Positions 1-64,000 of a stretch of DNA of 64,000 bases are shown here, one piece after another. Each line of letters opens with the position of its first letter. The stretch's first letter is position 1. The notes beneath the pieces were generated by a model. The model worked only from the letters and a program-made list of their open reading frames with translations. It did no database searches and was not told where the DNA came from. The stretch is from Rhizobiales bacterium Y(2018) (GTDB lineage Bacteria > Pseudomonadota > Alphaproteobacteria > Rhizobiales > Aestuariivirgaceae), in assembly GCA_005502925.1 (NCBI GenBank), contig SCPD01000009.1, positions 62,001-126,000 on the forward strand. The letters are read 5' to 3'. Position numbers and translations under genes: made by a program.

Positions 1-234
1 GTCCAGGCCGCCGCCGTCGTCGCCAAGGCGGATGAGAAATGGGGCGAAAGCCCATGCGCCTTCATCGAGATCAAGCCCGGTGCGAGCGCCACCGCCGAAG
101 AGATGCTGGACTGGTGCCGCAAAGGCCTGGCGCGCTACAAAGTGCCGAAGCATGTGGTCTTCGCCGAATTGCCGAAGACCTCGACCGGCAAGATCCAGAA
201 ATTCAAACTCAGGGAAATGGCGAAGGGCGTTTGA
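1..234 (+). CDS. AMP-forming acyl-CoA synthetase/ligase, C-terminal fragment
   Basis: Only the last 77 residues are present, because the gene enters from the left edge in frame 1 and stops at 232-234. The fragment is the small C-terminal domain of the acyl-adenylate-forming (ANL) family. It ends with the A10 motif PKTSTGKIQK (residues 59-67), whose lysine (K64) takes part in the adenylation half-reaction, and an upstream YKVPK segment. These enzymes activate a carboxylic acid as acyl-AMP and usually pass it to CoA. The substrate cannot be read from this fragment. The next gene starts 2 bases after the stop, so the two may be cotranscribed. Confidence 0.88.
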   Translation, partial: VQAAAVVAKADEKWGESPCAFIEIKPGASATAEEMLDWCRKGLARYKVPKHVVFAELPKTSTGKIQKFKLREMAKGV

Positions 235-236
235 CG

Positions 237-1103
237 ATGTGGAGGCGCATTTGCGTGGGGCTCGCGGTCCTCGTGCTTCTGATCTTCTGTGCGCCGGCGC
301 ATGAAGCGCTTGCCGATCAAGTCTTGAGCGCGGACGGATTCACGCAATCATACGCCGCCAGAGCGAAGATGCTCTTTCCCGCCGCCAAGGTCACCGTCAC
401 CGGCGATCTGGAAGTGAAGATCAAGATGGATCCCGGCGCCGACGGGGAAGGTTTCACGAGCTATCTCGACAACGCCTATAAGATGTATCTCGAAGAGCCG
501 GCGCGGCTCGAAGAAATCACGGACAGGCATATCCGCGTTCTGGCCGAGGATCTCAGCCAGGCGTCAGTGGCCAAGCGCGAGCAGCTGGTGGCCGTTGTGC
601 GGCGCAAGGGGTTCCTGGACGAGCTCAAGGCAAAGCAGACGGATCAATCCTTCCCGGAAAAACAGCTCGCCGGCGACATCTATGTCTTCTACGCGTTCGA
701 TGCGCCTAACACTGTGCACTATGCCGACAGCAGAACAATCGGGGAGCTGGGCGTCGCGGAGGCCGATCTCGATGCCGTCGCCATCGAGAATCTGCCGCGG
801 GTCATGGCGGAGCCGCTGATCGAGACTTATCCTGAAATGGTCGCCATCTCGGCCAACGATCCCTATCTGACCTCGCTGCTCCTCATCGACCGTTTCTGGG
901 CCAAGGACAGGTTTCGTTTTCGCGGCGACCTCGTCGTCTTCGTCGTCGCGCGCGATCTCATGCTGGTGACGGGAAGCGAGGAAACCGCCGACCTGGCCGC
1001 TGCCCGGGAAGCCGTCCAGCAACTCGTCGGCCAGGTTCCCTATGCAATTTCGACCGATCCGATCGTCCGGCGCGGCGATGCATGGCAGTCCTTCGTCCAG
1101 TAA
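237..1103 (+). CDS. Secreted or membrane-anchored DUF1444-like protein
   Basis: The ATG at 237 gives 288 residues. The first 27 or so form a signal peptide (MWRRICVGL followed by a hydrophobic run, then AHEALAD), so the product should be periplasmic. An upstream in-frame start would place this signal internally and overlap the ligase, so 237 was chosen. The C-terminal part (DLVVFVVARDLMLVTGSEE, then a segment before RRGDAWQSF) resembles the DUF1444 family, which has no firmly established activity. No catalytic motif is obvious. It lies directly behind the ligase gene with almost no gap. The family call is from memory of conserved segments and is moderate; function is unknown. Confidence 0.6.
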   Translation: MWRRICVGLAVLVLLIFCAPAHEALADQVLSADGFTQSYAARAKMLFPAAKVTVTGDLEVKIKMDPGADGEGFTSYLDNAYKMYLEEPARLEEITDRHIRVLAEDLSQASVAKREQLVAVVRRKGFLDELKAKQTDQSFPEKQLAGDIYVFYAFDAPNTVHYADSRTIGELGVAEADLDAVAIENLPRVMAEPLIETYPEMVAISANDPYLTSLLLIDRFWAKDRFRFRGDLVVFVVARDLMLVTGSEETADLAAAREAVQQLVGQVPYAISTDPIVRRGDAWQSFVQ

Positions 1104-1156
1104 CCTTTGCGTCAACCGCATTGAACTGACGGCCCAGTTGGCGCAAATGACGGCTC

Positions 1157-1966
1157 ATGAAGCATTTCGACATCACCTATCACGGAGAGACCGTCACCCT
1201 CGCGGACCTGCCGGAATACCGAAAATTCTATGCAAAGCTGGAAAGCGGCCAATGGGAGCCGCGGACATTCCGTGCTCTGAGCGATCATCTCGGCCCCAAC
1301 GTCACCTATATCGATATCGGCGGCTGGATCGGGGTCACACCGTTCTGGGCCAGCAAGAAGGCGAAGCGCGTCCTGGTGGTCGAGCCTGATCCCAAATGCC
1401 GCGAGATCCTGAAAAGCCTGCTGCCGCTTTATCCCAATGTCACGCTGGTCGAGTCCGCCTTGTCGCCCGAAGACTGCGTCAAGCTCAATGCGGTGGAAGG
1501 CTTCGGCAGCTCGGAAACGAGCGCGCTCGCCATCGGCGACGGCGCCTCGGTCGAGGTCCAAGGCTGCTCGATGGCCAGGCTCCTCAAGACAGCGGGAGCG
1601 GCGCCGCTCTTCGTCAAGATCGACATCGAGGGGTATGAATATGCCATCGCCCGGGAGCTCAAGGCGCTCGATGTCGCGCAGGTGAAAGGGGTGCAGCTCG
1701 CCGTCCATCCGGCCCTTTATGAGAAGACACAAACCGGGCCGGCACTGTTCCGCCGGGGCAAGGCGCTTCTCGCCACACTCAGGCTGGCGCGGCTCTTCGA
1801 GCGCCTCGAGCGGCAGACCATGGTCGGCAAATATCCGAGCCTTGTTACTTATTTGTCGCAAGGGATCGCTTTGGCGCCCACGCCCAGGGGCGCAGATATT
1901 CTTTTCCTTAACCGCACGCCCCCGTTGCAATCGAGCGCGCCGGATCACACATTATCGGCTCGTTAG
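1157..1966 (+). CDS. FkbM-family SAM-dependent methyltransferase
   Basis: This 269-residue protein has a Rossmann-type SAM-binding start (YIDIGGWIGVTPFWA, about residues 55-69), the acidic end of strand 2 (VVEPDPKCREIL) and the family hallmark LFVKIDIEGYEYAI near residue 155. FkbM-type enzymes methylate hydroxyl groups, often on sugars of surface glycans or secondary metabolites. The substrate here is unknown, but a cyclase and a polysaccharide lyase follow and a glycosyltransferase cluster begins 9 kb downstream. No signal peptide is visible, so it should act in the cytoplasm. Confidence 0.85.
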   Translation: MKHFDITYHGETVTLADLPEYRKFYAKLESGQWEPRTFRALSDHLGPNVTYIDIGGWIGVTPFWASKKAKRVLVVEPDPKCREILKSLLPLYPNVTLVESALSPEDCVKLNAVEGFGSSETSALAIGDGASVEVQGCSMARLLKTAGAAPLFVKIDIEGYEYAIARELKALDVAQVKGVQLAVHPALYEKTQTGPALFRRGKALLATLRLARLFERLERQTMVGKYPSLVTYLSQGIALAPTPRGADILFLNRTPPLQSSAPDHTLSAR

Positions 1967-2001
1967 TCCCGATTCCCAATGCCCTTCCGGAGCACAAGCC
2001 C

Positions 2002-3327
2002 ATGGCCGTCGACCACGCCATTTCCGATACCCTCATGGATGAAGTGTCGGCCTGGCTCAAGCAGGCCTCTTTGCGCAGCACCGATCTCGAGACGGTGATC
2101 CGCGGCTGCTGCGAAAGGCTCGCCGCCACCGGCCTGCCGCTCAAGCGCATCAATATCTCGCTGTCCATCCTGCATCCGCTCTATCGCGCCATGGGCTTCA
2201 CCTGGCGGCGCGGCGAAGGTCTCAAGGTCGAAGGCTATCGCCATGTCGAGGCCGGCCAGGAGGAAGATGACGGCTTGCGCAAGAGCCCCTATTACCAGCT
2301 CATCAATAACGGGCTCGAGCATATGCGCCGGCGCATCGACGTCGACTGCAAGGCGGAGTTTCCGATCTTCGAGGACTTCAAGAAAGAAGGCATCACCGAC
2401 TATCTGGCTTTCTTCCTGCCCTTCGGCGAAGATTCAGGGCAGGGCATCGTCGGCTCATGGTCGACGGATCGCGCCGGCGGCTTCAATGAAAGCGAGATCG
2501 CGGCCTTGCTGCGTATCCAAGGACGGCTCGCGGTAGCGACGCGTGTTGCAGTTTTGAGTCAGCTCGCCGGCAACATGCTCACCACCTATCTCGGCAATGG
2601 CGCGGGCAAGCGGGTGCTGTCGGGCCAGATCCAGCGTGGCGACGGCGAAACGATCCGCGCCGCCCTCATCATGGCCGACATGCGCGACTCGACCGCCATC
2701 GCCGAGCAGGCCGGCCGGCAGGTCTTCATCGACACGCTCAACCAGTTCTTCGACGCCATCGCGGTGCCGTTCAGCGAAGGAGGGGCCGAGATCCTGAGCT
2801 TCCTGGGCGATGGATTCCTTGCCGTCATTCCCTGCGCCCGCCATCGTGGCCCCTCCGAGATCGCCTGCCGCCAGGCGCTCACCGCCGCCCAGAGCGCGGT
2901 GGCCCGGATGAGCCAGCTCAATGAGCAGCGCAAGGCCGATAATCTGCCCGTGGTCGGCTATGGCCTCGGACTCCATGTCGGCAATGTCATGTTCGGCAAT
3001 GTCGGGTTGAAGGAGCGGCTCACCTTCTCGGCTTTCGGGCAGGCGGTGAACGAAGTGCAGAGGCTCGAAGGTCTGTCGAAGAAATATAAGACCCCGATCA
3101 TTGCCAGCGACGAATTTGCGCTTTATAGCGGCGGTGACTGGAACATGCTGGGGATCGAGACCTTGCGCGGCACCGATTATGACATGAAAGTTCATGCGCC
3201 TCTGGCAGGCAAGGGCGTGGTCAGCGATTATGTGCCGGCGAGCAAAGGCCGCGAGCTCACCGATGCCGAGCGCCTCATCCTGTTGCATCGCGACAATGTC
3301 GTGCCGGCGCGGCGCAAGGCGAGCTGA
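2002..3327 (+). CDS. Class III nucleotide cyclase with divergent substrate residues
   Basis: The 441-residue soluble protein has an N-terminal sensory-like region (about 1-190) and a class III cyclase domain (about 215-380). The first metal site is MADMRDST (D226), the second FLGDG (D270), and the transition-state asparagine and arginine are kept (N350, R354 in GQAVNEVQRLE). The residues that select adenine in known cyclases differ: the lysine position is S266, the Asp/Thr position is S343, and the usual Asp of the GD pair before VN is Q347. It may use another nucleotide or have low activity. Its stop shares one base with the ATG of the downstream polysaccharide lyase, which implies translational coupling. 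Confidence 0.82.
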   Translation: MAVDHAISDTLMDEVSAWLKQASLRSTDLETVIRGCCERLAATGLPLKRINISLSILHPLYRAMGFTWRRGEGLKVEGYRHVEAGQEEDDGLRKSPYYQLINNGLEHMRRRIDVDCKAEFPIFEDFKKEGITDYLAFFLPFGEDSGQGIVGSWSTDRAGGFNESEIAALLRIQGRLAVATRVAVLSQLAGNMLTTYLGNGAGKRVLSGQIQRGDGETIRAALIMADMRDSTAIAEQAGRQVFIDTLNQFFDAIAVPFSEGGAEILSFLGDGFLAVIPCARHRGPSEIACRQALTAAQSAVARMSQLNEQRKADNLPVVGYGLGLHVGNVMFGNVGLKERLTFSAFGQAVNEVQRLEGLSKKYKTPIIASDEFALYSGGDWNMLGIETLRGTDYDMKVHAPLAGKGVVSDYVPASKGRELTDAERLILLHRDNVVPARRKAS

Positions 3328-4301
3328 TGGGGATCTTCCGCGGAACCGCGCATGTCGGCGCAGTGTTGACGGGGCTCTTTCTGGCTACGGCTGCGGTGCC
3401 CGCCGCCGATCTCACCTACAAAGACAAGCTCGTCGACGGCTTCGAAGCCAAGGATTTCGCGCCGGAAGGCGGTCTCTATTACAAGAAGAACTACGAGCAG
3501 AGCGCCGGTACCGTCGAATTTCAGGACAAGGTAGTGAAGACCGGCAAGGGCGCGCTCCGGTTGTCGGTGAAGCCCCACTGTCCGGTGACCGAGCGCTTGT
3601 GCAGCGAACGCGCCGAAGTTTGGGAACGCAGCAAGCTCCGGGTGCCTTACGACCAGGGCGTCTGGTTCGGCTTTGCGGTCAAGTTCGACGAACCCATTCC
3701 CCAGGACGATCACCGCTATCTGGTCGCTCAGTGGAAACGCGAGATCAATGCCGGCGCCGACGGCGATTTCAGCCCGTTCCTGGCCTTCCGTTTCAATGAG
3801 GGCAAGTTCTTCATTACCGTCGAGACCAATCTCGTGCCCGGCAAGGAAATCGAAAAGGGCAAAAGAGCGCATTGCAAGGACGGCGAGACGGCGGTGTGGC
3901 TCAGGCCCGACACCAACCAGACAAGGGCGCTCGTTGCCCATGACAGGAATTTTGGCCCTGACAACGGGGATGAATTCACTGCCTGCACCGACAGGATCAC
4001 GGTGATCGACCGCGGCAACCCGCTGCCCGCGCCGGAAACGGGCTGGATCGACTTCGCCGTCTATACGAAGCCCGGTCCCGAAGGCACCGGCCATATCGAA
4101 ATCTTCGCCAATGGCAAATGGATCGTCACCGTCAAGGGACGCATTGGCCATAATGACAAAGGCCTCGGCGAGAACCAATATTTCAAATTCGGGCCGTATC
4201 GGGCCGGTGGTCCGGGCGTGTGGGCGCTCTATTATGACGACTTCCGCCGCGGTCTCGCCTGCGCGGATGTGCTCGACCGCAAGATTTGCCCCTTTCCATG
4301 A
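3327..4301 (+). CDS. Secreted polysaccharide lyase (PF14099-type, heparin lyase I-like)
   Basis: This 324-residue protein starts with a Sec signal peptide (cleavage probably after AVPAA, residues 22-27). The rest has the jelly-roll pattern of the polysaccharide lyase family: WFGFAVKFDEP, a QWK segment around residue 137, GWIDFAVYT, and the C-terminal block YFKFGPYR followed by YYDDFRRG. Such enzymes cleave uronic-acid-containing polysaccharides by beta-elimination. A UDP-glucose 6-dehydrogenase lies 20 kb downstream, so a glucuronate polymer is plausible, but the substrate is not shown. The ATG overlaps the cyclase stop by one base (TGATG), so the pair is probably cotranslated. Confidence 0.8.
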   Translation: MGIFRGTAHVGAVLTGLFLATAAVPAADLTYKDKLVDGFEAKDFAPEGGLYYKKNYEQSAGTVEFQDKVVKTGKGALRLSVKPHCPVTERLCSERAEVWERSKLRVPYDQGVWFGFAVKFDEPIPQDDHRYLVAQWKREINAGADGDFSPFLAFRFNEGKFFITVETNLVPGKEIEKGKRAHCKDGETAVWLRPDTNQTRALVAHDRNFGPDNGDEFTACTDRITVIDRGNPLPAPETGWIDFAVYTKPGPEGTGHIEIFANGKWIVTVKGRIGHNDKGLGENQYFKFGPYRAGGPGVWALYYDDFRRGLACADVLDRKICPFP

Positions 4302-4320
4302 GACCCGAAAAACGGCTAGG

Positions 4321-4343
4321 CTTCCCCTTAACTTAAGGGGAAG
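4321..4343. terminator. Perfect inverted repeat, probable terminator
   Basis: Two 11-base arms (CTTCCCCTTAA and its complement) are separated by one base, so the folded form has an 8-9 bp stem with a short loop. It sits 20 bases after the lyase stop and 43 bases before the ABC ATPase start. The following bases are only partly T-rich (GCGTTTGGTT). It probably separates the cyclase-lyase unit from the transporter operon. Confidence 0.5.
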
Positions 4344-4386
4344 GCGTTTGGTTAGCCATGCTGGCAAGGCGTAAGTCCGTTCGGCA

Positions 4387-6269
<1,883 letters not shown>

Positions 6270-6273
<4 letters not shown>

Positions 6274-8168
6274 TTTCGCGGCTTCTTTACGGGCTCGTGG
6301 CCCTTGTCCTGTGCGCCATGCCGGCAATGGCCGGATATGTCGAGCCGGATTCGCTCAAGGACAAGGTGGCCAAGGGCGAATTGCCCCCGGTCGATCAGCG
6401 TCTGCCGAGCGAACCGCTCAAGGTCACGATCGAAGGCGAGGGCAAGGCCGTCGGCCAATATGGCGGCACGGCGCGCATCCTGATCGGCGGCCAGCGCAAT
6501 ATCAGCCTGATGACCGTCTATGGCTATACGCGGCTCGTGCGTTATGACGACAAGCTGCAGCTGCAGCCGGATCTTCTGAAGGCGTTCGACGTCCAGGACG
6601 GCCGCGTCTTCACTTTCCATCTGCGCCCGGGCCTCAAATGGTCGGACGGCGAAACCGTCACCACCGAAGACTTCCGTTATGCGCTCGAAGACGTGCAGCT
6701 CAATGAAGAGCTGAGCAAGGTCATCTCCCCCTATCTCCTGGTCGACGGCAAGCCGCCCAAATTCGAGATCGTCGACGACAAGACGCTGCGCTACAGCTGG
6801 GATGCCCCCAATCCGGACTTCCTGCCGCAGATCGCGGCGCCCCAGGCGCTGAGCCTGGTGATGCCGGCCAAATATCTGAAGCAGTTCCACAAGAAATATC
6901 AGAGCGAGGACAAGCTCGCCGAACTGATCAAGGCCAATGGCGAGAAGAAGTGGACCGGCCTCCATATCAACAAGGCGCGGCAATACCGGCCCGAGAATCC
7001 GGAACTTCCGACCCTCGATCCGTGGCGCAACACCACCAAGCCGCCCTCCGAGCAGTTCGTCTTCGAGCGCAACCCCTATTTCCATCGCGTCGACCTGGAA
7101 GGGCGCCAGCTTCCCTATATCGACCGCTTCCTTCTCAATGTGAGCTCCTCGTCGCTGATCGCGGCCAAGACCGGCGCCGGCGAGACCGATCTCCAGGCGC
7201 AGAATATCAGCTTCGCCGACTACACGTTCCTGAAGGAATCGGAGGCTACCCATCCGATCCGCGTCAAATTGTGGGAAAGCGGGCGCGGCTCGCGCGTCGC
7301 CCTGTTCCCCAATCTCAACTTCGCCGATCCGGTGTGGAGCAAGGTGCTGCGCGATGCCCGCTTCCGCCGGGCGGCATCGCTGGCGATCAACCGCGACGAG
7401 ATCAATCAGGCCAAGTTCTTCGGCCTGAGCCGGCCGAGCGCCGATACGGTGCTGCCGGCGAGCCCGCTCTATCGCGAGGAATATGCGACGGCCTATACCG
7501 CCTACGATCCCGACAAGGCCAATGCGCTTCTCGATGAGATGGGTCTCGACAAACGCGGCAGCGACGGCATCCGCCTGCTTCCCGACGGAAGGCGCGCCGA
7601 GATCATCATCGAGACGGCGGGCGAGGATGCGCTCGAGACGGATGTGCTCCAGCTCATCACCGACCATTGGAGCAAGGTCGGCCTCAAGCTGGTGATCAGG
7701 ACCTCGCAGACCGACGTGCTCAGGAGCCGCGTCATCGGCGGAACGACGATGATGACCGTCGCGTCCGGCCTCGACAATGGCGTGCCGACCGCCGACATGA
7801 ATCCCAAGGCCCTGGCGCCGACGAGCCACGAGCAGATGCAATGGCCGCAATGGGGCATCTTCGTCGAATCGGCCGGCGAGAAGGGGACTGAGGTCGATGT
7901 GAAGGAGGCCCGGGAGCTTTTCGATCTCTACAAGCAATGGGAGAAGGCCGCCGACAGCGCGGCGCGGGCCGAGATCTGGCACAAGATGCTGGCGCTCTAT
8001 ACCGACCAGGCCTTCTCCATCGGCATCGTGAATGGCGCCAAGCAGCCCATCGTCATATCGGCGAAATTGCGCAACGTGCCTGAAACGGCGCTGTTCAGCT
8101 TCGACCCGACCGCCTATTTCGGCGTCTATGGCATGGACACCTTCTGGTTCGACAAGAAGGGCCCCTGA
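6270..8168 (+). CDS. ABC transporter substrate-binding protein, family 5
   Basis: The 632-residue periplasmic protein begins at the ATG overlapping the ATPase stop. Starts further upstream are out of place because they lie within the ATPase gene and precede the signal peptide MISRLLYGLVALVLC...AMA. The body is SBP_bac_5-like: FHLRPGLKWSDGETVTTEDF near residue 112 is the family core motif, and FRRAASLAINRDEI near residue 370 is the second conserved block. At over 600 residues it is longer than classic DppA/OppA. It delivers substrate to the two permeases that follow. Ligand unknown. Confidence 0.93.
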
Positions 8169-8170
8169 GG

Positions 8171-9169
8171 ATGCTGCGCTACATCATCGGGCGCATCTTC
8201 ATGATGGTGCCGACGCTGGTAATCATCTCAGCGCTGGTCTTCACCATCATCGAGCTGCCACCGGGCGATTATTTCGAAAGCTATGTGGCGGAACTGCAGG
8301 CGCAGGGCGAAAGCGTCAATGCCGAGCAGATCGAGGCGCTGCGCCAGGAGTATGGTTTCGACAAGCCGCCGGTGGTGCGCTATTTCCACTGGGTCGCCGG
8401 CATGCTGACCGGCGATTTCGGCTATTCCTTCGAATACCGGCTGCCGGTGATGGATGTGGTGGGCGACCGGCTGTGGCTCACCATCCTGGTGTCGTTCACC
8501 ACCATCATCTTCACCTGGCTGATCGCCTTTCCGATCGGCATCTATTCGGCGACCCATCAATATAGCTGGGGCGATTACGGCCTGACCTTCCTCGGCCTCA
8601 TGGGCATCGCCGTGCCCAATTTCATGATGGCGCTGGTGTTCATGTATCTCGCCAATGTGTGGTTCGGGACCTCGATCGGCCATCTGATGGATCCACAATA
8701 TATGGACCAGTCGATGAGCTGGGAAAAGGTCAAGTCCATCCTGGCGCATCTATGGATTCCGGTGGTGATCATCGGCACCGCGGGGACCGCCGGCATGGTC
8801 CGGCGCCTGCGCGCCAATCTGCTCGATGAGCTGCAGAAGCAATATGTGGTGACGGCGCGCGCCAAGGGCCTGCATCCGTTCAAGGCGCTGGTCAAATATC
8901 CGTTACGCATGGCGCTCAACTTCTTCATCTCCGATATCGGCTCGATCCTCCCGGCGATCATCTCGGGCGCCGAGATCACCGCCATCGTGCTGTCGCTCGA
9001 GACGACCGGACCGCTTTTGATCCGGGCGCTCAAAAGCCAGGACATGTACCTCGCCGGCTCGTTCCTGATGTTCCTGGCCTTCCTCACGGTCATCGGCGTA
9101 CTCATTTCGGATCTGGCGCTCGCGGTGCTCGATCCGCGCATCAGGCTGCAGGGCGGAAGCACGAAATGA
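8171..9169 (+). CDS. ABC transporter permease, DppB/OppB type
   Basis: This 332-residue inner-membrane protein has the DppB layout: an N-terminal helix (MLRYIIGRIFMMVPTLVIIS), a periplasmic segment ending in GDFGYSFEY, and five further helices. The coupling segment facing the ATPase is VVTARAKGLHPFKALVKYPLR. The start is 2 bases after the binding-protein stop, and the end overlaps the next permease by four bases, which is typical of a translationally coupled importer operon. Confidence 0.93.
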   Translation: MLRYIIGRIFMMVPTLVIISALVFTIIELPPGDYFESYVAELQAQGESVNAEQIEALRQEYGFDKPPVVRYFHWVAGMLTGDFGYSFEYRLPVMDVVGDRLWLTILVSFTTIIFTWLIAFPIGIYSATHQYSWGDYGLTFLGLMGIAVPNFMMALVFMYLANVWFGTSIGHLMDPQYMDQSMSWEKVKSILAHLWIPVVIIGTAGTAGMVRRLRANLLDELQKQYVVTARAKGLHPFKALVKYPLRMALNFFISDIGSILPAIISGAEITAIVLSLETTGPLLIRALKSQDMYLAGSFLMFLAFLTVIGVLISDLALAVLDPRIRLQGGSTK

Positions 9170-10347
9170 ACGACATGACGCCGCTGCCGCCGCCGGGCCA
9201 GCCGCTCGGGCATTATGTCTCGACGGCTCCCTTCGATCCGTCGACGACCGAGACAATGAGCGAGCAGCAGAAGCGGGTATTCCTCGCTTCGCAATGGAAG
9301 CTGATGTGGTGGAAGTTCAAGCGCCACAGGCTGGCGCTCATCTCCGCCATCATCCTCGCCATCCTCTATGCGATGATCGTCATCGCCGAGTTCCTGGCGC
9401 CCTATAATCTCGCCACCCGGAATGTGAGCGCCATCTATGCGCCGCCGCAGAGTGTCCGGCTGTTCCATGAGGGGAGCTTCGTCGGGCCGTTCGTCTATGG
9501 CCGCACCGTCCAGCTCAACATGGAGAATCTCAAGCGCGAATATAAGGACGACACCAAAAACGTGCAGAAGCTGCGCTTCTTCTGCAGCGGCGACAAATAC
9601 AAGTTCTGGGGCCTGGTCGAGGCCGACCGTCACTTCGTCTGCCCGGCCGAGGGCGGCCAGTTCTTCCTGCTCGGCACCGACCAGCTCGGCCGGGATGTTT
9701 TCTCGCGCATCATCTACGGCGCCCGCATCTCGCTGACCATCGGTCTCCTTGGCGTCTCGGTGAGCTTCATTCTCGGAATCGTGATCGGCGGCATCGCCGG
9801 CTATCGCGGCGGCGTCATCGATCTCATTACGCAACGTCTCATCGAAGTGCTGCAGTCACTACCGAGCATTCCCTTATGGCTGGCGCTCGCCGCGATCATG
9901 CCGGTCACCTGGTCGCCGCTGCTTGTCTATTTCGGCATCACCTTCATCCTGGGTCTGCTCGACTGGACCGGACTTGCCCGCGCGGTACGCTCGAAACTGC
10001 TGGCGCTGCGTGAGGAAGATTACGTCCTAGCGGCACAGCTCATGGGCGCCAAGGGCAGCCGTATCATCGGCCGTCATCTGGTCCCCGGATTCATGTCGCA
10101 TTTGATCGCCTCGGCCACCATATCCATCCCCGGCATGATCCTCGGTGAAACCGCATTGAGCTTCCTAGGCCTGGGCCTTCGCCCCCCCATCGTCAGCTGG
10201 GGGGTGCTGCTCAATGAAGCCACCAATATCAACGTCGTGGCGCTCTATCCCTGGCTCATGCTGCCGGTCATTCCGGTGATCGTCGTCATATTGGCATTCA
10301 ACTTCCTGGGGGACGGACTGCGCGATGCGGCCGATCCGTATAAGTAA
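9166..10347 (+). CDS. ABC transporter permease, DppC/OppC type, with long periplasmic segment
   Basis: The 393-residue protein has the DppC core: FLLGTDQLGRDVFSRIIYGARIS, GYRGG, the coupling motif EEDYVLAAQLMGAKGSRII, and ETALSFLGLGLRPP near the C-terminus. It differs from ordinary DppC by about 90 extra residues between the first helix and the core (roughly 95-160), which include two cysteines (FFCSGDKY and HFVCPAEGG) that could form a periplasmic disulfide. This extended form occurs in peptide-type transporters with large binding proteins. It completes the importer. Confidence 0.92.
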   Translation: MNDMTPLPPPGQPLGHYVSTAPFDPSTTETMSEQQKRVFLASQWKLMWWKFKRHRLALISAIILAILYAMIVIAEFLAPYNLATRNVSAIYAPPQSVRLFHEGSFVGPFVYGRTVQLNMENLKREYKDDTKNVQKLRFFCSGDKYKFWGLVEADRHFVCPAEGGQFFLLGTDQLGRDVFSRIIYGARISLTIGLLGVSVSFILGIVIGGIAGYRGGVIDLITQRLIEVLQSLPSIPLWLALAAIMPVTWSPLLVYFGITFILGLLDWTGLARAVRSKLLALREEDYVLAAQLMGAKGSRIIGRHLVPGFMSHLIASATISIPGMILGETALSFLGLGLRPPIVSWGVLLNEATNINVVALYPWLMLPVIPVIVVILAFNFLGDGLRDAADPYK

Positions 10348-10448
10348 ATGAAAGAGCGGACAGGCCAGCAGCAGGGATTTGACGTGTTCATGCCCTGTGG
10401 CATAGTCCGCCGTTTCGGGGCGAGCGAGGTCGGCATGGAGAGAGGGGA

Positions 10449-11666
10449 ATGACGATGCGTCGGCTGGAACATGCCCGCATTCTCATGTACAGCCACGACA
10501 CGTTCGGGCTCGGACATTTGAGGCGGTGTCGCACTATTGCACATTCTCTCGTCGAGAATTACCGGGGCCTGAGCGTTCTCATCATCTCAGGGTCCACCAT
10601 CGCCGGCGCCTTCGATTACCGGGTGCGCGTCGATTTCGTTAAAATCCCCTCGATCATCAAGCTGCACAACGGCGATTATACGTCGATCGACCGGCATACC
10701 GATCTCCATGAAACGCTGGAGATGCGCCAGGCGATCATCCGCCATACGGCCGAGTCCTTCCAGCCCGATCTCTTCATCGTCGATAAGGAGCCTTTGGGCC
10801 TGCGCGGCGAGCTCGAGGAGACGCTCTCCTATCTCAAGACCCACGGCACCACCCTGGTGCTGGGCCTGCGCGAGGTCATGGACGCGCCCGAACTGCTCAA
10901 GGCGGAATGGGCGAAGCGCGACGTGCTGCGCAAGATCGGTGTGTTTTATGATTCGATCTGGGTCTACGGACCGGAGGACTTCTACGATCCGCTGACCGGC
11001 TTCGATGTTTCGCCCGCGGTGCGCTCACGCATGCACTATGTCGGGTTCCTGCAGCGTCACATGACGCAGGTCGATGTGCCGGTACGCGACGTCGAAGGCA
11101 GTTACATCCTGGCGACGACGGGCGGCGGCGGCGACGGCGCCGATCTCATCCACAATATCTTCGACGCCTATCATCATGATCCGTCGCTGAAACACAAAAT
11201 GCTGATCGTGCTCGGCCCCTTCATGCCGGCGCGCAAGAGGCGCAAGCTCGTCAAAAAGGGCTCCGCCATCCCGTATGTCGAGATCATCGAATTCGACAAC
11301 CGCATGGAGAACCTGATCGCCGGCGCCCGCGCCGTCGTCAGCATGGGCGGCTATAACACCTTCTGCGAGATCCTCTCCTTCGACAAGCCGGCCCTGATCG
11401 TGCCGCGCGTCACGCCGCGTGAGGAGCAACTGATCCGCGCCAGCCGCGCCGCCGAGCTCGGCGTCATCGACATGCTGCGGCCGGAAGAGGCCGAAGATCC
11501 GGCCAAGCTCGCCCGGGCGCTCAAGGCGCTGCCGGAGCGGGCGCCGCCGTCGCAAGTGACCTCCAAGCTCAAGCTCGATGGACTCGAGAAGATCACCGAC
11601 CTGGTCGGCGAATGGCTCGAGCCCGGCTCGCAGAAGCGGCTCACGGTCGTCGAAGGCGGCAATTAG
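10449..11666 (+). CDS. MurG-like glycosyltransferase, first of two
   Basis: The 405-residue cytoplasmic protein has a GT-B fold resembling MurG. The N-terminal domain carries GLGHLRRCR (residues 20-28), equivalent to the acceptor-side GxGHxxR loop. The C-terminal donor domain has ATTGGGGDG and the strongly conserved MGGYNTFCEILSF segment that contacts the nucleotide sugar. It lacks a signal peptide. It starts the glycan cluster, about 100 bases after the peptide importer, with GGGGA before the ATG. Donor and acceptor are unknown, and it is not MurG itself because the flanking genes are not mur/fts genes. Confidence 0.82.
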   Translation: MTMRRLEHARILMYSHDTFGLGHLRRCRTIAHSLVENYRGLSVLIISGSTIAGAFDYRVRVDFVKIPSIIKLHNGDYTSIDRHTDLHETLEMRQAIIRHTAESFQPDLFIVDKEPLGLRGELEETLSYLKTHGTTLVLGLREVMDAPELLKAEWAKRDVLRKIGVFYDSIWVYGPEDFYDPLTGFDVSPAVRSRMHYVGFLQRHMTQVDVPVRDVEGSYILATTGGGGDGADLIHNIFDAYHHDPSLKHKMLIVLGPFMPARKRRKLVKKGSAIPYVEIIEFDNRMENLIAGARAVVSMGGYNTFCEILSFDKPALIVPRVTPREEQLIRASRAAELGVIDMLRPEEAEDPAKLARALKALPERAPPSQVTSKLKLDGLEKITDLVGEWLEPGSQKRLTVVEGGN

Positions 11667-11730
11667 AGCATGATGAGTTTGTCCCGGCTCATCGAAGGTC
11701 CTGCTTCACCATCTTCGCTCTATCCTGATG

Positions 11731-11770
11731 GATGCTTCGAGGCTCGCTGCGCTCGCACCTCAGCATGAGG
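11731..11770. repeat. Dispersed rhizobial-type palindromic element
   Basis: This 40-base stretch (starting GATGCTTCGAGGCTCG and ending CAGCATGAGG) contains nested inverted repeats and matches, from memory, a palindrome that is very common between genes in Bradyrhizobium and related genomes. It occupies the 115-base gap between two glycosyltransferase genes and ends 11 bases before the second ATG, so it lies in the 5' untranslated region of that gene. Confidence 0.55.
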
Positions 11771-11781
11771 GGCATTGAGAG

Positions 11782-13017
11782 ATGACGAAGATCGTCATTG
11801 TGCTCAAGGGGTATCCGCGTTTGTCGGAGACCTTCATCGCCCAGGAATTGCTTGGGCTCGAGCGCGTCGGCCATGAGCTTTATCTCGTCTCGATGCGCCA
11901 TCCGACCGACAAGAAGCGCCATCCCGTCCATGACGAGATCAAGGCGCCGGTGCGCTATCTGCCGGAATATCTCCATGACGAGCCCTGGCGCGTCATCCGC
12001 TCGTGGTGGAAGGCGCGGCGCCTGCCGCATTACAAGCGCCTGCGCAAAGTCTTCCTCGCCGATCTCAAGCTCGATCCGACGCGCAATCGCTGGCGCCGCT
12101 TCGGCCAGGCCTTGGTGCTCGCCGCCGAGTTTCCCGAGGATGCCGACTGGCTCCATGCGCATTTCATTCACACGCCGGGCTCGGTCACGCTCTATGCGAG
12201 CCTGATCCTCGATACCGGTTGGAGCTGCTCGGCGCATGCCAAGGACATCTGGACGTCGCCCGACTGGGACTTGCGCGCCAAGCTCGGCCAGGCACGCTTC
12301 GTGGTGACCTGCACCAAAGCCGGCTTCGACAAGCTCCAAAGTCTCAGCCCCGATCCGGCGCGCGTCCACTTGAGCTATCACGGCCTCGATCTCTCCCGCT
12401 TCGCATCCTTCGAAGGCACCCGCCCGGCGCGTGATGGCAGGGATGCGCAAGATCCGGTTCTGCTTCTCAGCGTCGGCCGGGCGGTCGAGAAGAAGGGCTA
12501 TGACATCCTGCTCGCCGCTCTGGCGCTTCTGCCGAATACTCTCGCCTGGCGTTTCGTCCATATCGGCGGCGGCGAAGAATTGAGCAAGCTCAAGGCGCAG
12601 GCCGAGACATTGGGACTTACCTCGCGCATCACCTGGCTCGGCTCGCGGGCGCAGGAGGAGGTGCTGGCAAAATATCGCGAGAGCGATCTCTTCGTGCTGC
12701 CCTGCCGCATCGCCAGCGACGGCGACCGCGACGGCCTGCCCAATGTCCTGGTCGAGGCGTCGAGCCAGGGGCTCGCCTGCATATCGACGACGGTCTCCGG
12801 AGTGCCGGAACTTCTGAGCGATGGCGTCAACGGCCTCCTGATTCCACCCGAGGACGCCCAAGCTTTGAGCGCCGCTTTGGCCCGCGCGATCGCAGATCCG
12901 GAATTGCGCCTGAGGCTCGGGGCCGCGGCGGAGACGCGCGTGCGCGCGAATTTCGATCACAAGAGCAGCATAGAAGAGCTCACCCGGCTCTTCCGCACAG
13001 CGCGGGGCCATTCATGA
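11782..13017 (+). CDS. GT4-family glycosyltransferase
   Basis: This 411-residue protein has the GT-B layout of family 4. The N-terminal acceptor domain includes WLHAHFIHTPGSVT near residue 127. The C-terminal domain includes LLSVGRAVEKKGYDILL, the donor loop RIASDGDRDGLPNVLVEA with the EX7E-type acidic pair, and GVPELLSDGVNGLLIPPED. It transfers a sugar from a nucleotide-sugar donor, most likely in surface polysaccharide assembly given its neighbours. Its stop overlaps the start of the next glycosyltransferase by four bases, so the two are translationally coupled. Confidence 0.9.
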   Translation: MTKIVIVLKGYPRLSETFIAQELLGLERVGHELYLVSMRHPTDKKRHPVHDEIKAPVRYLPEYLHDEPWRVIRSWWKARRLPHYKRLRKVFLADLKLDPTRNRWRRFGQALVLAAEFPEDADWLHAHFIHTPGSVTLYASLILDTGWSCSAHAKDIWTSPDWDLRAKLGQARFVVTCTKAGFDKLQSLSPDPARVHLSYHGLDLSRFASFEGTRPARDGRDAQDPVLLLSVGRAVEKKGYDILLAALALLPNTLAWRFVHIGGGEELSKLKAQAETLGLTSRITWLGSRAQEEVLAKYRESDLFVLPCRIASDGDRDGLPNVLVEASSQGLACISTTVSGVPELLSDGVNGLLIPPEDAQALSAALARAIADPELRLRLGAAAETRVRANFDHKSSIEELTRLFRTARGHS

Positions 13018-14144
13018 AGGCGCTCGTCTATGTGCAGCACCTTCTCGGCATCGGCCATCTGGCGCGGGTCAGCCGGATCGCGGCGGCGCTCGCCAAAGCG
13101 GGCGCCGACGTCACCCTGGTGAGCGGCGGCGCCGTTGTCTCAGGCTTCCCACCGCAGGGCGTCAAGCTCGTCCAACTGCCCGCCATCCGCGCGCGCGACA
13201 TGTCCTTCTCGGCGCTCATCGACGATGACGGCAACACCATCGATGACGTCTTCAAGGCGAACCGGCGTGACCGGCTCATCCAGGCCTTCGACGCGGTGCA
13301 GCCGGATGTCCTCATCATCGAGGCCTTTCCCTTCGGCCGGCGGCAGATGCGGTTCGAATTGCTGCCGCTGCTGACGCATGCGCGCGCAACGGCCAGGCCG
13401 CCGCTCATCGCCAGCTCGGTGCGCGACATATTGCAGGAGAACCGCAAAGCCGGGCGCGCCGAGGAAACGCTTACCACGTTGCGTAACTTCTTCGACTTCG
13501 TGCTCGTCCATGGCGATCCTCAATTCGCACGCCTCGAGGAGACTTTCCCGCTGGCCGGCGAGATCGCCGACCGCATCGTCTATACGGGGCTCGTGGCGGG
13601 GGAGGCGGCGACGTCGCCCGACCGTTTCGACGTGGTGGTCTCGGCCGGGGGCGGCGTGGTCGGCCGCAAGCTCATCGACGCGGCGCTTGCGGCGGCACCT
13701 GGCCTTCTCGGCCGCTGGCCGCGCTGGTGCATCCTCACCGGACCCAACTTCCCTGCGGCCGAACGGGCCACACTCCAGGCCAGCCTGCCGGCCGGTGTCG
13801 TCCTCGAGACTTTCCGGGCCGATTTTCCGGGCCTTCTTGCCAACGCACGGTTGTCCGTCTCGCAGGCCGGCTACAATACGGTCTGCGACATATTACGGGC
13901 CGGCTGCCCTGCGGTCCTCATTCCCTTCGCGGAAGGCGGTGAAACCGAGCAAAGCGACCGTGCCCGGCGCCTGGCGACGCTCGGGCTCGCGGCCGTGGTG
14001 GCGGAAGACCGCCTCACGCCCGGGAGCCTGGCGGACGCCATGGCGGCGGCGCCGGCTCCCCGCGGCCTCACGCTCAATCTCGACGGCGCAGCCGAGACGG
14101 CGCGTATCCTCGAACAACTGCTGGAGCGCTGCGGGGGCTCATAA
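13014..14144 (+). CDS. MurG-like glycosyltransferase, second of two
   Basis: This 376-residue GT-B protein is related to the gene at 10449: GIGHLARVSRIAAAL (residues 12-26), VVVSAGGGVVGRKL in the donor domain, and VSQAGYNTVCDILRAGCPAVL, the MurG-like UDP-sugar contact region. It is cytoplasmic with no membrane segment. The ATG overlaps the GT4 stop by four bases. Having two MurG-like transferases around a GT4 suggests three successive glycosyl transfers on one lipid-linked or polymer acceptor, but the product is unknown. Confidence 0.83.
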   Translation: MKALVYVQHLLGIGHLARVSRIAAALAKAGADVTLVSGGAVVSGFPPQGVKLVQLPAIRARDMSFSALIDDDGNTIDDVFKANRRDRLIQAFDAVQPDVLIIEAFPFGRRQMRFELLPLLTHARATARPPLIASSVRDILQENRKAGRAEETLTTLRNFFDFVLVHGDPQFARLEETFPLAGEIADRIVYTGLVAGEAATSPDRFDVVVSAGGGVVGRKLIDAALAAAPGLLGRWPRWCILTGPNFPAAERATLQASLPAGVVLETFRADFPGLLANARLSVSQAGYNTVCDILRAGCPAVLIPFAEGGETEQSDRARRLATLGLAAVVAEDRLTPGSLADAMAAAPAPRGLTLNLDGAAETARILEQLLERCGGS

Positions 14145-14154
14145 GATCACGCCG

Positions 14155-14224
14155 GCGCTCTATTTCCTTGTTTTGCGCATCGGTTTATCCGAAAACCGCT
14201 TCGCACTTTTCGGACCGATGCTCC
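14155..14224. repeat. Dispersed palindromic repeat, family A copy 1
   Basis: The core is GCATCGGTTTATCCGAAAAC followed by a complementary arm (TTTTCGGACCGATGC), giving an interrupted hairpin. The same flanking words (TTCCTTGTTTTG, GCATCGG, TTATCC, CGATGCTCC) recur at 53977-54026, and the core recurs at 45412-45454. It fills most of the gap between the glycosyltransferases and the exporter operon and may end the upstream transcript. Confidence 0.65.
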
Positions 14225-14385
14225 GGCTTCGCGGCCTTTGCCGTGAAGAACCGGCTTAACCTTGATTCCAATGGATTTTCGGCAGTAGCCGGGACGGAAC
14301 CGATTTTGTATGCTGGGGCGAGCGGTCATGTATAAAACAGTTTCATCATCCCATCGGCTCCCGCCCTTCGAGCGCTTCCTCCTGC

Positions 14386-17115
14386 ATGGATAAGAATCTC
14401 GCCAAATATATCTGGAGGCATACGAGCCGGCATCAGATCTGGATTCTGTTCATCATCCTCCTGTCGATGCCGACCTATTTCCTCTCGCTCGACCTGCCGA
14501 AACAGATCGTCAACGGGCCGATCCAAGGCGACGGCTTCAGCACGCCCGATGCGAAGGAAGTCTTCCTGCGGCTGGTGATCGACCTGCCGGACTGGCTCTC
14601 GAAAGCCCAGCCCTACGTCCTGTTCGAGGGCTTCAGCCTCGAGCGGCTGCAGATGCTGATGGCGCTGTCGGGCGCCTTTCTCGTTCTCGTCATCATCAAC
14701 GGCCTGTTCAAGCTCTATATCAATACCTTCAAGGGCCGGCTCGGCGAGCGCATGCTGCGCCGCCTGCGCTTTCAGCTCATCGACCGCGTGCTGCGCTTTC
14801 CGCCCAATGTCTTCAAGCGCGTGAAGGCGGCCGAAGTCGCCACCATGGTGAAGGACGAGGTCGAGCCGCTCGGCGGCTTTATCGGCGACGCTTTCGTGCA
14901 GCCGGCCTTTCTCGGCCTCCAGGCGGCGACCGCGCTGTTCTTCATCCTTCTGCAGAATGTCTGGCTTGGCCTCCTCGCGGCCTTCATGGTGGGCATCCAG
15001 GGCGTGGTCATCCCGAAGATGCGCCGCCGCCTCATCCGGCTCGGCAAGGAGCGTCAGCTCACCGCGCGCCAGCTCGCCGGCCGCGTCGGCGAGATCGTCG
15101 AAGGCATTTCCTCGATCCATGTCCACGATACGTCGAACTACGAGCGCGCCGATGTCGCCGAGCGGCTCGGTCGCATCTTCAAGATCCGCTACGACCTCTA
15201 TCAGTGGAAATTCTTCGTCAAATTCCTCAACAATTTCCTCGCCCAGGTCACGCCTTTCCTGTTCTACGCGATCGGCGGCTATCTGGCGTTGCGCGGGCAG
15301 CTCGACATCGGTCAGCTCATCGCGGTGATCTCGGCCTATAAGGACCTGCCGTCGCCGATCAAGGACCTGATCGACTGGGACCAGCAGCGCATCGACGTCC
15401 AGGTCAAATATGCCCAGGTCTATGAGCAGTTCCATGTCGACCAGATCATCGAGCCGGCCATACAGGATGTGACGAGCGGCCCGGTGGCGCCGATCAAGAC
15501 GCCGATCTCCGTCATCAATTTCTCGGCCAGCGACGACAGCGGCGCCAGGCTCCTCGAGAACATCACGCTCGATATGAGGCCCGGCGAGAGCGTCGCCGTC
15601 ATCGGCACGGCAGGCGGCGGCAGCGAGGCCCTGGCCGACACGCTGGTGCGTCTGGTGTGGCCGGAGCAGGGGCGCGTCAGCATCAATGGCGAAGATCTGC
15701 TTTTTCTTCCGGAAGCGTTCACCGGGCGGCGCACCGCCTATGCCTCTGGCGATGCTTTCCTGTTCCAAGGCACCATCTACGACAATCTGACCTATGTGCT
15801 GAAGCATTATCCGGTGCGCGAGCGCGTCTATGAGGGCGCGGCGCTGGCCCATCGCGACTGGGAAAAGACGGAAGCGCGCAACGCCGGCAATCCCGATCAC
15901 GATCTGCATGGCGACTGGATCGACTATGCGACGATCGGCGTCGACGGGCCGGATGAGCTGTTCACGGCCATGGAGCAGACGCTCGAGGCCGTACAATTCT
16001 CGGACGATGTTTTCGATCTGGGCCTCAGGGCATCTGTCAACGAGAAGGTCCATCCGGCAATCCCCGAGCATGTCGTCGCGGCGCGCAAGGCGCTCAGGAC
16101 ACGGCTCGAGGAAGAGAACTTGGCGAGCCTCGTCACCTCCTTCGATGCGGCGCTCTACAATGCCGAGGCGACGGTCGCGGAGAATCTGCTGTTCGGCACG
16201 CCGGTGGGGCCTGAGCTTTCCAACACGAACCTGGCATCCAACGCCTATTTCCGCTCGGTGCTGGCGCAAGCAGGGCTCGATGAGGCGCTCTACCGGATGG
16301 GCGTCGAGATCGCCCGCAACGCCGTCGAGCTGTTCCGCGACCTGCCGCCCGACCACCCGTTCTTCCAGCAACTGGGCTTCATGACCGCGGACGAGATCCC
16401 CGACTACCAGGCGCTGCTGCAAAGGCTGCAGGACAAGCCCTTCGCGCAAGTCGCCGAGGCCGACGGCAAGCGGATGATGAAACTCGCCTTCTCCTATGTC
16501 GAGCCGCGCTATCGCTTCGGCCTTCTCGATCAGGAGATGATGGATCGCATCGTGGCGGCGCGCGCCGCCTTCCATGACAATCTGCCGGAGAGCCTCAAGG
16601 GCACGATCGAGCCTTACGATGCCGAAGGCTACAACAAATCCGCCAGCATTCTGGATAATGTGCTGTTCGGTCGCATCGGCCATCGCCATGCCGACGCCGC
16701 CGACCGCATTCGCGCCATCGTGCGCTCGGTCCTCGACGATCTCGATGTCAGTAGAGATGTGGTGAGGGTCGGTTTGGAGTTCAATGTGGGCGTCGGCGGC
16801 CGCCGCCTCACCTCGGTGCAGCGCCAGAAGCTGCATGTCGCCCGCGCTTTGCTGAAGCGCGGCGATTTCATCATTCTCAACAAGGCGTTATCCTCGGTCG
16901 AGCAGCGCACCCAGGAACAGCTGGTGCGCTCGGTGCTGGGCGAGGCGGCGCGCGACGGGCGCAAGCCGGCGGTCATCTGGGTGCTGAGCAATCCAAATCT
17001 CGCCCGGCTGTTCGACCGGGTGGTGGTGCTCGACCGGGGGACCGCGGTCGAGGATGGGAATTACGACCAGCTGATGGCTCGAAAGGGCGTATTCGCCGGG
17101 CTTCTGGCGTCGTAA
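14386..17115 (+). CDS. ABC exporter-like protein with catalytically degenerate ATPase domain
   Basis: The 909-residue protein has a type IV (ABCB-like) transmembrane domain (about 1-345) and an NBD-like region (about 372-909). Every catalytic motif is altered. Walker A is GTAGGGSE (407-414) with no lysine. The Q-loop position reads ASGDAFLF. The signature is LTSVQ (808-812). Walker B is FIILNK (828-833) instead of LDE. The switch histidine position reads LSNP (867-870). Between the Q-loop area and signature there are about 300 extra residues that repeat a TIxxNLLFG-like motif (463-470, 596-604, 754-762). It cannot be a normal ATPase by known rules. It heads an operon with a cNMP-binding protein 32 bases downstream. 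Confidence 0.85.
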   Translation: MDKNLAKYIWRHTSRHQIWILFIILLSMPTYFLSLDLPKQIVNGPIQGDGFSTPDAKEVFLRLVIDLPDWLSKAQPYVLFEGFSLERLQMLMALSGAFLVLVIINGLFKLYINTFKGRLGERMLRRLRFQLIDRVLRFPPNVFKRVKAAEVATMVKDEVEPLGGFIGDAFVQPAFLGLQAATALFFILLQNVWLGLLAAFMVGIQGVVIPKMRRRLIRLGKERQLTARQLAGRVGEIVEGISSIHVHDTSNYERADVAERLGRIFKIRYDLYQWKFFVKFLNNFLAQVTPFLFYAIGGYLALRGQLDIGQLIAVISAYKDLPSPIKDLIDWDQQRIDVQVKYAQVYEQFHVDQIIEPAIQDVTSGPVAPIKTPISVINFSASDDSGARLLENITLDMRPGESVAVIGTAGGGSEALADTLVRLVWPEQGRVSINGEDLLFLPEAFTGRRTAYASGDAFLFQGTIYDNLTYVLKHYPVRERVYEGAALAHRDWEKTEARNAGNPDHDLHGDWIDYATIGVDGPDELFTAMEQTLEAVQFSDDVFDLGLRASVNEKVHPAIPEHVVAARKALRTRLEEENLASLVTSFDAALYNAEATVAENLLFGTPVGPELSNTNLASNAYFRSVLAQAGLDEALYRMGVEIARNAVELFRDLPPDHPFFQQLGFMTADEIPDYQALLQRLQDKPFAQVAEADGKRMMKLAFSYVEPRYRFGLLDQEMMDRIVAARAAFHDNLPESLKGTIEPYDAEGYNKSASILDNVLFGRIGHRHADAADRIRAIVRSVLDDLDVSRDVVRVGLEFNVGVGGRRLTSVQRQKLHVARALLKRGDFIILNKALSSVEQRTQEQLVRSVLGEAARDGRKPAVIWVLSNPNLARLFDRVVVLDRGTAVEDGNYDQLMARKGVFAGLLAS

Positions 17116-17147
17116 TATGGATGGAGTGGAAATGGGAGTGATGAGAC

Positions 17148-17612
17148 ATGCAGCTCAAGGATGAAGTGGAGCTGTTGCGGCGCGTGCCGCTCTTCTCGAA
17201 TGTCGCGCCGGCCAAGCTCAAGCTTCTGGCCTTCACGTCGGATCGCGTCAATTTCGACCAGGGCCAGACGCTGTTCAAGCAAGGCGATCCGGGCGACGCC
17301 GCCTATGTGGTGCTGTCGGGTTCGGCCGATGTTCTGGTCAATTCGCAAAGCGGCGAGATCAAGGTGGCGACGCTCGAACCCAATTCGATCGTCGGTGAGA
17401 TCGCCATTCTTTGCGACGTGTCGCGCACCGCAACCGTCAAAGCCAATGCGCCGCTCGAGACGCTGCGCATCCGCAAGGATCATTTCCTCAGATTGCTGGC
17501 GGAATTTCCGGAAATGGCCGTCGAGATCATGCGGGTGCTCGCCGATCGCCTGAGCCATACGACCGCCGAGCTCAGCGAAGCGCGCAGCGATCTCCGGCGA
17601 AAAGCGAATTAG
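17148..17612 (+). CDS. Stand-alone cyclic-nucleotide-binding protein
   Basis: This 154-residue protein is one CAP-type cyclic-nucleotide-binding domain. The phosphate-binding cassette is well kept: VGEIAILCDVSRTATV (about residues 84-99) has the Glu that binds the ribose and the Arg that binds the cyclic phosphate. The C-terminus is a charged helix (RLSHTTAELSEARSDLRRK), and no helix-turn-helix follows, so it is not a Crp-type transcription factor. It probably senses cAMP or cGMP made by the cyclase 18 bases downstream and acts on a partner protein, with the exporter-like protein upstream as the obvious candidate. A GGGAG ribosome site precedes the ATG. Confidence 0.9.
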   Translation: MQLKDEVELLRRVPLFSNVAPAKLKLLAFTSDRVNFDQGQTLFKQGDPGDAAYVVLSGSADVLVNSQSGEIKVATLEPNSIVGEIAILCDVSRTATVKANAPLETLRIRKDHFLRLLAEFPEMAVEIMRVLADRLSHTTAELSEARSDLRRKAN

Positions 17613-17630
17613 AGCGCCGGGAGGTTCGGG

Positions 17631-19325
17631 ATGACCGCTCCCGATGCCGCCTTGCCGTACAAGCCCGTGTTCCGCGTGACACTGCGCCAGCTGCGGCTGG
17701 CGACCGGCCTCGTGCTCTTTGCTTTCGCAACGACGCATTTCCTCAATCACGCCGTCGGCCTGGTGTCGATCGAGACGATGGAGGAAGTGCGCTCCTGGCG
17801 CATCGCCGTCACCCGCAGCGTTCCCGGCACGGCCATCCTGCTCATCTCGTTCCTCGTCCATTTCGTGCTCGGGATCGTGGTGTTCATCCGGCGCCGCAGC
17901 CTGAAGATCAGCCCGCATGAATGGGTGCAACTCGGTTTCGGCCTGCTCATCCCGCTGCTGCTGATCCGCCATGTCACCGCGACGCGCGGCGCCCACATCT
18001 ATGCCGGTGTCGATGACAATTACTTTTATGCATTGTGGGCCATGTGGCCGGCCGAGGCCTGGCGGCAGGCGGCGCTGATGACGCTGGTCTGGGTGCACGG
18101 GCTCATCGGCCTGCATCACTGGCTGGAATTCAAGCCGTGGTACCGTCGGCTGAAATGGCTTTGGGTGGTGCTCGCGACATTGATTCCGACGCTCGCCTTT
18201 GCCGGCTTCACCTCGGCCGGGCGCGCCATCCGTTTTGAGACGGATTTCCAGCCGCCGATGACCCAGGAGCAGTTCGATTTCCTGCATGGGCTGCTCGATT
18301 ACGAATTCTACGGTTATCTGGGACTGCTCGCTGTGATCGTGGCGGCGCGCCTCGGCCTCGGATTGCTCGACCGCTACCGGCACACGATCGCCATCACCTA
18401 TACCGGCGGGCAACGCGTGTCGGCGCGCCGGGGTCTTTCCATTCTGGAAATCAGCCGCCTCAACAACATACCGCATGCCTCGGTCTGTGGCGGACGCGCC
18501 CGCTGCTCCACCTGCCGGATCCGCGTGATCGAAGGTCCGGGGGATCAGCCGCCGGTCGATGCCAATGAGCAGAAAGTGCTGAAGCGGGTGGGCGCCCCCA
18601 CCAATGTCCGGCTCGCCTGCCAATTCCGGCCGGAGACCGACCTCACCATCACGACGCTCCTGCCGGCGGTGACGGCCGATACAGTGAATGGACTCGTCGA
18701 TAAATATTTCTGGGGCGTGGAGCAGGAGGTCACCGTCATGTTCTGCGACCTCAGGGGCTTCACCAGATTGTCGCAGCAGCGTCTCTCCTATGACGTTGTG
18801 TTCCTTCTCAACCAGTATCTGGGCCGCATGAGCGAGGTCATCATCGATACCGGGGGCTATGTCGACAAATTCATGGGGGACGGGATCATGGCGATCTTCG
18901 GCATGGACAAGAGCGGCAAGGCCGGCGCCCGGGACGCGCTCGCGGCGGTGCGCGCCATGGGCGGGGTGCTCGACGCCCTCAATCAAAGCCTGCATGACGA
19001 AATGCGCGGCATGCTCGAAATGGGCATCGGGCTTCATTCGGGGACGGCCATTCTCGGCCGCATCGGGGCAGCCGGCAGAGGCTCGGCGGCGCTGGGCGTC
19101 ACCGCGCTCGGTGATACGGTAAATACGGCAAGCCGGCTGGAGGGCGCCTGCAAGGAGCTCAACATGCAGGCCATCATCTCCAGGGCGGTCCTCGACAAGG
19201 CGGAAGCCGAATTTGGCGGGCTCGAGACCCAGAGCATCGAGATCAGGGGGAGGGCCGGGGCGCTCGACGTGGTCATGGTGAAGCGGGCGACGCAATTGCC
19301 CGCTTTAGAGTCGCCTAAGCCGTAG
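17631..19325 (+). CDS. Membrane adenylate cyclase with 2Fe-2S ferredoxin domain (CyaC-like)
   Basis: The 564-residue protein has three parts. Residues 20-247 hold about six membrane helices with several helix histidines (H36, H40, H77, H114, H156, H162), like the diheme cytochrome b anchor of succinate dehydrogenase. Residues 251-345 form a plant-type ferredoxin with C286, C292, C295 and C330. Residues 365-545 form a class III cyclase with metal ligands D373 and D417, adenine-selecting K413 and T491 (the Lys/Thr pair of class IIIb), and N498/R502. From memory, Sinorhizobium meliloti CyaC is a quinone-responsive relative. It should convert ATP to cAMP under redox control. A GGGAGG site lies before the ATG. 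Confidence 0.92.
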   Translation: MTAPDAALPYKPVFRVTLRQLRLATGLVLFAFATTHFLNHAVGLVSIETMEEVRSWRIAVTRSVPGTAILLISFLVHFVLGIVVFIRRRSLKISPHEWVQLGFGLLIPLLLIRHVTATRGAHIYAGVDDNYFYALWAMWPAEAWRQAALMTLVWVHGLIGLHHWLEFKPWYRRLKWLWVVLATLIPTLAFAGFTSAGRAIRFETDFQPPMTQEQFDFLHGLLDYEFYGYLGLLAVIVAARLGLGLLDRYRHTIAITYTGGQRVSARRGLSILEISRLNNIPHASVCGGRARCSTCRIRVIEGPGDQPPVDANEQKVLKRVGAPTNVRLACQFRPETDLTITTLLPAVTADTVNGLVDKYFWGVEQEVTVMFCDLRGFTRLSQQRLSYDVVFLLNQYLGRMSEVIIDTGGYVDKFMGDGIMAIFGMDKSGKAGARDALAAVRAMGGVLDALNQSLHDEMRGMLEMGIGLHSGTAILGRIGAAGRGSAALGVTALGDTVNTASRLEGACKELNMQAIISRAVLDKAEAEFGGLETQSIEIRGRAGALDVVMVKRATQLPALESPKP

Positions 19326-19363
19326 AACATGCTACGATAACGCCTGAGCGAGGGTTCAAGTCG

Positions 19364-20197
19364 TTGAAAGAAAAGAGTGAATTCACAGTAAAGTTTTGGG
19401 GCTCCAGAGGCAGCATTCCGGTGTCGGGACCGGAAGTCGTGCGCTATGGCGGTGATTCGTCGTGCGTCGAGATGCGCTGCGGCGAGCATATTTTGATGTT
19501 CGACGCGGGGTCAGGCCTCAAGCGCGCCGGCCAGGAGCTGGAGCGCGAGGGCGTCGAGCGCCTCGACATGTTTTTCTCGCACTGCCATTGGGATCACATC
19601 TTCGGCATTCCCTTCTTCATGCCGTTCTATCGCGGCAGCAACCAGATCCGTATCTGGTCGGGCCATCTCGCCGGGGTGATGACCACGCATGAGATGATTT
19701 CCGGAATCATGAAGGCGCCCTATTTCCCGATCGCGCCGGAGATCTTCATCGCCGATGTCGACTACAAGGATTTCAAGCCGGGCGATGTGCTGAAGCCCCA
19801 TGCGGGCATCGTGCTGCGCACCGCGAGCCTCAATCATCCCAATGCGGCGGTCGGCTACCGCGTCGAATTCGCGGGCAAGTCCGCCTGCTATATCACCGAC
19901 ACCGAGCATGTGCCGGGCAAGCCCGACCAGAATGTGCTGAAGCTCATCGATCATGCCGATCTCGTCATCTATGACGCGGCCTTCACCGATAAGGAGATGC
20001 CACGCTATCGCGGCTTCGGCCATTCGAGCTGGGAAGAAGGTGTGCGGCTGTGCAAAGCGGCCAAGGCGAAGCAGCTCGCCATCTTCCATCATTCGCCTTT
20101 GCGCAACGACGACGAGCTGGACAAGATCGGTGCCGAGGCGAAAGAGGCTTTCCCCGGCGCCGTCGTGGCAAGCCAGGGGCTAGTGATCACGCTCTGA
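19364..20197 (+). CDS. Metallo-beta-lactamase-fold hydrolase
   Basis: The 277-residue protein begins at a TTG (19364) preceded by CGAGGG, and the frame has no better ATG before the conserved N-terminus WGSRGSIPVSGP. It has the metal motif SHCHWDHIFG (HxHxDH, about residues 70-79), an aspartate block near DTEHVP, and a late histidine in AIFHHSP. The family includes phosphodiesterases such as PhnP-like and class II cyclic-nucleotide phosphodiesterases. Lying 38 bases behind the adenylate cyclase, it could degrade the cyclic nucleotide, but that is inference. Its 3' end overlaps the converging deacetylase gene by 11 bases. Confidence 0.88.
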   Translation: MKEKSEFTVKFWGSRGSIPVSGPEVVRYGGDSSCVEMRCGEHILMFDAGSGLKRAGQELEREGVERLDMFFSHCHWDHIFGIPFFMPFYRGSNQIRIWSGHLAGVMTTHEMISGIMKAPYFPIAPEIFIADVDYKDFKPGDVLKPHAGIVLRTASLNHPNAAVGYRVEFAGKSACYITDTEHVPGKPDQNVLKLIDHADLVIYDAAFTDKEMPRYRGFGHSSWEEGVRLCKAAKAKQLAIFHHSPLRNDDELDKIGAEAKEAFPGAVVASQGLVITL

Positions 20198-20936
20198 GAA
20201 GCTCTGCCGGCGCCCGCCAGCTCACTGCGCCGCTCTGCGCAGTAATCGTGAAAAGATCGGCGAGGAAGCGGAAAGCATCGTCATCGCTGACCAGGTGGTG
20301 GCTGAGCACGCCGACAGGCGTGCGGCCGCCCGCGGCGCGCGCTTGCTGCAATTCCTGAACAAGCCCCGCGATCAGCGTGCCGTGATCGCGGCAGCGATTG
20401 CCGGCGCGCGAATCGACGATGTCGATATGGGTATTGACGACGGCGAGACCCGGTCGCGAAGTGAGCTTGTGGCCGAAGGCCGACAGGCCGGTGAAGCCGA
20501 GCGCCGGCAGATCGTCGAGTAGAGACGGATCGATGCGATTCCAGGGCGGCACCAGCATCGGCGTCAGCCGGTCGCCATGGAATTCGCGCAGCCGCGCCAA
20601 GCCTCTCGCCAGCTCGCTGAGCACCGCGTCGCGCGGGCGATGCAGACCGAGCTCCTGCTTCTTCTCCGGCGGCGATGCGTGATTGGCATGTGACCAGCCG
20701 TGAACGACCGGATGGATGATCTTCTCCGCCGCGAGGCGGTTCGCCAAAGCAGGTGCAGTGCGGGCCGGAATGATCGCCAGCGCCACCGGCACATCATGGC
20801 CGCACGCAAGATCGGCGAGCCGATCGAGCGCCGGTGTCGGCTCGATGGCGTCGTCATCGCGCAGCCACAGTGACACGGCGCGGTCGGCATCGCGCCATCG
20901 CGCCAGCTCGTCCCGGAGCGGCTGCCAGAGAGTCAT
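20187..20936 (-). CDS. Polysaccharide deacetylase-family protein
   Basis: This 249-residue protein has the NodB-type pattern: an acidic metal/catalytic pair in LWLRDDDAIEPTPALDRL, the HGWSHANH histidine motif near residue 79, and a late PPWNRIDPSLL segment equivalent to the conserved RxPxG/W region. No signal peptide is visible, so it may act on a cytoplasmic glycan or glycolipid, unlike secreted chitin deacetylases. It is the second gene of a minus-strand pair, with its start overlapping the GT4 stop by four bases. It probably removes N-acetyl groups from the sugar product of the cluster. Confidence 0.82.
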   Translation of the reverse strand: MTLWQPLRDELARWRDADRAVSLWLRDDDAIEPTPALDRLADLACGHDVPVALAIIPARTAPALANRLAAEKIIHPVVHGWSHANHASPPEKKQELGLHRPRDAVLSELARGLARLREFHGDRLTPMLVPPWNRIDPSLLDDLPALGFTGLSAFGHKLTSRPGLAVVNTHIDIVDSRAGNRCRDHGTLIAGLVQELQQARAAGGRTPVGVLSHHLVSDDDAFRFLADLFTITAQSGAVSWRAPAELLRA

Positions 20937-22072
20937 GCCAGCACCTCATCGAGTAATGTCGCCAGGCGCTGCGCCGCGTTGGTCAGCGAGCGTTCCTTCA
21001 GCACGAATGCGCGTGCGGCGCGGCCATAGGTTTCGCGCTTGGCGTTATCCGTGAGAAGCGCGCGGATCGCCAACGCATAGGCGTCGACATCGCCTTCCGG
21101 CGTCAGGATGCCGGTCTCGCCATGGCGCACCACGGCGGGAACACCGGCCGTCTCCTGCGCCACCACCGGCAGGCCGGCGGCCTGAGCCTCGAGATAGGCG
21201 ATGCCATAGGCTTCACCCGAGCCCGGCCAGACATAGAGACCGCCTTCGGCCAGTGCGGCGGGCACTTTTTCAGGCGCCATCTCGCCGCGCCAGTCGAGCC
21301 GCTCAGACGGAATGCCGGCAAAGAGGGACATCGTCTCGGCACTCATCGGGCCATCGCCGATGACAGTGAGCCGCCAGGGCAGATCGAGGAGCAGGGGCAG
21401 CGCTTTTGCGAGCATGGTGAAGCTCGCGAATTTGTCGCCCTTGCGCATCATCGCCACCGTCATCAGCCGGGCGGGCGGTGCCGGCGCGAAACCATCGGCG
21501 AAAGCCTGCGTATCGATGAAAGGCGGAAGCGTCGCCAGGCGCACGCCCGGCACCGCCTTCTCCAGTCCGGCGCGGTCGCGTTCGGTGAAACAGAGATTGA
21601 GCCTGGCGAGGCCGATGGCGTCGCGGATCAGCGCCTGGCGTTCGGCCCAGCCCTGGCGATCGCGTTTGCCGGCATAAGAGGCTTCGGCGGTGACATAGGG
21701 AATAGTGAGATGGCGCGCGAGATCAGGGCCCAGAAGATCGGGCGCCTTGTAATAAGGATGATAGGTGAACCACAGATCTGGCTTTTGGCCCCTGCGCCAG
21801 AGCGCCTTGAGCCGTGCCTTCTCGTCATCGGCCGCCTGCAGCACAGGCGCGAAGGCTCGCGGCTCGGGATCGGGTGTGAAGGCGCGCAAGGTGCTCACGA
21901 CATCGGCCGCGAAACCGGCGAGATGCAAAGCCCGCAGGAGCAGCCGCGCCATCTGGCGGTCCCCGGAGGGAACCGGATGGTCGGGCGCTTTGAGCGGGGC
22001 GTAAAAGGCGATCCTCACCCCTTTGCCTATGGCGATGTCGCGTCCGGGCGTCAATCGGGGATCGGTCGCCAA
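20933..22072 (-). CDS. GT4-family glycosyltransferase
   Basis: The 379-residue GT-B protein has a donor domain with LMTVAMMRKGDKFASF, LTVIGDGPM and the EX7E motif SGEAYGIAYLEAQAAGLPVV. The start used is TTG at 22072, which follows a strong GGGAGG. A GTG at 22018 (VRIAFYAPLKAP, where family homology begins) is an alternative that would shorten it by 18 residues. It is coupled to the deacetylase downstream. With the TTG start, only 28 bases separate it from the divergent DUF3095 gene. Confidence 0.87.
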   Translation of the reverse strand: MATDPRLTPGRDIAIGKGVRIAFYAPLKAPDHPVPSGDRQMARLLLRALHLAGFAADVVSTLRAFTPDPEPRAFAPVLQAADDEKARLKALWRRGQKPDLWFTYHPYYKAPDLLGPDLARHLTIPYVTAEASYAGKRDRQGWAERQALIRDAIGLARLNLCFTERDRAGLEKAVPGVRLATLPPFIDTQAFADGFAPAPPARLMTVAMMRKGDKFASFTMLAKALPLLLDLPWRLTVIGDGPMSAETMSLFAGIPSERLDWRGEMAPEKVPAALAEGGLYVWPGSGEAYGIAYLEAQAAGLPVVAQETAGVPAVVRHGETGILTPEGDVDAYALAIRALLTDNAKRETYGRAARAFVLKERSLTNAAQRLATLLDEVLA

Positions 22073-22100
22073 GGTCCTCCCAGCATGCTAGCTTTTCGCC

Positions 22101-23234
22101 ATGACTCATGATGATTTCTTCGAGGCGCTGCCCACTTTCGAGAAGTTCTCCGGCGTCGCCGATGCGGCGAATTATCAACCCTTGCCGGACGACTGGTCGC
22201 TGGCGACGGCCGACATCGTGAGCTCGACCCGGGCGATCGCGCGCGGCGAATACAAGGCCGTCAATATGGCGGGCGCCAGCGTGATCTCGGCTGTGCTCAA
22301 TGCATTGGGTGATGCGCATAAGGTCCCGTTCGTCTTCGGCGGCGATGGCGCGCTGCTGGCGGTGCCCGAAAGTGTTGTGCCTAAGACGCGCGAGGCGCTC
22401 GCTTTGACGCAAGTCTGGGTGAAGGAGGATCTCGATCTCGACCTGCGCGCCGCCATCGTGCCGATGCGCGATATCCGGGCAGGCGGCCATGATGTGCGGG
22501 TGGCGCGTTTCCGCGCCAGCGCCGAAGTCACCTATGCGATGTTCGCCGGCGGCGGTGCCAGCTGGGCGGAAGCGCAGATGAAAGCGGGAAAGTACCGCGT
22601 GCCGGCGGCGGCACCGGGCGCACGCCCGGATCTCTCCGGCCTGTCCTGCCGCTGGGACCCGATCGCGGCGAAGAACGGCGAGATCATTTCCCTCATCGTG
22701 ACCCCGGTCTCGGCGGAGCGCAGCGCGGATTTCACCCGGCTCGTCGACGATATCATCGCCATCATCGACGGCGAGGACCGGGCCGGCCTGCCGGTGCCGC
22801 GCAAATTCGGCTTCCCGCCCAAGGGGCTCAAATATGAGACGCTCGCCACGCATCGCGGATCGCCGCTGTTGCGCAAGCTTCATATCCTGGCCGAAAGCCT
22901 CGCCGGCTGGCTGGTCTTTCAGGGGAATCTGAAGGTCGGCCGCTTCGATGCGGCGGTCTACAAGAACGATGTCGCGCAGAACACCGACTTCCGCAAATTC
23001 GACGACGGCCTCAAGCTCACCGTGGATATCGAGCCGGCCCTCATCACCCGCCTCATCGAGCGCCTCAAACAGGCTTATCAGGCCGGGCTCTGCCGTTATG
23101 GCCTGCACCGTCAGGACCAGGCCCTGATGACCTGCTTCGTTCCCAACCCGTTCGCGCGGGATCATTTCCATTTCATCGACGGCGCCGCCGGTGGTTATGC
23201 CATGGCGGCGGCCGATTTGAAGGGCCGCGTGTAA
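22101..23234 (+). CDS. DUF3095-family protein with cyclase-like motifs
   Basis: The 377-residue soluble protein matches DUF3095 in its N-terminal signature: TADIVSSTRAIARGEYK (residues 36-52), VNMAGA, and VFGGDGALLAVP (78-89). D38 and the GGDG turn at 80-83 sit in the same order and spacing as the two metal sites of class III cyclases and GGDEF proteins (compare D226 and GDG in the cyclase at 2002). The C-terminal half (ALMTCFVP...FHFIDGAAGGYAMA) has no recognised domain. No activity is established for the family as far as I know. It lies beside polysaccharide genes. Confidence 0.83.
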   Translation: MTHDDFFEALPTFEKFSGVADAANYQPLPDDWSLATADIVSSTRAIARGEYKAVNMAGASVISAVLNALGDAHKVPFVFGGDGALLAVPESVVPKTREALALTQVWVKEDLDLDLRAAIVPMRDIRAGGHDVRVARFRASAEVTYAMFAGGGASWAEAQMKAGKYRVPAAAPGARPDLSGLSCRWDPIAAKNGEIISLIVTPVSAERSADFTRLVDDIIAIIDGEDRAGLPVPRKFGFPPKGLKYETLATHRGSPLLRKLHILAESLAGWLVFQGNLKVGRFDAAVYKNDVAQNTDFRKFDDGLKLTVDIEPALITRLIERLKQAYQAGLCRYGLHRQDQALMTCFVPNPFARDHFHFIDGAAGGYAMAAADLKGRV

Positions 23235-23241
23235 GCTTGCA

Positions 23242-23256
23242 GAGCTTCTTAAGCTC
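23242..23256. promoter_or_regulatory. Short inverted repeat before the UDP-glucose dehydrogenase gene
   Basis: GAGCTT and AAGCTC are separated by three bases, 8 bases after the DUF3095 stop and 55 bases before the next ATG. It could be an operator of the dehydrogenase gene or a weak terminator stem; no T-run follows. Confidence 0.3.
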
Positions 23257-23310
23257 CTCTAGCGTAACATGTAACGTCATTGATCTTCTCAAGAGGACGA
23301 GCCAGCCGTC

Positions 23311-24636
23311 ATGAAAATAGCTGTTATCGGGGCCGGTTATGTCGGGCTGGTCTCAGGCGCGTGTCTCGCGCAATTCGGCTTCGATGTGTTCTGCGTCGAC
23401 CATGACGCGGCCAAGGTCGAGGCGCTCAATACCGGTCGTATTCCCATCCACGAGGCCGGGCTCGGCAAGCTCATCCATGACAATGCGCGGGCCGGCCGGC
23501 TCCATTTCACCATGGATCTGAAAGCGGCCGTCTCGAAGGCCGAGGCGGTGTTCATCGCGGTCTCGACCCCGACCCGGCGCGGCGATGACGCCGCCGATCT
23601 CGCTTATGTGCACCAGGCGGCGAGCCAGATCGCCGCGGCGCTCGACGGTTATTGTGTCATCATCACCAAATCCACGGTGCCGGTCGGCACGGCGCGCAAG
23701 CTCAAGGCGCAGATCAAGGCGGAGCGGCCCGATGCCGATTTCGACGTCGCCGCCAATCCGGAATTCCTGCGCGAAGGCTCGGCGGTCGACGACTTCCTGA
23801 AACCCGACCGCGTCGTCATCGGCACGGAATCGAAGCGGGCGCAGGAAGTGCTGCGCAAGATCTATCAGCCGATCGCCATGACGGGCGCGCCGCTCATCTT
23901 CACCGACTTCGAATCGGCCGAGCTCATCAAATATGCCGCCAACGGCTATCTGGCGATGCGGCTCGCCTTCATCAATCAGCTCGCCGATCTGTGCGAGGAA
24001 GTGGGCGGCGACATCGCCGTGGTGGCCAAGGGCATCGGCCATGACAAGCGCATCGGCCATCATTATCTGCAGCCGGGGCCGGGCTTCGGCGGCTCGTGCT
24101 TCCCGAAGGACACCAAGGCCCTGGCCGTTACGGCGCGCGAAGCGGGCGCTCCCTTCAGCCTCATCGAGGCGGTGGTGAAGGCCAATGACAAGCGCAAGCT
24201 CGATTTGTCGATGCGCGTCACCCGCATGCTGGGCGGCTCGGTCGCCGATAAGCGCATCGCCGTGCTGGGTCTTGCCTTCAAAGCGGATACCGACGACATG
24301 CGCGATGCGCCGGCGCTCGATCTCATTCCGGCGCTCACCGCGGCGAAAGCCCAGGTCGTCGCCTATGATCCGGTGGTGAAGCCAAACGGCGCGTCAGCCT
24401 TTGACGGTGTCGAATGGGCGAAGTCCGCCTATGCGGCGGCCAAAGGCGCCGATGCGGTCATCCTGCTCACCGAATGGAACGAATTCAGAGGGCTCGATCT
24501 GACCAAGCTCGCCAAGTCGATGCGCGCGGCGGTGATGATCGACCTGCGCAATCTCTATTCGCCGACTGACATCGCCAAGACGCCCTTCGCCTATCACAGC
24601 ATCGGCCGGCAGGCGATGGGGCCAGCTTCGAACTAG
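23311..24636 (+). CDS. UDP-glucose 6-dehydrogenase family protein
   Basis: The 441-residue protein has the NAD-binding motif VIGAGYVGLVSGACLA (residues 5-20), the middle-domain block NPEFLREGSAVDDF, and the catalytic cysteine in PGFGGSCFPKDTKAL (about residue 260). The length is normal for the family. It oxidises UDP-glucose to UDP-glucuronate, or a related nucleotide sugar, in the cytoplasm. That supplies uronic acid for polysaccharide, fitting the surrounding glycosyltransferases and the polysaccharide lyase at 3327. It has its own AAGAGGA ribosome site and about 75 bases of upstream DNA. It converges on the PP2C gene with one base between stops. Confidence 0.93.
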   Translation: MKIAVIGAGYVGLVSGACLAQFGFDVFCVDHDAAKVEALNTGRIPIHEAGLGKLIHDNARAGRLHFTMDLKAAVSKAEAVFIAVSTPTRRGDDAADLAYVHQAASQIAAALDGYCVIITKSTVPVGTARKLKAQIKAERPDADFDVAANPEFLREGSAVDDFLKPDRVVIGTESKRAQEVLRKIYQPIAMTGAPLIFTDFESAELIKYAANGYLAMRLAFINQLADLCEEVGGDIAVVAKGIGHDKRIGHHYLQPGPGFGGSCFPKDTKALAVTAREAGAPFSLIEAVVKANDKRKLDLSMRVTRMLGGSVADKRIAVLGLAFKADTDDMRDAPALDLIPALTAAKAQVVAYDPVVKPNGASAFDGVEWAKSAYAAAKGADAVILLTEWNEFRGLDLTKLAKSMRAAVMIDLRNLYSPTDIAKTPFAYHSIGRQAMGPASN

Positions 24637-24637
24637 C

Positions 24638-25480
24638 TCAAATGGTAAGCGCGATGGCGCTCGCATCGTCCTTGGGCTTGAAGCGCGGATATCTGGCACC
24701 GTCGGGATCGCCGTCCTCGAGCTTGCGCATCATTTCATAGAGGCGCGCAAGCTCGCCGTCGCGACCTGAGCGCGCGAGGAGATCGGTCTCCGAGATCTGG
24801 CCATAATAGTCGACGAGGCGGAAGAAGCCGTCGCTGGTCAGCAGCACCGAGGAGGGCTGATCGAGCTCCATGTACTCCGCGAAAGCGAGACAGGCGCGGT
24901 TTGCCTCGATCACGCCATAGCCACCCGGCCGATTGCGGCGGCGGCGATTGTCGAACTGGACTTGCCGCATGGCGCGCGCGATGTCCTTGAGATCGGTAAT
25001 ACCGGTGCGGCGCAGGCGCATCGCCTCGGCGGTAACCCAGTGATCGAAAGCGTCATTGGCGAAATCGATGATGCGCTGAAGACCGTTGCGGTCTTCCGCC
25101 AGAAGGCGGCAATCTCCGAGGCGCACCGCCTGCCAGCGCCCCTCGATGCGGCAGACGGCCGTGATGCAGGCGGCCGGCGGGTCATATTTGTCGGGCAAGG
25201 CATGCTGCCCGAGATCGGCGATGAGGCGGTCGATCAGATCGGACATCACTTGCGGCAGATCCTTTGCGCCGGGGAGGAGACTGCGCAAATGATGATCGAT
25301 GCGCGCGACGAACCATTGCGCGTCGCTGCCCATCAGGCCTAAGCCCTTGTCGTTGATGCCGGTGACGCCGTCCAAGGCCCAGGCCGCCTCGATGTCGTGA
25401 GGATCGCCGATAAAGCCGACCGCGTCCTCATTCACCTTGCCGCTGCCGAGGCTCAATTGCCCGGCGAGTTTGAGTTTCAT
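24638..25480 (-). CDS. PP2C-family protein phosphatase
   Basis: The 280-residue protein keeps the PP2C metal-binding frame: SGKVNEDA (D19), WALDGVTG (D37-G38), LLTSDGFFRL in the middle, and the C-terminal KDDASAIAL (D271-D272). These support an active Mn/Mg-dependent serine/threonine phosphatase, or a phosphatase of a small phosphorylated metabolite. No transmembrane or sensor domain is present. The start overlaps the NagA stop by four bases, so it is the last gene of the N-acetylglucosamine operon. No kinase of the Hanks type is encoded in this window, so its substrate is unknown. Confidence 0.87.
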   Translation of the reverse strand: MKLKLAGQLSLGSGKVNEDAVGFIGDPHDIEAAWALDGVTGINDKGLGLMGSDAQWFVARIDHHLRSLLPGAKDLPQVMSDLIDRLIADLGQHALPDKYDPPAACITAVCRIEGRWQAVRLGDCRLLAEDRNGLQRIIDFANDAFDHWVTAEAMRLRRTGITDLKDIARAMRQVQFDNRRRRNRPGGYGVIEANRACLAFAEYMELDQPSSVLLTSDGFFRLVDYYGQISETDLLARSGRDGELARLYEMMRKLEDGDPDGARYPRFKPKDDASAIALTI

Positions 25481-26616
25481 GAGCTCTTTCCGTCGATCCA
25501 GGTCCGGGTGACGGCGAGATCATCCGTCAGATGCACGAGATCAGCGCGGTAATCTGGGGCGATTCGGCCGTACTGGCGATCCTTTCCGAGGAAGGCCGCG
25601 GGATAGAGTGCCGCCATGCGCAAGGCCTCGGTGAGATCGAGCCTCAGCACATTGACGCAATAGCGCAAGGCGTCGTCCATAGTCAGGATGGAGCCCGCCA
25701 GCGTGCCGTCGGGAAGCTCGAGGCGGCCATTGCGGGCGAGAACCATGCGGCCCTGAAGCTCGAAGCGGTCGGGTCCGCCGGCAGCGGGCGGCATCGCATC
25801 GGTGACGAGGAATATGTGGCCTCTGGGTTTTGCCGCGATCGCCACCTGCAAAGCGAGCGGGTCGACATGATGGCCATCGGCGATGATGCCGCAATAGCTC
25901 GCGCGATCGGCGAGCGCCGCGCCGACCATGCCGGGCTCGCGATGCTGCAGCTGGCTCATGGCGTTGTAGAGATGGGTGAAGCCGCGGGCGCCGGCGGCGA
26001 GAGCGGCCTGCGCCTGTTGTGCGGTGGCGTCGGAATGGCCGAGCGAGACGATGATGCCGGCCTTGGCCAGGGTTTCGATCGTTGCGGGCGCGACATGCGA
26101 CGGCGATACCGTGAGGAGGACGATGCCGCAATCGAGCTTCGTCAGCCAGGCGACATCATCGGGCGTGATGGCGCGGATATGTTCGGGCGGATGGGCGCCG
26201 CGCCGGTGCGGATCGAGGAACGGACCCTCGATATGGATGCCGAGAATACCCGGCACTTTCTCCCGCCGCGCCACGGCCACCGCGTCGGCGGCTTTGTGGA
26301 TGATCCGGGTGTCGTCGGTGATGACGGTCGGCAACAGGCCGGTGGTGCCGAAGACGCGATAGGCCTCCGCCATGCGGCGAACCGTGGCGTCGGTCGGCGC
26401 CTCGTTGAGCAGCACGCCGCCGCCGCCATTCACTTGCGCGTCGATGAAGCCGGGCGCCAGGAGGCCGCCCTTGAGATCGATCGTCGTGACACCGGCCGGT
26501 ACTTCGGATGCAGGGAGAATGCGGTCGATCTTCTCTCCATCGATGAGGACAGTCATATCCTTGCGGATCGTGTCGCCGTCGAAGAGGCGACTGCCGGTCA
26601 GCGCAAAGCGGGTCAT
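25477..26616 (-). CDS. nagA: N-acetylglucosamine-6-phosphate deacetylase
   Basis: The 379-residue amidohydrolase removes acetate from GlcNAc-6-P to give glucosamine-6-P. Visible family marks are GGLLAPGFIDAQVNGGGGV near residue 55, HIEGPFLDPHRRGAH (metal Glu), SLGHSDATA and HLYNAMSQLQHREPG (metal histidines), and LVTDAMPPA (catalytic Asp). Length is typical. It is coupled by four-base overlaps to the SIS gene upstream and the PP2C gene downstream. With the kinase, regulator and SIS enzyme, it forms a complete route from intracellular GlcNAc to fructose-6-P. Confidence 0.96.
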   Translation of the reverse strand: MTRFALTGSRLFDGDTIRKDMTVLIDGEKIDRILPASEVPAGVTTIDLKGGLLAPGFIDAQVNGGGGVLLNEAPTDATVRRMAEAYRVFGTTGLLPTVITDDTRIIHKAADAVAVARREKVPGILGIHIEGPFLDPHRRGAHPPEHIRAITPDDVAWLTKLDCGIVLLTVSPSHVAPATIETLAKAGIIVSLGHSDATAQQAQAALAAGARGFTHLYNAMSQLQHREPGMVGAALADRASYCGIIADGHHVDPLALQVAIAAKPRGHIFLVTDAMPPAAGGPDRFELQGRMVLARNGRLELPDGTLAGSILTMDDALRYCVNVLRLDLTEALRMAALYPAAFLGKDRQYGRIAPDYRADLVHLTDDLAVTRTWIDGKSS

Positions 26617-27614
26617 CTGGTCTCCGTCACCTTTTTCAGGAGCCGCGGCCGGTCGGGATTACGCCCGCGCAGGCGCGCGATGCGCTCGGCGCTGCCATGG
26701 AAGCTCTGGATCATCGAAATCGGATCGAGAAGCGGATCGCTGGTGCGTGCAAAATCGGGCGTCATCACATGGGCGCCTGCCTCGGCGAGCCGTTTGGCCG
26801 TGTCGCGTGTGGTGGCGAGCGCCTTGTCCTCGGGCGCCAGAACCACAACGGGGAAGCCCGGACCGACGAGTTCCATCGGCCCGTGGATCACCTCGGCGGC
26901 GGAATAGGCTTCGGCATGAAGACCGGAAGTTTCCTTGAGCTTGAGCGCGGCCTCCTGCGCCATCGGCAAAGAGGGGCCACGGCCCAGCACGTAAGCCGAG
27001 CTCGCCACGGTGAAAGCGTCTTCCATCTCGGCCCAGTTTATGGCGAGCGCCTTGTGCAGATCCTCAGGCAGTCTCTCGACCGCCTTGGCTAAATGCGCGT
27101 CCCCGCCACAAGCGGCAACGAGGGCGGCCGCCATGGCGGCGGAGGCGATGAATGTCTTGGTCGCGGCGACGCTCTTTTCGGGGCCGGCGCAGAGCGGCAG
27201 GCAGAGATCGGCGTCGCGCGCCAAGGGCGAATCCTCGGTATTGGTGACCGCGAGGGTGGGAATGCCGGCGCGTTTCGCTTCCGCCTGGAAGGCCAGGATG
27301 TCGGGGCTCTTGCCCGATTGCGAGATGGTGAGCAGCAGCGTATCGCGAAGTGCCAGCCTGGCACCATAGACCGAGACGACGGACGCGCCGACCGAGCAGC
27401 AGGGGAGACCCAGCGTGATCTCGACCAGATATTTGAAATAGGACGCGGCGCAGTCGGAGGAGCCGCGCGCGCAGGTGACGATGTGGCTCGGCTTCTTCGC
27501 CTGATAGAGCTTGCCCAGTTCGGCGAGGCCCGTGCGGTTGTGGGCGAGCATGCGGGCGACGGCTTCGGGCGCTTCGGCGACTTCGCGCGCCATGTCGGTC
27601 TGATGGTCTGTCAT
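26613..27614 (-). CDS. SIS-domain glucosamine-6-phosphate deaminase-like protein (NagB-II type)
   Basis: This 333-residue protein has two SIS domains like the isomerase half of GlmS. The phosphosugar loops are CARGSSDCAASY (first domain), ISQSGKSPD, and VLGRGPSLPMAQEAALKLKE with an EVIHGPMELV segment in the second. It lacks the glutaminase domain, so it should work as a deaminating isomerase converting glucosamine-6-P to fructose-6-P, in place of classical NagB. Four-base overlaps with the GntR gene and nagA show tight coupling. Confidence 0.92.
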   Translation of the reverse strand: MTDHQTDMAREVAEAPEAVARMLAHNRTGLAELGKLYQAKKPSHIVTCARGSSDCAASYFKYLVEITLGLPCCSVGASVVSVYGARLALRDTLLLTISQSGKSPDILAFQAEAKRAGIPTLAVTNTEDSPLARDADLCLPLCAGPEKSVAATKTFIASAAMAAALVAACGGDAHLAKAVERLPEDLHKALAINWAEMEDAFTVASSAYVLGRGPSLPMAQEAALKLKETSGLHAEAYSAAEVIHGPMELVGPGFPVVVLAPEDKALATTRDTAKRLAEAGAHVMTPDFARTSDPLLDPISMIQSFHGSAERIARLRGRNPDRPRLLKKVTETR

Positions 27615-28375
27615 GATCCTTCCGAGAGATGAAGTTCGGCGACGAAGTCATAGGAATCGCCGCGGTAATGTGAACGGGTGAATTCGACGACACGTCCGTC
27701 GGCGAGATAGGCCACACGTTCGGTGAACAGCGCCGGGCTTCCTTCGGGAAGGCCGAGCATGTCGCCATCGCTTTTGCTGAGGGCGGTCGCGTGGAGGCGC
27801 TGCAAGGCGCGCACCGGGCGCAAGCCCCGGTCGGTGAGCGCCTCATAAAGCGAGGTCTCGATGGCGAGGGGATCGGGCAGGAAGCGATGCGGGATGGCGG
27901 CGCGCTCGATGGCGAGCGGTCTGTCGCCGGCGCGGCGCAAGCGTTGCAGCCGGCTGACCTTCTCGCCGGGCGACAGCGCCAGGACGAGCGCTTCCTCAGG
28001 GGTAGGCAGGCCGACGGAACGCTCGATCCAATCCGACGTGGTCGGAAGACCGCGCAGGCGCATATCCTCGGTGAAGCTGGTCAGCCGCGACAGCGGCAAT
28101 TCGATGCGTTCTTCCTTCGCGGCCACGAAAGTGCCGGAGCCGCGGCGCTGCACCAGCACGCCGTCGGCGACGAGATCGGCGAAGGCCTTGCGCACCGTTA
28201 CGCGCGAGATGCCGAGCATGCGGGCGAGATCGCGCTCGCCCGGAATGGCGTCGCGGCCGGCGAGCTCGCCTTGCGCGATGGCGTCGGTGACGAGCCGCTT
28301 GAGTTTCAAGTAAAGCGGCGCCGGCCCGCCATCGGCGATGCGAGCGCGGGCGAAGATCTGCGGCGCGGCGGTCAT
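27611..28375 (-). CDS. GntR-family (HutC/UTRA) regulator of the GlcNAc operon
   Basis: The product is 254 residues from the ATG at 28375. That codon overlaps the kinase stop (ATGA), like the other joints of this operon, so it is preferred to a GTG nine bases upstream. The N-terminal winged helix includes IPGERDLARMLGISRVTVRKAF and RRGSGTFVA. The C-terminal UTRA domain, which binds a phosphosugar such as GlcN-6-P in relatives, includes FTEDMRLRG and VEFTRSHYRGDSYDF. It probably represses the operon through the repeats at 29284-29332. Confidence 0.93.
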   Translation of the reverse strand: MTAAPQIFARARIADGGPAPLYLKLKRLVTDAIAQGELAGRDAIPGERDLARMLGISRVTVRKAFADLVADGVLVQRRGSGTFVAAKEERIELPLSRLTSFTEDMRLRGLPTTSDWIERSVGLPTPEEALVLALSPGEKVSRLQRLRRAGDRPLAIERAAIPHRFLPDPLAIETSLYEALTDRGLRPVRALQRLHATALSKSDGDMLGLPEGSPALFTERVAYLADGRVVEFTRSHYRGDSYDFVAELHLSEGS

Positions 28376-29262
28376 CTGTTCCACCCGGTGAGGCCGGCGG
28401 CACGGCGCGCCATCATGATGGCGCCGTCGAGCGCGTCGCGCTTCGGGGCGATCAGACGGCCTTTAAGGTCTTCCGGCATGAAAGGCGTCAGAGGTCTGGC
28501 GAGGCCGCCGACGAGCGCCACGCTCGGCGCGCCGCGGGCGAGAAGCTCCTTCGCGAGACGGGCGACGGCGCGCGCGGCATCTTCGACGAGCTCAGCTCCA
28601 TAACGGTCGCCTGACGTGGCGGCGGCGAAGATACGTGGCGCATAACGGGCATAGTCGCGTGGCAGCGCATGGCGGGCCCAGTCGGCGAAACCGTCACGGT
28701 CGCGGTGGAACTCGGCGAGGATTTCCTCGAGCAGCGGTGAGGAGGGAATGAGATTGTCGAGCGAGAGCGCAGCGCGCCGTAGGGCGCCGCGGCCCATAAT
28801 GGCGCCCGAGCCCTGATCGCCGAGCCAGAAGCCGAAGCCACCGATCCAGTGGCGCTCGCCTTTGACCACCGCGAGACCGGCCGAGCCGGTGCCGGCAATG
28901 ACGATGCCGCCATCCTCGCCGTCATGAGCGCCGAGAAAAGCGGCGTAGCCGTCGACATCGACGCTGGCGCTGCCGAAGTCCTGCAAAGCCTGGCGCACGG
29001 CGCTGGTCGTTTCCTCGGTGACGGCGCCGGCGAGGCCGAGGCCGACATGGATGGACCGCCGGTCGGTTTCGGTGAGCCCGGCGAGGCGCAAGGTCTCGGC
29101 CATGGTGGCGCGGATGGTGGCGATGGCCGCCTCGAGGTCCTGATAGAGATTGGCGAGGCCGCCGACGGCCTCGGCGACAGCGGCGCCGGACCGGTCACGC
29201 AGGCGGACCCGGCATTTCGTGCCGCCGCCATCGACCCCCATGAACAGAACTCTGTCGGTCAC
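28372..29262 (-). CDS. BadF/BadG-type N-acetylglucosamine kinase
   Basis: The product is 296 residues from a GTG at 29262, preceded by AAGGAG at good spacing. A longer frame upstream would run through the operator region and is not credible. It has the ASKHA phosphate-binding start FMGVDGGGTKCRVRLRD, GIVIAGTGSAGLAVV, and GGFGFWLGDQGSGA. This family phosphorylates GlcNAc or glucosamine with ATP. It is the first gene of the operon, so GlcNAc must enter unphosphorylated; no importer for it is in the operon. Confidence 0.92.
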   Translation of the reverse strand: MTDRVLFMGVDGGGTKCRVRLRDRSGAAVAEAVGGLANLYQDLEAAIATIRATMAETLRLAGLTETDRRSIHVGLGLAGAVTEETTSAVRQALQDFGSASVDVDGYAAFLGAHDGEDGGIVIAGTGSAGLAVVKGERHWIGGFGFWLGDQGSGAIMGRGALRRAALSLDNLIPSSPLLEEILAEFHRDRDGFADWARHALPRDYARYAPRIFAAATSGDRYGAELVEDAARAVARLAKELLARGAPSVALVGGLARPLTPFMPEDLKGRLIAPKRDALDGAIMMARRAAGLTGWNR

Positions 29263-29283
29263 CCGCGAATCTCCTTGTGCCGG

Positions 29284-29332
29284 TGGTATAATACCAAAGC
29301 AATACCTGTGTATAGTGGTATCGTAGTGGTAT
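29284..29332. promoter_or_regulatory. Operator cluster of the GlcNAc operon
   Basis: A perfect 13-base palindrome TGGTATAATACCA spans 29284-29296. Further half-sites follow: ATACC at 302-306 of the same kilobase, and GTGGTAT at 29315-29321 and 29326-29332 (GTGGTAT also begins at 29283). The word pattern resembles GntR/HutC operators of the DasR/NagR kind (TGGTNTAGACCA). The palindrome is 22 bases from the kinase start, so it would cover its promoter. The cluster also lies in front of the divergent dehydrogenase gene. Confidence 0.7.
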
Positions 29333-29405
29333 TGTCTTGGGTTGAAAGCCGGGATGGGACAGGTTAAGCGCAAGCGCATCACGATCACATCTCGGAGAGG
29401 CTCTG

Positions 29406-30146
29406 GTGCCTGGACAGCAGAAAGACCGCGTCATCCTGGTCACCGGCGCCTCGCGCGGCATCGGCCGTGCCGCTTTGCGGGCGTTGGCCGAGCAAGGCGC
29501 CCATGTGGTGGCGACGGCGCGCAGCCTGGAGGCGCTGGCCGGGATCGAAGCCGAAGCTAAGGCCTTGGGCGGTGCGGCGACGCCGGTCGCCTGCGAGATG
29601 AGCGAGGCCTCCGACATCGACCGGCTGGCGACAGTGATCGCCGCGCGGTTCGACCGGCTCGACGGGCTGTTCGGCAATGCCGGCATTCTCGGCAAGAAGC
29701 AGGCGGTCGGCGATTTGCCGCCGCAGGAGTTCGAGGCGGCGCTCGCCATCAATCTCACCGCCAATTTCCGCCTGCTGCATCGGCTCGATCCGCTGCTCCG
29801 GAAAAGCCCGGCGGGTCGGGCGCTGTTCGTGACCTCGGGCGTCGCCTGGAAACGCCATGCCGGCTGGGCGCCGTATTCGGTGAGCAAAGCCGGGCTCGAA
29901 GCGCTGGTCGGGGTCTATGCCCATGAGATCCAGGACACGATGGTCCGCGCCAATCTGATCAGCCCCGGGCCGATCCGCACCGAATTGCGGGTCGAAGCGT
30001 GGCCCGAGGAGGATCCCGAAAGCGTGCCGCTGCCGGAAGCGCTGGGGCCCGCCATCGTCACCATGCTGAGCGCCGACTTTGATCAGAATGGCTCGATTTT
30101 CGATTATAAATCAGGACGTTACACGCGCTGCCAAGCGCCGGTCTAG
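29406..30146 (+). CDS. Short-chain dehydrogenase/reductase
   Basis: The 246-residue protein starts at GTG 29406 behind GGAGAGG. It has the NAD(P) motif VTGASRGIGRAA (residues 12-23), a NAG motif (GNAGILG), and the active-site YSVSKAGLEAL (YxxxK, about residue 157) with a serine in FVTSGVAW. The substrate is unknown. It is divergent from the GlcNAc operon with a shared 143-base control region, so it may respond to the same GntR regulator. Confidence 0.88.
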   Translation: MPGQQKDRVILVTGASRGIGRAALRALAEQGAHVVATARSLEALAGIEAEAKALGGAATPVACEMSEASDIDRLATVIAARFDRLDGLFGNAGILGKKQAVGDLPPQEFEAALAINLTANFRLLHRLDPLLRKSPAGRALFVTSGVAWKRHAGWAPYSVSKAGLEALVGVYAHEIQDTMVRANLISPGPIRTELRVEAWPEEDPESVPLPEALGPAIVTMLSADFDQNGSIFDYKSGRYTRCQAPV

Positions 30147-30161
30147 ATGTCGTGCCGGCAT

Positions 30162-30198
30162 CTGCCATCTTGATGGCAGGTAGGGATTTCTCTGTAAT
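30162..30198 (+). promoter_or_regulatory. Promoter with overlapping inverted repeat before the VapB-like gene
   Basis: CTGCCATC and GATGGCAG (30162-30169, 30172-30179) form an 18-base inverted repeat. A promoter-like pair TTGATG (30170-30175) and TGTAAT (30193-30198) with a 17-base spacer starts within it. Overlap of a -35 box with a palindrome is what an autoregulated antitoxin promoter would look like. The repeat could also serve as a terminator stem for the upstream dehydrogenase gene. Confidence 0.5.
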
Positions 30199-30228
30199 CT
30201 GTATTCCAGTAGGGAAAGGAGGTGCTTC

Positions 30229-30480
30229 ATGGCCAAACTTCAGCTCTCCGTACGCAGCGCCAAGGCCTGGAGCTTGGCACATCGTCTGGCCCGCCGTGAA
30301 AACTGCTCGATTGCCGATATCGTCGAGCGTGCGCTGGAGGCCTATGAGATTCGCGAAACGAGCCGCGAGCCGGCAGCAAGCTTTTATGCCCGAATGGCGG
30401 CTTCAAGCGACGCTGAAGACATCGACCTCGAAGCGATCATCAAGGAAGGTCGAAAGAAGCATCTGGGCATCGACCTGTAA
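30229..30480 (+). CDS. Orphan VapB-like ribbon-helix-helix antitoxin
   Basis: This 83-residue protein resembles Rv0623-type VapB antitoxins. The N-terminal LQLSVRSAKAWSLAHRLAR strand and helix is followed by CSIADIVERALEAYEIRE, and the acidic C-terminal tail (DAEDIDLEAIIKEGRKKHLG) is the part that would hold a PIN toxin. A near-ideal AAAGGAGGT site lies six bases before the ATG. No PIN-domain gene follows: the next 144 bases are noncoding and then a SorC regulator starts. It may be a solitary regulator or the relic of a lost pair. Confidence 0.75.
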   Translation: MAKLQLSVRSAKAWSLAHRLARRENCSIADIVERALEAYEIRETSREPAASFYARMAASSDAEDIDLEAIIKEGRKKHLGIDL

Positions 30481-30566
30481 TCCCTAGTAATTCTCGAAAC
30501 CTAATTATTCCAAACTGTTAGCTGAATTCTCGCCGCGCGGATGCCGCGTCGCAGCGACGAATCTCG

Positions 30567-30598
30567 TTGACTCATATCTGGATTTGCAAAATATTGCA
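30567..30598 (+). promoter_or_regulatory. Promoter and probable autoregulatory operator of the SorC-family gene
   Basis: TTGACT (30567-30572) and AATATT (30590-30595) are separated by 17 bases. The -10 box lies inside the palindrome TGCAAAATATTGCA (30585-30598), so a protein bound there would block polymerase. The site is 27 bases before the regulator ATG, in an AT-rich patch that stands out from the GC-rich surroundings. Confidence 0.55.
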
Positions 30599-30624
30599 GG
30601 CAACGAAAAAAAATTCAAATACGG

Positions 30625-31647
30625 ATGGGAGCCTTGGATCAGCCGCGATCACATTTGCAGATCGACGAGGAAGCGACGCTGGCGGCGCGCGCCGCCTGGC
30701 TTTATTTCGCCGGCGGCCAGACCCAGGGCGAGATCGCCGAGAAGCTCAATATTCCCAACACCAAGGCGCATCGCCTTATCGCGCGAGCGAGCCGCGACGG
30801 GCTCATTCGCGTTTTCGTCGAAGGCCCGATCGCCGGCTGCGTGGCGCTGGAAGAGGGGCTCAAGGCGAAATTCGGCATCAGCCATTGCGAGGTGGTGCCC
30901 ATTATCGATGACGGCGCGTTGCCGCTGCGCACGCTCGGCATGGCGGGTGCGCGCTACCTGCGCAATGTGCTCGACCGCGCCACGCATGAGATCATCGGCG
31001 TCGGCCATGGCCGCACCCTTGCCGCGGCGATCGACTTCCTGCCGTCATCGCCCGCCCCGCATGTGAAATTCGTGTCGCTGCTCGGCGGTCTCACCCGCCG
31101 CTTCGCCGCCAATCCTTATGATGTGATCCACCGCTTGTCCGAGCGCACCGGATCGGAAGCCTATCTGCTCCCCGTTCCCTTCTTCGCCAACAGCGTCGAG
31201 GACAAAGCGGTGCTGCTCGCGCAATTCGGCATCGCCGATGTCGTAGCTTTAGCGCGACAAGCGAGCCTGCATCTCGTCGGCATCGGCGAGGTCGACAATG
31301 CCGGCTTCATCACGTCGGCCGGCATGATCGCCCCGGCCGAGATCGAGGAAGTGGCGCGCGATGGCGCGTGCGGCGAAGTGCTGGGCTCGTTCTTCGCCGA
31401 AGACGGGCGGCGGGTGCCGACCGATCTCTCCGACCGCGCACTCGCCCCCGATATCGAAGTGCTGCGCGGGCGCGAGATGGTCGCCATCGCCGGCGGCCGC
31501 AACAAGATCAAAGCCATTCGCTCGGTGCTGAGGAGCGGTCTCCTGACCGGCCTCATCACCGACGAGACGACCGCCCGGCAATTGACGGGCGAAGAGCCGG
31601 GCGCAGAAGCCGGCAACAAGAACGGCAATAAAGCCGCATCCGCCTGA
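30625..31647 (+). CDS. SorC-family sugar-responsive transcriptional regulator
   Basis: The 340-residue protein has an N-terminal helix-turn-helix (AAWLYFAGGQTQGEIAEKLN then TKAHRLIARASRDGLI, residues 25-60) and a C-terminal sugar-phosphate-binding domain typical of SorC/DeoR-type regulators such as EryD (IGVGHGRTLAAAIDF, VSLLGGLTRRFA, GIGEVDNAG, AIAGGRNKIKAIRSVLRSG). It precedes and probably controls the polyol operon that starts 29 bases after its stop. No clear Shine-Dalgarno is present before the ATG. Confidence 0.92.
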   Translation: MGALDQPRSHLQIDEEATLAARAAWLYFAGGQTQGEIAEKLNIPNTKAHRLIARASRDGLIRVFVEGPIAGCVALEEGLKAKFGISHCEVVPIIDDGALPLRTLGMAGARYLRNVLDRATHEIIGVGHGRTLAAAIDFLPSSPAPHVKFVSLLGGLTRRFAANPYDVIHRLSERTGSEAYLLPVPFFANSVEDKAVLLAQFGIADVVALARQASLHLVGIGEVDNAGFITSAGMIAPAEIEEVARDGACGEVLGSFFAEDGRRVPTDLSDRALAPDIEVLRGREMVAIAGGRNKIKAIRSVLRSGLLTGLITDETTARQLTGEEPGAEAGNKNGNKAASA

Positions 31648-31676
31648 CGACGTTCAACCAACGGAGGAAAATGGGA

Positions 31677-33116
31677 ATGTACGAGAAAGAAAAAGGGCTG
31701 TTCGACGCCTTCGTGGCGGGGAAGCTCTCCCGGCGCGAATTGCTCGCCGCTTCGGCCAAGCTCGGTATTTCGGCAGCCGCCGGCGGCATGCTGCTCACCC
31801 AGGCGCAGACCAGCGCCATGGCGGCGGAGTTCGATTGGAAGGCCTACAAAGGCACCAAGCTCAAGCTCCTGCTCAACAAGCACCCTTATGCAGATGCGAT
31901 GATCGCCAATCTGCAGACCTTCAAGGACATGACCGGCATGGACGTCACCTATGACGTCTTTCCGGAAGACGTGTATTTCGACAAGGTGACGGCGGCCCTC
32001 TCCTCGGGCTCGAGCGAATACGATGCCTTCATGACCGGCGCCTATATGACCTGGACCTATGGTCCGGCCGGCTGGATCGCCGATCTCAACGAATATATCA
32101 AGGATCCGGCCAAGACGAACCCGACCTATAATTGGGACGACGTGCTGCCGGGCCTGCGTGCCTCGACCGCGTGGAACGGCGTGCCGGGCGGTGAGCTCGG
32201 CTCGGCGGATGCCAAACAGTGGTGCATCCCGTGGGGCTATGAGCTCAACAATCTCTCCTACAATGTGAAGATGTTCGAGAAGGCCGGCGTCCAGCCGCCG
32301 AAGAATCTCGATGAGCTCGTCGCGACCGCGGCCAAGCTCACCAAGGATCTCGGTGGTCCCTATGGCGTCGGCGTGCGCGGCTCGCGCTCCTGGGCGACGA
32401 TCCATCCGGGCTTCCTGTCGGGCTATTCGAATTTCGGCCAGAAGGACTTCACCGTCGCCGACGGCAAGCTGACCGCGGCGATGAACACGGCCGAATCGAA
32501 AGCCTTCCACAAGCAATGGGTGCAGATGATCCAGGAGTCGGGGCCGAAGAACTGGTCGACCTATACCTGGTACCAGGTCGGCACCGATCTCGGCGCCGGC
32601 GCCTCCGCCATGATCTTCGACGCCGACATTCTGGGCTACTTCATGAATGGCGGTGACAACAAGGAGAAGGGCAATATCGGCTATGCGCCCTTCGCCGCCA
32701 ATCCGAAGGCCACGGCCCCCACGCCCAATGTGTGGATCTGGTCGCTGGCGCTGTCGAACTTCTCCGGCCAGAAGGACGCCGCCTGGTACTTCATGCAGTG
32801 GGCTTCCTCGGTCGAGCATGATCTGTTCGGCGCCCGCACGATGGACTTCGTCAATCCGGTCCGCGCCTCGGTGTGGAAGGACGAGGAGTTCAGAGGCCGC
32901 ATCGACAAGTCCTATCCGGGCTATCTGAACCAGCACGACACGTCGGCGCCGGGAGCGAAGATCTACTTCACGGCGCAGCCTCTGTTCTTCGACCTCACCA
33001 CCCAGTGGGCGGAGACGTTGCAGAAGATGGTGGCCAAGGAGCTTCCGGTCGATGAAGGCCTCGATAAGCTCGCCGCCAATGTCGACAAGCAGCTGAAGGA
33101 TGCCGGGCTCGGCTAG
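31677..33116 (+). CDS. Tat-exported ABC substrate-binding protein for a sugar or polyol
   Basis: This is a 479-residue family 1 binding protein. The N-terminus has a twin-arginine motif SRRELLAASAKLG followed by a hydrophobic run and an AMAA cleavage site, so it is exported folded. GGAGG at 31663-31667 is 9 bases from the ATG at 31677 and only 3 from the one at 31671, hence the choice. Later blocks such as GDNKEKGNIGYAPF and NVWIWSLALS are usual for sugar-binding members. The ligand is probably a polyol, judging from the catabolic genes downstream. A strong stem-loop follows its stop. Confidence 0.93.
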   Translation: MYEKEKGLFDAFVAGKLSRRELLAASAKLGISAAAGGMLLTQAQTSAMAAEFDWKAYKGTKLKLLLNKHPYADAMIANLQTFKDMTGMDVTYDVFPEDVYFDKVTAALSSGSSEYDAFMTGAYMTWTYGPAGWIADLNEYIKDPAKTNPTYNWDDVLPGLRASTAWNGVPGGELGSADAKQWCIPWGYELNNLSYNVKMFEKAGVQPPKNLDELVATAAKLTKDLGGPYGVGVRGSRSWATIHPGFLSGYSNFGQKDFTVADGKLTAAMNTAESKAFHKQWVQMIQESGPKNWSTYTWYQVGTDLGAGASAMIFDADILGYFMNGGDNKEKGNIGYAPFAANPKATAPTPNVWIWSLALSNFSGQKDAAWYFMQWASSVEHDLFGARTMDFVNPVRASVWKDEEFRGRIDKSYPGYLNQHDTSAPGAKIYFTAQPLFFDLTTQWAETLQKMVAKELPVDEGLDKLAANVDKQLKDAGLG

Positions 33117-33124
33117 GCATCGAA

Positions 33125-33160
33125 GCGCAGTCCGGCCGATCCTCCCCGGCCGGGCTGCGC
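33125..33160 (+). promoter_or_regulatory. Strong intercistronic stem-loop after the binding-protein gene
   Basis: A 13-base stem (GCGCAGTCCGGCC pairing with GGCCGGGCTGCGC, one G-T pair) closes a 10-base loop, starting 8 bases after the stop. No T-run follows (ACCCCCTTAA). Such structures protect the upstream part of polycistronic mRNAs and let binding protein be made in excess over the permeases. It could also attenuate transcription. Confidence 0.7.
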
Positions 33161-33206
33161 ACCCCCTTAATATGACCTATACTCGGATGGAGAACGGGCC
33201 AGGATC

Positions 33207-34133
33207 ATGACCGCGGCAGCCGATCACGTGACACGACCGAAGAAGAGCAGCCGGTTCATGCGCCGGGCGCTGCCCTATCTCCTCAGCCTGCCGGCGCTTC
33301 TCGTCTGCATCGGTATCCTCATCCCGTTCTTCACCGCCGTCTATTATTCCCTTCTGCGCTTCCGCCTGAACCTGCCGGCGATGAAGGGCTTCATCTGGTT
33401 CGACAACTACATCAATTTCCTGAGCGATGCGGCCTTCTGGAACACGGTCAAGATCTCGCTCGTTTATGCCGGCCTCACCGTCGGCGTCGAATTGCTGCTG
33501 GGTCTCGGCATAGCTTTGCTGCTGCAGAAGCCGACGCGCTTCAACAATATCGCCTCGATCCTGCTGTTGCTGCCCTTGATGACGGCGCCGGCGCTCGCGG
33601 CGCTCATGTGGAAGCTGATGACCAATCCCAATTTCGGAATCCTCAGCTACTTTGTGAGCCTCCTGGGCTTCCATGATTTCAAATGGGCGTCCGATCCCTC
33701 GACGGCGCTGTTCACCGTCACGCTGGTCGATGTCTGGGTCTATACGCCCTTCATCATGATCCTGCTGCTCGCCGGACTGCGCTCGCTGCCCAAGGCGCCC
33801 TTCGAGGCGGCTGCACTCGACGGCGTGCCGCGCAGCTTCGTGTTCTTCCGCATCACGCTGCCGATGCTGCTCCCTTACATCATCACGGCGTCGCTGTTCC
33901 GGCTGCTCGATTCGATCCAGCAATTCGACATCGTCTATTCGATGACGCAGGGTGGCCCCGGCGACCGGCTCATGGTGTTCCAGGTCCAGTCCTATCTCGA
34001 ATTCTTCCAATATACGAATGTCGGACGGTCGGCGGCGCTACTGATCGTCCTGTGGGCGATCACCTATCTGCTCTCGAACATCTTCATCAAGCAGTGGCTC
34101 AAATTGCGCGAACGCGCGCATGGGGGGGCGTGA
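33207..34133 (+). CDS. Sugar/polyol ABC transporter permease 1
   Basis: The 308-residue inner-membrane protein is a UgpA/MalF-type permease. It has a first helix after RFMRRALPYLLSLP, five further helices, and the EAA coupling loop LPKAPFEAAALDGVPRSFVF before ITLPMLLPYI. It pairs with the next permease, which starts 3 bases after its stop. Confidence 0.94.
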   Translation: MTAAADHVTRPKKSSRFMRRALPYLLSLPALLVCIGILIPFFTAVYYSLLRFRLNLPAMKGFIWFDNYINFLSDAAFWNTVKISLVYAGLTVGVELLLGLGIALLLQKPTRFNNIASILLLLPLMTAPALAALMWKLMTNPNFGILSYFVSLLGFHDFKWASDPSTALFTVTLVDVWVYTPFIMILLLAGLRSLPKAPFEAAALDGVPRSFVFFRITLPMLLPYIITASLFRLLDSIQQFDIVYSMTQGGPGDRLMVFQVQSYLEFFQYTNVGRSAALLIVLWAITYLLSNIFIKQWLKLRERAHGGA

Positions 34134-34136
34134 GAC

Positions 34137-34994
34137 ATGGACCATACTTCCACCCTCGAACGGGTCATCCGCGGCGCCCTCATCACCTGCGTCCTGGTGT
34201 TCTTCCTGTTCCCGATCTTCTGGATCGTCCTGATGTCGTTCCAGACCAATGAGACGATCCTGCGCATTCCGCCCAGCATCGTCTTCGAGCCGACCCTCTC
34301 CAATTATTCGGCGCTGATCACCGGCAAGCTCGAGACGACGGCCGGCAATCTCGACATCGCCTTCATGCGCAATCTGTGGAACAGCTTCTTCCTGTCGGCC
34401 GCGTCGGTCCTGATCGCGCTCGCCCTCGGCATTCCGGCGGCCTATGCCTTTGCCCGTTTCCGCTTCCGGCTCGGCGAGGACATCGCCTTCACGCTGCTGT
34501 CCTTCCGTTTTGCGCCGCCGCTCCTGGTGCTCCTGCCGCTCAGCCTCTATTTCAAGCAGCTCGGGCTCACCAACACTTATATCGGCCTCATCTGGGTCTA
34601 TCAGCTCATCTGCCTGCCGCTCATTTTATGGATCGTGCGCGGCTATTTCGAGGATATCAGCCCGGATATCGAGCATGCCTATCGCATCTCCGGCAATAGC
34701 TGGCTCAAGACCTTCTGGAAGATCGCCGTGCCGCTGGCCAAGCCGGGCATCGCCGCGGCGGGACTGCTCGCCTTCATCTTTGCCTGGAACAATTTCGTCT
34801 TCGCGCTCATCCTCGCTTCGGCCGACAAGCAGCCGGTGACGGTGGGGGCGCTCGCTTTCGTGACCGCGTCCGGCATCCAATATGGGCAGATCGCGGCGGC
34901 CATCGTGCTGTCGATCGCGCCGACCTTGGCGCTCGCCCTTTATGCGCAACGCTACCTGGTCGAAGGCCTGTCGCTCGGCGCGGTGAAGGGTTGA
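34137..34994 (+). CDS. Sugar/polyol ABC transporter permease 2
   Basis: The 285-residue protein is a UgpE/MalG-type permease with six helices. It has AFARFRFRLGEDIAF at the start of the core and a coupling region DISPDIEHAYRISGNSWLKTFWKIAVPLAKPG, where the usual EAA reads IEHA. It forms the membrane channel with permease 1. The ATPase gene follows after 2 bases. Confidence 0.94.
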   Translation: MDHTSTLERVIRGALITCVLVFFLFPIFWIVLMSFQTNETILRIPPSIVFEPTLSNYSALITGKLETTAGNLDIAFMRNLWNSFFLSAASVLIALALGIPAAYAFARFRFRLGEDIAFTLLSFRFAPPLLVLLPLSLYFKQLGLTNTYIGLIWVYQLICLPLILWIVRGYFEDISPDIEHAYRISGNSWLKTFWKIAVPLAKPGIAAAGLLAFIFAWNNFVFALILASADKQPVTVGALAFVTASGIQYGQIAAAIVLSIAPTLALALYAQRYLVEGLSLGAVKG

Positions 34995-34996
34995 AC

Positions 34997-36076
34997 ATGC
35001 CGCATCTCGAACTCGCCTCGATCTCCAAATCCTTCAAGTCCAACAAGGTGCTGGACGACATCTCGCTTGCCGCGGATGCGGGCGAGATCGTCGTCATCTT
35101 CGGGCCCTCCGGCACCGGCAAGACGGTGCTGCTGCGCCTCATTGCCGGTGTCGAGGAGCCGACAGCGGGTACGATCAGCATCGACGACCAGGACATGGCC
35201 GATGTGGCGCCCGAACATCGCGATGTCGGCATGGCCTTCCAGAATTTCGCGCTGTTCCCGCATTTCGACGCTTTCGAGAATATCGCCACCCCCTTGCGGG
35301 CGCGGGCGCAAAGTGCGGCGCAGATCAAGGAGGGCGTGGCGCGGGTCGCCAAGCTGCTCAAGATCGACCATGTCCTAGGCCATGCGCCACGGCAATTGTC
35401 GAACGGCCAGAAGCAGCGCACCGCTCTGGCGCGCGCACTCGTCTCATCGCCGAAGCTGCTGCTGCTCGATGATCCGCTGCGCAATGTCGATGCCAAATTG
35501 CGTTTCGAGATGCGCCTCGAATTGCCGAGGCTCCTGCGCGAGGCCAAGTCGACCGTGCTCTACGTGACGCAGGACTACAAGGAAGCGATGGCGCTCGCCG
35601 ACCGCATCGCCGTTCTCGCCCATGGCAAATTCGTCCAGGTGGCGACACCAGAGGAAATCTACCGTCATCCCGCAACGGTGAATGTCGGGCGCCTGTTCGG
35701 CGATCCGACGATCAATCTCGTCGAGACCGTGGTGGGCGAGGGGGCGACGATCGACCTCGTCGGCGAGACGGCGGCGATCGACAAGGCCTATGCCGGTCTC
35801 AAGGGCAGGTCCGTCACCTTCGGCGTCCGGCCGGAAGCGGTCGAGCTGGGCGATGGCGCCGGCCTCAAGGCGCGGGTCATGGCGGTGACGCCGCTCAATG
35901 AGCGCACCGTGCTGCTGCTCCAGACGAAAGGCGGAGCCGAGCTCCTGGCGTCGCTGCCGTCATCCTCATCGGCCATCCCCAAGGCGGAAAGCGAGGTCAC
36001 CATCAGCTTCAATCCGATCGGCACGCATCTCTTTGACCGCGAGACCGGTGCAGCACTTGCCAAGGGACGTGCCTGA
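34997..36076 (+). CDS. ABC transporter ATPase 1, with degenerate catalytic residues
   Basis: This is a 359-residue MalK-type ATPase. The ATG at 34997 was preferred to the TTG at 34991 because GAAGGG lies six bases before it. Walker A is GPSGTGKT (36-43) and the Q-loop is intact (Q82). The signature is LSNGQ (134-138), Walker B ends in D158-D159 where a catalytic glutamate is expected, and the switch histidine is Q192 (VTQD). A C-terminal TOBE/OB regulatory part follows. It probably pairs with ATPase 2 as an unequal dimer, as I recall for the rhizobial glycerol transporter GlpS/GlpT. Confidence 0.9.
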   Translation: MPHLELASISKSFKSNKVLDDISLAADAGEIVVIFGPSGTGKTVLLRLIAGVEEPTAGTISIDDQDMADVAPEHRDVGMAFQNFALFPHFDAFENIATPLRARAQSAAQIKEGVARVAKLLKIDHVLGHAPRQLSNGQKQRTALARALVSSPKLLLLDDPLRNVDAKLRFEMRLELPRLLREAKSTVLYVTQDYKEAMALADRIAVLAHGKFVQVATPEEIYRHPATVNVGRLFGDPTINLVETVVGEGATIDLVGETAAIDKAYAGLKGRSVTFGVRPEAVELGDGAGLKARVMAVTPLNERTVLLLQTKGGAELLASLPSSSSAIPKAESEVTISFNPIGTHLFDRETGAALAKGRA

Positions 36077-37197
36077 TGTCGTCCGAACTCGTCCTTCAGA
36101 AAGTCGACAAGATCTATGGCGCCGGCACCGTGCATGCGGTCAAGGATCTGAGCTTCACGGTGAAGCCCGGCGAGATCACGGCACTGCTCGGCTCATCGGG
36201 CTGCGGCAAGACCTCGACCTTGCGGATGATCGCGGGCTTCGAGACGGTGACCAACGGGTCGATCGCACTCGACGGCCGCGCCATCCACGAGCTGGCGCCG
36301 GCGCAGCGCGGCGTCGCCATGGCATTTGAAACCTATTCGCTCTATCCGCCGCTTACCCTTGCCGAGAATATCTCCTTCGCGCTCAAGGCGCAGAAACTCG
36401 GAAGCGCTGACGTCGACAAGCGGGTCAAGGCGATGGCCGAGATGCTCGAAATCGGCGATGTCCTGCACAAATATCCAAGCTCGGTGTCGGGTGGCCAGCA
36501 GCAGCGCGCCAGCCTTGGCCGCGCACTGGTGCGCAAGGCCGGCCTCTATCTGCTCGACGAGCCGATGGGCCAGCTCGAGCCGCAATTGCGCGCCGTCCTG
36601 CGCGGCCGCATCAAGCATTATCTGCGCGAGCATCACTGTACGACGATCCTCGTTACCCACGACCAGACCGAAGCCAATGCTTTGGCCGATCGCATCGCGG
36701 TCATGGAGGGCGGCGTGCTGCAGCAATATGCGACGCCGGCCGAGCTGAAAGCCCGTCCCGCCAATCTCTTCGTCGGCACCTTCATCGGCGAGCCACCGAT
36801 GAATGTCTTCCCGGTGCGGGTCAAGGATAATGGCCAGACGATCGACTTCGTGCTCGAGGGCAGCGACGGCCAGGTGCTGTCCTATGCGGCGCAAGACTTT
36901 CCGGATGCCGTGCGCCGGCGCTTGAAGAACGACGATGGGCTGGTGCTGGGAGTCAGGCCGCATGCGGTGCATATCGGCAAGAAGGGGCTGATGGCGCGTG
37001 TCGTCACCTGCCAATGGCTTGGCGATCAGACTCATATCGCCGCCGAGATCGCCGGACGCACCGTCGTCTCGGTTTCACATGAGCAGATCAAGGCGGCGCC
37101 CGGCAGCAGTCTCTTTCTTCGCATCGCGCCACAGGACCTGCACATCTACGCCGCCGACAGCGGTGCGGCCATCGCACATGGGGCGGAGCTCGCATGA
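36076..37197 (+). CDS. ABC transporter ATPase 2
   Basis: The 373-residue MalK-type ATPase has Walker A GSSGCGKT (39-46), signature VSGGQ (137-141), Walker B LYLLDE with the catalytic glutamate E162, and the switch histidine in VTHDQTEA. Its Q-loop residue is changed to glutamate (E85 in MAFETYSLYP) and the D-loop aspartate to glutamate (E168). The start codon shares its A with the stop of ATPase 1. A C-terminal TOBE domain is present. It supplies the catalytically competent Walker B for the pair. Confidence 0.92.
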   Translation: MSSELVLQKVDKIYGAGTVHAVKDLSFTVKPGEITALLGSSGCGKTSTLRMIAGFETVTNGSIALDGRAIHELAPAQRGVAMAFETYSLYPPLTLAENISFALKAQKLGSADVDKRVKAMAEMLEIGDVLHKYPSSVSGGQQQRASLGRALVRKAGLYLLDEPMGQLEPQLRAVLRGRIKHYLREHHCTTILVTHDQTEANALADRIAVMEGGVLQQYATPAELKARPANLFVGTFIGEPPMNVFPVRVKDNGQTIDFVLEGSDGQVLSYAAQDFPDAVRRRLKNDDGLVLGVRPHAVHIGKKGLMARVVTCQWLGDQTHIAAEIAGRTVVSVSHEQIKAAPGSSLFLRIAPQDLHIYAADSGAAIAHGAELA

Positions 37198-38759
37198 GCG
37201 AGGAGATCATCATCGGCATCGATGCCGGCACGTCGGTGATCAAATCCGTCGCCTTCTCGACGACCGGAGATCAGCTCGCCGTCGCGGCAATCGCCAATCA
37301 TTATAAGACGCTGAAGAATGGCGGTGTCGAGCAGGACATGGCGCGCACCTGGAAGGATGCGGCGCAGACATTGCGGGACCTTGCCGACAAGATCGAGAAT
37401 CTCAACAACCGTGTCGTCGCCATCGCGGTCACCGGACAGGGTGACGGCATGTGGCTGATCGACAAGGAGGGCGAGCCGGCCGCTCCCGCCTGGCTGTGGC
37501 TCGATTCACGCGCCGCGTCGATCGCCGAGGATTTTACCCGTTCCGCCGCCTATCCTTCCCATTATGAACGCACCGGCACCGGGGTGAATGCCTGCCAGCA
37601 GAATGTCCAGCTCGCCTGGTTGAAACGTCATGCGCCGGAGATTCTGGCGTCGGCGCAGTCGGCGCATCACTGCAAGGACTGGCTCTATTTCAAGCTGACG
37701 GACGAGCGGGTCTGTGATCCCTCGGAAGCCAATTTCACCTTCGGCAATTACCGCACCCGCCAATATGCGCCCGAGATATTGGATGCGCTCGACGTGGCCG
37801 ATGCCAAGCGGCTGCTGCCGCCGATCATCGAGGGAACGGAAGTGGCGCATGGCTTGAGCCTCGAAGCGGCTTCGGCCACCGGCCTCGCCGTCGGAACGCC
37901 CGTCGTGCTCGGCTATGTCGATGTCGCCTGTACGGCGCTGGGCGGCGGATTGTTCGACCGCGAAGGCCGGGTTGGCTGCTCGATCGCGGGTTCGACCGGC
38001 ATGCATATGCGGCTCGCACCTTCGGTCGACAGTGTGCGGCTCAATGACGAGCGCACCGGCTATACGATGGCTTTTCCGGTGCCGGGCATGCTGGCGCAGA
38101 TGCAGTCCAACATGGCCTCCACGCTCAATATCGACTGGCTGCTCGATATGGGCCGCGAGATGCTGGCGAGCCATGGCGTCGAGCGCAGCCGCCGCGACCT
38201 CATCGAAGGACTCGATGACCGCATATTGGAGCGACCGGGTGGCCGGCTTCTCTATCATCCCTATATTTCGCAAGCGGGCGAGCGTGGGCCGTTCCTCGAT
38301 GCCGGGGCGCGGGCGCAATTCACCGGGCTCGAAGCCGGCATGGGTTATGCGGACCTTATGCGCGCGGTGTTCGAGGGCCTGAGCTTCGCCGCGCGCGACT
38401 GTTATGCCGCGATGGGGCCTTTGCCGCGGGATATCCGTCTCACCGGCGGCGGCGCCCGCTCCAAAGCACTGAGACTGCTTTTCGCCAGCGCGCTCAATGC
38501 GCCGGTCAGCAGCGTGCTGCGCGAGGAAGCCGGGGCCGCCGGCGCGGCGATGATCGCCGCCGTGCAGCAGAAGATCTATCCCGACATGGCGGCGTGTGCC
38601 GCGCAATGGGTCGATCCGGCGCTCGGACCTGAGACGCAGCCCGATGCGGCACTGGTGAAGATGTTCGATACGATGTTCCCGATCTACAAGGAAACCCGCG
38701 ACCGGATGCGGCCCATCTGGCGCGCGGTGCAGACTGCGAGGCAAATAAGTGAAACGTAA
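37194..38759 (+). CDS. FGGY-family carbohydrate kinase, erythritol-kinase-like
   Basis: The 521-residue kinase has the N-terminal FGGY phosphate loop IIIGIDAGTSVIKSVAF, VTGQGDGMWLID, a GCSIAGSTGMHMR block in the second domain and the late LTGGGARSKALRLLFA ATP motif. From memory, the first 100 residues (GGVEQDMARTW, APAWLWLDSRAA) look most like EryA, which phosphorylates erythritol, but other tetritols or pentitols are possible. It overlaps ATPase 2 by four bases and the next gene by eleven. Confidence 0.9.
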   Translation: MSEEIIIGIDAGTSVIKSVAFSTTGDQLAVAAIANHYKTLKNGGVEQDMARTWKDAAQTLRDLADKIENLNNRVVAIAVTGQGDGMWLIDKEGEPAAPAWLWLDSRAASIAEDFTRSAAYPSHYERTGTGVNACQQNVQLAWLKRHAPEILASAQSAHHCKDWLYFKLTDERVCDPSEANFTFGNYRTRQYAPEILDALDVADAKRLLPPIIEGTEVAHGLSLEAASATGLAVGTPVVLGYVDVACTALGGGLFDREGRVGCSIAGSTGMHMRLAPSVDSVRLNDERTGYTMAFPVPGMLAQMQSNMASTLNIDWLLDMGREMLASHGVERSRRDLIEGLDDRILERPGGRLLYHPYISQAGERGPFLDAGARAQFTGLEAGMGYADLMRAVFEGLSFAARDCYAAMGPLPRDIRLTGGGARSKALRLLFASALNAPVSSVLREEAGAAGAAMIAAVQQKIYPDMAACAAQWVDPALGPETQPDAALVKMFDTMFPIYKETRDRMRPIWRAVQTARQISET

Positions 38760-39792
38760 GCTTGTCATTATTGGCGATCATTTCATGCGGTCCGACATGT
38801 TCGAGACGGCGTTGCGGCAGAAATGCCCGCATGCCCCGCTCGACATCGTGCGCCATGATCTCGACTGGCCGGATAAGCCGATGGAGCATGGCTATGCGCA
38901 TGCGGGCATGGACGGGCTCAAGGAATATATGGGCGGCGTCGACGACACGGTCGCGCTGATCGACGGCGCCGAGATCCTGGTCACGCATCTGGCACCCCTG
39001 TCAGACGGCATCATGGACCGCTGTCCGTCGCTCAAATTCGTTGCGGTGTCGCGCGGCGGACCGGTCAATATCGACATGAAGGCGGCGCGCGAGCGCGGCA
39101 TCACCATCGTCAATACGCCGGGCCGCAATGCCTCCGCCGTCGCCGAATTCACCATCGGCGCCATCCTTGCCGAGACGCGCCTCATCACCCGCGGGCATGA
39201 TGCGCTGCGGCGCGGCGAATGGCGGGGCGATCTCTATCGTGCCGACCGCACCGGCGAAGAATTGTCCGAAATGACGGTCGGCGTCATCGGCTATGGTGAG
39301 ATCGGCATACGTGTGGTGCGCCTGCTCAAGGTCTTCGGCTGCCGCATCCTGGTCGCCGATCCTTATGTGCAATTATCGGCCGGCGACCTGGCCGACGGCA
39401 TCGAACAGGTGTCGCTCGAAACACTGCTGGCGCAATCCGATGTGGTGACCTTGCATCCGCGCGTGACCAAGGAGACGGAGAAGCTCATCAATGCCGAGAC
39501 GCTGGCGCAGATGAAGCCGACCGCCATCCTGATCAACACGGCGCGCGGGCCGCTCGTCGACTACGATGCGCTCTATCAGGCCCTGGCCAACGGAAAACTG
39601 CGTGGCGCGATGCTCGAAACCTTCGCCATCGAGCCGGTGCCTGAGGACTGGCCGCTGCTCAAGCTCGAGAATGTGACGCTGACGCCGCATATCGCCGGTG
39701 CCTCGGTCAAGACCGTCACCTATGCCGCAGGCCTCGCGGCGGAAGAGGTGCGGCGTTATCTGGCGGGCGAGCCGCCCGTCAACCGGTGCTAG
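38749..39792 (+). CDS. D-isomer-specific 2-hydroxyacid dehydrogenase family protein
   Basis: The product is 347 residues from a GTG overlapping the kinase by 11 bases. The NAD motif is VGVIGYGEIGIRVVRLL. The catalytic triad is visible as Arg in INTARGPLVD, Glu in ETFAIEPVPED and His in LTPHIAGAS. The N-terminal region (MKRKLVIIGDHFMRSDMF) is longer than in glycerate dehydrogenases. It would interconvert a 2-keto acid and a 2-hydroxy acid, possibly erythronate-type or a product of the aldolase in this operon. The substrate is not established. Confidence 0.88.
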   Translation: MKRKLVIIGDHFMRSDMFETALRQKCPHAPLDIVRHDLDWPDKPMEHGYAHAGMDGLKEYMGGVDDTVALIDGAEILVTHLAPLSDGIMDRCPSLKFVAVSRGGPVNIDMKAARERGITIVNTPGRNASAVAEFTIGAILAETRLITRGHDALRRGEWRGDLYRADRTGEELSEMTVGVIGYGEIGIRVVRLLKVFGCRILVADPYVQLSAGDLADGIEQVSLETLLAQSDVVTLHPRVTKETEKLINAETLAQMKPTAILINTARGPLVDYDALYQALANGKLRGAMLETFAIEPVPEDWPLLKLENVTLTPHIAGASVKTVTYAAGLAAEEVRRYLAGEPPVNRC

Positions 39793-39850
39793 CGTGCTTG
39801 TCGTCGGCCCCTCCCATATTCGCCGTGCTCGCCTTGCACTTGTTGAATGG

Positions 39851-39870
39851 ATCCCGGCGTTCGCCGGGAT
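39851..39870. repeat. Short dispersed hairpin repeat
   Basis: ATCCCGGCG and CGCCGGGAT are separated by two bases, embedded in GAATGG...GATGAC, which I recall as a widespread intergenic hairpin in proteobacteria. It sits in the 99-base gap between the hydroxyacid dehydrogenase and the FAD dehydrogenase, the only sizeable gap in the second half of the operon. Confidence 0.6.
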
Positions 39871-39891
39871 GACGGGTAGGGGAGAGACGTG

Positions 39892-41394
39892 ATGGCGAAA
39901 CGCGATCCCTATGATCTCGTGGTCATTGGCGGTGGCATCAACGGCGCCGGGATCGCGCGTGACGCGGCGGGGCGCGGCCTCAAGGTGCTGCTCTGCGAGA
40001 AGGGCGACCTGGCGCAGGGCACCAGCTCGCGCTCGGGCAAATACATTCATGGCGGCTTGCGGTATCTCGAATATTACGAGTTCCGGCTGGTGCGCGAGGC
40101 GCTGACCGAGCGCGAAGTGCTGCTGAAGGCGGCGCCGCACATCATCTGGCCGATGCGCCTGGTGCTGCCGCATTCACCCGAGCAGCGGCCGGCCTGGCTG
40201 ATCCGGCTCGGCCTCTTTCTCTATGATCATCTGGGCAAGCGCGAGACCTTGCCGGGTTGCCGGCGCATCGATCTCCGCCGCGATCCGGAAGGCGCCATCA
40301 TCCGCGACGCGTTCAAGACCGGCTTCGAATATTCCGATTGCTGGGTCGATGATGCGCGCCTCGTCGTCCTCAACGCCATCGACGCCCGCGACCGGGGCGC
40401 GACGATCCTCACCCGCATGGAAGCCATGTCGGCGCGGCGGGAGGAGGGCCTGTGGCAGGTGGATCTCAGAGGCTCCGAAGGTGGGCGGCGGGTGACGGCG
40501 CGGGCGCTCGTCAATGCGGCGGGGCCGTGGGTGCAGGATGTGCTCGGTCATGTCAGCGGCGTCAATTCCAACCGCCGCGTGCGCCTCGTCAAAGGCAGTC
40601 ATATCGTGGTGCCGAAATTCTGGGACGGGCCGCAGGCCTATCTCTTCCAGAACGACGACAAGCGGGTGATTTTCGTCAATCCCTATCAGGACAATCTCTG
40701 CCTCATCGGCACCACCGACATTCCTTATGAAGGCACGCCTGAGGATGTGGCGATCGACGACCGCGAGATCGATTATCTGCTGGCGGTGGTCAATCGTTAC
40801 AGCAGGAAGGAGCTGAAACGCGCCGACATCATCCAGGCCTTTTCGGGCGTGAGACCGCTTTATGACGACAATGCCGCCAACCCTTCCGCCGTGACGCGCG
40901 ACTATGTGTTCGATATCGACGGCGGCGAAGGCATGCCGCCCCTGCTGTCGATCTTCGGCGGCAAGATCACCACCTATCGCAAGCTCGCCGAACATGCGCT
41001 CGAGAAGCTCAAGCCTTATTTCCCGACGATGAGCGGCGACTGGACCGCGACGGCGCATCTGCCGGGCGGCGATCTGGGCGCGCAAAACTTCGAGGTGTTT
41101 CTGGGTGATCTGGCCAGGCGCTATCCGTGGCTTCCGGCGCCGCTCGCAAGCCATTATGCGCGGCTCTATGGCAGCATGGCGCATGGTCTCCTGGCCGGCG
41201 CCCATTCGGTGGGCGATCTCGGCCGGCATTTCGGCGGTCTCCTCTATGAGCGGGAGATCGGCTATCTGCGCGAGGCGGAATGGGCGCAGACGGCCGAGGA
41301 CATATTGGAGCGCCGCACCAAACATGGCCTGCATCTCAGTCCCGCGGAGACCGGGGCGGTCAGGACCTATCTGAAGGGCTGGACGAATGGATGA
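39892..41394 (+). CDS. FAD-dependent glycerol-3-phosphate / polyol-phosphate dehydrogenase (GlpD/EryB-like)
   Basis: The product is 500 residues from the ATG at 39892 (GGGGAG seven bases upstream). The FAD motif is VVIGGGINGAGIARDAAGRG, followed by GTSSRSGKYIHGGLRYLEYY, both GlpD hallmarks. NPYQDNLCLIGTTD and SIFGGKITTYRKLAEHAL complete the fold. In this operon it more likely oxidises the phosphorylated polyol made by the FGGY kinase, as EryB does, passing electrons to the quinone pool at the membrane. GlpD activity itself cannot be excluded. Confidence 0.9.
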   Translation: MAKRDPYDLVVIGGGINGAGIARDAAGRGLKVLLCEKGDLAQGTSSRSGKYIHGGLRYLEYYEFRLVREALTEREVLLKAAPHIIWPMRLVLPHSPEQRPAWLIRLGLFLYDHLGKRETLPGCRRIDLRRDPEGAIIRDAFKTGFEYSDCWVDDARLVVLNAIDARDRGATILTRMEAMSARREEGLWQVDLRGSEGGRRVTARALVNAAGPWVQDVLGHVSGVNSNRRVRLVKGSHIVVPKFWDGPQAYLFQNDDKRVIFVNPYQDNLCLIGTTDIPYEGTPEDVAIDDREIDYLLAVVNRYSRKELKRADIIQAFSGVRPLYDDNAANPSAVTRDYVFDIDGGEGMPPLLSIFGGKITTYRKLAEHALEKLKPYFPTMSGDWTATAHLPGGDLGAQNFEVFLGDLARRYPWLPAPLASHYARLYGSMAHGLLAGAHSVGDLGRHFGGLLYEREIGYLREAEWAQTAEDILERRTKHGLHLSPAETGAVRTYLKGWTNG

Positions 41395-42418
41395 GATGAC
41401 GAGGCTCAAGGCGCTCTCCGCCAAGGTCGGCGCCGATCCGCTCCTGGTGCAGGCCGCCGGTGGCAATACCTCGCTGAAGCAGGGTGGGGTGATGTGGATC
41501 AAGGCCTCCGGCACCTGGCTCCAGCATGCGCAGGAGCGCGACATCTTCGTGCCGGTGGCAATGGCGCCATTGCTCTCAGGCCTCGAACGGGACGATCCGG
41601 CCTGCGAGAGCTGCACCGACTTCGTCCGGGCCGATCTCAACACCTTGGGCCTGCGCCCCTCGATCGAGACGACCGTGCATGCGAGCCTTGCCCATCGGGT
41701 CGTGGTCCATGTCCATTGTGTCGAGACGATCTCCTGGGCGGTCAGCGCCAATGCCGACGCCATGCTCGCCCCGCGTCTCGCCCGCTTCAGCTGGGCTTTC
41801 ATTCCCTATCGCCGTCCGGGTCTGCCGCTCGCCAAGGAGATCCGCCTCAGACTCAAGCCTGATACGGATGTGCTGGTTCTCGGCAATCACGGTCTCGTGG
41901 TGGCGGGTGACAGCGTCAGCGAAGCGGAAAAGCTGCTGCGGGAGGTCGTGAAAGCGCTCGTCCGGCCGGCGCGCGCGGCGGTGCCGGCCGATGTGGCAGC
42001 CCTGGTCAAGCTAACAGAAGGGAGTCCGTATGAGCCGGCGCGTGACCCTGCCATTCATGCGCTGGCGCTCGATGAGGTGAGCCTTGCCCAGGCCCGCAAG
42101 GGCACGCTCTATCCCGATCACATCGTCTTCCTGGGCGCCGGCATCGCGGTCGCGCAACCCGGCGAAAGCCCGAGGGCGGCGGCGGAGCGTATCGGGCTTT
42201 CCGGCCGGCCCGAACCCAAGCTCGTCATCCTGCCGGGCAAAGGCGCCGTCCTCCCCCGCGACGCGACCCCGGCGGTGCTCGCCATGGCGCGCTGCCTTGC
42301 CGATGTCGGTCTGAGGCTCGGCGCTGATGACCCCGTCCGCGCCCTGTCGCTCGAAGACGAGCTTGCCCTCGTCAACTGGGATGCGGAAAAATACCGGCAG
42401 TCGCTGCCGGCGGCCTGA
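41387..42418 (+). CDS. Class II aldolase-family protein with C-terminal extension
   Basis: The 343-residue protein has the class II aldolase/adducin fold in its first 200 residues: AAGGNTSLKQG (phosphate loop), IKASGTWL, the metal pair VHVHCVE, and VLGNHGLVV. The last 140 residues (YPDHIVFLG...KLVILPGKGAVL) resemble the extra part seen in long aldolase members of the RhaD/RhaE fusion type, without the dehydrogenase. It would cleave a phosphorylated ketose. The start overlaps the FAD dehydrogenase by eight bases. It is the last gene of the operon. Confidence 0.88.
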   Translation: MDEMTRLKALSAKVGADPLLVQAAGGNTSLKQGGVMWIKASGTWLQHAQERDIFVPVAMAPLLSGLERDDPACESCTDFVRADLNTLGLRPSIETTVHASLAHRVVVHVHCVETISWAVSANADAMLAPRLARFSWAFIPYRRPGLPLAKEIRLRLKPDTDVLVLGNHGLVVAGDSVSEAEKLLREVVKALVRPARAAVPADVAALVKLTEGSPYEPARDPAIHALALDEVSLAQARKGTLYPDHIVFLGAGIAVAQPGESPRAAAERIGLSGRPEPKLVILPGKGAVLPRDATPAVLAMARCLADVGLRLGADDPVRALSLEDELALVNWDAEKYRQSLPAA

Positions 42419-42430
42419 CTGTCCGGTCTA

Positions 42431-42478
42431 GAGCGCTTCCCGCCAAAGTTGCTCGACTTTGGCGATAAGGAAGCGCTC
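42431..42478. repeat. Strong hairpin repeat after the polyol operon
   Basis: GAGCGCTTCC (42431-42440) pairs with GGAAGCGCTC (42469-42478). Inside, CGCCAAAGT pairs with ACTTTGGCG around a six-base loop, with a four-base bulge. It starts 12 bases after the aldolase stop. It resembles rhizobial intergenic repeats and may also end transcription. Confidence 0.65.
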
Positions 42479-42494
42479 CAGATTATATGTTTTC

Positions 42495-42551
42495 GAGCCC
42501 TTTTCCCGTTTTGATCGAATCGGAACGATTTGATCAAAACAGGAAGGGCTC
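42495..42551. repeat. Second hairpin repeat in tandem
   Basis: GAGCCCTT pairs with AAGGGCTC at the ends, GTTTTGATC with GATCAAAAC inside, and AATCG with CGATT around a GAA loop. It begins 16 bases after the previous hairpin and is more AT-rich. Its nested layout is like the palindrome at 44591, which lies on the other side of the next three genes. Confidence 0.65.
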
Positions 42552-42654
42552 TATCCGGTGGACTGAATTCCTTTTGCGAAAGTGGCTCTGTCTGGGGCAG
42601 GGTGAACCGGCGATGGTCGCGCCTCCCGGACCGCATCGCTTTGAGAGGACTGCC

Positions 42655-43101
42655 ATGCCCGACGTCGTCATTCGCCCCGCCGAACCCAAGGACGAGGCCC
42701 GCTGGCGCGAGCTGTGGGCGGGCTATGTCAAATTCTATCGCGGCGCGGTGCCGGAGGAGGCGACGGCCAATACCTGGCGGCTCATCCTCGATCCGGCCAG
42801 CAATATCGATGCCCTGGTGGCCGAAAGCGACGGCCGGGTGATCGGCATCTGCAACTATCTCTTCCATGACAGCACCTGGAGCACCCAGCCGATCTGCTAT
42901 CTGCAGGACCTGTTCGTCGACCCGCAAGCGCGCGGCGGCGGCGCCGCCAAGAAACTCATCCTCGCCTGCGAGGAGAAGGCCAAGGCCAAGGGTGCCTTCC
43001 GACTCTATTGGCAGACCCAGGAATATAACGGAGCGGCGCGCTCGCTCTACGATACGATCGTGCCGCGCTCGTCCTTTATCGTCTATCGCAAGAGCCTGTA
43101 G
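42655..43101 (+). CDS. GNAT-family N-acetyltransferase
   Basis: The product is 148 residues from the ATG at 42655 behind GAGAGGA. An upstream extension would run through the hairpin repeat. It has the GNAT acetyl-CoA pattern: IRPAEPKDEARWREL at the start, YLQDLFVDPQARGGGAAKKLI (beta 4 with the pyrophosphate loop), and a YDT segment near the C-terminus. The acceptor is unknown. Confidence 0.88.
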   Translation: MPDVVIRPAEPKDEARWRELWAGYVKFYRGAVPEEATANTWRLILDPASNIDALVAESDGRVIGICNYLFHDSTWSTQPICYLQDLFVDPQARGGGAAKKLILACEEKAKAKGAFRLYWQTQEYNGAARSLYDTIVPRSSFIVYRKSL

Positions 43102-43119
43102 CCCGGACGCTACTGACAT

Positions 43120-44004
43120 ATGAGTAAGCGCGAGGCCTTCTATCCCGTTCTGCTGGCGCTGCTCTGGGGCTTCAACTGGCCGGCGGTGAAGATCGTGCTG
43201 GGTGAAGTTCCCGTCTTCGTCCTGCGCAGCATCGGGCTGACGAGCGCCGGTCTCCTGCTCCTGGGCGTGGCACTGCTCATGCGCCGACGGTTCCTTGTCC
43301 CTTCCACCTCCTGGCTTCCGCTCGCTTTGGCCGGAAGCCTGAACATCGCCGCCTTCAACATATTGAGCGCGTTCGCGCAGCTAAATACGACCACCTCGCG
43401 CGCGGCCATCCTGACCTACACGATGCCGATCTGGTCGACATTGCTGGCCGTTCTGGTCCTGCGCGAGCCGGTCGGCCGCGATAAGCTCGTGGCGCTTGCC
43501 GCCGGCGCCATCGGCGTGGCGCTGCTCGCCTTGCCGGTGCTCGAATCGGGCCGATTCCTTGGGGTCATTCTGCCGTTGCTCTCCGCTTTCGCCTGGGCGC
43601 TCGGCATCATCGTGCAGAAGAAATGGCCCATCGAGGGCGACCCCCTCGCCACAACCGCCTATCAGCTTCTGATCGGCGCGGTGATCGCCGCTATTTGCCT
43701 TCTGGCCACCGGACAATCGCTGCCGGACGAGCTTTCGATCCCGGTTCTGGGCGCCTTTGCATTCCACATCATCGGCGCCACGTCGATGGCCTATCTTTTG
43801 TGGTTCACCATTCTCGACCGAAACTCGGCCTCGACCTCGGCATTGTTGAGCTTTGCCGTTCCGGTGGTGGGAGTCCTTTCCGCCATGCTGCTGGTCGGCG
43901 ATCGGCCGAGCCTTGCGGATATTGCGGGTTTTGCGGCAATCCTCTTCGCGGCGGGGCTGGCCATGCGAGCGAGCCTGCGCCAGAGGAACGCTCCAGACGC
44001 GTAA
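43120..44004 (+). CDS. EamA/DMT-family transporter
   Basis: The 294-residue inner-membrane protein has ten predicted helices in two EamA repeats. LLALLWGFNWPAVKIVLGE opens the first, and SAFAWALGIIVQKKW opens the second. The signatures TTTSRAAILTYTMPIW and NSASTSALLSFAVPVVGV sit at equivalent places of the two repeats. It is probably a metabolite exporter. It starts 18 bases after the GNAT gene, so the two may be cotranscribed. Confidence 0.92.
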   Translation: MSKREAFYPVLLALLWGFNWPAVKIVLGEVPVFVLRSIGLTSAGLLLLGVALLMRRRFLVPSTSWLPLALAGSLNIAAFNILSAFAQLNTTTSRAAILTYTMPIWSTLLAVLVLREPVGRDKLVALAAGAIGVALLALPVLESGRFLGVILPLLSAFAWALGIIVQKKWPIEGDPLATTAYQLLIGAVIAAICLLATGQSLPDELSIPVLGAFAFHIIGATSMAYLLWFTILDRNSASTSALLSFAVPVVGVLSAMLLVGDRPSLADIAGFAAILFAAGLAMRASLRQRNAPDA

Positions 44005-44147
44005 CTTGCCTTGCGCGTAAGATTTCGGTCACCCTGTTGCCGGGCAAATCGCGCCAAAGTTGAAAGGATTTATTCCGCCCTTGGTAACCGGGTGTACCTC
44101 TATTTGGCCGTAAGCCGCTTTTCGCAATGATCTGATGGCGCTACCCG

Positions 44148-44170
44148 CAATTTTGTGCTTGCTAAAATTG
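44148..44170. promoter_or_regulatory. Inverted repeat upstream of the HigA-like gene
   Basis: CAATTTT (44148-44154) and AAAATTG (44164-44170) flank nine bases, and GCAATTG follows at 44173-44179. The patch is AT-rich and 67 bases before the ATG. It is a candidate autoregulatory operator for the helix-turn-helix protein encoded next. Confidence 0.4.
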
Positions 44171-44236
44171 TTGCAATTGTGCTCTGTTGGATAACGGCGA
44201 CAGGGAGATCGCCCCGGATCCGGGGGAATCATTGCA

Positions 44237-44557
44237 ATGAAAAAAAGGAAAGCGGATGTGTCCAAAAATCTGGATACACCTGAGCGGCAGAAAGACTTTA
44301 TCGGGAAGGCGATTGCGACGGGTGATGCAGACGCCATCCGTGACGCGTTGGGACTGGTCGCGCGCAAGCGCGGGATGACCGACATCGCCACCGCCACGAA
44401 CCTGAACCGCGAGAGTCTCTACCGGTCTCTCGGGAGCGGCGGCAATCCGGAATTCGCGACGGTCATGAAAGTCATGAAAGCGCTCGGCTTGCGACTGTCG
44501 ATCGCGCTGGACAAAGCGACGTCCAGCCGGGCCGGACGCGGCAGGTCCAGCGCCTGA
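44237..44557 (+). CDS. Orphan HigA-like addiction-module antidote protein
   Basis: This 106-residue protein matches the addiction-module antidote pattern: an N-terminal segment LDTPERQKDFIGKAIATGD, then a helix-turn-helix of Xre type (KRGMTDIATATNLNRESLYR then LGSGGNPEFATVMKVMKALG). The basic tail (SSRAGRGRSS) is an addition. Its toxin partner normally lies immediately upstream, but the preceding 232 bases hold no intact toxin gene. It may be a solitary regulator. Confidence 0.8.
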   Translation: MKKRKADVSKNLDTPERQKDFIGKAIATGDADAIRDALGLVARKRGMTDIATATNLNRESLYRSLGSGGNPEFATVMKVMKALGLRLSIALDKATSSRAGRGRSSA

Positions 44558-44590
44558 CCGGCCAAAGCGGTGGCTAAATTTCAGATTCCG

Positions 44591-44636
44591 ATCACGTTTA
44601 TCAATTCAGGTCGAACCGACCTGAATTGATCGTGAT
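44591..44636. repeat. Perfect long palindrome after the HigA-like gene
   Basis: A 14-base perfect stem (ATCAATTCAGGTCG at 44600-44613 with its complement at 44617-44630) closes a three-base loop. ATCACG and CGTGAT extend it outward, with a three-base bulge. It starts 34 bases after the stop. It could terminate the upstream gene or belong to the same repeat class as 42495-42551. Confidence 0.65.
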
Positions 44637-44711
44637 GTGGCTTGCTGCGCCGCAATAATCCGAAGCGACCCTCCTGACGCCAGCCTTACGGCTTGCGGTG
44701 TCTCGCCGGCC

Positions 44712-45392
44712 TCAAGCCTGGCGACCGCCGATCTCATCGATATGACGCAGCATGTCGGCGGGCTCGGCGAAGACGCGATAGGCGCCGGAGCGCACCAGCT
44801 CCTCCTCGCCATAGCCACCGGAAAGAAGGCCTATGCCCAGTGCCCGGGCACGGCGCGCCGCCAGCATGTCCCAGATGGCGTCGCCCACCACCGAAGCGGT
44901 GACGATGTCGACGCCGAGACGGTCGGCGGCCTCGATGAAAAGGTCGGGATCGGGCTTGGCGAAACGCACCTGATCGCGGGTCACCACCGGCGTCTTTTTG
45001 AGATCGACGCCCAGGGTCTTGAGCACCGGCCCGGCGGTCTCCATCCGGCCACTGGTGGCGATGGCCCAGGGAATCTTGGCCTTGGTCAGATAGGCCAGCA
45101 ACTCCTTGGCGCCCGGCAACGGCCTGACCTTGGCCGAGCGCTTGGCGTAGGATTCCGCGTGGACGCGGCGCAGATGGTCGATGCGTTCCTTGCTGATCTC
45201 CTGGCCGACTTCCCTGAGCAGCATGTTGGCGAAAAGCCCGCCCGACATGCCGATGCGGCGATGGATGCGCCAGACCGGCAGCTCGATATTCTCGGAGAGC
45301 AAGGCGTCGTGCCAGGCGAGCACGTGATCATAGACGCTGTCGACGAGGGTGCCGTCGAGATCGAACAGGAAGGCGGGTTTCGCTACGGGCAT
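44712..45392 (-). CDS. HAD-superfamily hydrolase
   Basis: The 226-residue protein has all HAD motifs: FLFDLDGTLVDS (motif I nucleophile Asp), ATSGR (motif II), KPDPDLF (motif III lysine) and VVGDAIWDMLAA (motif IV). An alpha-helical C1 cap lies between motifs I and II. It resembles phosphoglycolate phosphatase and beta-phosphoglucomutase relatives, but the substrate cannot be called. It stands alone on the minus strand between two palindromic repeats. Confidence 0.92.
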   Translation of the reverse strand: MPVAKPAFLFDLDGTLVDSVYDHVLAWHDALLSENIELPVWRIHRRIGMSGGLFANMLLREVGQEISKERIDHLRRVHAESYAKRSAKVRPLPGAKELLAYLTKAKIPWAIATSGRMETAGPVLKTLGVDLKKTPVVTRDQVRFAKPDPDLFIEAADRLGVDIVTASVVGDAIWDMLAARRARALGIGLLSGGYGEEELVRSGAYRVFAEPADMLRHIDEIGGRQA

Positions 45393-45411
45393 GGCTTCCT
45401 TCAGCAGGTAC

Positions 45412-45454
45412 GCATCGGCTTATCCGAAAAGTCTGCAACTTTTCGGGTCGATGC
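45412..45454. repeat. Dispersed palindromic repeat, family A copy 2
   Basis: GCATCGGCTTATCCGAAAAG and the complementary TTTTCGGGTCGATGC enclose a short loop. The core is the same as in the copy at 14155. It lies 20 bases upstream of the HAD gene start. Confidence 0.6.
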
Positions 45455-45467
45455 CTTTGGATCATTG

Positions 45468-45516
45468 GCGCGGGATTCTCGCGAAAAACCGGTATCCACT
45501 ATTTCGCATCCCGCGC
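45468..45516. terminator. Inverted repeat at the 3' end of the stress-protein gene
   Basis: GCGCGGGAT (45468-45476) and ATCCCGCGC (45508-45516) flank about 30 bases, and the right arm touches the stop codon of the universal stress protein gene. It could end that transcript; it is also part of a repeat-rich 120-base gap. Confidence 0.4.
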
Positions 45517-46358
45517 TAATGCGACATGAGGACGGGCCGGGTCATGTCGTCGAGTACATGACGGGTGGCGCCGCCGAAGACGAATTCACGCAGGCGGCTG
45601 TGGCCATAGGCGCCCATCACCAGAAGGCCGGCATTGATCTCCTGGGCGCGCTTGAGGAGCGCCTTGCCGGCGCTCTCGCCGCCACTTTCCATGGTGCGCG
45701 CCTCGGCCTTCACGCCATGGCGCTGCAAGGTCGCCACGATGCGGCGCCCGGGCTCTTCCGGCGTGACCCGTTCTTCGTTCTTGGGGTCGACGCAGACGAT
45801 GTCGACGGCTTGCGCGTCCTTGAGGAGCGGGATGGCGTCGAAGACCGAGCGGGCCGCTTCGCGCCCGCCATTCCAGCCGACGACGACACGCGACAGATCG
45901 AGCACATGGTCGTTGCGCCGCGGCAGGACGAGCAGCGGACGGCCGGCGCCGATGAGCACGCGCTCGATGCAATCGAGCTCGACGCCTGAAACCTCGGCCG
46001 GGTCGGTGGCGCTGGCGATGATGAGATCGGCGGACTTGCCGTGGCTGATGATCTCGTCCGAGATCAAGGGTGAGCGGCCCTCGATGGCGATGAACTCACC
46101 TTGCAGCCCGGCCTTCTGCAAAGACGCTTCGAAAGTGCTCTTCACCTTGGCGAGATTGTTCTTGAAGAAGGTCTGATGGCCTTCGAACATCTGCGGCACG
46201 GCCTCGAAGCCGGTCGAGGGATAGATCTGCGCGGCCGGGATCGTATAGAGGCCGCGCACAAAGGCGCCACCGAGCTTGGCGATCTTGACGGCGGCTTCGT
46301 TCAGGGCTTCGAGACGGTTGATTTCATTGAGGGCGACGAGAACGGTCTTGTAAGACAT
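45516..46358 (-). CDS. Universal stress protein with two Usp domains
   Basis: The product is 280 residues from the ATG at 46358, which is seven bases after GGAG. An in-frame ATG six bases upstream sits on top of that site. The first Usp domain (SYKTVLVALNEINRL, about 1-145) lacks the ATP loop. The second (about 150-280) has the nucleotide-binding motif MGAYGHSRLREFVFGGATRHVL. Such tandem UspA-type proteins bind ATP and help survival in starvation or oxidative stress. It is monocistronic. Confidence 0.9.
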   Translation of the reverse strand: MSYKTVLVALNEINRLEALNEAAVKIAKLGGAFVRGLYTIPAAQIYPSTGFEAVPQMFEGHQTFFKNNLAKVKSTFEASLQKAGLQGEFIAIEGRSPLISDEIISHGKSADLIIASATDPAEVSGVELDCIERVLIGAGRPLLVLPRRNDHVLDLSRVVVGWNGGREAARSVFDAIPLLKDAQAVDIVCVDPKNEERVTPEEPGRRIVATLQRHGVKAEARTMESGGESAGKALLKRAQEINAGLLVMGAYGHSRLREFVFGGATRHVLDDMTRPVLMSH

Positions 46359-46528
46359 CGTCATTCTCCGTGTTGGGCACGATCCATGCGGGCATCGCGT
46401 CAGGCGCGATAACAGGCGCCCCCAATATATAGTCATTGCGATAGGAATTGCGAGCCCTGGCGCAGGGTTAGGAAAACCGGGCGCCGGCTTCGGTCAGGCG
46501 CTGCAAAGCGGCCAAGATACGAGAAGAA

Positions 46529-47296
46529 CTACGAATTCAGGCGGCCCCAGATGGCGCAGCCCAATATGCGTCCTAAAGGCTTCATCTGCAGCAAAGCGAC
46601 GCAGCTGGTGCTGTCCTCGGTCATCACGCTGTCCTTGGGCAGGGCCAAGGTTGTCCGCTCGCCATGCCACATGCCGACCGGCACGAGCTTGCGCACGACA
46701 TTGAGATAGATGATGTGCTGGCCGGCATTCTCGCCCTTTTCGATCTCGACCGGCACTTGCGGCGCGACCGACACGAACCACAGGCTCGCGGTGGGCGCCG
46801 GCGTGTCGAGCGGCGCCTGATCCACGGTGATCTGGAATTCCGTATCATTGGCGAGGATCGAGACCGGGACCCACATCGGCGGCGGATTGGCGAGCGAATG
46901 CTTGATCGCCGAGACGACGGCGCTCTTCTGGCTGCCGACCACATGGGCGGCGCCGTCGATGATCATCTGCGGCGTATAGACATCCATGTCGCCGCGCGCC
47001 TTGGCATATTTGTACTGGCGCTTGGAGTTCTCGGGCGAGGCCAGCGTGTCGCGCCAGCCGCGATAGTCCCAGTAGTCGACATTGTAGGTGAGCGCCACGA
47101 CATCCTTCATGGCGCGCACTTCCGCCATATAAGCATCGGCGGGCGGGCAGGAGGAACAGCCCTGGCTGGTGAAGAGCTCGACGATGGTCGGCCGCACCGT
47201 GTCGGCCTTGACGACCCGGCCCACGGCGCCGGTCGCGACCGCACCCGCGGCCAGCCCCAGCACCTGTCGGCGGGTCAGTTCAATCGCGTTCTGCAT
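46529..47296 (-). CDS. DUF1223 protein, exported thioredoxin-like
   Basis: The product is 255 residues from the ATG at 47296. The N-terminus has a twin-arginine motif (LTRRQVLGLAAG) followed by a hydrophobic run and AVGRVVKA, so Tat export is likely. The mature part starts with VELFTSQGCSSCPPADAYM, the DUF1223 signature with a CxxC pair like thioredoxins. No partner is evident. A disulfide or redox role in the periplasm is inference. Confidence 0.87.
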   Translation of the reverse strand: MQNAIELTRRQVLGLAAGAVATGAVGRVVKADTVRPTIVELFTSQGCSSCPPADAYMAEVRAMKDVVALTYNVDYWDYRGWRDTLASPENSKRQYKYAKARGDMDVYTPQMIIDGAAHVVGSQKSAVVSAIKHSLANPPPMWVPVSILANDTEFQITVDQAPLDTPAPTASLWFVSVAPQVPVEIEKGENAGQHIIYLNVVRKLVPVGMWHGERTTLALPKDSVMTEDSTSCVALLQMKPLGRILGCAIWGRLNS

Positions 47297-47401
47297 GCGG
47301 CCTATATGACGTAAACATGACACCCCTTCGAGTCACGTTCAGGTGAGCCCGCTCACGAGGGAGTGAGGGGCCATTCCTGACCTTTGGCACGCGATCAGAT
47401 C

Positions 47402-50110
47402 TCACGCCGCCTTGGCGAGACTACGCAGGACATAGGGCATGATGCCGCCATTCTTGTAGTAGTCCAGCTCGTCGAGCGTATCGATCCGGCACTGCAGGTC
47501 GATGACGCGACCAGCTCCATCCGGCGCCGTGATCATCAGCTGCAGCATGGCCCGCGGTTTCAGCCCTTCAGCTAACCCATGAATGGTTACTATTTCGTCA
47601 CCCTTGAGGCCGAGGGTCTGCCAGGATTCACCGTCCTTGAACTGCAAGGGCACCACACCCATGCCGACGAGGTTGGAGCGGTGGATGCGCTCGAAGCTCT
47701 GCGCCACGACGGCGCGCACGCCCAAGAGCTTGGTGCCCTTGGCGGCCCAGTCGCGCGACGAGCCGGTGCCGTATTCCTTGCCGGCGAAGATGACGAGCGG
47801 CACGTGCTCGCGCGCGTAGCGCATGGCCGCGTCATAGATCGGCATCTGCTCGCCGGACGGATAATGCTTGGTGACGCCGCCCTCGACACCCGGCACCATC
47901 TGGTTCTTGATGCGGATATTGGCGAAGGTGCCGCGCATCATCACTTCGTGATTGCCGCGGCGCGCGCCATAGGAGTTGAAGTCGACCGGGCGCACCTGGT
48001 GCTCGGTGAGATATGTACCGGCCGGGCTCGTCACCTTGATGTTGCCCGCAGGCGAGATGTGGTCGGTGGTGATCGAATCGAGGAAGAGGCCGAGGATTCT
48101 GGCATTGACGACGTCGGTCACCGGATCCGGCGTCATCTTCATGCCTTCGAAATAGGGCGGGTTCTGCACATAGGTGGAGGACATGCTCCATTTGAAAGTG
48201 AGGCCGCCTTCGACCTTGATCTTGCGCCATTCGGCGTCGCCCTTGAACACGTCCTTGTATCTGGTGGCGAAGGCCTTGCGGGTGACGTTCTTGCGCACCG
48301 CGGCGGCGATCTCCTTGGCGCCCGGCCAGATGTCCTTGAGAAACACAGGCTTGCCGTCCTTGCCGGTGCCCAGAGGATCCTTGCTCAGATCGACATTGAG
48401 CGAACCCGCCAGCGCATAAGCGACGACGAGCGGCGGCGAGGCCAGGTAGTTGGCGCGCACATCGGGATTGACGCGGCCTTCGAAATTGCGGTTGCCGGAC
48501 AAGACCGCGGCGGCGACGAGGTCGTTCTTCTTGATCGATTCCGAGATCGCCTCGGGCAGCGGGCCCGAATTGCCGATGCAGGTGGTGCAGCCATAACCGA
48601 CGAGGTCGAAACCGAGCTTGTCGAGATCCTTCTGCAGGCCGGAGGATTTCAGATATTCGGTCACCACCTGGCTGCCGGGGGCGAGCGAGGTCTTGACCCA
48701 GGGCTTCACGGTCAGACCCTTCTTTACCGCATTGCGGGCGAGAAGGCCGGCGCCGATCATCACCGACGGGTTGGAGGTGTTGGTGCAGGAGGTGATCGCG
48801 GCGATCACCACATCGCCATGGCCCAGATCGAAGTTGGCGCTGTCGACCTTGAAGCGCGTGTGCAACTTCTCGGCCTTCTTGAACTCATTGGCCATGACAT
48901 TGGCGAAGTCGGGGGCGGCGTTCCTGAGGGTGACGCGATCCTGCGGGCGCTTGGGACCGGCCATCGACGACTCGACGGTCGAGAGGTCGAGGGAGAGCGT
49001 GTCAGTGAAGACCGGATCTTCCGACTTCGCCGTCCAGAACATGCCCTGGGCCTTGGCGTATTTCTCGACCAGCGCGATCTGCGCTGCGGGCCGCGCGGTG
49101 CCCTTCAGATAATCGAGCGTTTCGGTGGAAACCGGGAAGAAGCCGCAGGTCGCGCCATATTCGGGCGCCATATTGGCGATGGTCGCCATGTCCTCGAGAG
49201 TCAGATTGGCGAGGCCGGGGCCGTAGAATTCGACGAACTTGCCGACGACGCCCTTCTTGCGCAGCATCTGTGTCACGGTGAGCACGAGGTCGGTGGCGGT
49301 GGTGCCTTCCGGCAGCTTGCCTTCGAGCTTGAAGCCGATGACTTCCGGAATGAGCATGGATGTCGGCTGGCCGAGCATGGCGGCTTCCGCCTCGATGCCG
49401 CCCACGCCCCAGCCGAGGACGGCCAGGCCGTTGACCATGGTGGTGTGGCTGTCGGTGCCGACGAGCGTGTCGGGGAAAGCATATTCGACCGTCTTGCCCT
49501 TCTCCTTGACCTTCTTGGTCCACACGGTGCGGGCGAGATATTCGAGATTGACCTGGTGACAGATGCCGGTGCCGGGCGGCACGACGCGGAAATTGTCGAA
49601 GGCGCCCTGGCCCCATTTGAGGAAGGTGTAGCGCTCGCCATTGCGGTCATATTCGAGCGCGACATTCTGCTTGAAGGCCTTGGAGTTGGCGAAGAAGTCG
49701 ACCATGACGGAGTGGTCGATGACGAGGTCGACCGGGGCCAGCGGATTGATCTTCTCGGGGTTGCCGCCGAGCGCCTTCATCGCATCACGCATGGCGGCCA
49801 AGTCGACTACCGCCGGCACGCCGGTGAAGTCCTGCATCAGCACGCGCGCCGGGCGGTAGGCGATCTCGTTCTCGGCCTTGCCGCGATTCTTGAGCCACTT
49901 GGCGAAATTGACGATGCTCTCCTTGGTGACCGAACGGCCGTCCTCATGACGCAGGAGATTCTCGACCAGGACCTTCAGCGAATAGGGCAGGGAGGAAATG
50001 CCCTTGAGGCCGTTCTTCTCGGCCGCCTTGAGGCTGAAATAGACATAGGTCTTGGCGCCTACCTTCAAAGTCTTCCGGCTTTTGAAGGAGTCGAGGGACG
50101 TCGCGGTCAT
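47402..50110 (-). CDS. acnA: Aconitate hydratase A
   Basis: The product is 902 residues from the ATG at 50110 (AAGGA upstream), matching the usual length of AcnA. The 4Fe-4S cluster ligands are in [13 protein letters not shown] and [14 protein letters not shown]. Other marks are [16 protein letters not shown] and the C-terminal swivel domain with [18 protein letters not shown]. It converts citrate to isocitrate in the TCA cycle. It is divergent from the ccm operon, a gene order often seen in Rhizobiales. Confidence 0.98.
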
Positions 50111-50262
50111 GGCTGATCCTTGGTGCAAATTGGTCCAGGCGGGATTTGTCGAGCATATAGGTCCATTTCCGTGACAATGCCAAGGCTGCATGTCACACAA
50201 GCGGGGCGGGGGATTGAGCGGAATCTGCCCAAGCGCAAGCGTAGTGGGGCTGCGCATTTCTT

Positions 50263-50431
50263 CTCCCGCAGCCGCCGAAGGCGGGGAGGGTGGCGCGCGG
50301 AACGCGCGACGGGTGGGGTCTCTCCGTGAGGGAATCTATCAGGCCAAATGATGAATACTTCTCAGCGGAGCGACCCCACCCGTCCGCCCTTTGGGCGGCC
50401 ACCCTCCCCGCGCTTCGCGCGGCGGAGGGAG
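50263..50431. repeat. Large interrupted inverted repeat between acnA and ccmA
   Basis: The 371-base gap between the divergent genes is dominated by this 169-base element. ACGGGTGGGGTC (50309-50320) is complemented at 50372-50383, GGGGAGGGTGGC (50283-50294) at 50398-50409, and CTCCC/GGGAG close the ends. The two arms are imperfect copies with extra small hairpins (GCGCGCGGAACGCGCG, CCGCCCTTTGGGCGG). It looks like a dispersed rhizobial intergenic element. It lies within the leader of ccmA, ending 50 bases before its ATG. I see nothing else in the gap. Confidence 0.75.
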
Positions 50432-50481
50432 ATTATTTGGAGCCTTTGCCTCATGCCTCCCGATGGGTTAAGCGGGGGCCG

Positions 50482-51084
50482 ATGGTCCAACTCCAAGCAG
50501 ACTCGCTTGCCTGCCAGCGCGGCGGCCGGACGGTGTTCACCGATGTGAAATTCACCCTGTCCTCTGGCCAGCTCCTGGAGCTCAGAGGTCCCAATGGCGC
50601 GGGCAAGTCCTCGCTCCTGCGGCTGATCGCGGGGCTGGGCGAAGCGGTTTCCGGCCAGATCACCCTCACCGGTGGCAACGGCGATCTCTCGATCGGCCAG
50701 CAGGCGCATTACGCCGCCCATCAGGAAGCGATCAAAGCGCCGCTGACGGTGGCCGAAAACCTGAAATTCTGGGGCGATTTCCTAGGCGGCGGGGATATGG
50801 CGGCGGCGCTTGCCGCCTTCGATCTCAAAGCGCTCGCCGATTATCCGGCCGCCCTTCTTTCGGCCGGGCAGAAGCGGCGCCTGTCGCTGGCGCGGCTCGC
50901 TCTGGTGCCGCGTCTCCTCTGGCTTCTCGATGAGCCGACGGTCGGTCTCGATGCCAATTCGCTCGACCGGCTGACAAGGCTGCTGCGCGGGCATCTGAGC
51001 AGTGGCGGGCTTGCGGTGGTGGCGACGCATGCGCCGCTCGACCTCATCGCCGACGCGACGCTCGTCCTGGGGACCGCCCGATGA
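50482..51084 (+). CDS. ccmA: Cytochrome c maturation ATPase CcmA
   Basis: The product is 200 residues from the ATG at 50482. An in-frame extension upstream would run through the inverted repeat. It has Walker A GPNGAGKSS, signature LLSAGQKRRLSLARL and Walker B LLWLLDEPTVGLD, with the short length typical of CcmA. It forms the CcmAB(CD) complex that releases the heme chaperone CcmE from CcmC. Its stop overlaps ccmB by four bases. CcmE, F and H are not encoded in this window. Confidence 0.95.
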   Translation: MVQLQADSLACQRGGRTVFTDVKFTLSSGQLLELRGPNGAGKSSLLRLIAGLGEAVSGQITLTGGNGDLSIGQQAHYAAHQEAIKAPLTVAENLKFWGDFLGGGDMAAALAAFDLKALADYPAALLSAGQKRRLSLARLALVPRLLWLLDEPTVGLDANSLDRLTRLLRGHLSSGGLAVVATHAPLDLIADATLVLGTAR

Positions 51085-51737
51085 AGCTCATCTGGGCGCT
51101 GATCCGCCGCGATCTCACGCTGGCGACGCGGCAGGGCGGCGGCGCCGGCACGGCGATCGGCTTCTTCGTCACGGTGATCGTGCTCCTGCCCTTGGGGCTC
51201 GGGCCTGACCAGGCGTTGCTGCAGCGCATCGCGCCCGGCGCCTTGTGGATCGCGCTCCTGTTGTCGGTGCTCCTCTCGGCGGAGCGGATCTTCCAGGCCG
51301 ATTACGAGGATGGCTCGCTCGATGCGATGGCGCTGGGCGTCGTGCCGCTCGAGCTCGTGGTGCTGGCCAAGGCGATGGCGCATTGGCTTACCACCTCCCT
51401 GCCGCTCGCCGTGGTCGCCCCCTTGTTCGGTTTCCTGATCAATCTCGATCCCCAGGACATCCTGCCGCTGTGGCTGGCAATGATACTGGGCTCGATTTTC
51501 CTGTCCCTGCTTGCGGCGCTGGGGGCGGCGATCACCGTGGCGCTCAGGCGGGGCGGTTTGCTGGTGTCGCTCCTGATCCTGCCATTCTACGTGCCCTGCC
51601 TGATCTTCGGGGTGGCGGCCAGCCGGGCATCCGAGCTCGTCCAGCCGTCGCTTCTGATCCTGACGGCGCTGGTGCTCGCCAGTTTCGTTCTGGTGCCGGT
51701 CGCCGCCGCTGCGGCGTTGCGCGCCTATCTGAAATGA
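51081..51737 (+). CDS. ccmB: Cytochrome c maturation permease CcmB
   Basis: The 218-residue protein has six predicted helices and the CcmB start LIWALIRRDLTLATRQGGG. GLGPDQALLQRIAPGALWIALL and LPFYVPCLIFGVAA are further family segments. It is the membrane partner of CcmA. Four-base overlap with ccmA. Confidence 0.95.
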   Translation: MKLIWALIRRDLTLATRQGGGAGTAIGFFVTVIVLLPLGLGPDQALLQRIAPGALWIALLLSVLLSAERIFQADYEDGSLDAMALGVVPLELVVLAKAMAHWLTTSLPLAVVAPLFGFLINLDPQDILPLWLAMILGSIFLSLLAALGAAITVALRRGGLLVSLLILPFYVPCLIFGVAASRASELVQPSLLILTALVLASFVLVPVAAAAALRAYLK

Positions 51738-51760
51738 AGCGGGGTCCCTAAAATAGAGCC

Positions 51761-52483
51761 ATGCAGAAATTCGCCAACCCGGCCCGGTTCCTCAAGCTCG
51801 CCGAGACGCTCCTACCTCCCATCTGGGGGGTAACGATCCTCGCTTTCGCCGCCGGGCTTTACATGTCGCTCGTCACCGCGCCGCCCGACTACCAGCAGGG
51901 CGAGACGGTGCGGATCATGTTCGTGCATGTGCCGGCCGCCTGGATGGCGCTGATGGTCTATACGTCGATGGCGGCGGCGAGCGTCATGGCGGCGATCTTC
52001 CGGCATCCGCTCGCCGACATGGCGGCCAAGGCGGCGGCACCGATCGGCGCCATGTTCTGCCTTCTCGCCCTCATTACAGGTTCGCTCTGGGGCAAGCCGA
52101 TGTGGGGCGCCTGGTGGGTGTGGGACGCACGTCTCACCTCGGTCTTCGTCCTGCTTCTTCTATATCTGGGCTATATGGCGGTGTGGCAGGCGATCGAGGA
52201 TCCGCATCGCGCCGCGCTCATCGCGCGCATCGTCGCCATTGCCGGCTTCATCAATGTGCCGATCGTGAAATTCTCGGTCGACTGGTGGAATTCGTTGCAT
52301 CAGGGCGCATCCGTATTCCGCATGGGCGGGCCTACCATCGATGCGCGGATGCTGTGGCCGCTGCTCATCATGGCGCTCGCCTACACGCTATTGTTCGTCG
52401 GGCTGCTGCTCATCGCCATGCGCAGCGAGATCGCCCAGCGCAAATTGCGCCAGCTGCGGCTCGCCGGCATCGAGGGGCGCTGA
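51761..52483 (+). CDS. ccmC: Heme-handling protein CcmC
   Basis: The 240-residue protein has six membrane helices and the tryptophan-rich heme motif GAWWVWDARLTS near residue 118, with conserved histidines in MFVHVPAAW and LHQGAS. It loads heme onto CcmE in the periplasm. The start is 23 bases after ccmB, and the TGATG overlap with ccmD shows coupling. Confidence 0.95.
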   Translation: MQKFANPARFLKLAETLLPPIWGVTILAFAAGLYMSLVTAPPDYQQGETVRIMFVHVPAAWMALMVYTSMAAASVMAAIFRHPLADMAAKAAAPIGAMFCLLALITGSLWGKPMWGAWWVWDARLTSVFVLLLLYLGYMAVWQAIEDPHRAALIARIVAIAGFINVPIVKFSVDWWNSLHQGASVFRMGGPTIDARMLWPLLIMALAYTLLFVGLLLIAMRSEIAQRKLRQLRLAGIEGR

Positions 52484-52641
52484 TGGACTGGAGCGCCGCC
52501 CATATTGATTTCGTCGTCGCCGCCTATGCGGTGAGTTTTGCCGGGCTCGCCTTCCTGATGGCCTTTATCCTGCTGCGCGACCGGAAATTGAAACGCCAGA
52601 TCGCCGCTCTCGATCGCAGCAAGGATCGCAGGGATGGCTGA
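52483..52641 (+). CDS. ccmD: Small heme exporter subunit CcmD
   Basis: A 52-residue gene: one membrane helix (IDFVVAAYAVSFAGLAFLMA) followed by a basic tail (RDRKLKRQI) facing the cytoplasm, the usual shape of CcmD. It needs ccmC context to be recognised. The ATG shares one base with the ccmC stop, and the end overlaps ccmG by eight bases. CcmD helps release holo-CcmE from CcmABC. Confidence 0.88.
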   Translation: MDWSAAHIDFVVAAYAVSFAGLAFLMAFILLRDRKLKRQIAALDRSKDRRDG

Positions 52642-53209
52642 CACCGCTCCGCCGCGCAAGACGCGCGCCTGGCTCACCCTTCTGCCGGTCGCCGTCTTCG
52701 CCCTCCTGGCGGTCCTTTTCTATCGCGGGCTGTCGGGCAATCCGGCCGACGTGCCGTCGGTGCTCATCAACAAGCCGGTGCCTGCCTTCACCCTGTCCCC
52801 CATCGCGGGGCTGGATCTGCCGGGTCTTGCCGATGGCGACCTCAAAAAGGGCGAGGTCACGCTCGTCAATGTCTGGGCGTCCTGGTGCGTGCCGTGCCGC
52901 GAGGAGCATCCGCTGCTCATGGAACTGGCGAGCCGCGGCGATCTGCGTGTCGTCGGCATCAATTACAAGGACGATCCGGAGAATGCCCGCCGCTTCCTGG
53001 TGACGCTCGGCATTCCCTTCACCGCCGTCGGCGCCGATCCCAATGGCCGGGCGGCGGTCGACTGGGGCGTCTATGGCGTGCCGGAGAGCTTTCTCGTCGA
53101 CGGACAGGGAACCATCCGCATGAAATGGATCGGGCCTCTCACCCGAGAAGCCCTGACAATACAAATCATTCCGAAGATCGAAGAGATCAGGCGCGGCGGC
53201 GGTTCTTGA
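52634..53209 (+). CDS. ccmG: Thiol:disulfide interchange protein CcmG (DsbE)
   Basis: The 191-residue protein has one N-terminal membrane anchor (LTLLPVAVFALLAVLFYRG) and a periplasmic thioredoxin fold with active site NVWASWCVPCREE (WCxxC). The CcmG-specific acidic insert VGADPNGRAAVDWGVYGVPE follows. It reduces apocytochrome c or CcmH before heme attachment. Its 3' end overlaps the converging MarR gene by 23 bases. Confidence 0.95.
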   Translation: MADTAPPRKTRAWLTLLPVAVFALLAVLFYRGLSGNPADVPSVLINKPVPAFTLSPIAGLDLPGLADGDLKKGEVTLVNVWASWCVPCREEHPLLMELASRGDLRVVGINYKDDPENARRFLVTLGIPFTAVGADPNGRAAVDWGVYGVPESFLVDGQGTIRMKWIGPLTREALTIQIIPKIEEIRRGGGS

Positions 53210-53687
53210 TCTTGAGGGCGGGCTTCGTATCGCTCTCTTCCTCGACGCGATCCATCTCGGCAGCGAGCAGAGCCAAGGCTTCGGTGAAGGACTTGCGGTG
53301 GCTGACCGGCACCGCGGCCAGCACCTGCTTGTCCACTTCATCGGCACCGGGCTGCGCCAGCTTCAGCATGCGCTTGCCGGAAGAGGTGATGCGCACCGAA
53401 TTGGTGCGGCCGTCATCCTTGGTGCGGCGACGCTGCAGATAGCCTTGCGCCAGGAGACGCGCGACGAGATCGGCCAGCGTCGAACGATCGATACCAGTCA
53501 TCTTCACCAGAGCCGTCTGGCTGACGCCTTCATTCTGATCGACGGCGATGAGAACGGTAAACTGGCGCTGTGTGAGTCCGGCCTTGCCGACCTCACCTTG
53601 ATAGACATAGGCGGCATACTGAGCCGCTCTCTTCAAAAGATGATATGGCGAGCGTGAAAGCTGCTTCACGTCTTTGTTGCCTGTCAT
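53187..53687 (-). CDS. MarR-family transcriptional regulator
   Basis: The 166-residue protein has the winged-helix core LTQRQFTVLIAVDQNEGVS, DRSTLADLVARLLAQGYL (recognition helix) and the wing RRRTKDDGRTNSVRI. A basic C-terminal tail (ALKIKNRRRA) is encoded in the stretch that overlaps ccmG. The effector and target genes are unknown. It stands alone, with a long noncoding region upstream. Confidence 0.92.
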   Translation of the reverse strand: MTGNKDVKQLSRSPYHLLKRAAQYAAYVYQGEVGKAGLTQRQFTVLIAVDQNEGVSQTALVKMTGIDRSTLADLVARLLAQGYLQRRRTKDDGRTNSVRITSSGKRMLKLAQPGADEVDKQVLAAVPVSHRKSFTEALALLAAEMDRVEEESDTKPALKIKNRRRA

Positions 53688-54044
53688 CGACCCCTACTCC
53701 TGCCGCGCCGCGAGCCGCCAGCCCCACCACGCGCCCTAACTTTGATGCCTCACTCCGGATGGTGTTGCTCCGCTTCCTCGCCCCGAAAATGCGAGAGCTT
53801 ATCGTTGCCGTCACCCGAAGCCATTTGTCCTAGCGCCTCGCAACGGCGACGGCAAGAGGATAAAGCAAAGCGCTCTTGTGCAATTGCGAGAAACATTTTT
53901 GTGATGGTCGGATGGCCGCATCGTCAGCATACGGAACGGTCTCCAGAGTACAGGACGTTCTCATAGAATCGTTCCTGCGCCCTATCTCCTTGTTTTGTGC
54001 ATCGGATTATCCCGATCCGATGCTCCAAATTGTGACAAGGCCAG
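53688..54044. other. Intergenic stretch upstream of the MarR gene
   Basis: These 357 bases between the MarR start and the YciB stop contain no gene I can support. The right end holds the repeat at 53977-54026. The part near the MarR gene should hold its promoter, but no clear -35/-10 pair or palindrome was found. Confidence 0.5.
53977..54026. repeat. Dispersed palindromic repeat, family A copy 3
   Basis: The left half (CTATCTCCTTGTTTTGTGCA then TCGGATTATCC) matches the copy at 14155 nearly base for base. The middle is shortened, so the arms ATCGGATTATCCCGATCCGAT pair almost directly. It lies 18 bases beyond the YciB stop and may mark the end of the dapF-yciB transcript. Confidence 0.65.
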
Positions 54045-54599
54045 TTACTGAGGCGACTTGGGGTCGTCCTGAATCATGTGTTTGGTCATCATTGGCGCCT
54101 GGGACAGGGCGAAGACCAGCGTGACCGGCAGAAGGGCTACCTTGAAGTTCACCCATGTGTCGGTCGTGACCATGCGCCACACCACTTCGTTGACGATGGC
54201 GACGAAGATGAAGAAAATTCCCCAGCGTATGGTGAGCGCGCGCCATCCCGCCTCGGTCATCTTGATGGCTTCACCCATGACATATTTGAGGAATGTCTGT
54301 CCAAAGAGCAAACCGCCGAGGAGAAGCACCCCGAACAGGGCATTGATCAAAGTGACTTTCACTTTGATGAAGGTTTCGTCATGCAGCCACAGAGTGAGCA
54401 CGCCAAAAACAGCGACGAAACCGGCGCTGATCAGCGGCATGACCGCGAGCTTGCGGGTGAGGATCCACGAAAGCAGCAAAGCAACCACCGTCGCCGCCAT
54501 GAAGATGCCGGTGGCCCAGAAGATTCCGGCGAGCCAGTTGGACAGGAAGAAGGCGACCAGCGGGCCGGCTTCGATGAGGATTTTGACCAGAGGGTTCAT
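54045..54599 (-). CDS. yciB: Inner-membrane septation protein YciB
   Basis: The 184-residue protein begins LVKILIEAGPLVAFFLSNW and has five to six membrane helices. WGIFFIFVAIVNEVVWR and TTDTWVNFKV are conserved family blocks. The family is linked to septation and envelope integrity. Its ATG overlaps the ftsY stop by four bases. Confidence 0.93.
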   Translation of the reverse strand: MNPLVKILIEAGPLVAFFLSNWLAGIFWATGIFMAATVVALLLSWILTRKLAVMPLISAGFVAVFGVLTLWLHDETFIKVKVTLINALFGVLLLGGLLFGQTFLKYVMGEAIKMTEAGWRALTIRWGIFFIFVAIVNEVVWRMVTTDTWVNFKVALLPVTLVFALSQAPMMTKHMIQDDPKSPQ

Positions 54600-55672
54600 T
54601 CGGCAAGTCCTGCTATCGCGCGGGAGAACGCCTCGGCGTCGAAGGGCTGCAGATCCTCGATCTGCTCGCCGACGCCGATGGCATGGATGGGAAGCTTGAA
54701 ACGCTCGGCGATGGCGACCAGGATGCCGCCGCGCGCAGTGCCGTCGAGCTTGGTCATGATGAGTCCGGTGACGCCCGCAACCTTGGTGAAGACGTCGGCC
54801 TGCGAGATCGCATTCTGACCAGTAGTGGCATCGAGCACCAGCAACACAGCATGTGGTGCCGTCTCGTCCTGTTTCTTGATGACGCGCACCACCTTGTCGA
54901 GCTCGGCCATGAGATTGGCCTTGTTCTGAAGGCGCCCGGCGGTGTCGATGAAGAGAATGTCGGCGCCGTCGGTCCTGGCCTCTTTCATCGCGTCGAAAGC
55001 GAGACCGGCGGCGTCGGCGCCGGTCGGGCGGGAAATGACCTTGGCGCCGATGCGCTTGCCCCAGACGGTGAGCTGCTCGATCGCGGCGGCGCGGAACGTG
55101 TCGCAGGCTGCGAGGACGACCGAATGACCCTCGCGCGCCGCGATGGCGCCGAGCTTGCCGATGGTCGTCGTCTTGCCGGCGCCGTTGACGCCGACGACGA
55201 GGACGACGAAAGGCTTCTGGGTGCCGAAATTGAACGGAACCTCGACCGGCTTCAGGACCTTCGCCACTTCGCCGGCGAGAATGGTCTTCACTTCCTCGGG
55301 CTCGATCTCCTTGTCGTAACGCCCGGCCGAGACCGCCTTGATGATGCGGCCGGTCGTCTCGACACCGAGATCGGCCTGGATCAGCGCGTCCTCCAGCTCC
55401 TCGAGCGTCGCCTGATCGAGCTTGCGCTTGGTGAAGATGGCGCTGATCGATCCGGTGAGCGAACGGGAAGATTTCGCCAGACCGTCCTTGAGCCGGCCGA
55501 ACCAGCTGCCGCGCGGTTGCGGCGGCGGCACAGGATCGGGCGTGTGGGCTATTTCCGGTTCGGGCTCCGGTTCCGGGGCGGCTGCGGCCGGAACTTCCGG
55601 CTCCGGTTGTGGCGCCGCATCATTGGTGCGATCTGGTCCTCGGCTGAAGAGTTTCTTGAAGAAGCCACTCAT
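54596..55672 (-). CDS. ftsY: Signal recognition particle receptor FtsY
   Basis: The 358-residue protein has an acidic, proline- and alanine-rich N-terminal A domain (EPEPEVPAAAAPEPEPEPE) and then the NG GTPase: GVNGAGKTTTIGKLG (P-loop), DTFRAAAIEQL, DTAGRLQNKANLM, and TKLDGTARGGI. It docks ribosome-SRP complexes at the membrane; its partner Ffh is encoded at 61568. It overlaps mtaB and yciB by four bases each. Confidence 0.97.
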   Translation of the reverse strand: MSGFFKKLFSRGPDRTNDAAPQPEPEVPAAAAPEPEPEPEIAHTPDPVPPPQPRGSWFGRLKDGLAKSSRSLTGSISAIFTKRKLDQATLEELEDALIQADLGVETTGRIIKAVSAGRYDKEIEPEEVKTILAGEVAKVLKPVEVPFNFGTQKPFVVLVVGVNGAGKTTTIGKLGAIAAREGHSVVLAACDTFRAAAIEQLTVWGKRIGAKVISRPTGADAAGLAFDAMKEARTDGADILFIDTAGRLQNKANLMAELDKVVRVIKKQDETAPHAVLLVLDATTGQNAISQADVFTKVAGVTGLIMTKLDGTARGGILVAIAERFKLPIHAIGVGEQIEDLQPFDAEAFSRAIAGLAE

Positions 55673-56931
55673 GCGGCCAGGCTCGCCTCGAGATGCTCAG
55701 GCCCGCGTCCCGTCACCATGGCGCGCACGATGGCGCCGGCATTCATGCGCTGCACAAATTTGACCGCGGCGAAATGCTCGGTCCGCCCGGTGCTTTCGGT
55801 CTCGATCAGGATCGAGCGCGAGGTGCCGACTTCCTGGCCGAGGAACGCATCGAGGCGCTGCTTGCCCTTTTCACGCAATTGCCGGGCGCGCTCCTGGATG
55901 ACCGGCTTCGCCAGTTGCGGCATGCGCGCCGCCGGCGTGCCGGGCCGGGGTGAGAAGGGGAAGACATGCAGATAGGTGAGGCCGCATTCCTCGACGATCT
56001 TCAGCGAATTCTCGAACATCGCCTCGGTCTCGGTCGGGAAGCCGGCGATGATGTCGGCGCCGAAGACGATGTCGGGGCGCAGCTTGCGCACCTCGTTGCA
56101 GAAGTCGATCGAATGATCGCGGAGATGCCGGCGCTTCATGCGCTTCAGGATCATGTCGTCACCCGCCTGGAGCGAGAGATGGAGATGCGGCATCAGCCGC
56201 TCCTCCTCGGCGATCGCCTGCATGAGATCGGGATCGGCCTCGATCGAATCGATCGAGGACAGACGCAGGCGCTTCAGCTCCGGCACCGCCTTGAGGATGC
56301 GGCGCACCAGATTGCCGAGGCGCGGCGTGCCCGGCAGGTCGGCGCCCCAGGAGGTGATGTCGACGCCCGACAGGACGATCTCGGAATAACCATTGGCGAC
56401 AAGGCGGCGGATCTGCTCGACCGCTTCGCCTGCCGCCACCGAGCGAGAATTGCCGCGTCCGAAGGGAATGATGCAGAAGGTGCAGCGGTGGTCGCAGCCA
56501 TTCTGGATCTGCACGAAGGCGCGGGTGCGTTCGGAGAAGCCCTCGATCATGTGGAGCGCCGTCTCGCGCACCGCCATGATGTCGTTCACCTTGACGCGCT
56601 CTTCGCCGGCAAGTCCGAAATCGGCGAAACGGTAATTGCGGGCGTCGAGCTTTTCCTGATTACCGAGCACCAGATCGACTTCCGGCATCGCGGCGAACAT
56701 TTTTGGATCGGTCTGGGCGGCGCAGCCGGTGACGATGATGCGCGCTTCCGGGTTCTCCTTGCGGGCGCGGCGGATGGCCTGGCGCGCCTGCCGGGTGGCC
56801 TCGGCCGTCACCGCGCAGGTATTGAAGATGACCGCGTTTTGAAGACCGGCTTTCTCGGCCTCATCGCGCATCACTTCCGATTCATAGGCATTGAGGCGAC
56901 AGCCAAAGGTGATGATGTCCGGCTTCGACAT
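55669..56931 (-). CDS. mtaB: tRNA threonylcarbamoyladenosine methylthiotransferase MtaB
   Basis: The product is 420 residues from the ATG at 56931; a GTG six bases upstream is also possible. The N-terminal methylthiotransferase domain has cluster cysteines in TFGCRLNAYES, FNTCAVTAEA and VTGCAAQTDP. The radical SAM motif is NGCDHRCTFCIIPFGRG. A C-terminal TRAM-like region follows. It adds a methylthio group to t6A37 of tRNAs. The stop overlaps the ftsY start by four bases. Confidence 0.95.
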   Translation of the reverse strand: MSKPDIITFGCRLNAYESEVMRDEAEKAGLQNAVIFNTCAVTAEATRQARQAIRRARKENPEARIIVTGCAAQTDPKMFAAMPEVDLVLGNQEKLDARNYRFADFGLAGEERVKVNDIMAVRETALHMIEGFSERTRAFVQIQNGCDHRCTFCIIPFGRGNSRSVAAGEAVEQIRRLVANGYSEIVLSGVDITSWGADLPGTPRLGNLVRRILKAVPELKRLRLSSIDSIEADPDLMQAIAEEERLMPHLHLSLQAGDDMILKRMKRRHLRDHSIDFCNEVRKLRPDIVFGADIIAGFPTETEAMFENSLKIVEECGLTYLHVFPFSPRPGTPAARMPQLAKPVIQERARQLREKGKQRLDAFLGQEVGTSRSILIETESTGRTEHFAAVKFVQRMNAGAIVRAMVTGRGPEHLEASLAA

Positions 56932-56933
56932 GA

Positions 56934-57791
56934 TCACACCGCAAGATGAGCGGGCAGCACACCCTCATATTCATATGTGACGGGACCGGTCATCAGGATG
57001 TGATCGTCGGCCTCGCGCCATTCGACGAGGAGATCGCCGCCCGGCAAAGTCACGGTGGCCTTGCGATGCGTGAGCTTGATGCGGGCCGCCGCCGCGAGGA
57101 CGGCGCAGGCGGCCGTGCCGCAGGCGCGGGTCAGGCCGGCGCCGCGCTCCCATACTTTCAGCGTGATGTGATCCTTGGCGTCGACCCGGGCGAGCGAGAT
57201 ATTGGCGCGCTCGGGGAAGAGCGGATGATGTTCGAGCATAGGCCCCGCCTTGGCGAGATCGACGACGGCGAGGTCCTTCACCCAGAAGATGCAATGCGGA
57301 TTGCCGACATTGATGACCGACGGCGAGTGGATCAGCGGCGCATCGATGGGGCCCAACTGCAATTCGATGTGGCGGGTATCGGCGAAGGGCTCCGACAAGG
57401 GGATATCCTGCCAGCCGAAACGGGGGGCGCCCATATCGACCCTCACCAGCCCGTCGCCGGCCTTCTCGCAGGTAAGGTAACCACCCAGGGTGTCGATGGT
57501 GGCGACCGTCCGGCGCTTCTCCGCAAACAGCATGTCAGCTATGCAGCGGGAGGCGTTGCCGCAGGACTCGACCTCGAAGCCTTCATTATTCCAGATGCGC
57601 ATGCGCACGTCGGCCGTGCTCGAGGGCTCGAGGACGATGAGCTGATCGCAGCCTATGCCGGACTGGCGATCGGCGATAGCGCGCGCCTGTTCAGGGCTGA
57701 TCGACAAAGGACGCAAGCGGGCGTCGAGCACGACAAAGTCATTGCCGAGCCCGTTCATCTTGCGGAAGTCCATGGGAGCCAACCCGTTCAT
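56934..57791 (-). CDS. dapF: Diaminopimelate epimerase
   Basis: The product is 285 residues from 57791; an ATG at 57773 (MDFRKMNGLGNDF) would give 279 and matches the usual family start slightly better. The two catalytic cysteines are in EVESCGNASRC and TRACGTAACAVLAA. It converts LL- to meso-diaminopimelate for lysine and peptidoglycan. It is the first gene of the dapF-mtaB-ftsY-yciB operon, an order common in Rhizobiales. Confidence 0.96.
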   Translation of the reverse strand: MNGLAPMDFRKMNGLGNDFVVLDARLRPLSISPEQARAIADRQSGIGCDQLIVLEPSSTADVRMRIWNNEGFEVESCGNASRCIADMLFAEKRRTVATIDTLGGYLTCEKAGDGLVRVDMGAPRFGWQDIPLSEPFADTRHIELQLGPIDAPLIHSPSVINVGNPHCIFWVKDLAVVDLAKAGPMLEHHPLFPERANISLARVDAKDHITLKVWERGAGLTRACGTAACAVLAAAARIKLTHRKATVTLPGGDLLVEWREADDHILMTGPVTYEYEGVLPAHLAV

Positions 57792-57897
57792 GGCCGGTTT
57801 ATATGGTGAAAGCTTCGGGAAAGGCTAGCCTTTTGCTAACTCTTAGGCAAAGTTTCTGCCATAGAGCCGCCACGATGCGGCCATATCCGGGGTCACC

Positions 57898-58740
57898 ATG
57901 ACCGCAAATCCTACGGATGGTGCATTCACTCCTGCGCAGCAGGGGGAAGCCCAGCAGCAATTCGGCACCGCCGGCGTCGCCCCCCTGGACCGGCCCAGTG
58001 CTCTCACCCGCTTCTTCATGGGCATCGTCGCCAAGGCGGAGAAGCTCAATCTGAAAAGCGCCAAGCTCGGCAACCCGCCGGTCTACGACAACAAGGTCTT
58101 CCCGTGGGTGGCCGAGATCGAGAAGGCCTATCCGGCGATCCGCGCCGAACTCGAGCGGGTGCTGGTGCGCAAGTCGGAGCTGCCGAACTTCCAGGATATT
58201 TCCTCCGACGTGAAGACGATCAGCACCGATCAGGGCTGGAAGACCTTCTTCCTGCTCGCCTTCGGCATGAAGTCGGAACAGAATATCGCGCAGTGCCCCG
58301 AGACCTGGAAAGCCGTGCAGCATATTCCGGGGCTGAAGACCGCGATGTTCTCGATCTTCGAGCCGGGCAAACATCTCCCCGCCCATCGCGGCCCCTATAA
58401 TGGCGTGCTGCGCCTCCATCTCGGCATGATCGTGCCGGAGCCGCGCGACAAGATCGCCATCCGGGTGGACAAGCAGATCTGCCATTGGAGCGAAGGCAAG
58501 GTCCTCATATTCGACGACGCCTATGAGCATGAAGCCTGGAACCATTCCGACAAGACACGGGTGGTGCTGTTCGTCGATTTCGTGAAGCCGATGCGTTTCC
58601 CGGGCAATGTCGTCAACTGGCTGCTGATGAACATCGCGCTGTTCACGCCCTTCATCCGTGAGGGCCTGGACAATCACAAGGAATGGGAAAAGCGCTTCTA
58701 CGCGGAAGCCGAAAAGCTGCGTAATCAGCCGAAGGGCTGA
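57898..58740 (+). CDS. Aspartyl/asparaginyl beta-hydroxylase-family protein (LpxO-like)
   Basis: The 280-residue protein has the double-stranded beta-helix iron site of the family: PAHRGPYNGVLRLHLGM with the first His and the 2-oxoglutarate-contacting Arg, and DDAYEHEAWNHSDKTRVVLF with the second His. The C-terminal hydrophobic segment (NVVNWLLMNIALFTPFI) suggests membrane association. The closest known role is LpxO, which 2-hydroxylates a fatty acyl chain of lipid A, but peptide hydroxylation is possible. It diverges from dapF. Confidence 0.85.
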   Translation: MTANPTDGAFTPAQQGEAQQQFGTAGVAPLDRPSALTRFFMGIVAKAEKLNLKSAKLGNPPVYDNKVFPWVAEIEKAYPAIRAELERVLVRKSELPNFQDISSDVKTISTDQGWKTFFLLAFGMKSEQNIAQCPETWKAVQHIPGLKTAMFSIFEPGKHLPAHRGPYNGVLRLHLGMIVPEPRDKIAIRVDKQICHWSEGKVLIFDDAYEHEAWNHSDKTRVVLFVDFVKPMRFPGNVVNWLLMNIALFTPFIREGLDNHKEWEKRFYAEAEKLRNQPKG

Positions 58741-58815
58741 CTCATCAACCGCCGCGATAGATCCATCAAATAAATTTGCTGGACGGAAGCTCGGCCGACT
58801 GGCCATCTGCCGGGC

Positions 58816-60075
58816 ATGACCAGCATTTCCGCCCCGACCCGAGACAGCACCCGCCACGTCAATCCCTGGATCGTCGTGTGGCTGTGCTTCTCCGTGCTCT
58901 CCATCGTGATGTCGGCGCGCCAGGTCGTCGCCATCATGACCGACGACTGGACGCGCACACTCGGCTGGTCGAAGACCTTCATCAGCTCGGGCCAATCGGT
59001 GGCGCTGGTGATGATCGCCATCGTGGCGCCGATCGCCGGCAATCTCGCCGACCGCTATGGCGCGAGGCTCATGCTCACGGTGGGGTTGCTGGTCGTGGCG
59101 GCCGGCCTGATGATCTTCGCCGCCTATCCGATCGCCGCACTTTATATTATAGGCTACGGTCTCGTCGGCGGCGTCGGCTTCGCCACCGCCAATATGCATC
59201 TGATCTCGACCGCCGTCGCCAAGCTGTTCACCGAGCAGCGGGGCCTCGCGACCGGCATCGCCAATTCGGGCGCCACCGCCGGGCAGTTCATCACCGTTCC
59301 TCTGGTCACCGCTGGGCTTGCTTATGTGAGCTGGCGCTGGAGCATCCTGGCCGTGGCGGTGGTCTGCCTGGTGATGGCGGCGGTCATCTGGGTGGCCCTC
59401 AGGCCGGCGGCAGGCGCGAATGCAGCCGAGAAGGAAGCCCTGGCCGAACCGCAGGAAGCCCTGTGGACGCGGCTCAAATTCCTGCTCACCAATCCGACCT
59501 TCCACATTCTCTATTGGAGCTTCTTCATCTGCGGCGTCACCACCACCGGCGCCATCGAAACGCATTTCCTGCCCTATGCCGCGTTCTGCGGCTTCCCGCC
59601 GGTGCCGGCCTCGGGCGTCTATGGCGCCGTCATGGCCATCAATCTCGCCGGCATGTTCCTGGCGGGCTGGCTCACCGACAGGGTCAACCGGCCGTTGCTT
59701 CTGGGCTCCATCTATATCGTGCGCTCGTTCTCCTTCCTGGTGCTGATGCAAGTGGGCACCAGCTACGAGATGCTGATCCTGTTCGCCTTCATCTATGGCA
59801 TCTTCGACTATTCGACGGTGCCGCCGACGGCGAGCCTCGCCGCCTCGCATCTGGGGCTCAAGATCATGGGGCTCGCGATGGGGCTCATCAGCGGCGGTCA
59901 TGCGCTGGGCGGCGCGCTCGGCTCCTTCATGGGCGGTTATCTGTTCGACCTCTTCGCGCGCTATACGGAAATGTGGTGGGCCGCCTTCGGCACCGCGGTG
60001 CTCGCCGGCATCATGGTCTTCTTCCTGAAAGAGGACCGGCCGGTGAAAAGGTTAATATGGGCACAAGCGAGTTGA
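58816..60075 (+). CDS. MFS transporter
   Basis: The 419-residue protein has twelve predicted helices. The loop 2-3 motif GNLADRYGARLMLTVG is the MFS A motif, and TDRVNRPLLLG is its partial copy in the second half. A charged central loop (GANAAEKEALAEPQEALWTR) separates the halves. It resembles oxalate/formate-type or monocarboxylate MFS members, but the substrate is unknown. Confidence 0.93.
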   Translation: MTSISAPTRDSTRHVNPWIVVWLCFSVLSIVMSARQVVAIMTDDWTRTLGWSKTFISSGQSVALVMIAIVAPIAGNLADRYGARLMLTVGLLVVAAGLMIFAAYPIAALYIIGYGLVGGVGFATANMHLISTAVAKLFTEQRGLATGIANSGATAGQFITVPLVTAGLAYVSWRWSILAVAVVCLVMAAVIWVALRPAAGANAAEKEALAEPQEALWTRLKFLLTNPTFHILYWSFFICGVTTTGAIETHFLPYAAFCGFPPVPASGVYGAVMAINLAGMFLAGWLTDRVNRPLLLGSIYIVRSFSFLVLMQVGTSYEMLILFAFIYGIFDYSTVPPTASLAASHLGLKIMGLAMGLISGGHALGGALGSFMGGYLFDLFARYTEMWWAAFGTAVLAGIMVFFLKEDRPVKRLIWAQAS

Positions 60076-60145
60076 GGTCTTGCCTAAAGGCGACTGAAGC
60101 TACATTCTGACGTAGCGGGAGTGGGCTTCCCTGCGGGGGCTCGTC

Positions 60146-61381
60146 ATGACGTCAGCAACAGATGTTCTCATTGTCGGCGCCGGCGCTGCGGGCCTAGGCG
60201 CCGCCAAGGCGCTCGCCGCGCAAGGCAAAAGCGTGCGCGTGCTCGAAGCGCAGAACCGCATCGGCGGACGCGCTTTTACGGTCACCGATAAATTCGGCGT
60301 GCCCTTCGACTGGGGCTGCGCCTGGCTCCATGCCGCCGACCGCAATCCGTTCTTCGACGACGGCATCGCGCAGGGCGTGACGCTCCAGCATCACGATCTC
60401 AATCTCGACCGGCTCTATTTCGGGGCGCGGCGCGCCACCGCGATCGAAATGGCGAAATTGTTCAAGGCCGATTTCGAGCTCGCCCGCATCCTCGAGCACA
60501 AGACCGCCAAAGGCGATCGGCTCGCCGAGCTCATCGAGATCGGCGCGGTGGGGGCGGCGGCCGCGACCTATACCGGCCCCATGGATTTCGCTCAGGATAC
60601 GGATGAAATCTCGGTGGCCGATCTCATGGCGGCGGCAGATCTCGATCCCAATTTCCTGGTGCGCGAAGGCTTCGGTTCGATCGTCGCCCATTGGGCGAAG
60701 GACGTGGCCGTGGAGCTCGAGACTCCGGTACGACGATTGCGCTGGGACGGTCCCGGCGTCGTCGCCGAGACGCCACGCGGCGAGATCAAGGCCAAGGCGG
60801 CGATCGTCACCGTGTCGATGGGCGTGCTGGCCTATGGCGGCTTGCGTTTCACGCCCGAGCTGCCCTTGCCGCAGGAAGAGGCCATCCACAATCTGCCGAT
60901 GGGACTCCTGACCAAGATCCCGCTCGAGATCAAAGGCGACCGGCTCGGCCTCAAGCCCTTCGAGGACATTCTCATCGAGCGCCACGGGCATCACGACGTC
61001 TATTTCCTCTGCTTTCCCTTTGATTGCGATCTGGTCGTCGGTTTCGTCGGCGGCGACTTCGCCTGGGAGTTGTCGGCGGCGGGGGAGGCGGCGGCGGTCG
61101 ATTTCGCGCTGCAGAGCCTCACGCGCAGCCTCGGCTCGGACATCGAGAAGCGGATCGGGCGGACTGCCATGACCGACTGGGGCGCCAATCCCTGCACCCG
61201 CGGCGCCTATGCGGCTGCCCGGCCGGGCTTTGCCGGGGCGCGCAAGGCCTTGATGGAGCCGGTGGGCGAGCGCATCTATTTCGCCGGCGAGGCGCTGGGC
61301 GGGTCGCTGATTCAGACCTGCGCCGGGGCCAGGCTCTCGGGCGAGGCGGCGGCACTCCAGGTCTGCCGGCACCTCAAATAG
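60146..61381 (+). CDS. Flavin-containing amine oxidase-family protein
   Basis: The 411-residue protein has an N-terminal FAD motif VLIVGAGAAGLGAAKALAAQG with LEAQNRIGGRAFT (the GGR motif), and a C-terminal YFAGEALGGSLIQTCAGARLSGE, which contacts the flavin. It lacks a signal peptide. Typical members oxidise amines or polyamines. The gene lies between the MFS transporter and ffh and has no clear pathway partner. Confidence 0.9.
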   Translation: MTSATDVLIVGAGAAGLGAAKALAAQGKSVRVLEAQNRIGGRAFTVTDKFGVPFDWGCAWLHAADRNPFFDDGIAQGVTLQHHDLNLDRLYFGARRATAIEMAKLFKADFELARILEHKTAKGDRLAELIEIGAVGAAAATYTGPMDFAQDTDEISVADLMAAADLDPNFLVREGFGSIVAHWAKDVAVELETPVRRLRWDGPGVVAETPRGEIKAKAAIVTVSMGVLAYGGLRFTPELPLPQEEAIHNLPMGLLTKIPLEIKGDRLGLKPFEDILIERHGHHDVYFLCFPFDCDLVVGFVGGDFAWELSAAGEAAAVDFALQSLTRSLGSDIEKRIGRTAMTDWGANPCTRGAYAAARPGFAGARKALMEPVGERIYFAGEALGGSLIQTCAGARLSGEAAALQVCRHLK

Positions 61382-61400
61382 GGCGATCCGGGTCCCAGAA

Positions 61401-61429
61401 TTGACATTTGCGGGCCGTTTCCCTAGAAC
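61401..61429 (+). promoter_or_regulatory. Sigma-70-type promoter for ffh
   Basis: TTGACA (61401-61406) is a perfect -35 box, and TAGAAC (61424-61429) is an acceptable -10 box, separated by 17 bases. It lies 139 bases before the ffh ATG and just after the oxidase stop, giving a leader that includes the small hairpin AAGACG-CTTGAA-CGTCTT at 61444-61461. Confidence 0.6.
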
Positions 61430-61567
61430 ACCCCTCGAATTTCAAGACGCTTGAACGTCTTCAGGCCTTATCACACATGGGACATGATCCCGGGAGGTGA
61501 TGAGCCGGCATCCGGCAGCGCGTGGCGCCCCCGGGTGTTTTTGCGTTTGGGCGAAAGGACTTAGGGT

Positions 61568-63139
61568 ATGTTTGACACACTGCAAGAGCGGCTTTCCGGC
61601 ATTCTCGACAAGCTCACCGGGCGTGGTGCGCTGTCGGAGGCCGATGTCGACACGGCGATGCGCGAGGTCCGAAGGGCCTTGCTCGAAGCCGACGTGGCGC
61701 TCGAAGTGGTGCGCGGCTTCATCGACAAGGTGAGGGAGCGGGCGGTCGGCGCCGAGGTGGTCAAATCGGTGACCCCCGGCCAGATGGTCGTCAAAATCGT
61801 CCATGACGCGATGGTCGAGACGCTGGGCTCGGAAGGCTCCGCGCTCAATCTCAGGGCCTCGCCGCCGGTGCCGATCCTGATGGTCGGCCTGCAGGGCTCG
61901 GGCAAGACGACCACCACCGCCAAGATCGCCAAGCGCCTGCAGGAGCGCGAGAAGCGCAAAGTGCTGATGGCCTCGCTCGATACGCGCCGTCCGGCGGCGC
62001 AGGAACAGCTCGCCATTCTGGGCCAGCAGACGGGCGTCGAGACGCTTCCCATCATCAAGGGCCAGACACCGATCGAGATCGCCAAGCGGGCGATGTCGGA
62101 AGCCCGCCGCGGCGGCTTCGACGTCGTCATGCTCGACACCGCCGGCCGCCTCCATATCGACGAGGAGCTTCTCGCCGAAGCCGCTGCCGTGCGCGACATC
62201 GCCAAGCCCAATGAAACGCTGCTCGTCGCCGACGCGTTGACCGGCCAGGACGCCGTCAATCTGGCGAAGAGTTTTGATGAAAAGATCGGCATCACCGGCA
62301 TCGTGCTGACCCGTATCGACGGCGATGGCCGCGGCGGTGCGGCGCTGTCGATGCGCGGCGTCACCGGCAAGCCGATCAAGCTCATGGGTACCGGCGAAAA
62401 GCTCGACGGGCTCGAGGATTTCCATCCGCAGCGCATCGCCGGGCGCATTCTCGGCATGGGCGACGTCGTCAGCCTCGTCGAGAAGGCGGCGCAGTCGATC
62501 GACGCCGAGAAGGCGAAGCGCATCGCCGAGCGGATGAAGAAGGGCGCCTTCGATCTCGAGGATCTCGCCGATCAGTTGAACCAGCTGCAGAAGCTCGGCG
62601 GCATGTCGGGCATGATGGGTTTGCTGCCCGGCATGGGCAAGATCAAGAAGCAGCTCGATGGCGTCGATCTCGATAATTCTGTGCTGAAGCGCCAGATGGC
62701 GATCATCGGCTCGATGTCGAAATTCGAGAAACGAAACCCGAAAGTCATGAACGCGTCGCGCAAGAAACGCGTGGCGGCGGGCTCGGGCACCAAGGTCGAA
62801 GAGATCAATCGCTTGCTCAAGATGCATATCCAGATGGCGGATATGATGAAGAAGATGGGCGGCAACCGCGGCCTGATGAGCCGCATGTTCGGCGGTAAGG
62901 GCGGGCCTGATGCGGCCGAGCTCGAAAAGATGCAGGCCGAGCTCGCCAAGATGGATCCCAATGCGATCCCGGCCGAGCTCAAGGACATGATGCAGGGTGG
63001 TGCTCTGCCCGACATGCCGAAACTGCCGGCGAGCCTGCCGGGTCTCGGCGGCGTCAAGCTCCCCGGCCTCGGCGGATTGCCGGGCCTTGGCGGCGGCTCA
63101 CCCTTCAAAGGCTTGCCGGGGCTCGGCAAGAAAAAATGA
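61568..63139 (+). CDS. ffh: Signal recognition particle protein Ffh
   Basis: The 523-residue protein has the N domain, the GTPase G domain (GLQGSGKTTTTAKIAKRL, DTRRPAAQEQL, DTAGRLHIDEELL, TRIDGDGRGGAAL) and the methionine-rich M domain (GGMSGMMGLLPGMGKIKKQ and later MQIADM-like helices) that binds 4.5S RNA and signal peptides. The C-terminus is extended by a proline-glycine-leucine-rich tail (LPGLGG repeats). It works with FtsY. It is followed one base later by a GNAT gene. Confidence 0.97.
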   Translation: MFDTLQERLSGILDKLTGRGALSEADVDTAMREVRRALLEADVALEVVRGFIDKVRERAVGAEVVKSVTPGQMVVKIVHDAMVETLGSEGSALNLRASPPVPILMVGLQGSGKTTTTAKIAKRLQEREKRKVLMASLDTRRPAAQEQLAILGQQTGVETLPIIKGQTPIEIAKRAMSEARRGGFDVVMLDTAGRLHIDEELLAEAAAVRDIAKPNETLLVADALTGQDAVNLAKSFDEKIGITGIVLTRIDGDGRGGAALSMRGVTGKPIKLMGTGEKLDGLEDFHPQRIAGRILGMGDVVSLVEKAAQSIDAEKAKRIAERMKKGAFDLEDLADQLNQLQKLGGMSGMMGLLPGMGKIKKQLDGVDLDNSVLKRQMAIIGSMSKFEKRNPKVMNASRKKRVAAGSGTKVEEINRLLKMHIQMADMMKKMGGNRGLMSRMFGGKGGPDAAELEKMQAELAKMDPNAIPAELKDMMQGGALPDMPKLPASLPGLGGVKLPGLGGLPGLGGGSPFKGLPGLGKKK

Positions 63140-63140
63140 C

Positions 63141-63647
63141 ATGGCTTATCCAGAATTCGAGACGGAAAGACTGCGCTTGCGCCAGTGGCGCGAAAGCGAC
63201 GTCGATCCGTTTCTCGACTTCTATCGCGATCCGCAGTCGGTCGCGGTCTATGACAGCGGCGCTGTCACGCGCAGCGATGTCTGGCGCCGTGTCGGGCTGT
63301 TCATCGGCCATTGGACCTTGCGGGGCTATGGCCCGTGGGCGCTCGAAGACCGCACAACCGGAAAATTCGCAGGCCATAGCGGCCTATGGTTTCCCGATGG
63401 CTGGGGCGATCCGGAGATCGGCTGGGGCGTCATGCCAGAATTCCGCGGCAAAGGATACGCGCGCGAAGCGGCGGAACGCGCCCGCCAGCATGGCTATCGC
63501 ACGCTCAAGCTGCCGCGCCTCGTCAGCTACATCAATCCCAGCAACACGGCCTCGCAACGCGTCGCCGAGAAGCTCGGCGCCAGACGGGAAGGTGAATTCC
63601 TTCTCCATGGCACAAATCACCATGTCTATCTGCATTCCCAATACTGA
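63141..63647 (+). CDS. GNAT acetyltransferase, RimJ/RimL type
   Basis: The product is 168 residues from the ATG at 63141, one base after the ffh stop. [21 protein letters not shown] is the usual start of RimJ/RimL-like enzymes. [21 protein letters not shown] is the acetyl-CoA loop, and [17 protein letters not shown] closes the fold. The target may be a protein N-terminus or a small molecule. It is wedged between ffh and rpsP, which are often adjacent in Rhizobiales. Confidence 0.9.
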
Positions 63648-63667
63648 AACATCCAAGGAGAACTAGA

Positions 63668-64000
63668 ATGTCCCTCAAGATCAGACTGTCGCGCGCCGGC
63701 TCGAAGAAGCGGCCCTATTATCACATCGTGGTCGCCGATGCGGCGTCGCCGCGCGACGGCAAGTTCATCGACGTGGTCGGCGCCTTCAACCCGATGCTCG
63801 GCAAGACCGACGAGAAGCGCGTGCAGCTCGATGCCGAGAAGGCCGCGGCGTGGCTCAAGAAAGGCGCCCAGCCGACCGATCGCGTGCTGCGTTTCCTCGA
63901 CAAGGCCGGCCTCAAGAAGCGTGAAGCCCGCAACAACCCGAACAAGGCTCTGCCCGGCAAGAAGCGCCTGGAGCGTGAGAAGGCCCAGGCCGACGCTGCC
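63668..64000 (+). CDS. rpsP: 30S ribosomal protein S16, 3' end cut by window
   Basis: The ATG at 63668 follows AAGGAGA. The first residues [20 protein letters not shown] and then [20 protein letters not shown] are diagnostic of S16. The frame stays open to the right edge (111 codons); the tail beyond residue 80 is lysine-rich, as in alphaproteobacterial S16. The gene probably continues into a ribosomal/tRNA-modification operon (rimM, trmD, rplS) outside the window. Confidence 0.96.

Follow-up and report, generated by a model that had tools for sequence, protein, structure and literature searches.

A conserved pair of an ATPase-dead ABC-like protein and a cyclic-nucleotide-binding protein in alphaproteobacterial glycan clusters: a possible cAMP-responsive regulator of the cell surface

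We analysed a window of 64,000 nucleotides from Rhizobiales bacterium Y(2018), in which the gene for an ABC-exporter-like membrane protein without ATPase motifs is followed by the gene for a single-domain cyclic-nucleotide-binding (CNB) protein. Comparison with related loci showed that these two genes are the steady core of the locus, and that the core sits inside a glycan cluster. With moderate confidence we propose that the pair is a cyclic-nucleotide-responsive, ATPase-dead membrane regulator of surface glycan, which would be fed here by redox-controlled cAMP. To our knowledge, few bacterial cAMP receptors beyond the CRP-type regulators have known outputs. Annotated records of R. etli and R. 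leguminosarum name the pair just ABC transporter and cyclic nucleotide-binding protein, and no description of an ABC-CNB pair of this kind was found in the literature searched (open-licence PMC papers).

The ABC-CNB core and its glycan cluster

A preliminary description of this DNA had singled out four genes on one strand, encoding a dead ABC exporter, a receptor without DNA-binding domain, a redox-type cyclase and a metallo-beta-lactamase-fold (MBL) hydrolase. The four open reading frames are indeed all located on the plus strand, with intergenic gaps of 32, 18 and 38 bases. They are part of a longer plus strand cluster, absent from that description, which starts at the cyclase-domain gene at 2002-3327. 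The genes of the region are the following:

2002..3327, plus strand: second protein with a cyclase domain, of soluble type, 441 aa
3327..4301, plus strand: polysaccharide lyase (PF14099)
4387..10347, plus strand: oligopeptide-type ABC transporter with double ATPase, SBP_bac_5 solute-binding protein and two permeases (permeases named via annotated relatives)
10449..14144, plus strand: three glycosyltransferases (GT28-like, GT4, GT28-like)
14386..17115, plus strand: ABC-exporter-like membrane protein of 909 aa that has lost its ATPase motifs
17148..17612, plus strand: single-domain CNB protein, 154 aa (cNMP_binding match)
17631..19325, plus strand: CyaC-like adenylate cyclase, 564 aa, with membrane part, [2Fe-2S] ferredoxin domain and class III catalytic domain
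19364..20197, plus strand: MBL-fold hydrolase, 277 aa, TTG start, putative phosphodiesterase
20187..22072, minus strand: polysaccharide-deacetylase-like gene and GT4-type glycosyltransferase (names via annotated relatives in locus L188)
22101..24636, plus strand: DUF3095 protein and UDP-glucose/GDP-mannose dehydrogenase

Domain searches detected ABC_membrane and a partial ABC_tran in the ABC protein, cNMP_binding as the sole match in the CNB protein, Fer2 and Guanylate_cyc in the cyclase, and Lactamase_B_2 in the MBL protein. The polysaccharide-deacetylase-like gene has no Pfam match in its own sequence, and hhalign gave a probability of 8% when DUF3095 was compared with cyclases.

The description of the exporter as dead and of the receptor as lacking a DNA-binding domain was borne out. 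The nucleotide-binding domain (NBD) of the window ABC protein contains neither Walker A nor signature nor Walker B: it reads GTAGGGSE at the Walker A place, LTSVQ at the signature place, and N and K where the D and E of Walker B are expected. A motif alignment of the family found the complete ATPase motif set in none of 162 members. A lysine occupies the Walker A position in 18 of the 162, two of which have Ser or Thr next to it; the looser pattern GxxxxGK[ST] occurs anywhere in five of the 162 proteins, twice at the aligned Walker A place. The transmembrane part shows good conservation. In Foldseek searches the fold resembled type IV exporters, although no query TM-score exceeded 0.35 and the rmsd over the whole chain was 15 Å or more. 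The window protein thus shares fold and ABC_membrane domain with MsbA, TM287/288 and PCAT1, but differs from them in that its family lacks the ATPase motifs and in that about 300 extra residues, including one segment present in three copies, are inserted between Q-loop and signature. A decaying ABC pseudogene was ruled out by the dN/dS values of the NBD parts, which are 0.04-0.22 in comparison to locus L018; values of 0.22-0.79 against the more distant L019 were taken as noise from short, diverged stretches.

The CNB gene lies directly downstream of the ABC gene, or is fused to it, in 114 of 118 full-length Hyphomicrobiales loci (12 fused) and in 18 of 20 ABC loci from other alphaproteobacterial orders; further ABC-CNB fusions are encoded on Sulfitobacter and Azospirillum plasmids, with 1034 aa in Sulfitobacter dubius (locus L188) and 1020 aa in Azospirillum thermophilum (locus L190). 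The window CNB keeps Glu84 and Arg93 of the phosphate-binding cassette. Both residues are present in 137 of 156 CNBs, and 19 lack Glu or Arg. In most loci with 8 kb available on both sides, glycan genes surround the core. When 385 genomes from across the class were sampled, 128 contained this family, which also occurs in laboratory models, on S. meliloti pSymB and R. etli p42e. The S. meliloti gene msbA2 might be the same gene as the ABC core gene.

Cyclase and MBL genes beside the core

The window cyclase belongs to a class that has already been described, that of CyaC of Sinorhizobium meliloti (PMC10463352), and the early assignment as a redox-type enzyme was correct in this sense. Five membrane histidines of the diheme type, four of which would be ligands of two hemes, and the [2Fe-2S] cysteines C286, C292, C295 and C330 are invariant in all 20 aligned CyaC-type rows, near-copies included. 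The catalytic domain has the class III adenylate-type residues D373, K413, D417, T491, N498 and R502. Conserved membrane histidines, a [2Fe-2S] domain and an adenylate-type class III catalytic domain are likewise described for S. meliloti CyaC, the activity of which is reported to respond to the quinone redox state (PMC10463352); by analogy, the window cyclase may respond in the same way. The neighbourhoods differ, since the reported neighbours of S. meliloti cyaC are the TetR-type cycR and a LysR-type gene (PMC10463352), whereas the window gene adjoins the ABC-CNB pair and the MBL gene. Among the loci compared, cyclases of different build occupy the same place beside ABC-CNB. Of 115 CyaC-type cyclases, just 21 are encoded 10 kb or less from the ABC gene. 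The set of D, D, K and N is incomplete in 26 of 72 cyclases neighbouring ABC-CNB loci. The second cyclase of the window has Ser where the catalytic lysine is expected, and relatives of it were found in 27 of 164 loci compared.

The window MBL protein carries the motif SHCHWDH and matches PF12706, and the candidate metal ligands (both His, Asp and the last His) are present in 78 of 78 MBL proteins. Its motif agrees with [T/S]HXHXDH, which is reported for atypical class-II phosphodiesterases (PMC9293780), and RNase Z fits the same motif. The motif and the PF12706 match are features in common with this group, which includes Rv1339, YhfI and CpdA of Corynebacterium. YhfI was the best structural match of the protein model, with RNase Z third and nearly as close, and Apyc1 structures matched at lower rank. 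By sequence RNase Z is ahead with 92 bits, and the NCBIfam model for cyclic-nucleotide phosphodiesterases scored 48 bits against a cut-off of 400, a point of difference from the Rv1339/YhfI/CpdA group. We regard the MBL protein as a putative cAMP remover. An apparent CNB-MBL fusion in loci L026, L071, L157 and L163 was ruled out, since the CNB ORFs are separate and in another frame.

To determine how often these genes accompany the core, neighbours were called by profiles made from the compared loci themselves, and distances were measured symmetrically from the ABC gene ends. In Hyphomicrobiales, a cyclase lies within 6 kb downstream of the ABC gene in 57 of 107 loci and within 6 kb upstream in 5 of 108; for the MBL gene the counts are 61 of 107 and 1 of 108, the upstream control being often full of glycan genes and so differing from random DNA. 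Neither gene is present on the same strand in 28 of the 107 loci. A close MBL relative was found in 99 of 124 genomes of the order with the ABC gene and in 13 of 273 without it (397 genomes; Fisher tests, genomes treated as independent). These genome counts, together with the one-sided placement of the neighbours relative to the ABC gene, indicate that co-occurrence is more than chance. Within the order we selected 120 places, with partial matches largely omitted and several genomes contributing two places; the rows are interdependent, since L018 and L085 are one locus judging from their length and identity, and L017 nearly duplicates the window.

In other orders, neither a cyclase nor an MBL gene follows the core in any of the 16 loci that extend 6 kb or more downstream. 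The two genes are a Hyphomicrobiales addition to the ABC-CNB core. Co-occurrence of the four families had been set beforehand as a test in the preliminary description. The families do co-occur, but in a unit that is larger and centred differently, on ABC and CNB. The proposed self-contained four-gene module did not hold up: what recurs steadily is a gene pair embedded in a glycan cluster, and the window itself contains a second cyclase gene upstream.

Proposed mechanism and competing explanations

In the reading we prefer, the locus would be a conserved alphaproteobacterial surface-glycan cluster controlled via the ATPase-dead ABC-like membrane protein and its CNB receptor. The CNB receptor would bind cAMP. 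Attached to the dead nucleotide-binding domain by docking or by fusion, it would switch the membrane protein, which would then gate glycan synthesis or export rather than pump with ATP. Contact between the two proteins is likely because natural ABC-CNB fusions exist, and control of glycan is suggested by the gene neighbourhood. In Hyphomicrobiales, a local signal source, the cyclase, and a probable signal remover, the MBL hydrolase, would have been added downstream. Because the window cyclase is CyaC-like, the cAMP arising next to the receptor would signal how oxidised or reduced the quinone pool is.

The ABC protein might still be a glycan transporter, paired with an active half-transporter or otherwise driven, with CNB as an accessory subunit. 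The exporter fold match and the conserved transmembrane part would fit this, as would the Walker A lysine in 18 members, two with Ser or Thr after it; however, the full motif set is missing from every member, and a non-systematic look at the window revealed no gene for a partner half-transporter adjoining the core. We consider a transporter unlikely. It is also improbable that CNB is a ligand-independent structural subunit and that the cyclase and the MBL protein work for other targets of cAMP, e.g. CRP-like regulators. This would agree with the core of other orders having no local cyclase, with the CNBs that miss cassette residues, and with the reported action of S. meliloti CyaC together with Clr and CycR (PMC10463352), but the cassette is kept in the large majority of CNBs and cyclases are enriched beside the core.

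Alphaproteobacterial glycan clusters keep part of their gene order as a block, and joint inheritance therefore explains part of the counts. That cyclase and MBL are nothing but passengers in the cluster, with no functional tie to ABC-CNB, is nevertheless quite doubtful, since gain or loss of both needs at least 11 changes on the starred branches of the tree and differently built cyclases appear at the same place. The tree, a quick reconstruction, comprises 149 rows, from which 11 rows (less than 5 kb downstream, incomplete labels) as well as L017 and L018 were left out; L188 and L190 have long branches and their placement is unsure. We regard a Pycsar-like anti-phage system as very improbable. 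PADLOC PycC models matched the cyclase (best 76 bits), PycTIR/effector models matched CNB (best 61 bits), and the Apyc1 matches of the MBL model point the same way. Yet the PADLOC hits reflect domains that are widely shared, and no PADLOC model was hit by the MBL protein or, at E 1e-5, by the ABC protein. Instead of a defence context with PycC and an effector of TIR or transmembrane type, the surroundings are glycan genes, in a cluster found across the class.

Relation to known systems and implications

A CNB domain outside a transcription factor, as found in the window, is also present in TIGR03896 (bacteriocin-type transport-associated protein) and in Pycsar effectors. The window CNB scored just 44 bits against the TIGR03896 cut-off of 161 and, unlike in those systems, the scanned neighbourhood contains no peptide or defence genes and the CNB partner is an ATPase-dead ABC protein. 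Polysaccharide secretion controlled by c-di-GMP uses PilZ- or PelD-type receptors. If the preferred reading is true, the window system would resemble it in having a second messenger, a membrane receptor and a glycan output; the messenger is a different one, the receptor is unrelated, and the window system is not a member of that group.

More tentatively, cAMP could act directly, without transcription, on a surface-polysaccharide machine, with dead ABC exporters serving class-wide as the switch via a docked or fused CNB, and with local cyclases, interchangeable among themselves, and an MBL phosphodiesterase forming a local redox-fed circuit. The occurrence of the ABC-CNB pair beside cAMP-making and perhaps cAMP-removing genes suggests an undescribed cAMP route to cell-surface control. 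If true, this would provide redox cyclases of the CyaC type with an output that can be tested, would present an ABC exporter turned signal receptor, and would link respiration to the cell surface.

The four-gene row and its glycan cluster

In the preliminary description, four genes were placed on the plus strand with intergenic gaps of 32, 18 and 38 bases; an ORF check confirmed positions, strand and gaps. All four encode proteins from known families: an ABC-exporter-like membrane protein (ABC), a single-domain cyclic-nucleotide-binding protein (CNB), a cyclase and a metallo-beta-lactamase-fold hydrolase (MBL).

Genes of the cluster
2002-3327, +, second cyclase-domain gene, soluble, head of the cluster
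3327-4301, polysaccharide lyase
4387-10347, oligopeptide-type ABC transporter
10449-14144, three glycosyltransferases, followed by the four genes
14386-17115, +, ABC gene; Pfam ABC_membrane and partial ABC_tran
17148-17612, +, CNB gene; Pfam cNMP_binding as sole domain
17631-19325, +, cyclase gene; Pfam Fer2 and Guanylate_cyc
19364-20197, +, MBL gene; Pfam Lactamase_B_2
after the four genes, partly opposite strand: deacetylase-like gene, glycosyltransferase, DUF3095, UDP-sugar dehydrogenase
22101-23234, +, DUF3095 protein, near the cluster

The host genome (7.1 Mb) has 25 Guanylate_cyc matches, and the nearest ABC relatives in named genomes are those of Aestuariivirga sp. YIM B02566 (98%) and Taklimakanibacter lacteus (84%). 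The ABC and CNB pair, called the core here, is located inside a glycan cluster. Among the 92 Hyphomicrobiales loci having 8 kb on either side, relatives were found of GT28a in 78, GT4 in 75, GT28b in 70, GT4b in 60 and the deacetylase in 60, with the dehydrogenase in only 12 and DUF3095 in only 10. The corresponding counts for 14 loci of other orders were 12, 12, 11, 11 and 7 (deacetylase), and R. etli carries cyclase, transporter, three glycosyltransferases, ABC and CNB in a single row. Since the cluster includes a lyase and a dehydrogenase, there is a hint that its polymer contains uronate.

The N-terminal part of DUF3095 faintly resembles class III cyclases (hhalign probability 8%). One S. 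meliloti strain has a GT28b relative (L192:11900-13001) that looks broken, because it was matched as two overlapping pieces and is unannotated. A PP2C-like phosphatase, an amidohydrolase (presumably NagA-like), a SIS-domain protein, a sugar-binding regulator and an SBP_bac_1 protein occupy 24638-33116, perhaps an amino-sugar region.

The ABC and CNB core

The steady unit is the core. From 120 places fetched in Hyphomicrobiales, 118 had a full-length ABC gene, and in 114 of these the CNB gene either followed immediately in the same orientation or was fused; the others were L128 and three divergent proteins of one family (L077, L182, L183). The same held for 18 of 18 full-length ABC genes in named genomes (19 loci) and for 18 of 20 in other orders. 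ABC and CNB form a single protein in 12 Hyphomicrobiales loci, and further fusions occur on Sulfitobacter and Azospirillum plasmids; in a tree built from 149 ABC proteins the fused rows are scattered over separate groups. At E 1e-30 the ABC gene was present in 124 of the 397 Hyphomicrobiales genomes; the class sample gave 128 of 385 (E 1e-100) and the phylum sample 27 of 398, every one from Alphaproteobacteria. Matching plasmid records numbered 337 (144 Rhizobium, 80 Sinorhizobium), including R. etli p42e and S. meliloti 1021 pSymB (841723-844432). The latter match (L191:14001-16710) is one base longer than that of strain 2011, either a strain difference or a sequence error.

The motifs were aligned in 162 ABC rows (window, Hyphomicrobiales, other orders and five plasmid copies, near-copies counted). 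No row combined Walker A GK[ST] with Walker B DE plus an LSGGQ-like signature, and 148 rows had none of the three. Walker A was found in 2 rows, Walker B in 6 and a signature-like stretch in 7, one row combining the last two; 18 rows have Lys at the Walker A lysine position. Judged by these motifs, the window protein and its whole family are ATPase-dead. The gene is not decaying, because its dN/dS against locus L018 is low (transmembrane part 0.15, NBD parts 0.04-0.22); values against L019 were higher and noisier, up to 0.79.

The AlphaFold model of ABC (mean pLDDT 75.1, pTM 0.69) mostly exceeds 80 from residue 371 onward and mostly lies at 40-70 before it. Its Foldseek matches are the type IV exporters TM287/288, PCAT1 and MsbA (query TM-scores no higher than 0.35). 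Approximately 300 additional residues lie between Q-loop and signature. Profile comparison showed that, within residues 448-830, a segment following the Q-loop of the dead NBD is present in three copies, a build that we know from no other ABC protein; its motif lies at residues 466, 599 and 757, with hhalign probabilities of 94.5, 96.3 and 98.5. Shorter relatives match the transmembrane half alone (L189:9773-11077 and L184); in Pseudosulfitobacter such relatives adjoin copper-oxidase and cytochrome c genes.

Cyclase and MBL genes beside the core

Neighbors were counted within 6 kb of the ABC gene, with a symmetric upstream control. In Hyphomicrobiales a cyclase lay downstream in 57 of 107 loci (53 same strand) versus upstream in 5 of 108, and an MBL relative downstream in 61 of 107 (all 61 same strand) versus upstream in 1 of 108. 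Both were same-strand downstream neighbors in 35 of the 107 loci, and neither in 28. Cyclase and MBL are thus attached to the core in this order; within 6 kb downstream, neither was found in 16 loci of other orders. On the ABC tree, the state "both" called for 15 changes, of which 11 or more fell on starred branches, against a mean of 41.5 with shuffled labels; this state is clustered, yet was gained or lost many times. Across 397 Hyphomicrobiales genomes, a close MBL relative was present in 99 of 124 with the ABC gene versus 13 of 273 without it, and a CyaC-type cyclase, named after the redox-responsive adenylate cyclase of Sinorhizobium meliloti, in 87 of 124 versus 23 of 273. The co-occurrence expected in the preliminary description therefore holds; its "self-contained circuit" was both too narrow and too strong. 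Within 10 kb of an ABC place lay 72 of 115 MBL places and 21 of 115 CyaC-type places, so that the CyaC type is the local cyclase in a minority, other genomes using other cyclases.

The window cyclase is CyaC-like: five histidines of its membrane part and four cysteines of its ferredoxin domain were invariant in 20 of 20 rows, and its active-site residues are D, K, D, T, N and R. Input parts vary between neighboring cyclases. Of ten others inspected for hydrophobic stretches, six had five to seven and four had none; in ten given a Pfam scan, the catalytic domain alone was found (one slightly below cut-off). D, D, K and N are kept in 46 of 72 neighboring cyclases. In soluble-type cyclases the lysine is replaced by A, S, D or E, and by Ser in the window's second cyclase (2002-3327); because of this change they may act on a different nucleotide or lack activity. 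In Rhizobium, Sinorhizobium and Aureimonas, glycan loci contain relatives of the second cyclase. At L080-L084 and L129-L131, CyaC-type cyclases next to the core have altered active-site residues, and at L081-L083 the CNB cassette is altered as well, which looks like a joint drift of signal and receptor.

In MBL, the seven putative metal ligands H73, H75, D77, H78, H158, D179 and H242 were kept in 78 of 78 rows. The motif SHCHWDH agrees with [T/S]HXHXDH, the motif of atypical class-II phosphodiesterases according to PMC9293780. The structure closest to the predicted model (pLDDT 88.0) is YhfI of that group, with RNase Z near-equal; by sequence, RNase Z is ahead (92 bits versus 48 for the cyclic-nucleotide phosphodiesterase model). 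MBL is likely a phosphodiesterase, and cAMP as its substrate is a guess from gene context.

A possible cAMP switch for the glycan machinery

Polysaccharide machines under second-messenger control are of a known kind (c-di-GMP). No account of an ATPase-dead ABC exporter with a cAMP receptor as its partner was found in the open-licence literature searched. Since natural ABC-CNB fusions exist, CNB likely contacts the dead NBD. Of 156 CNB cassettes, 144 retain Glu, 147 retain Arg and 137 retain both, and the best solved relatives of CNB are a Toxoplasma multi-CNB protein and PKA RI-alpha. As the ligand, cAMP is supported by this cassette, by the adenylate-type cyclase that adjoins it and by the exchange of cyclases at a single place. 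A redox input to the window cyclase would follow from the precedent of CyaC, as its behavior is reported in PMC10463352. Gene neighborhood suggests that the core may control a glycan.

The existence of the core without local cyclases in other orders counts against a cAMP mechanism, as do the alterations in a minority of CNBs and in over a third of neighboring cyclases. We consider it most likely that cAMP would be made next to its receptor and read by CNB, which would switch the state of the dead ABC protein; the latter would then regulate or scaffold the glycan machinery rather than pump.
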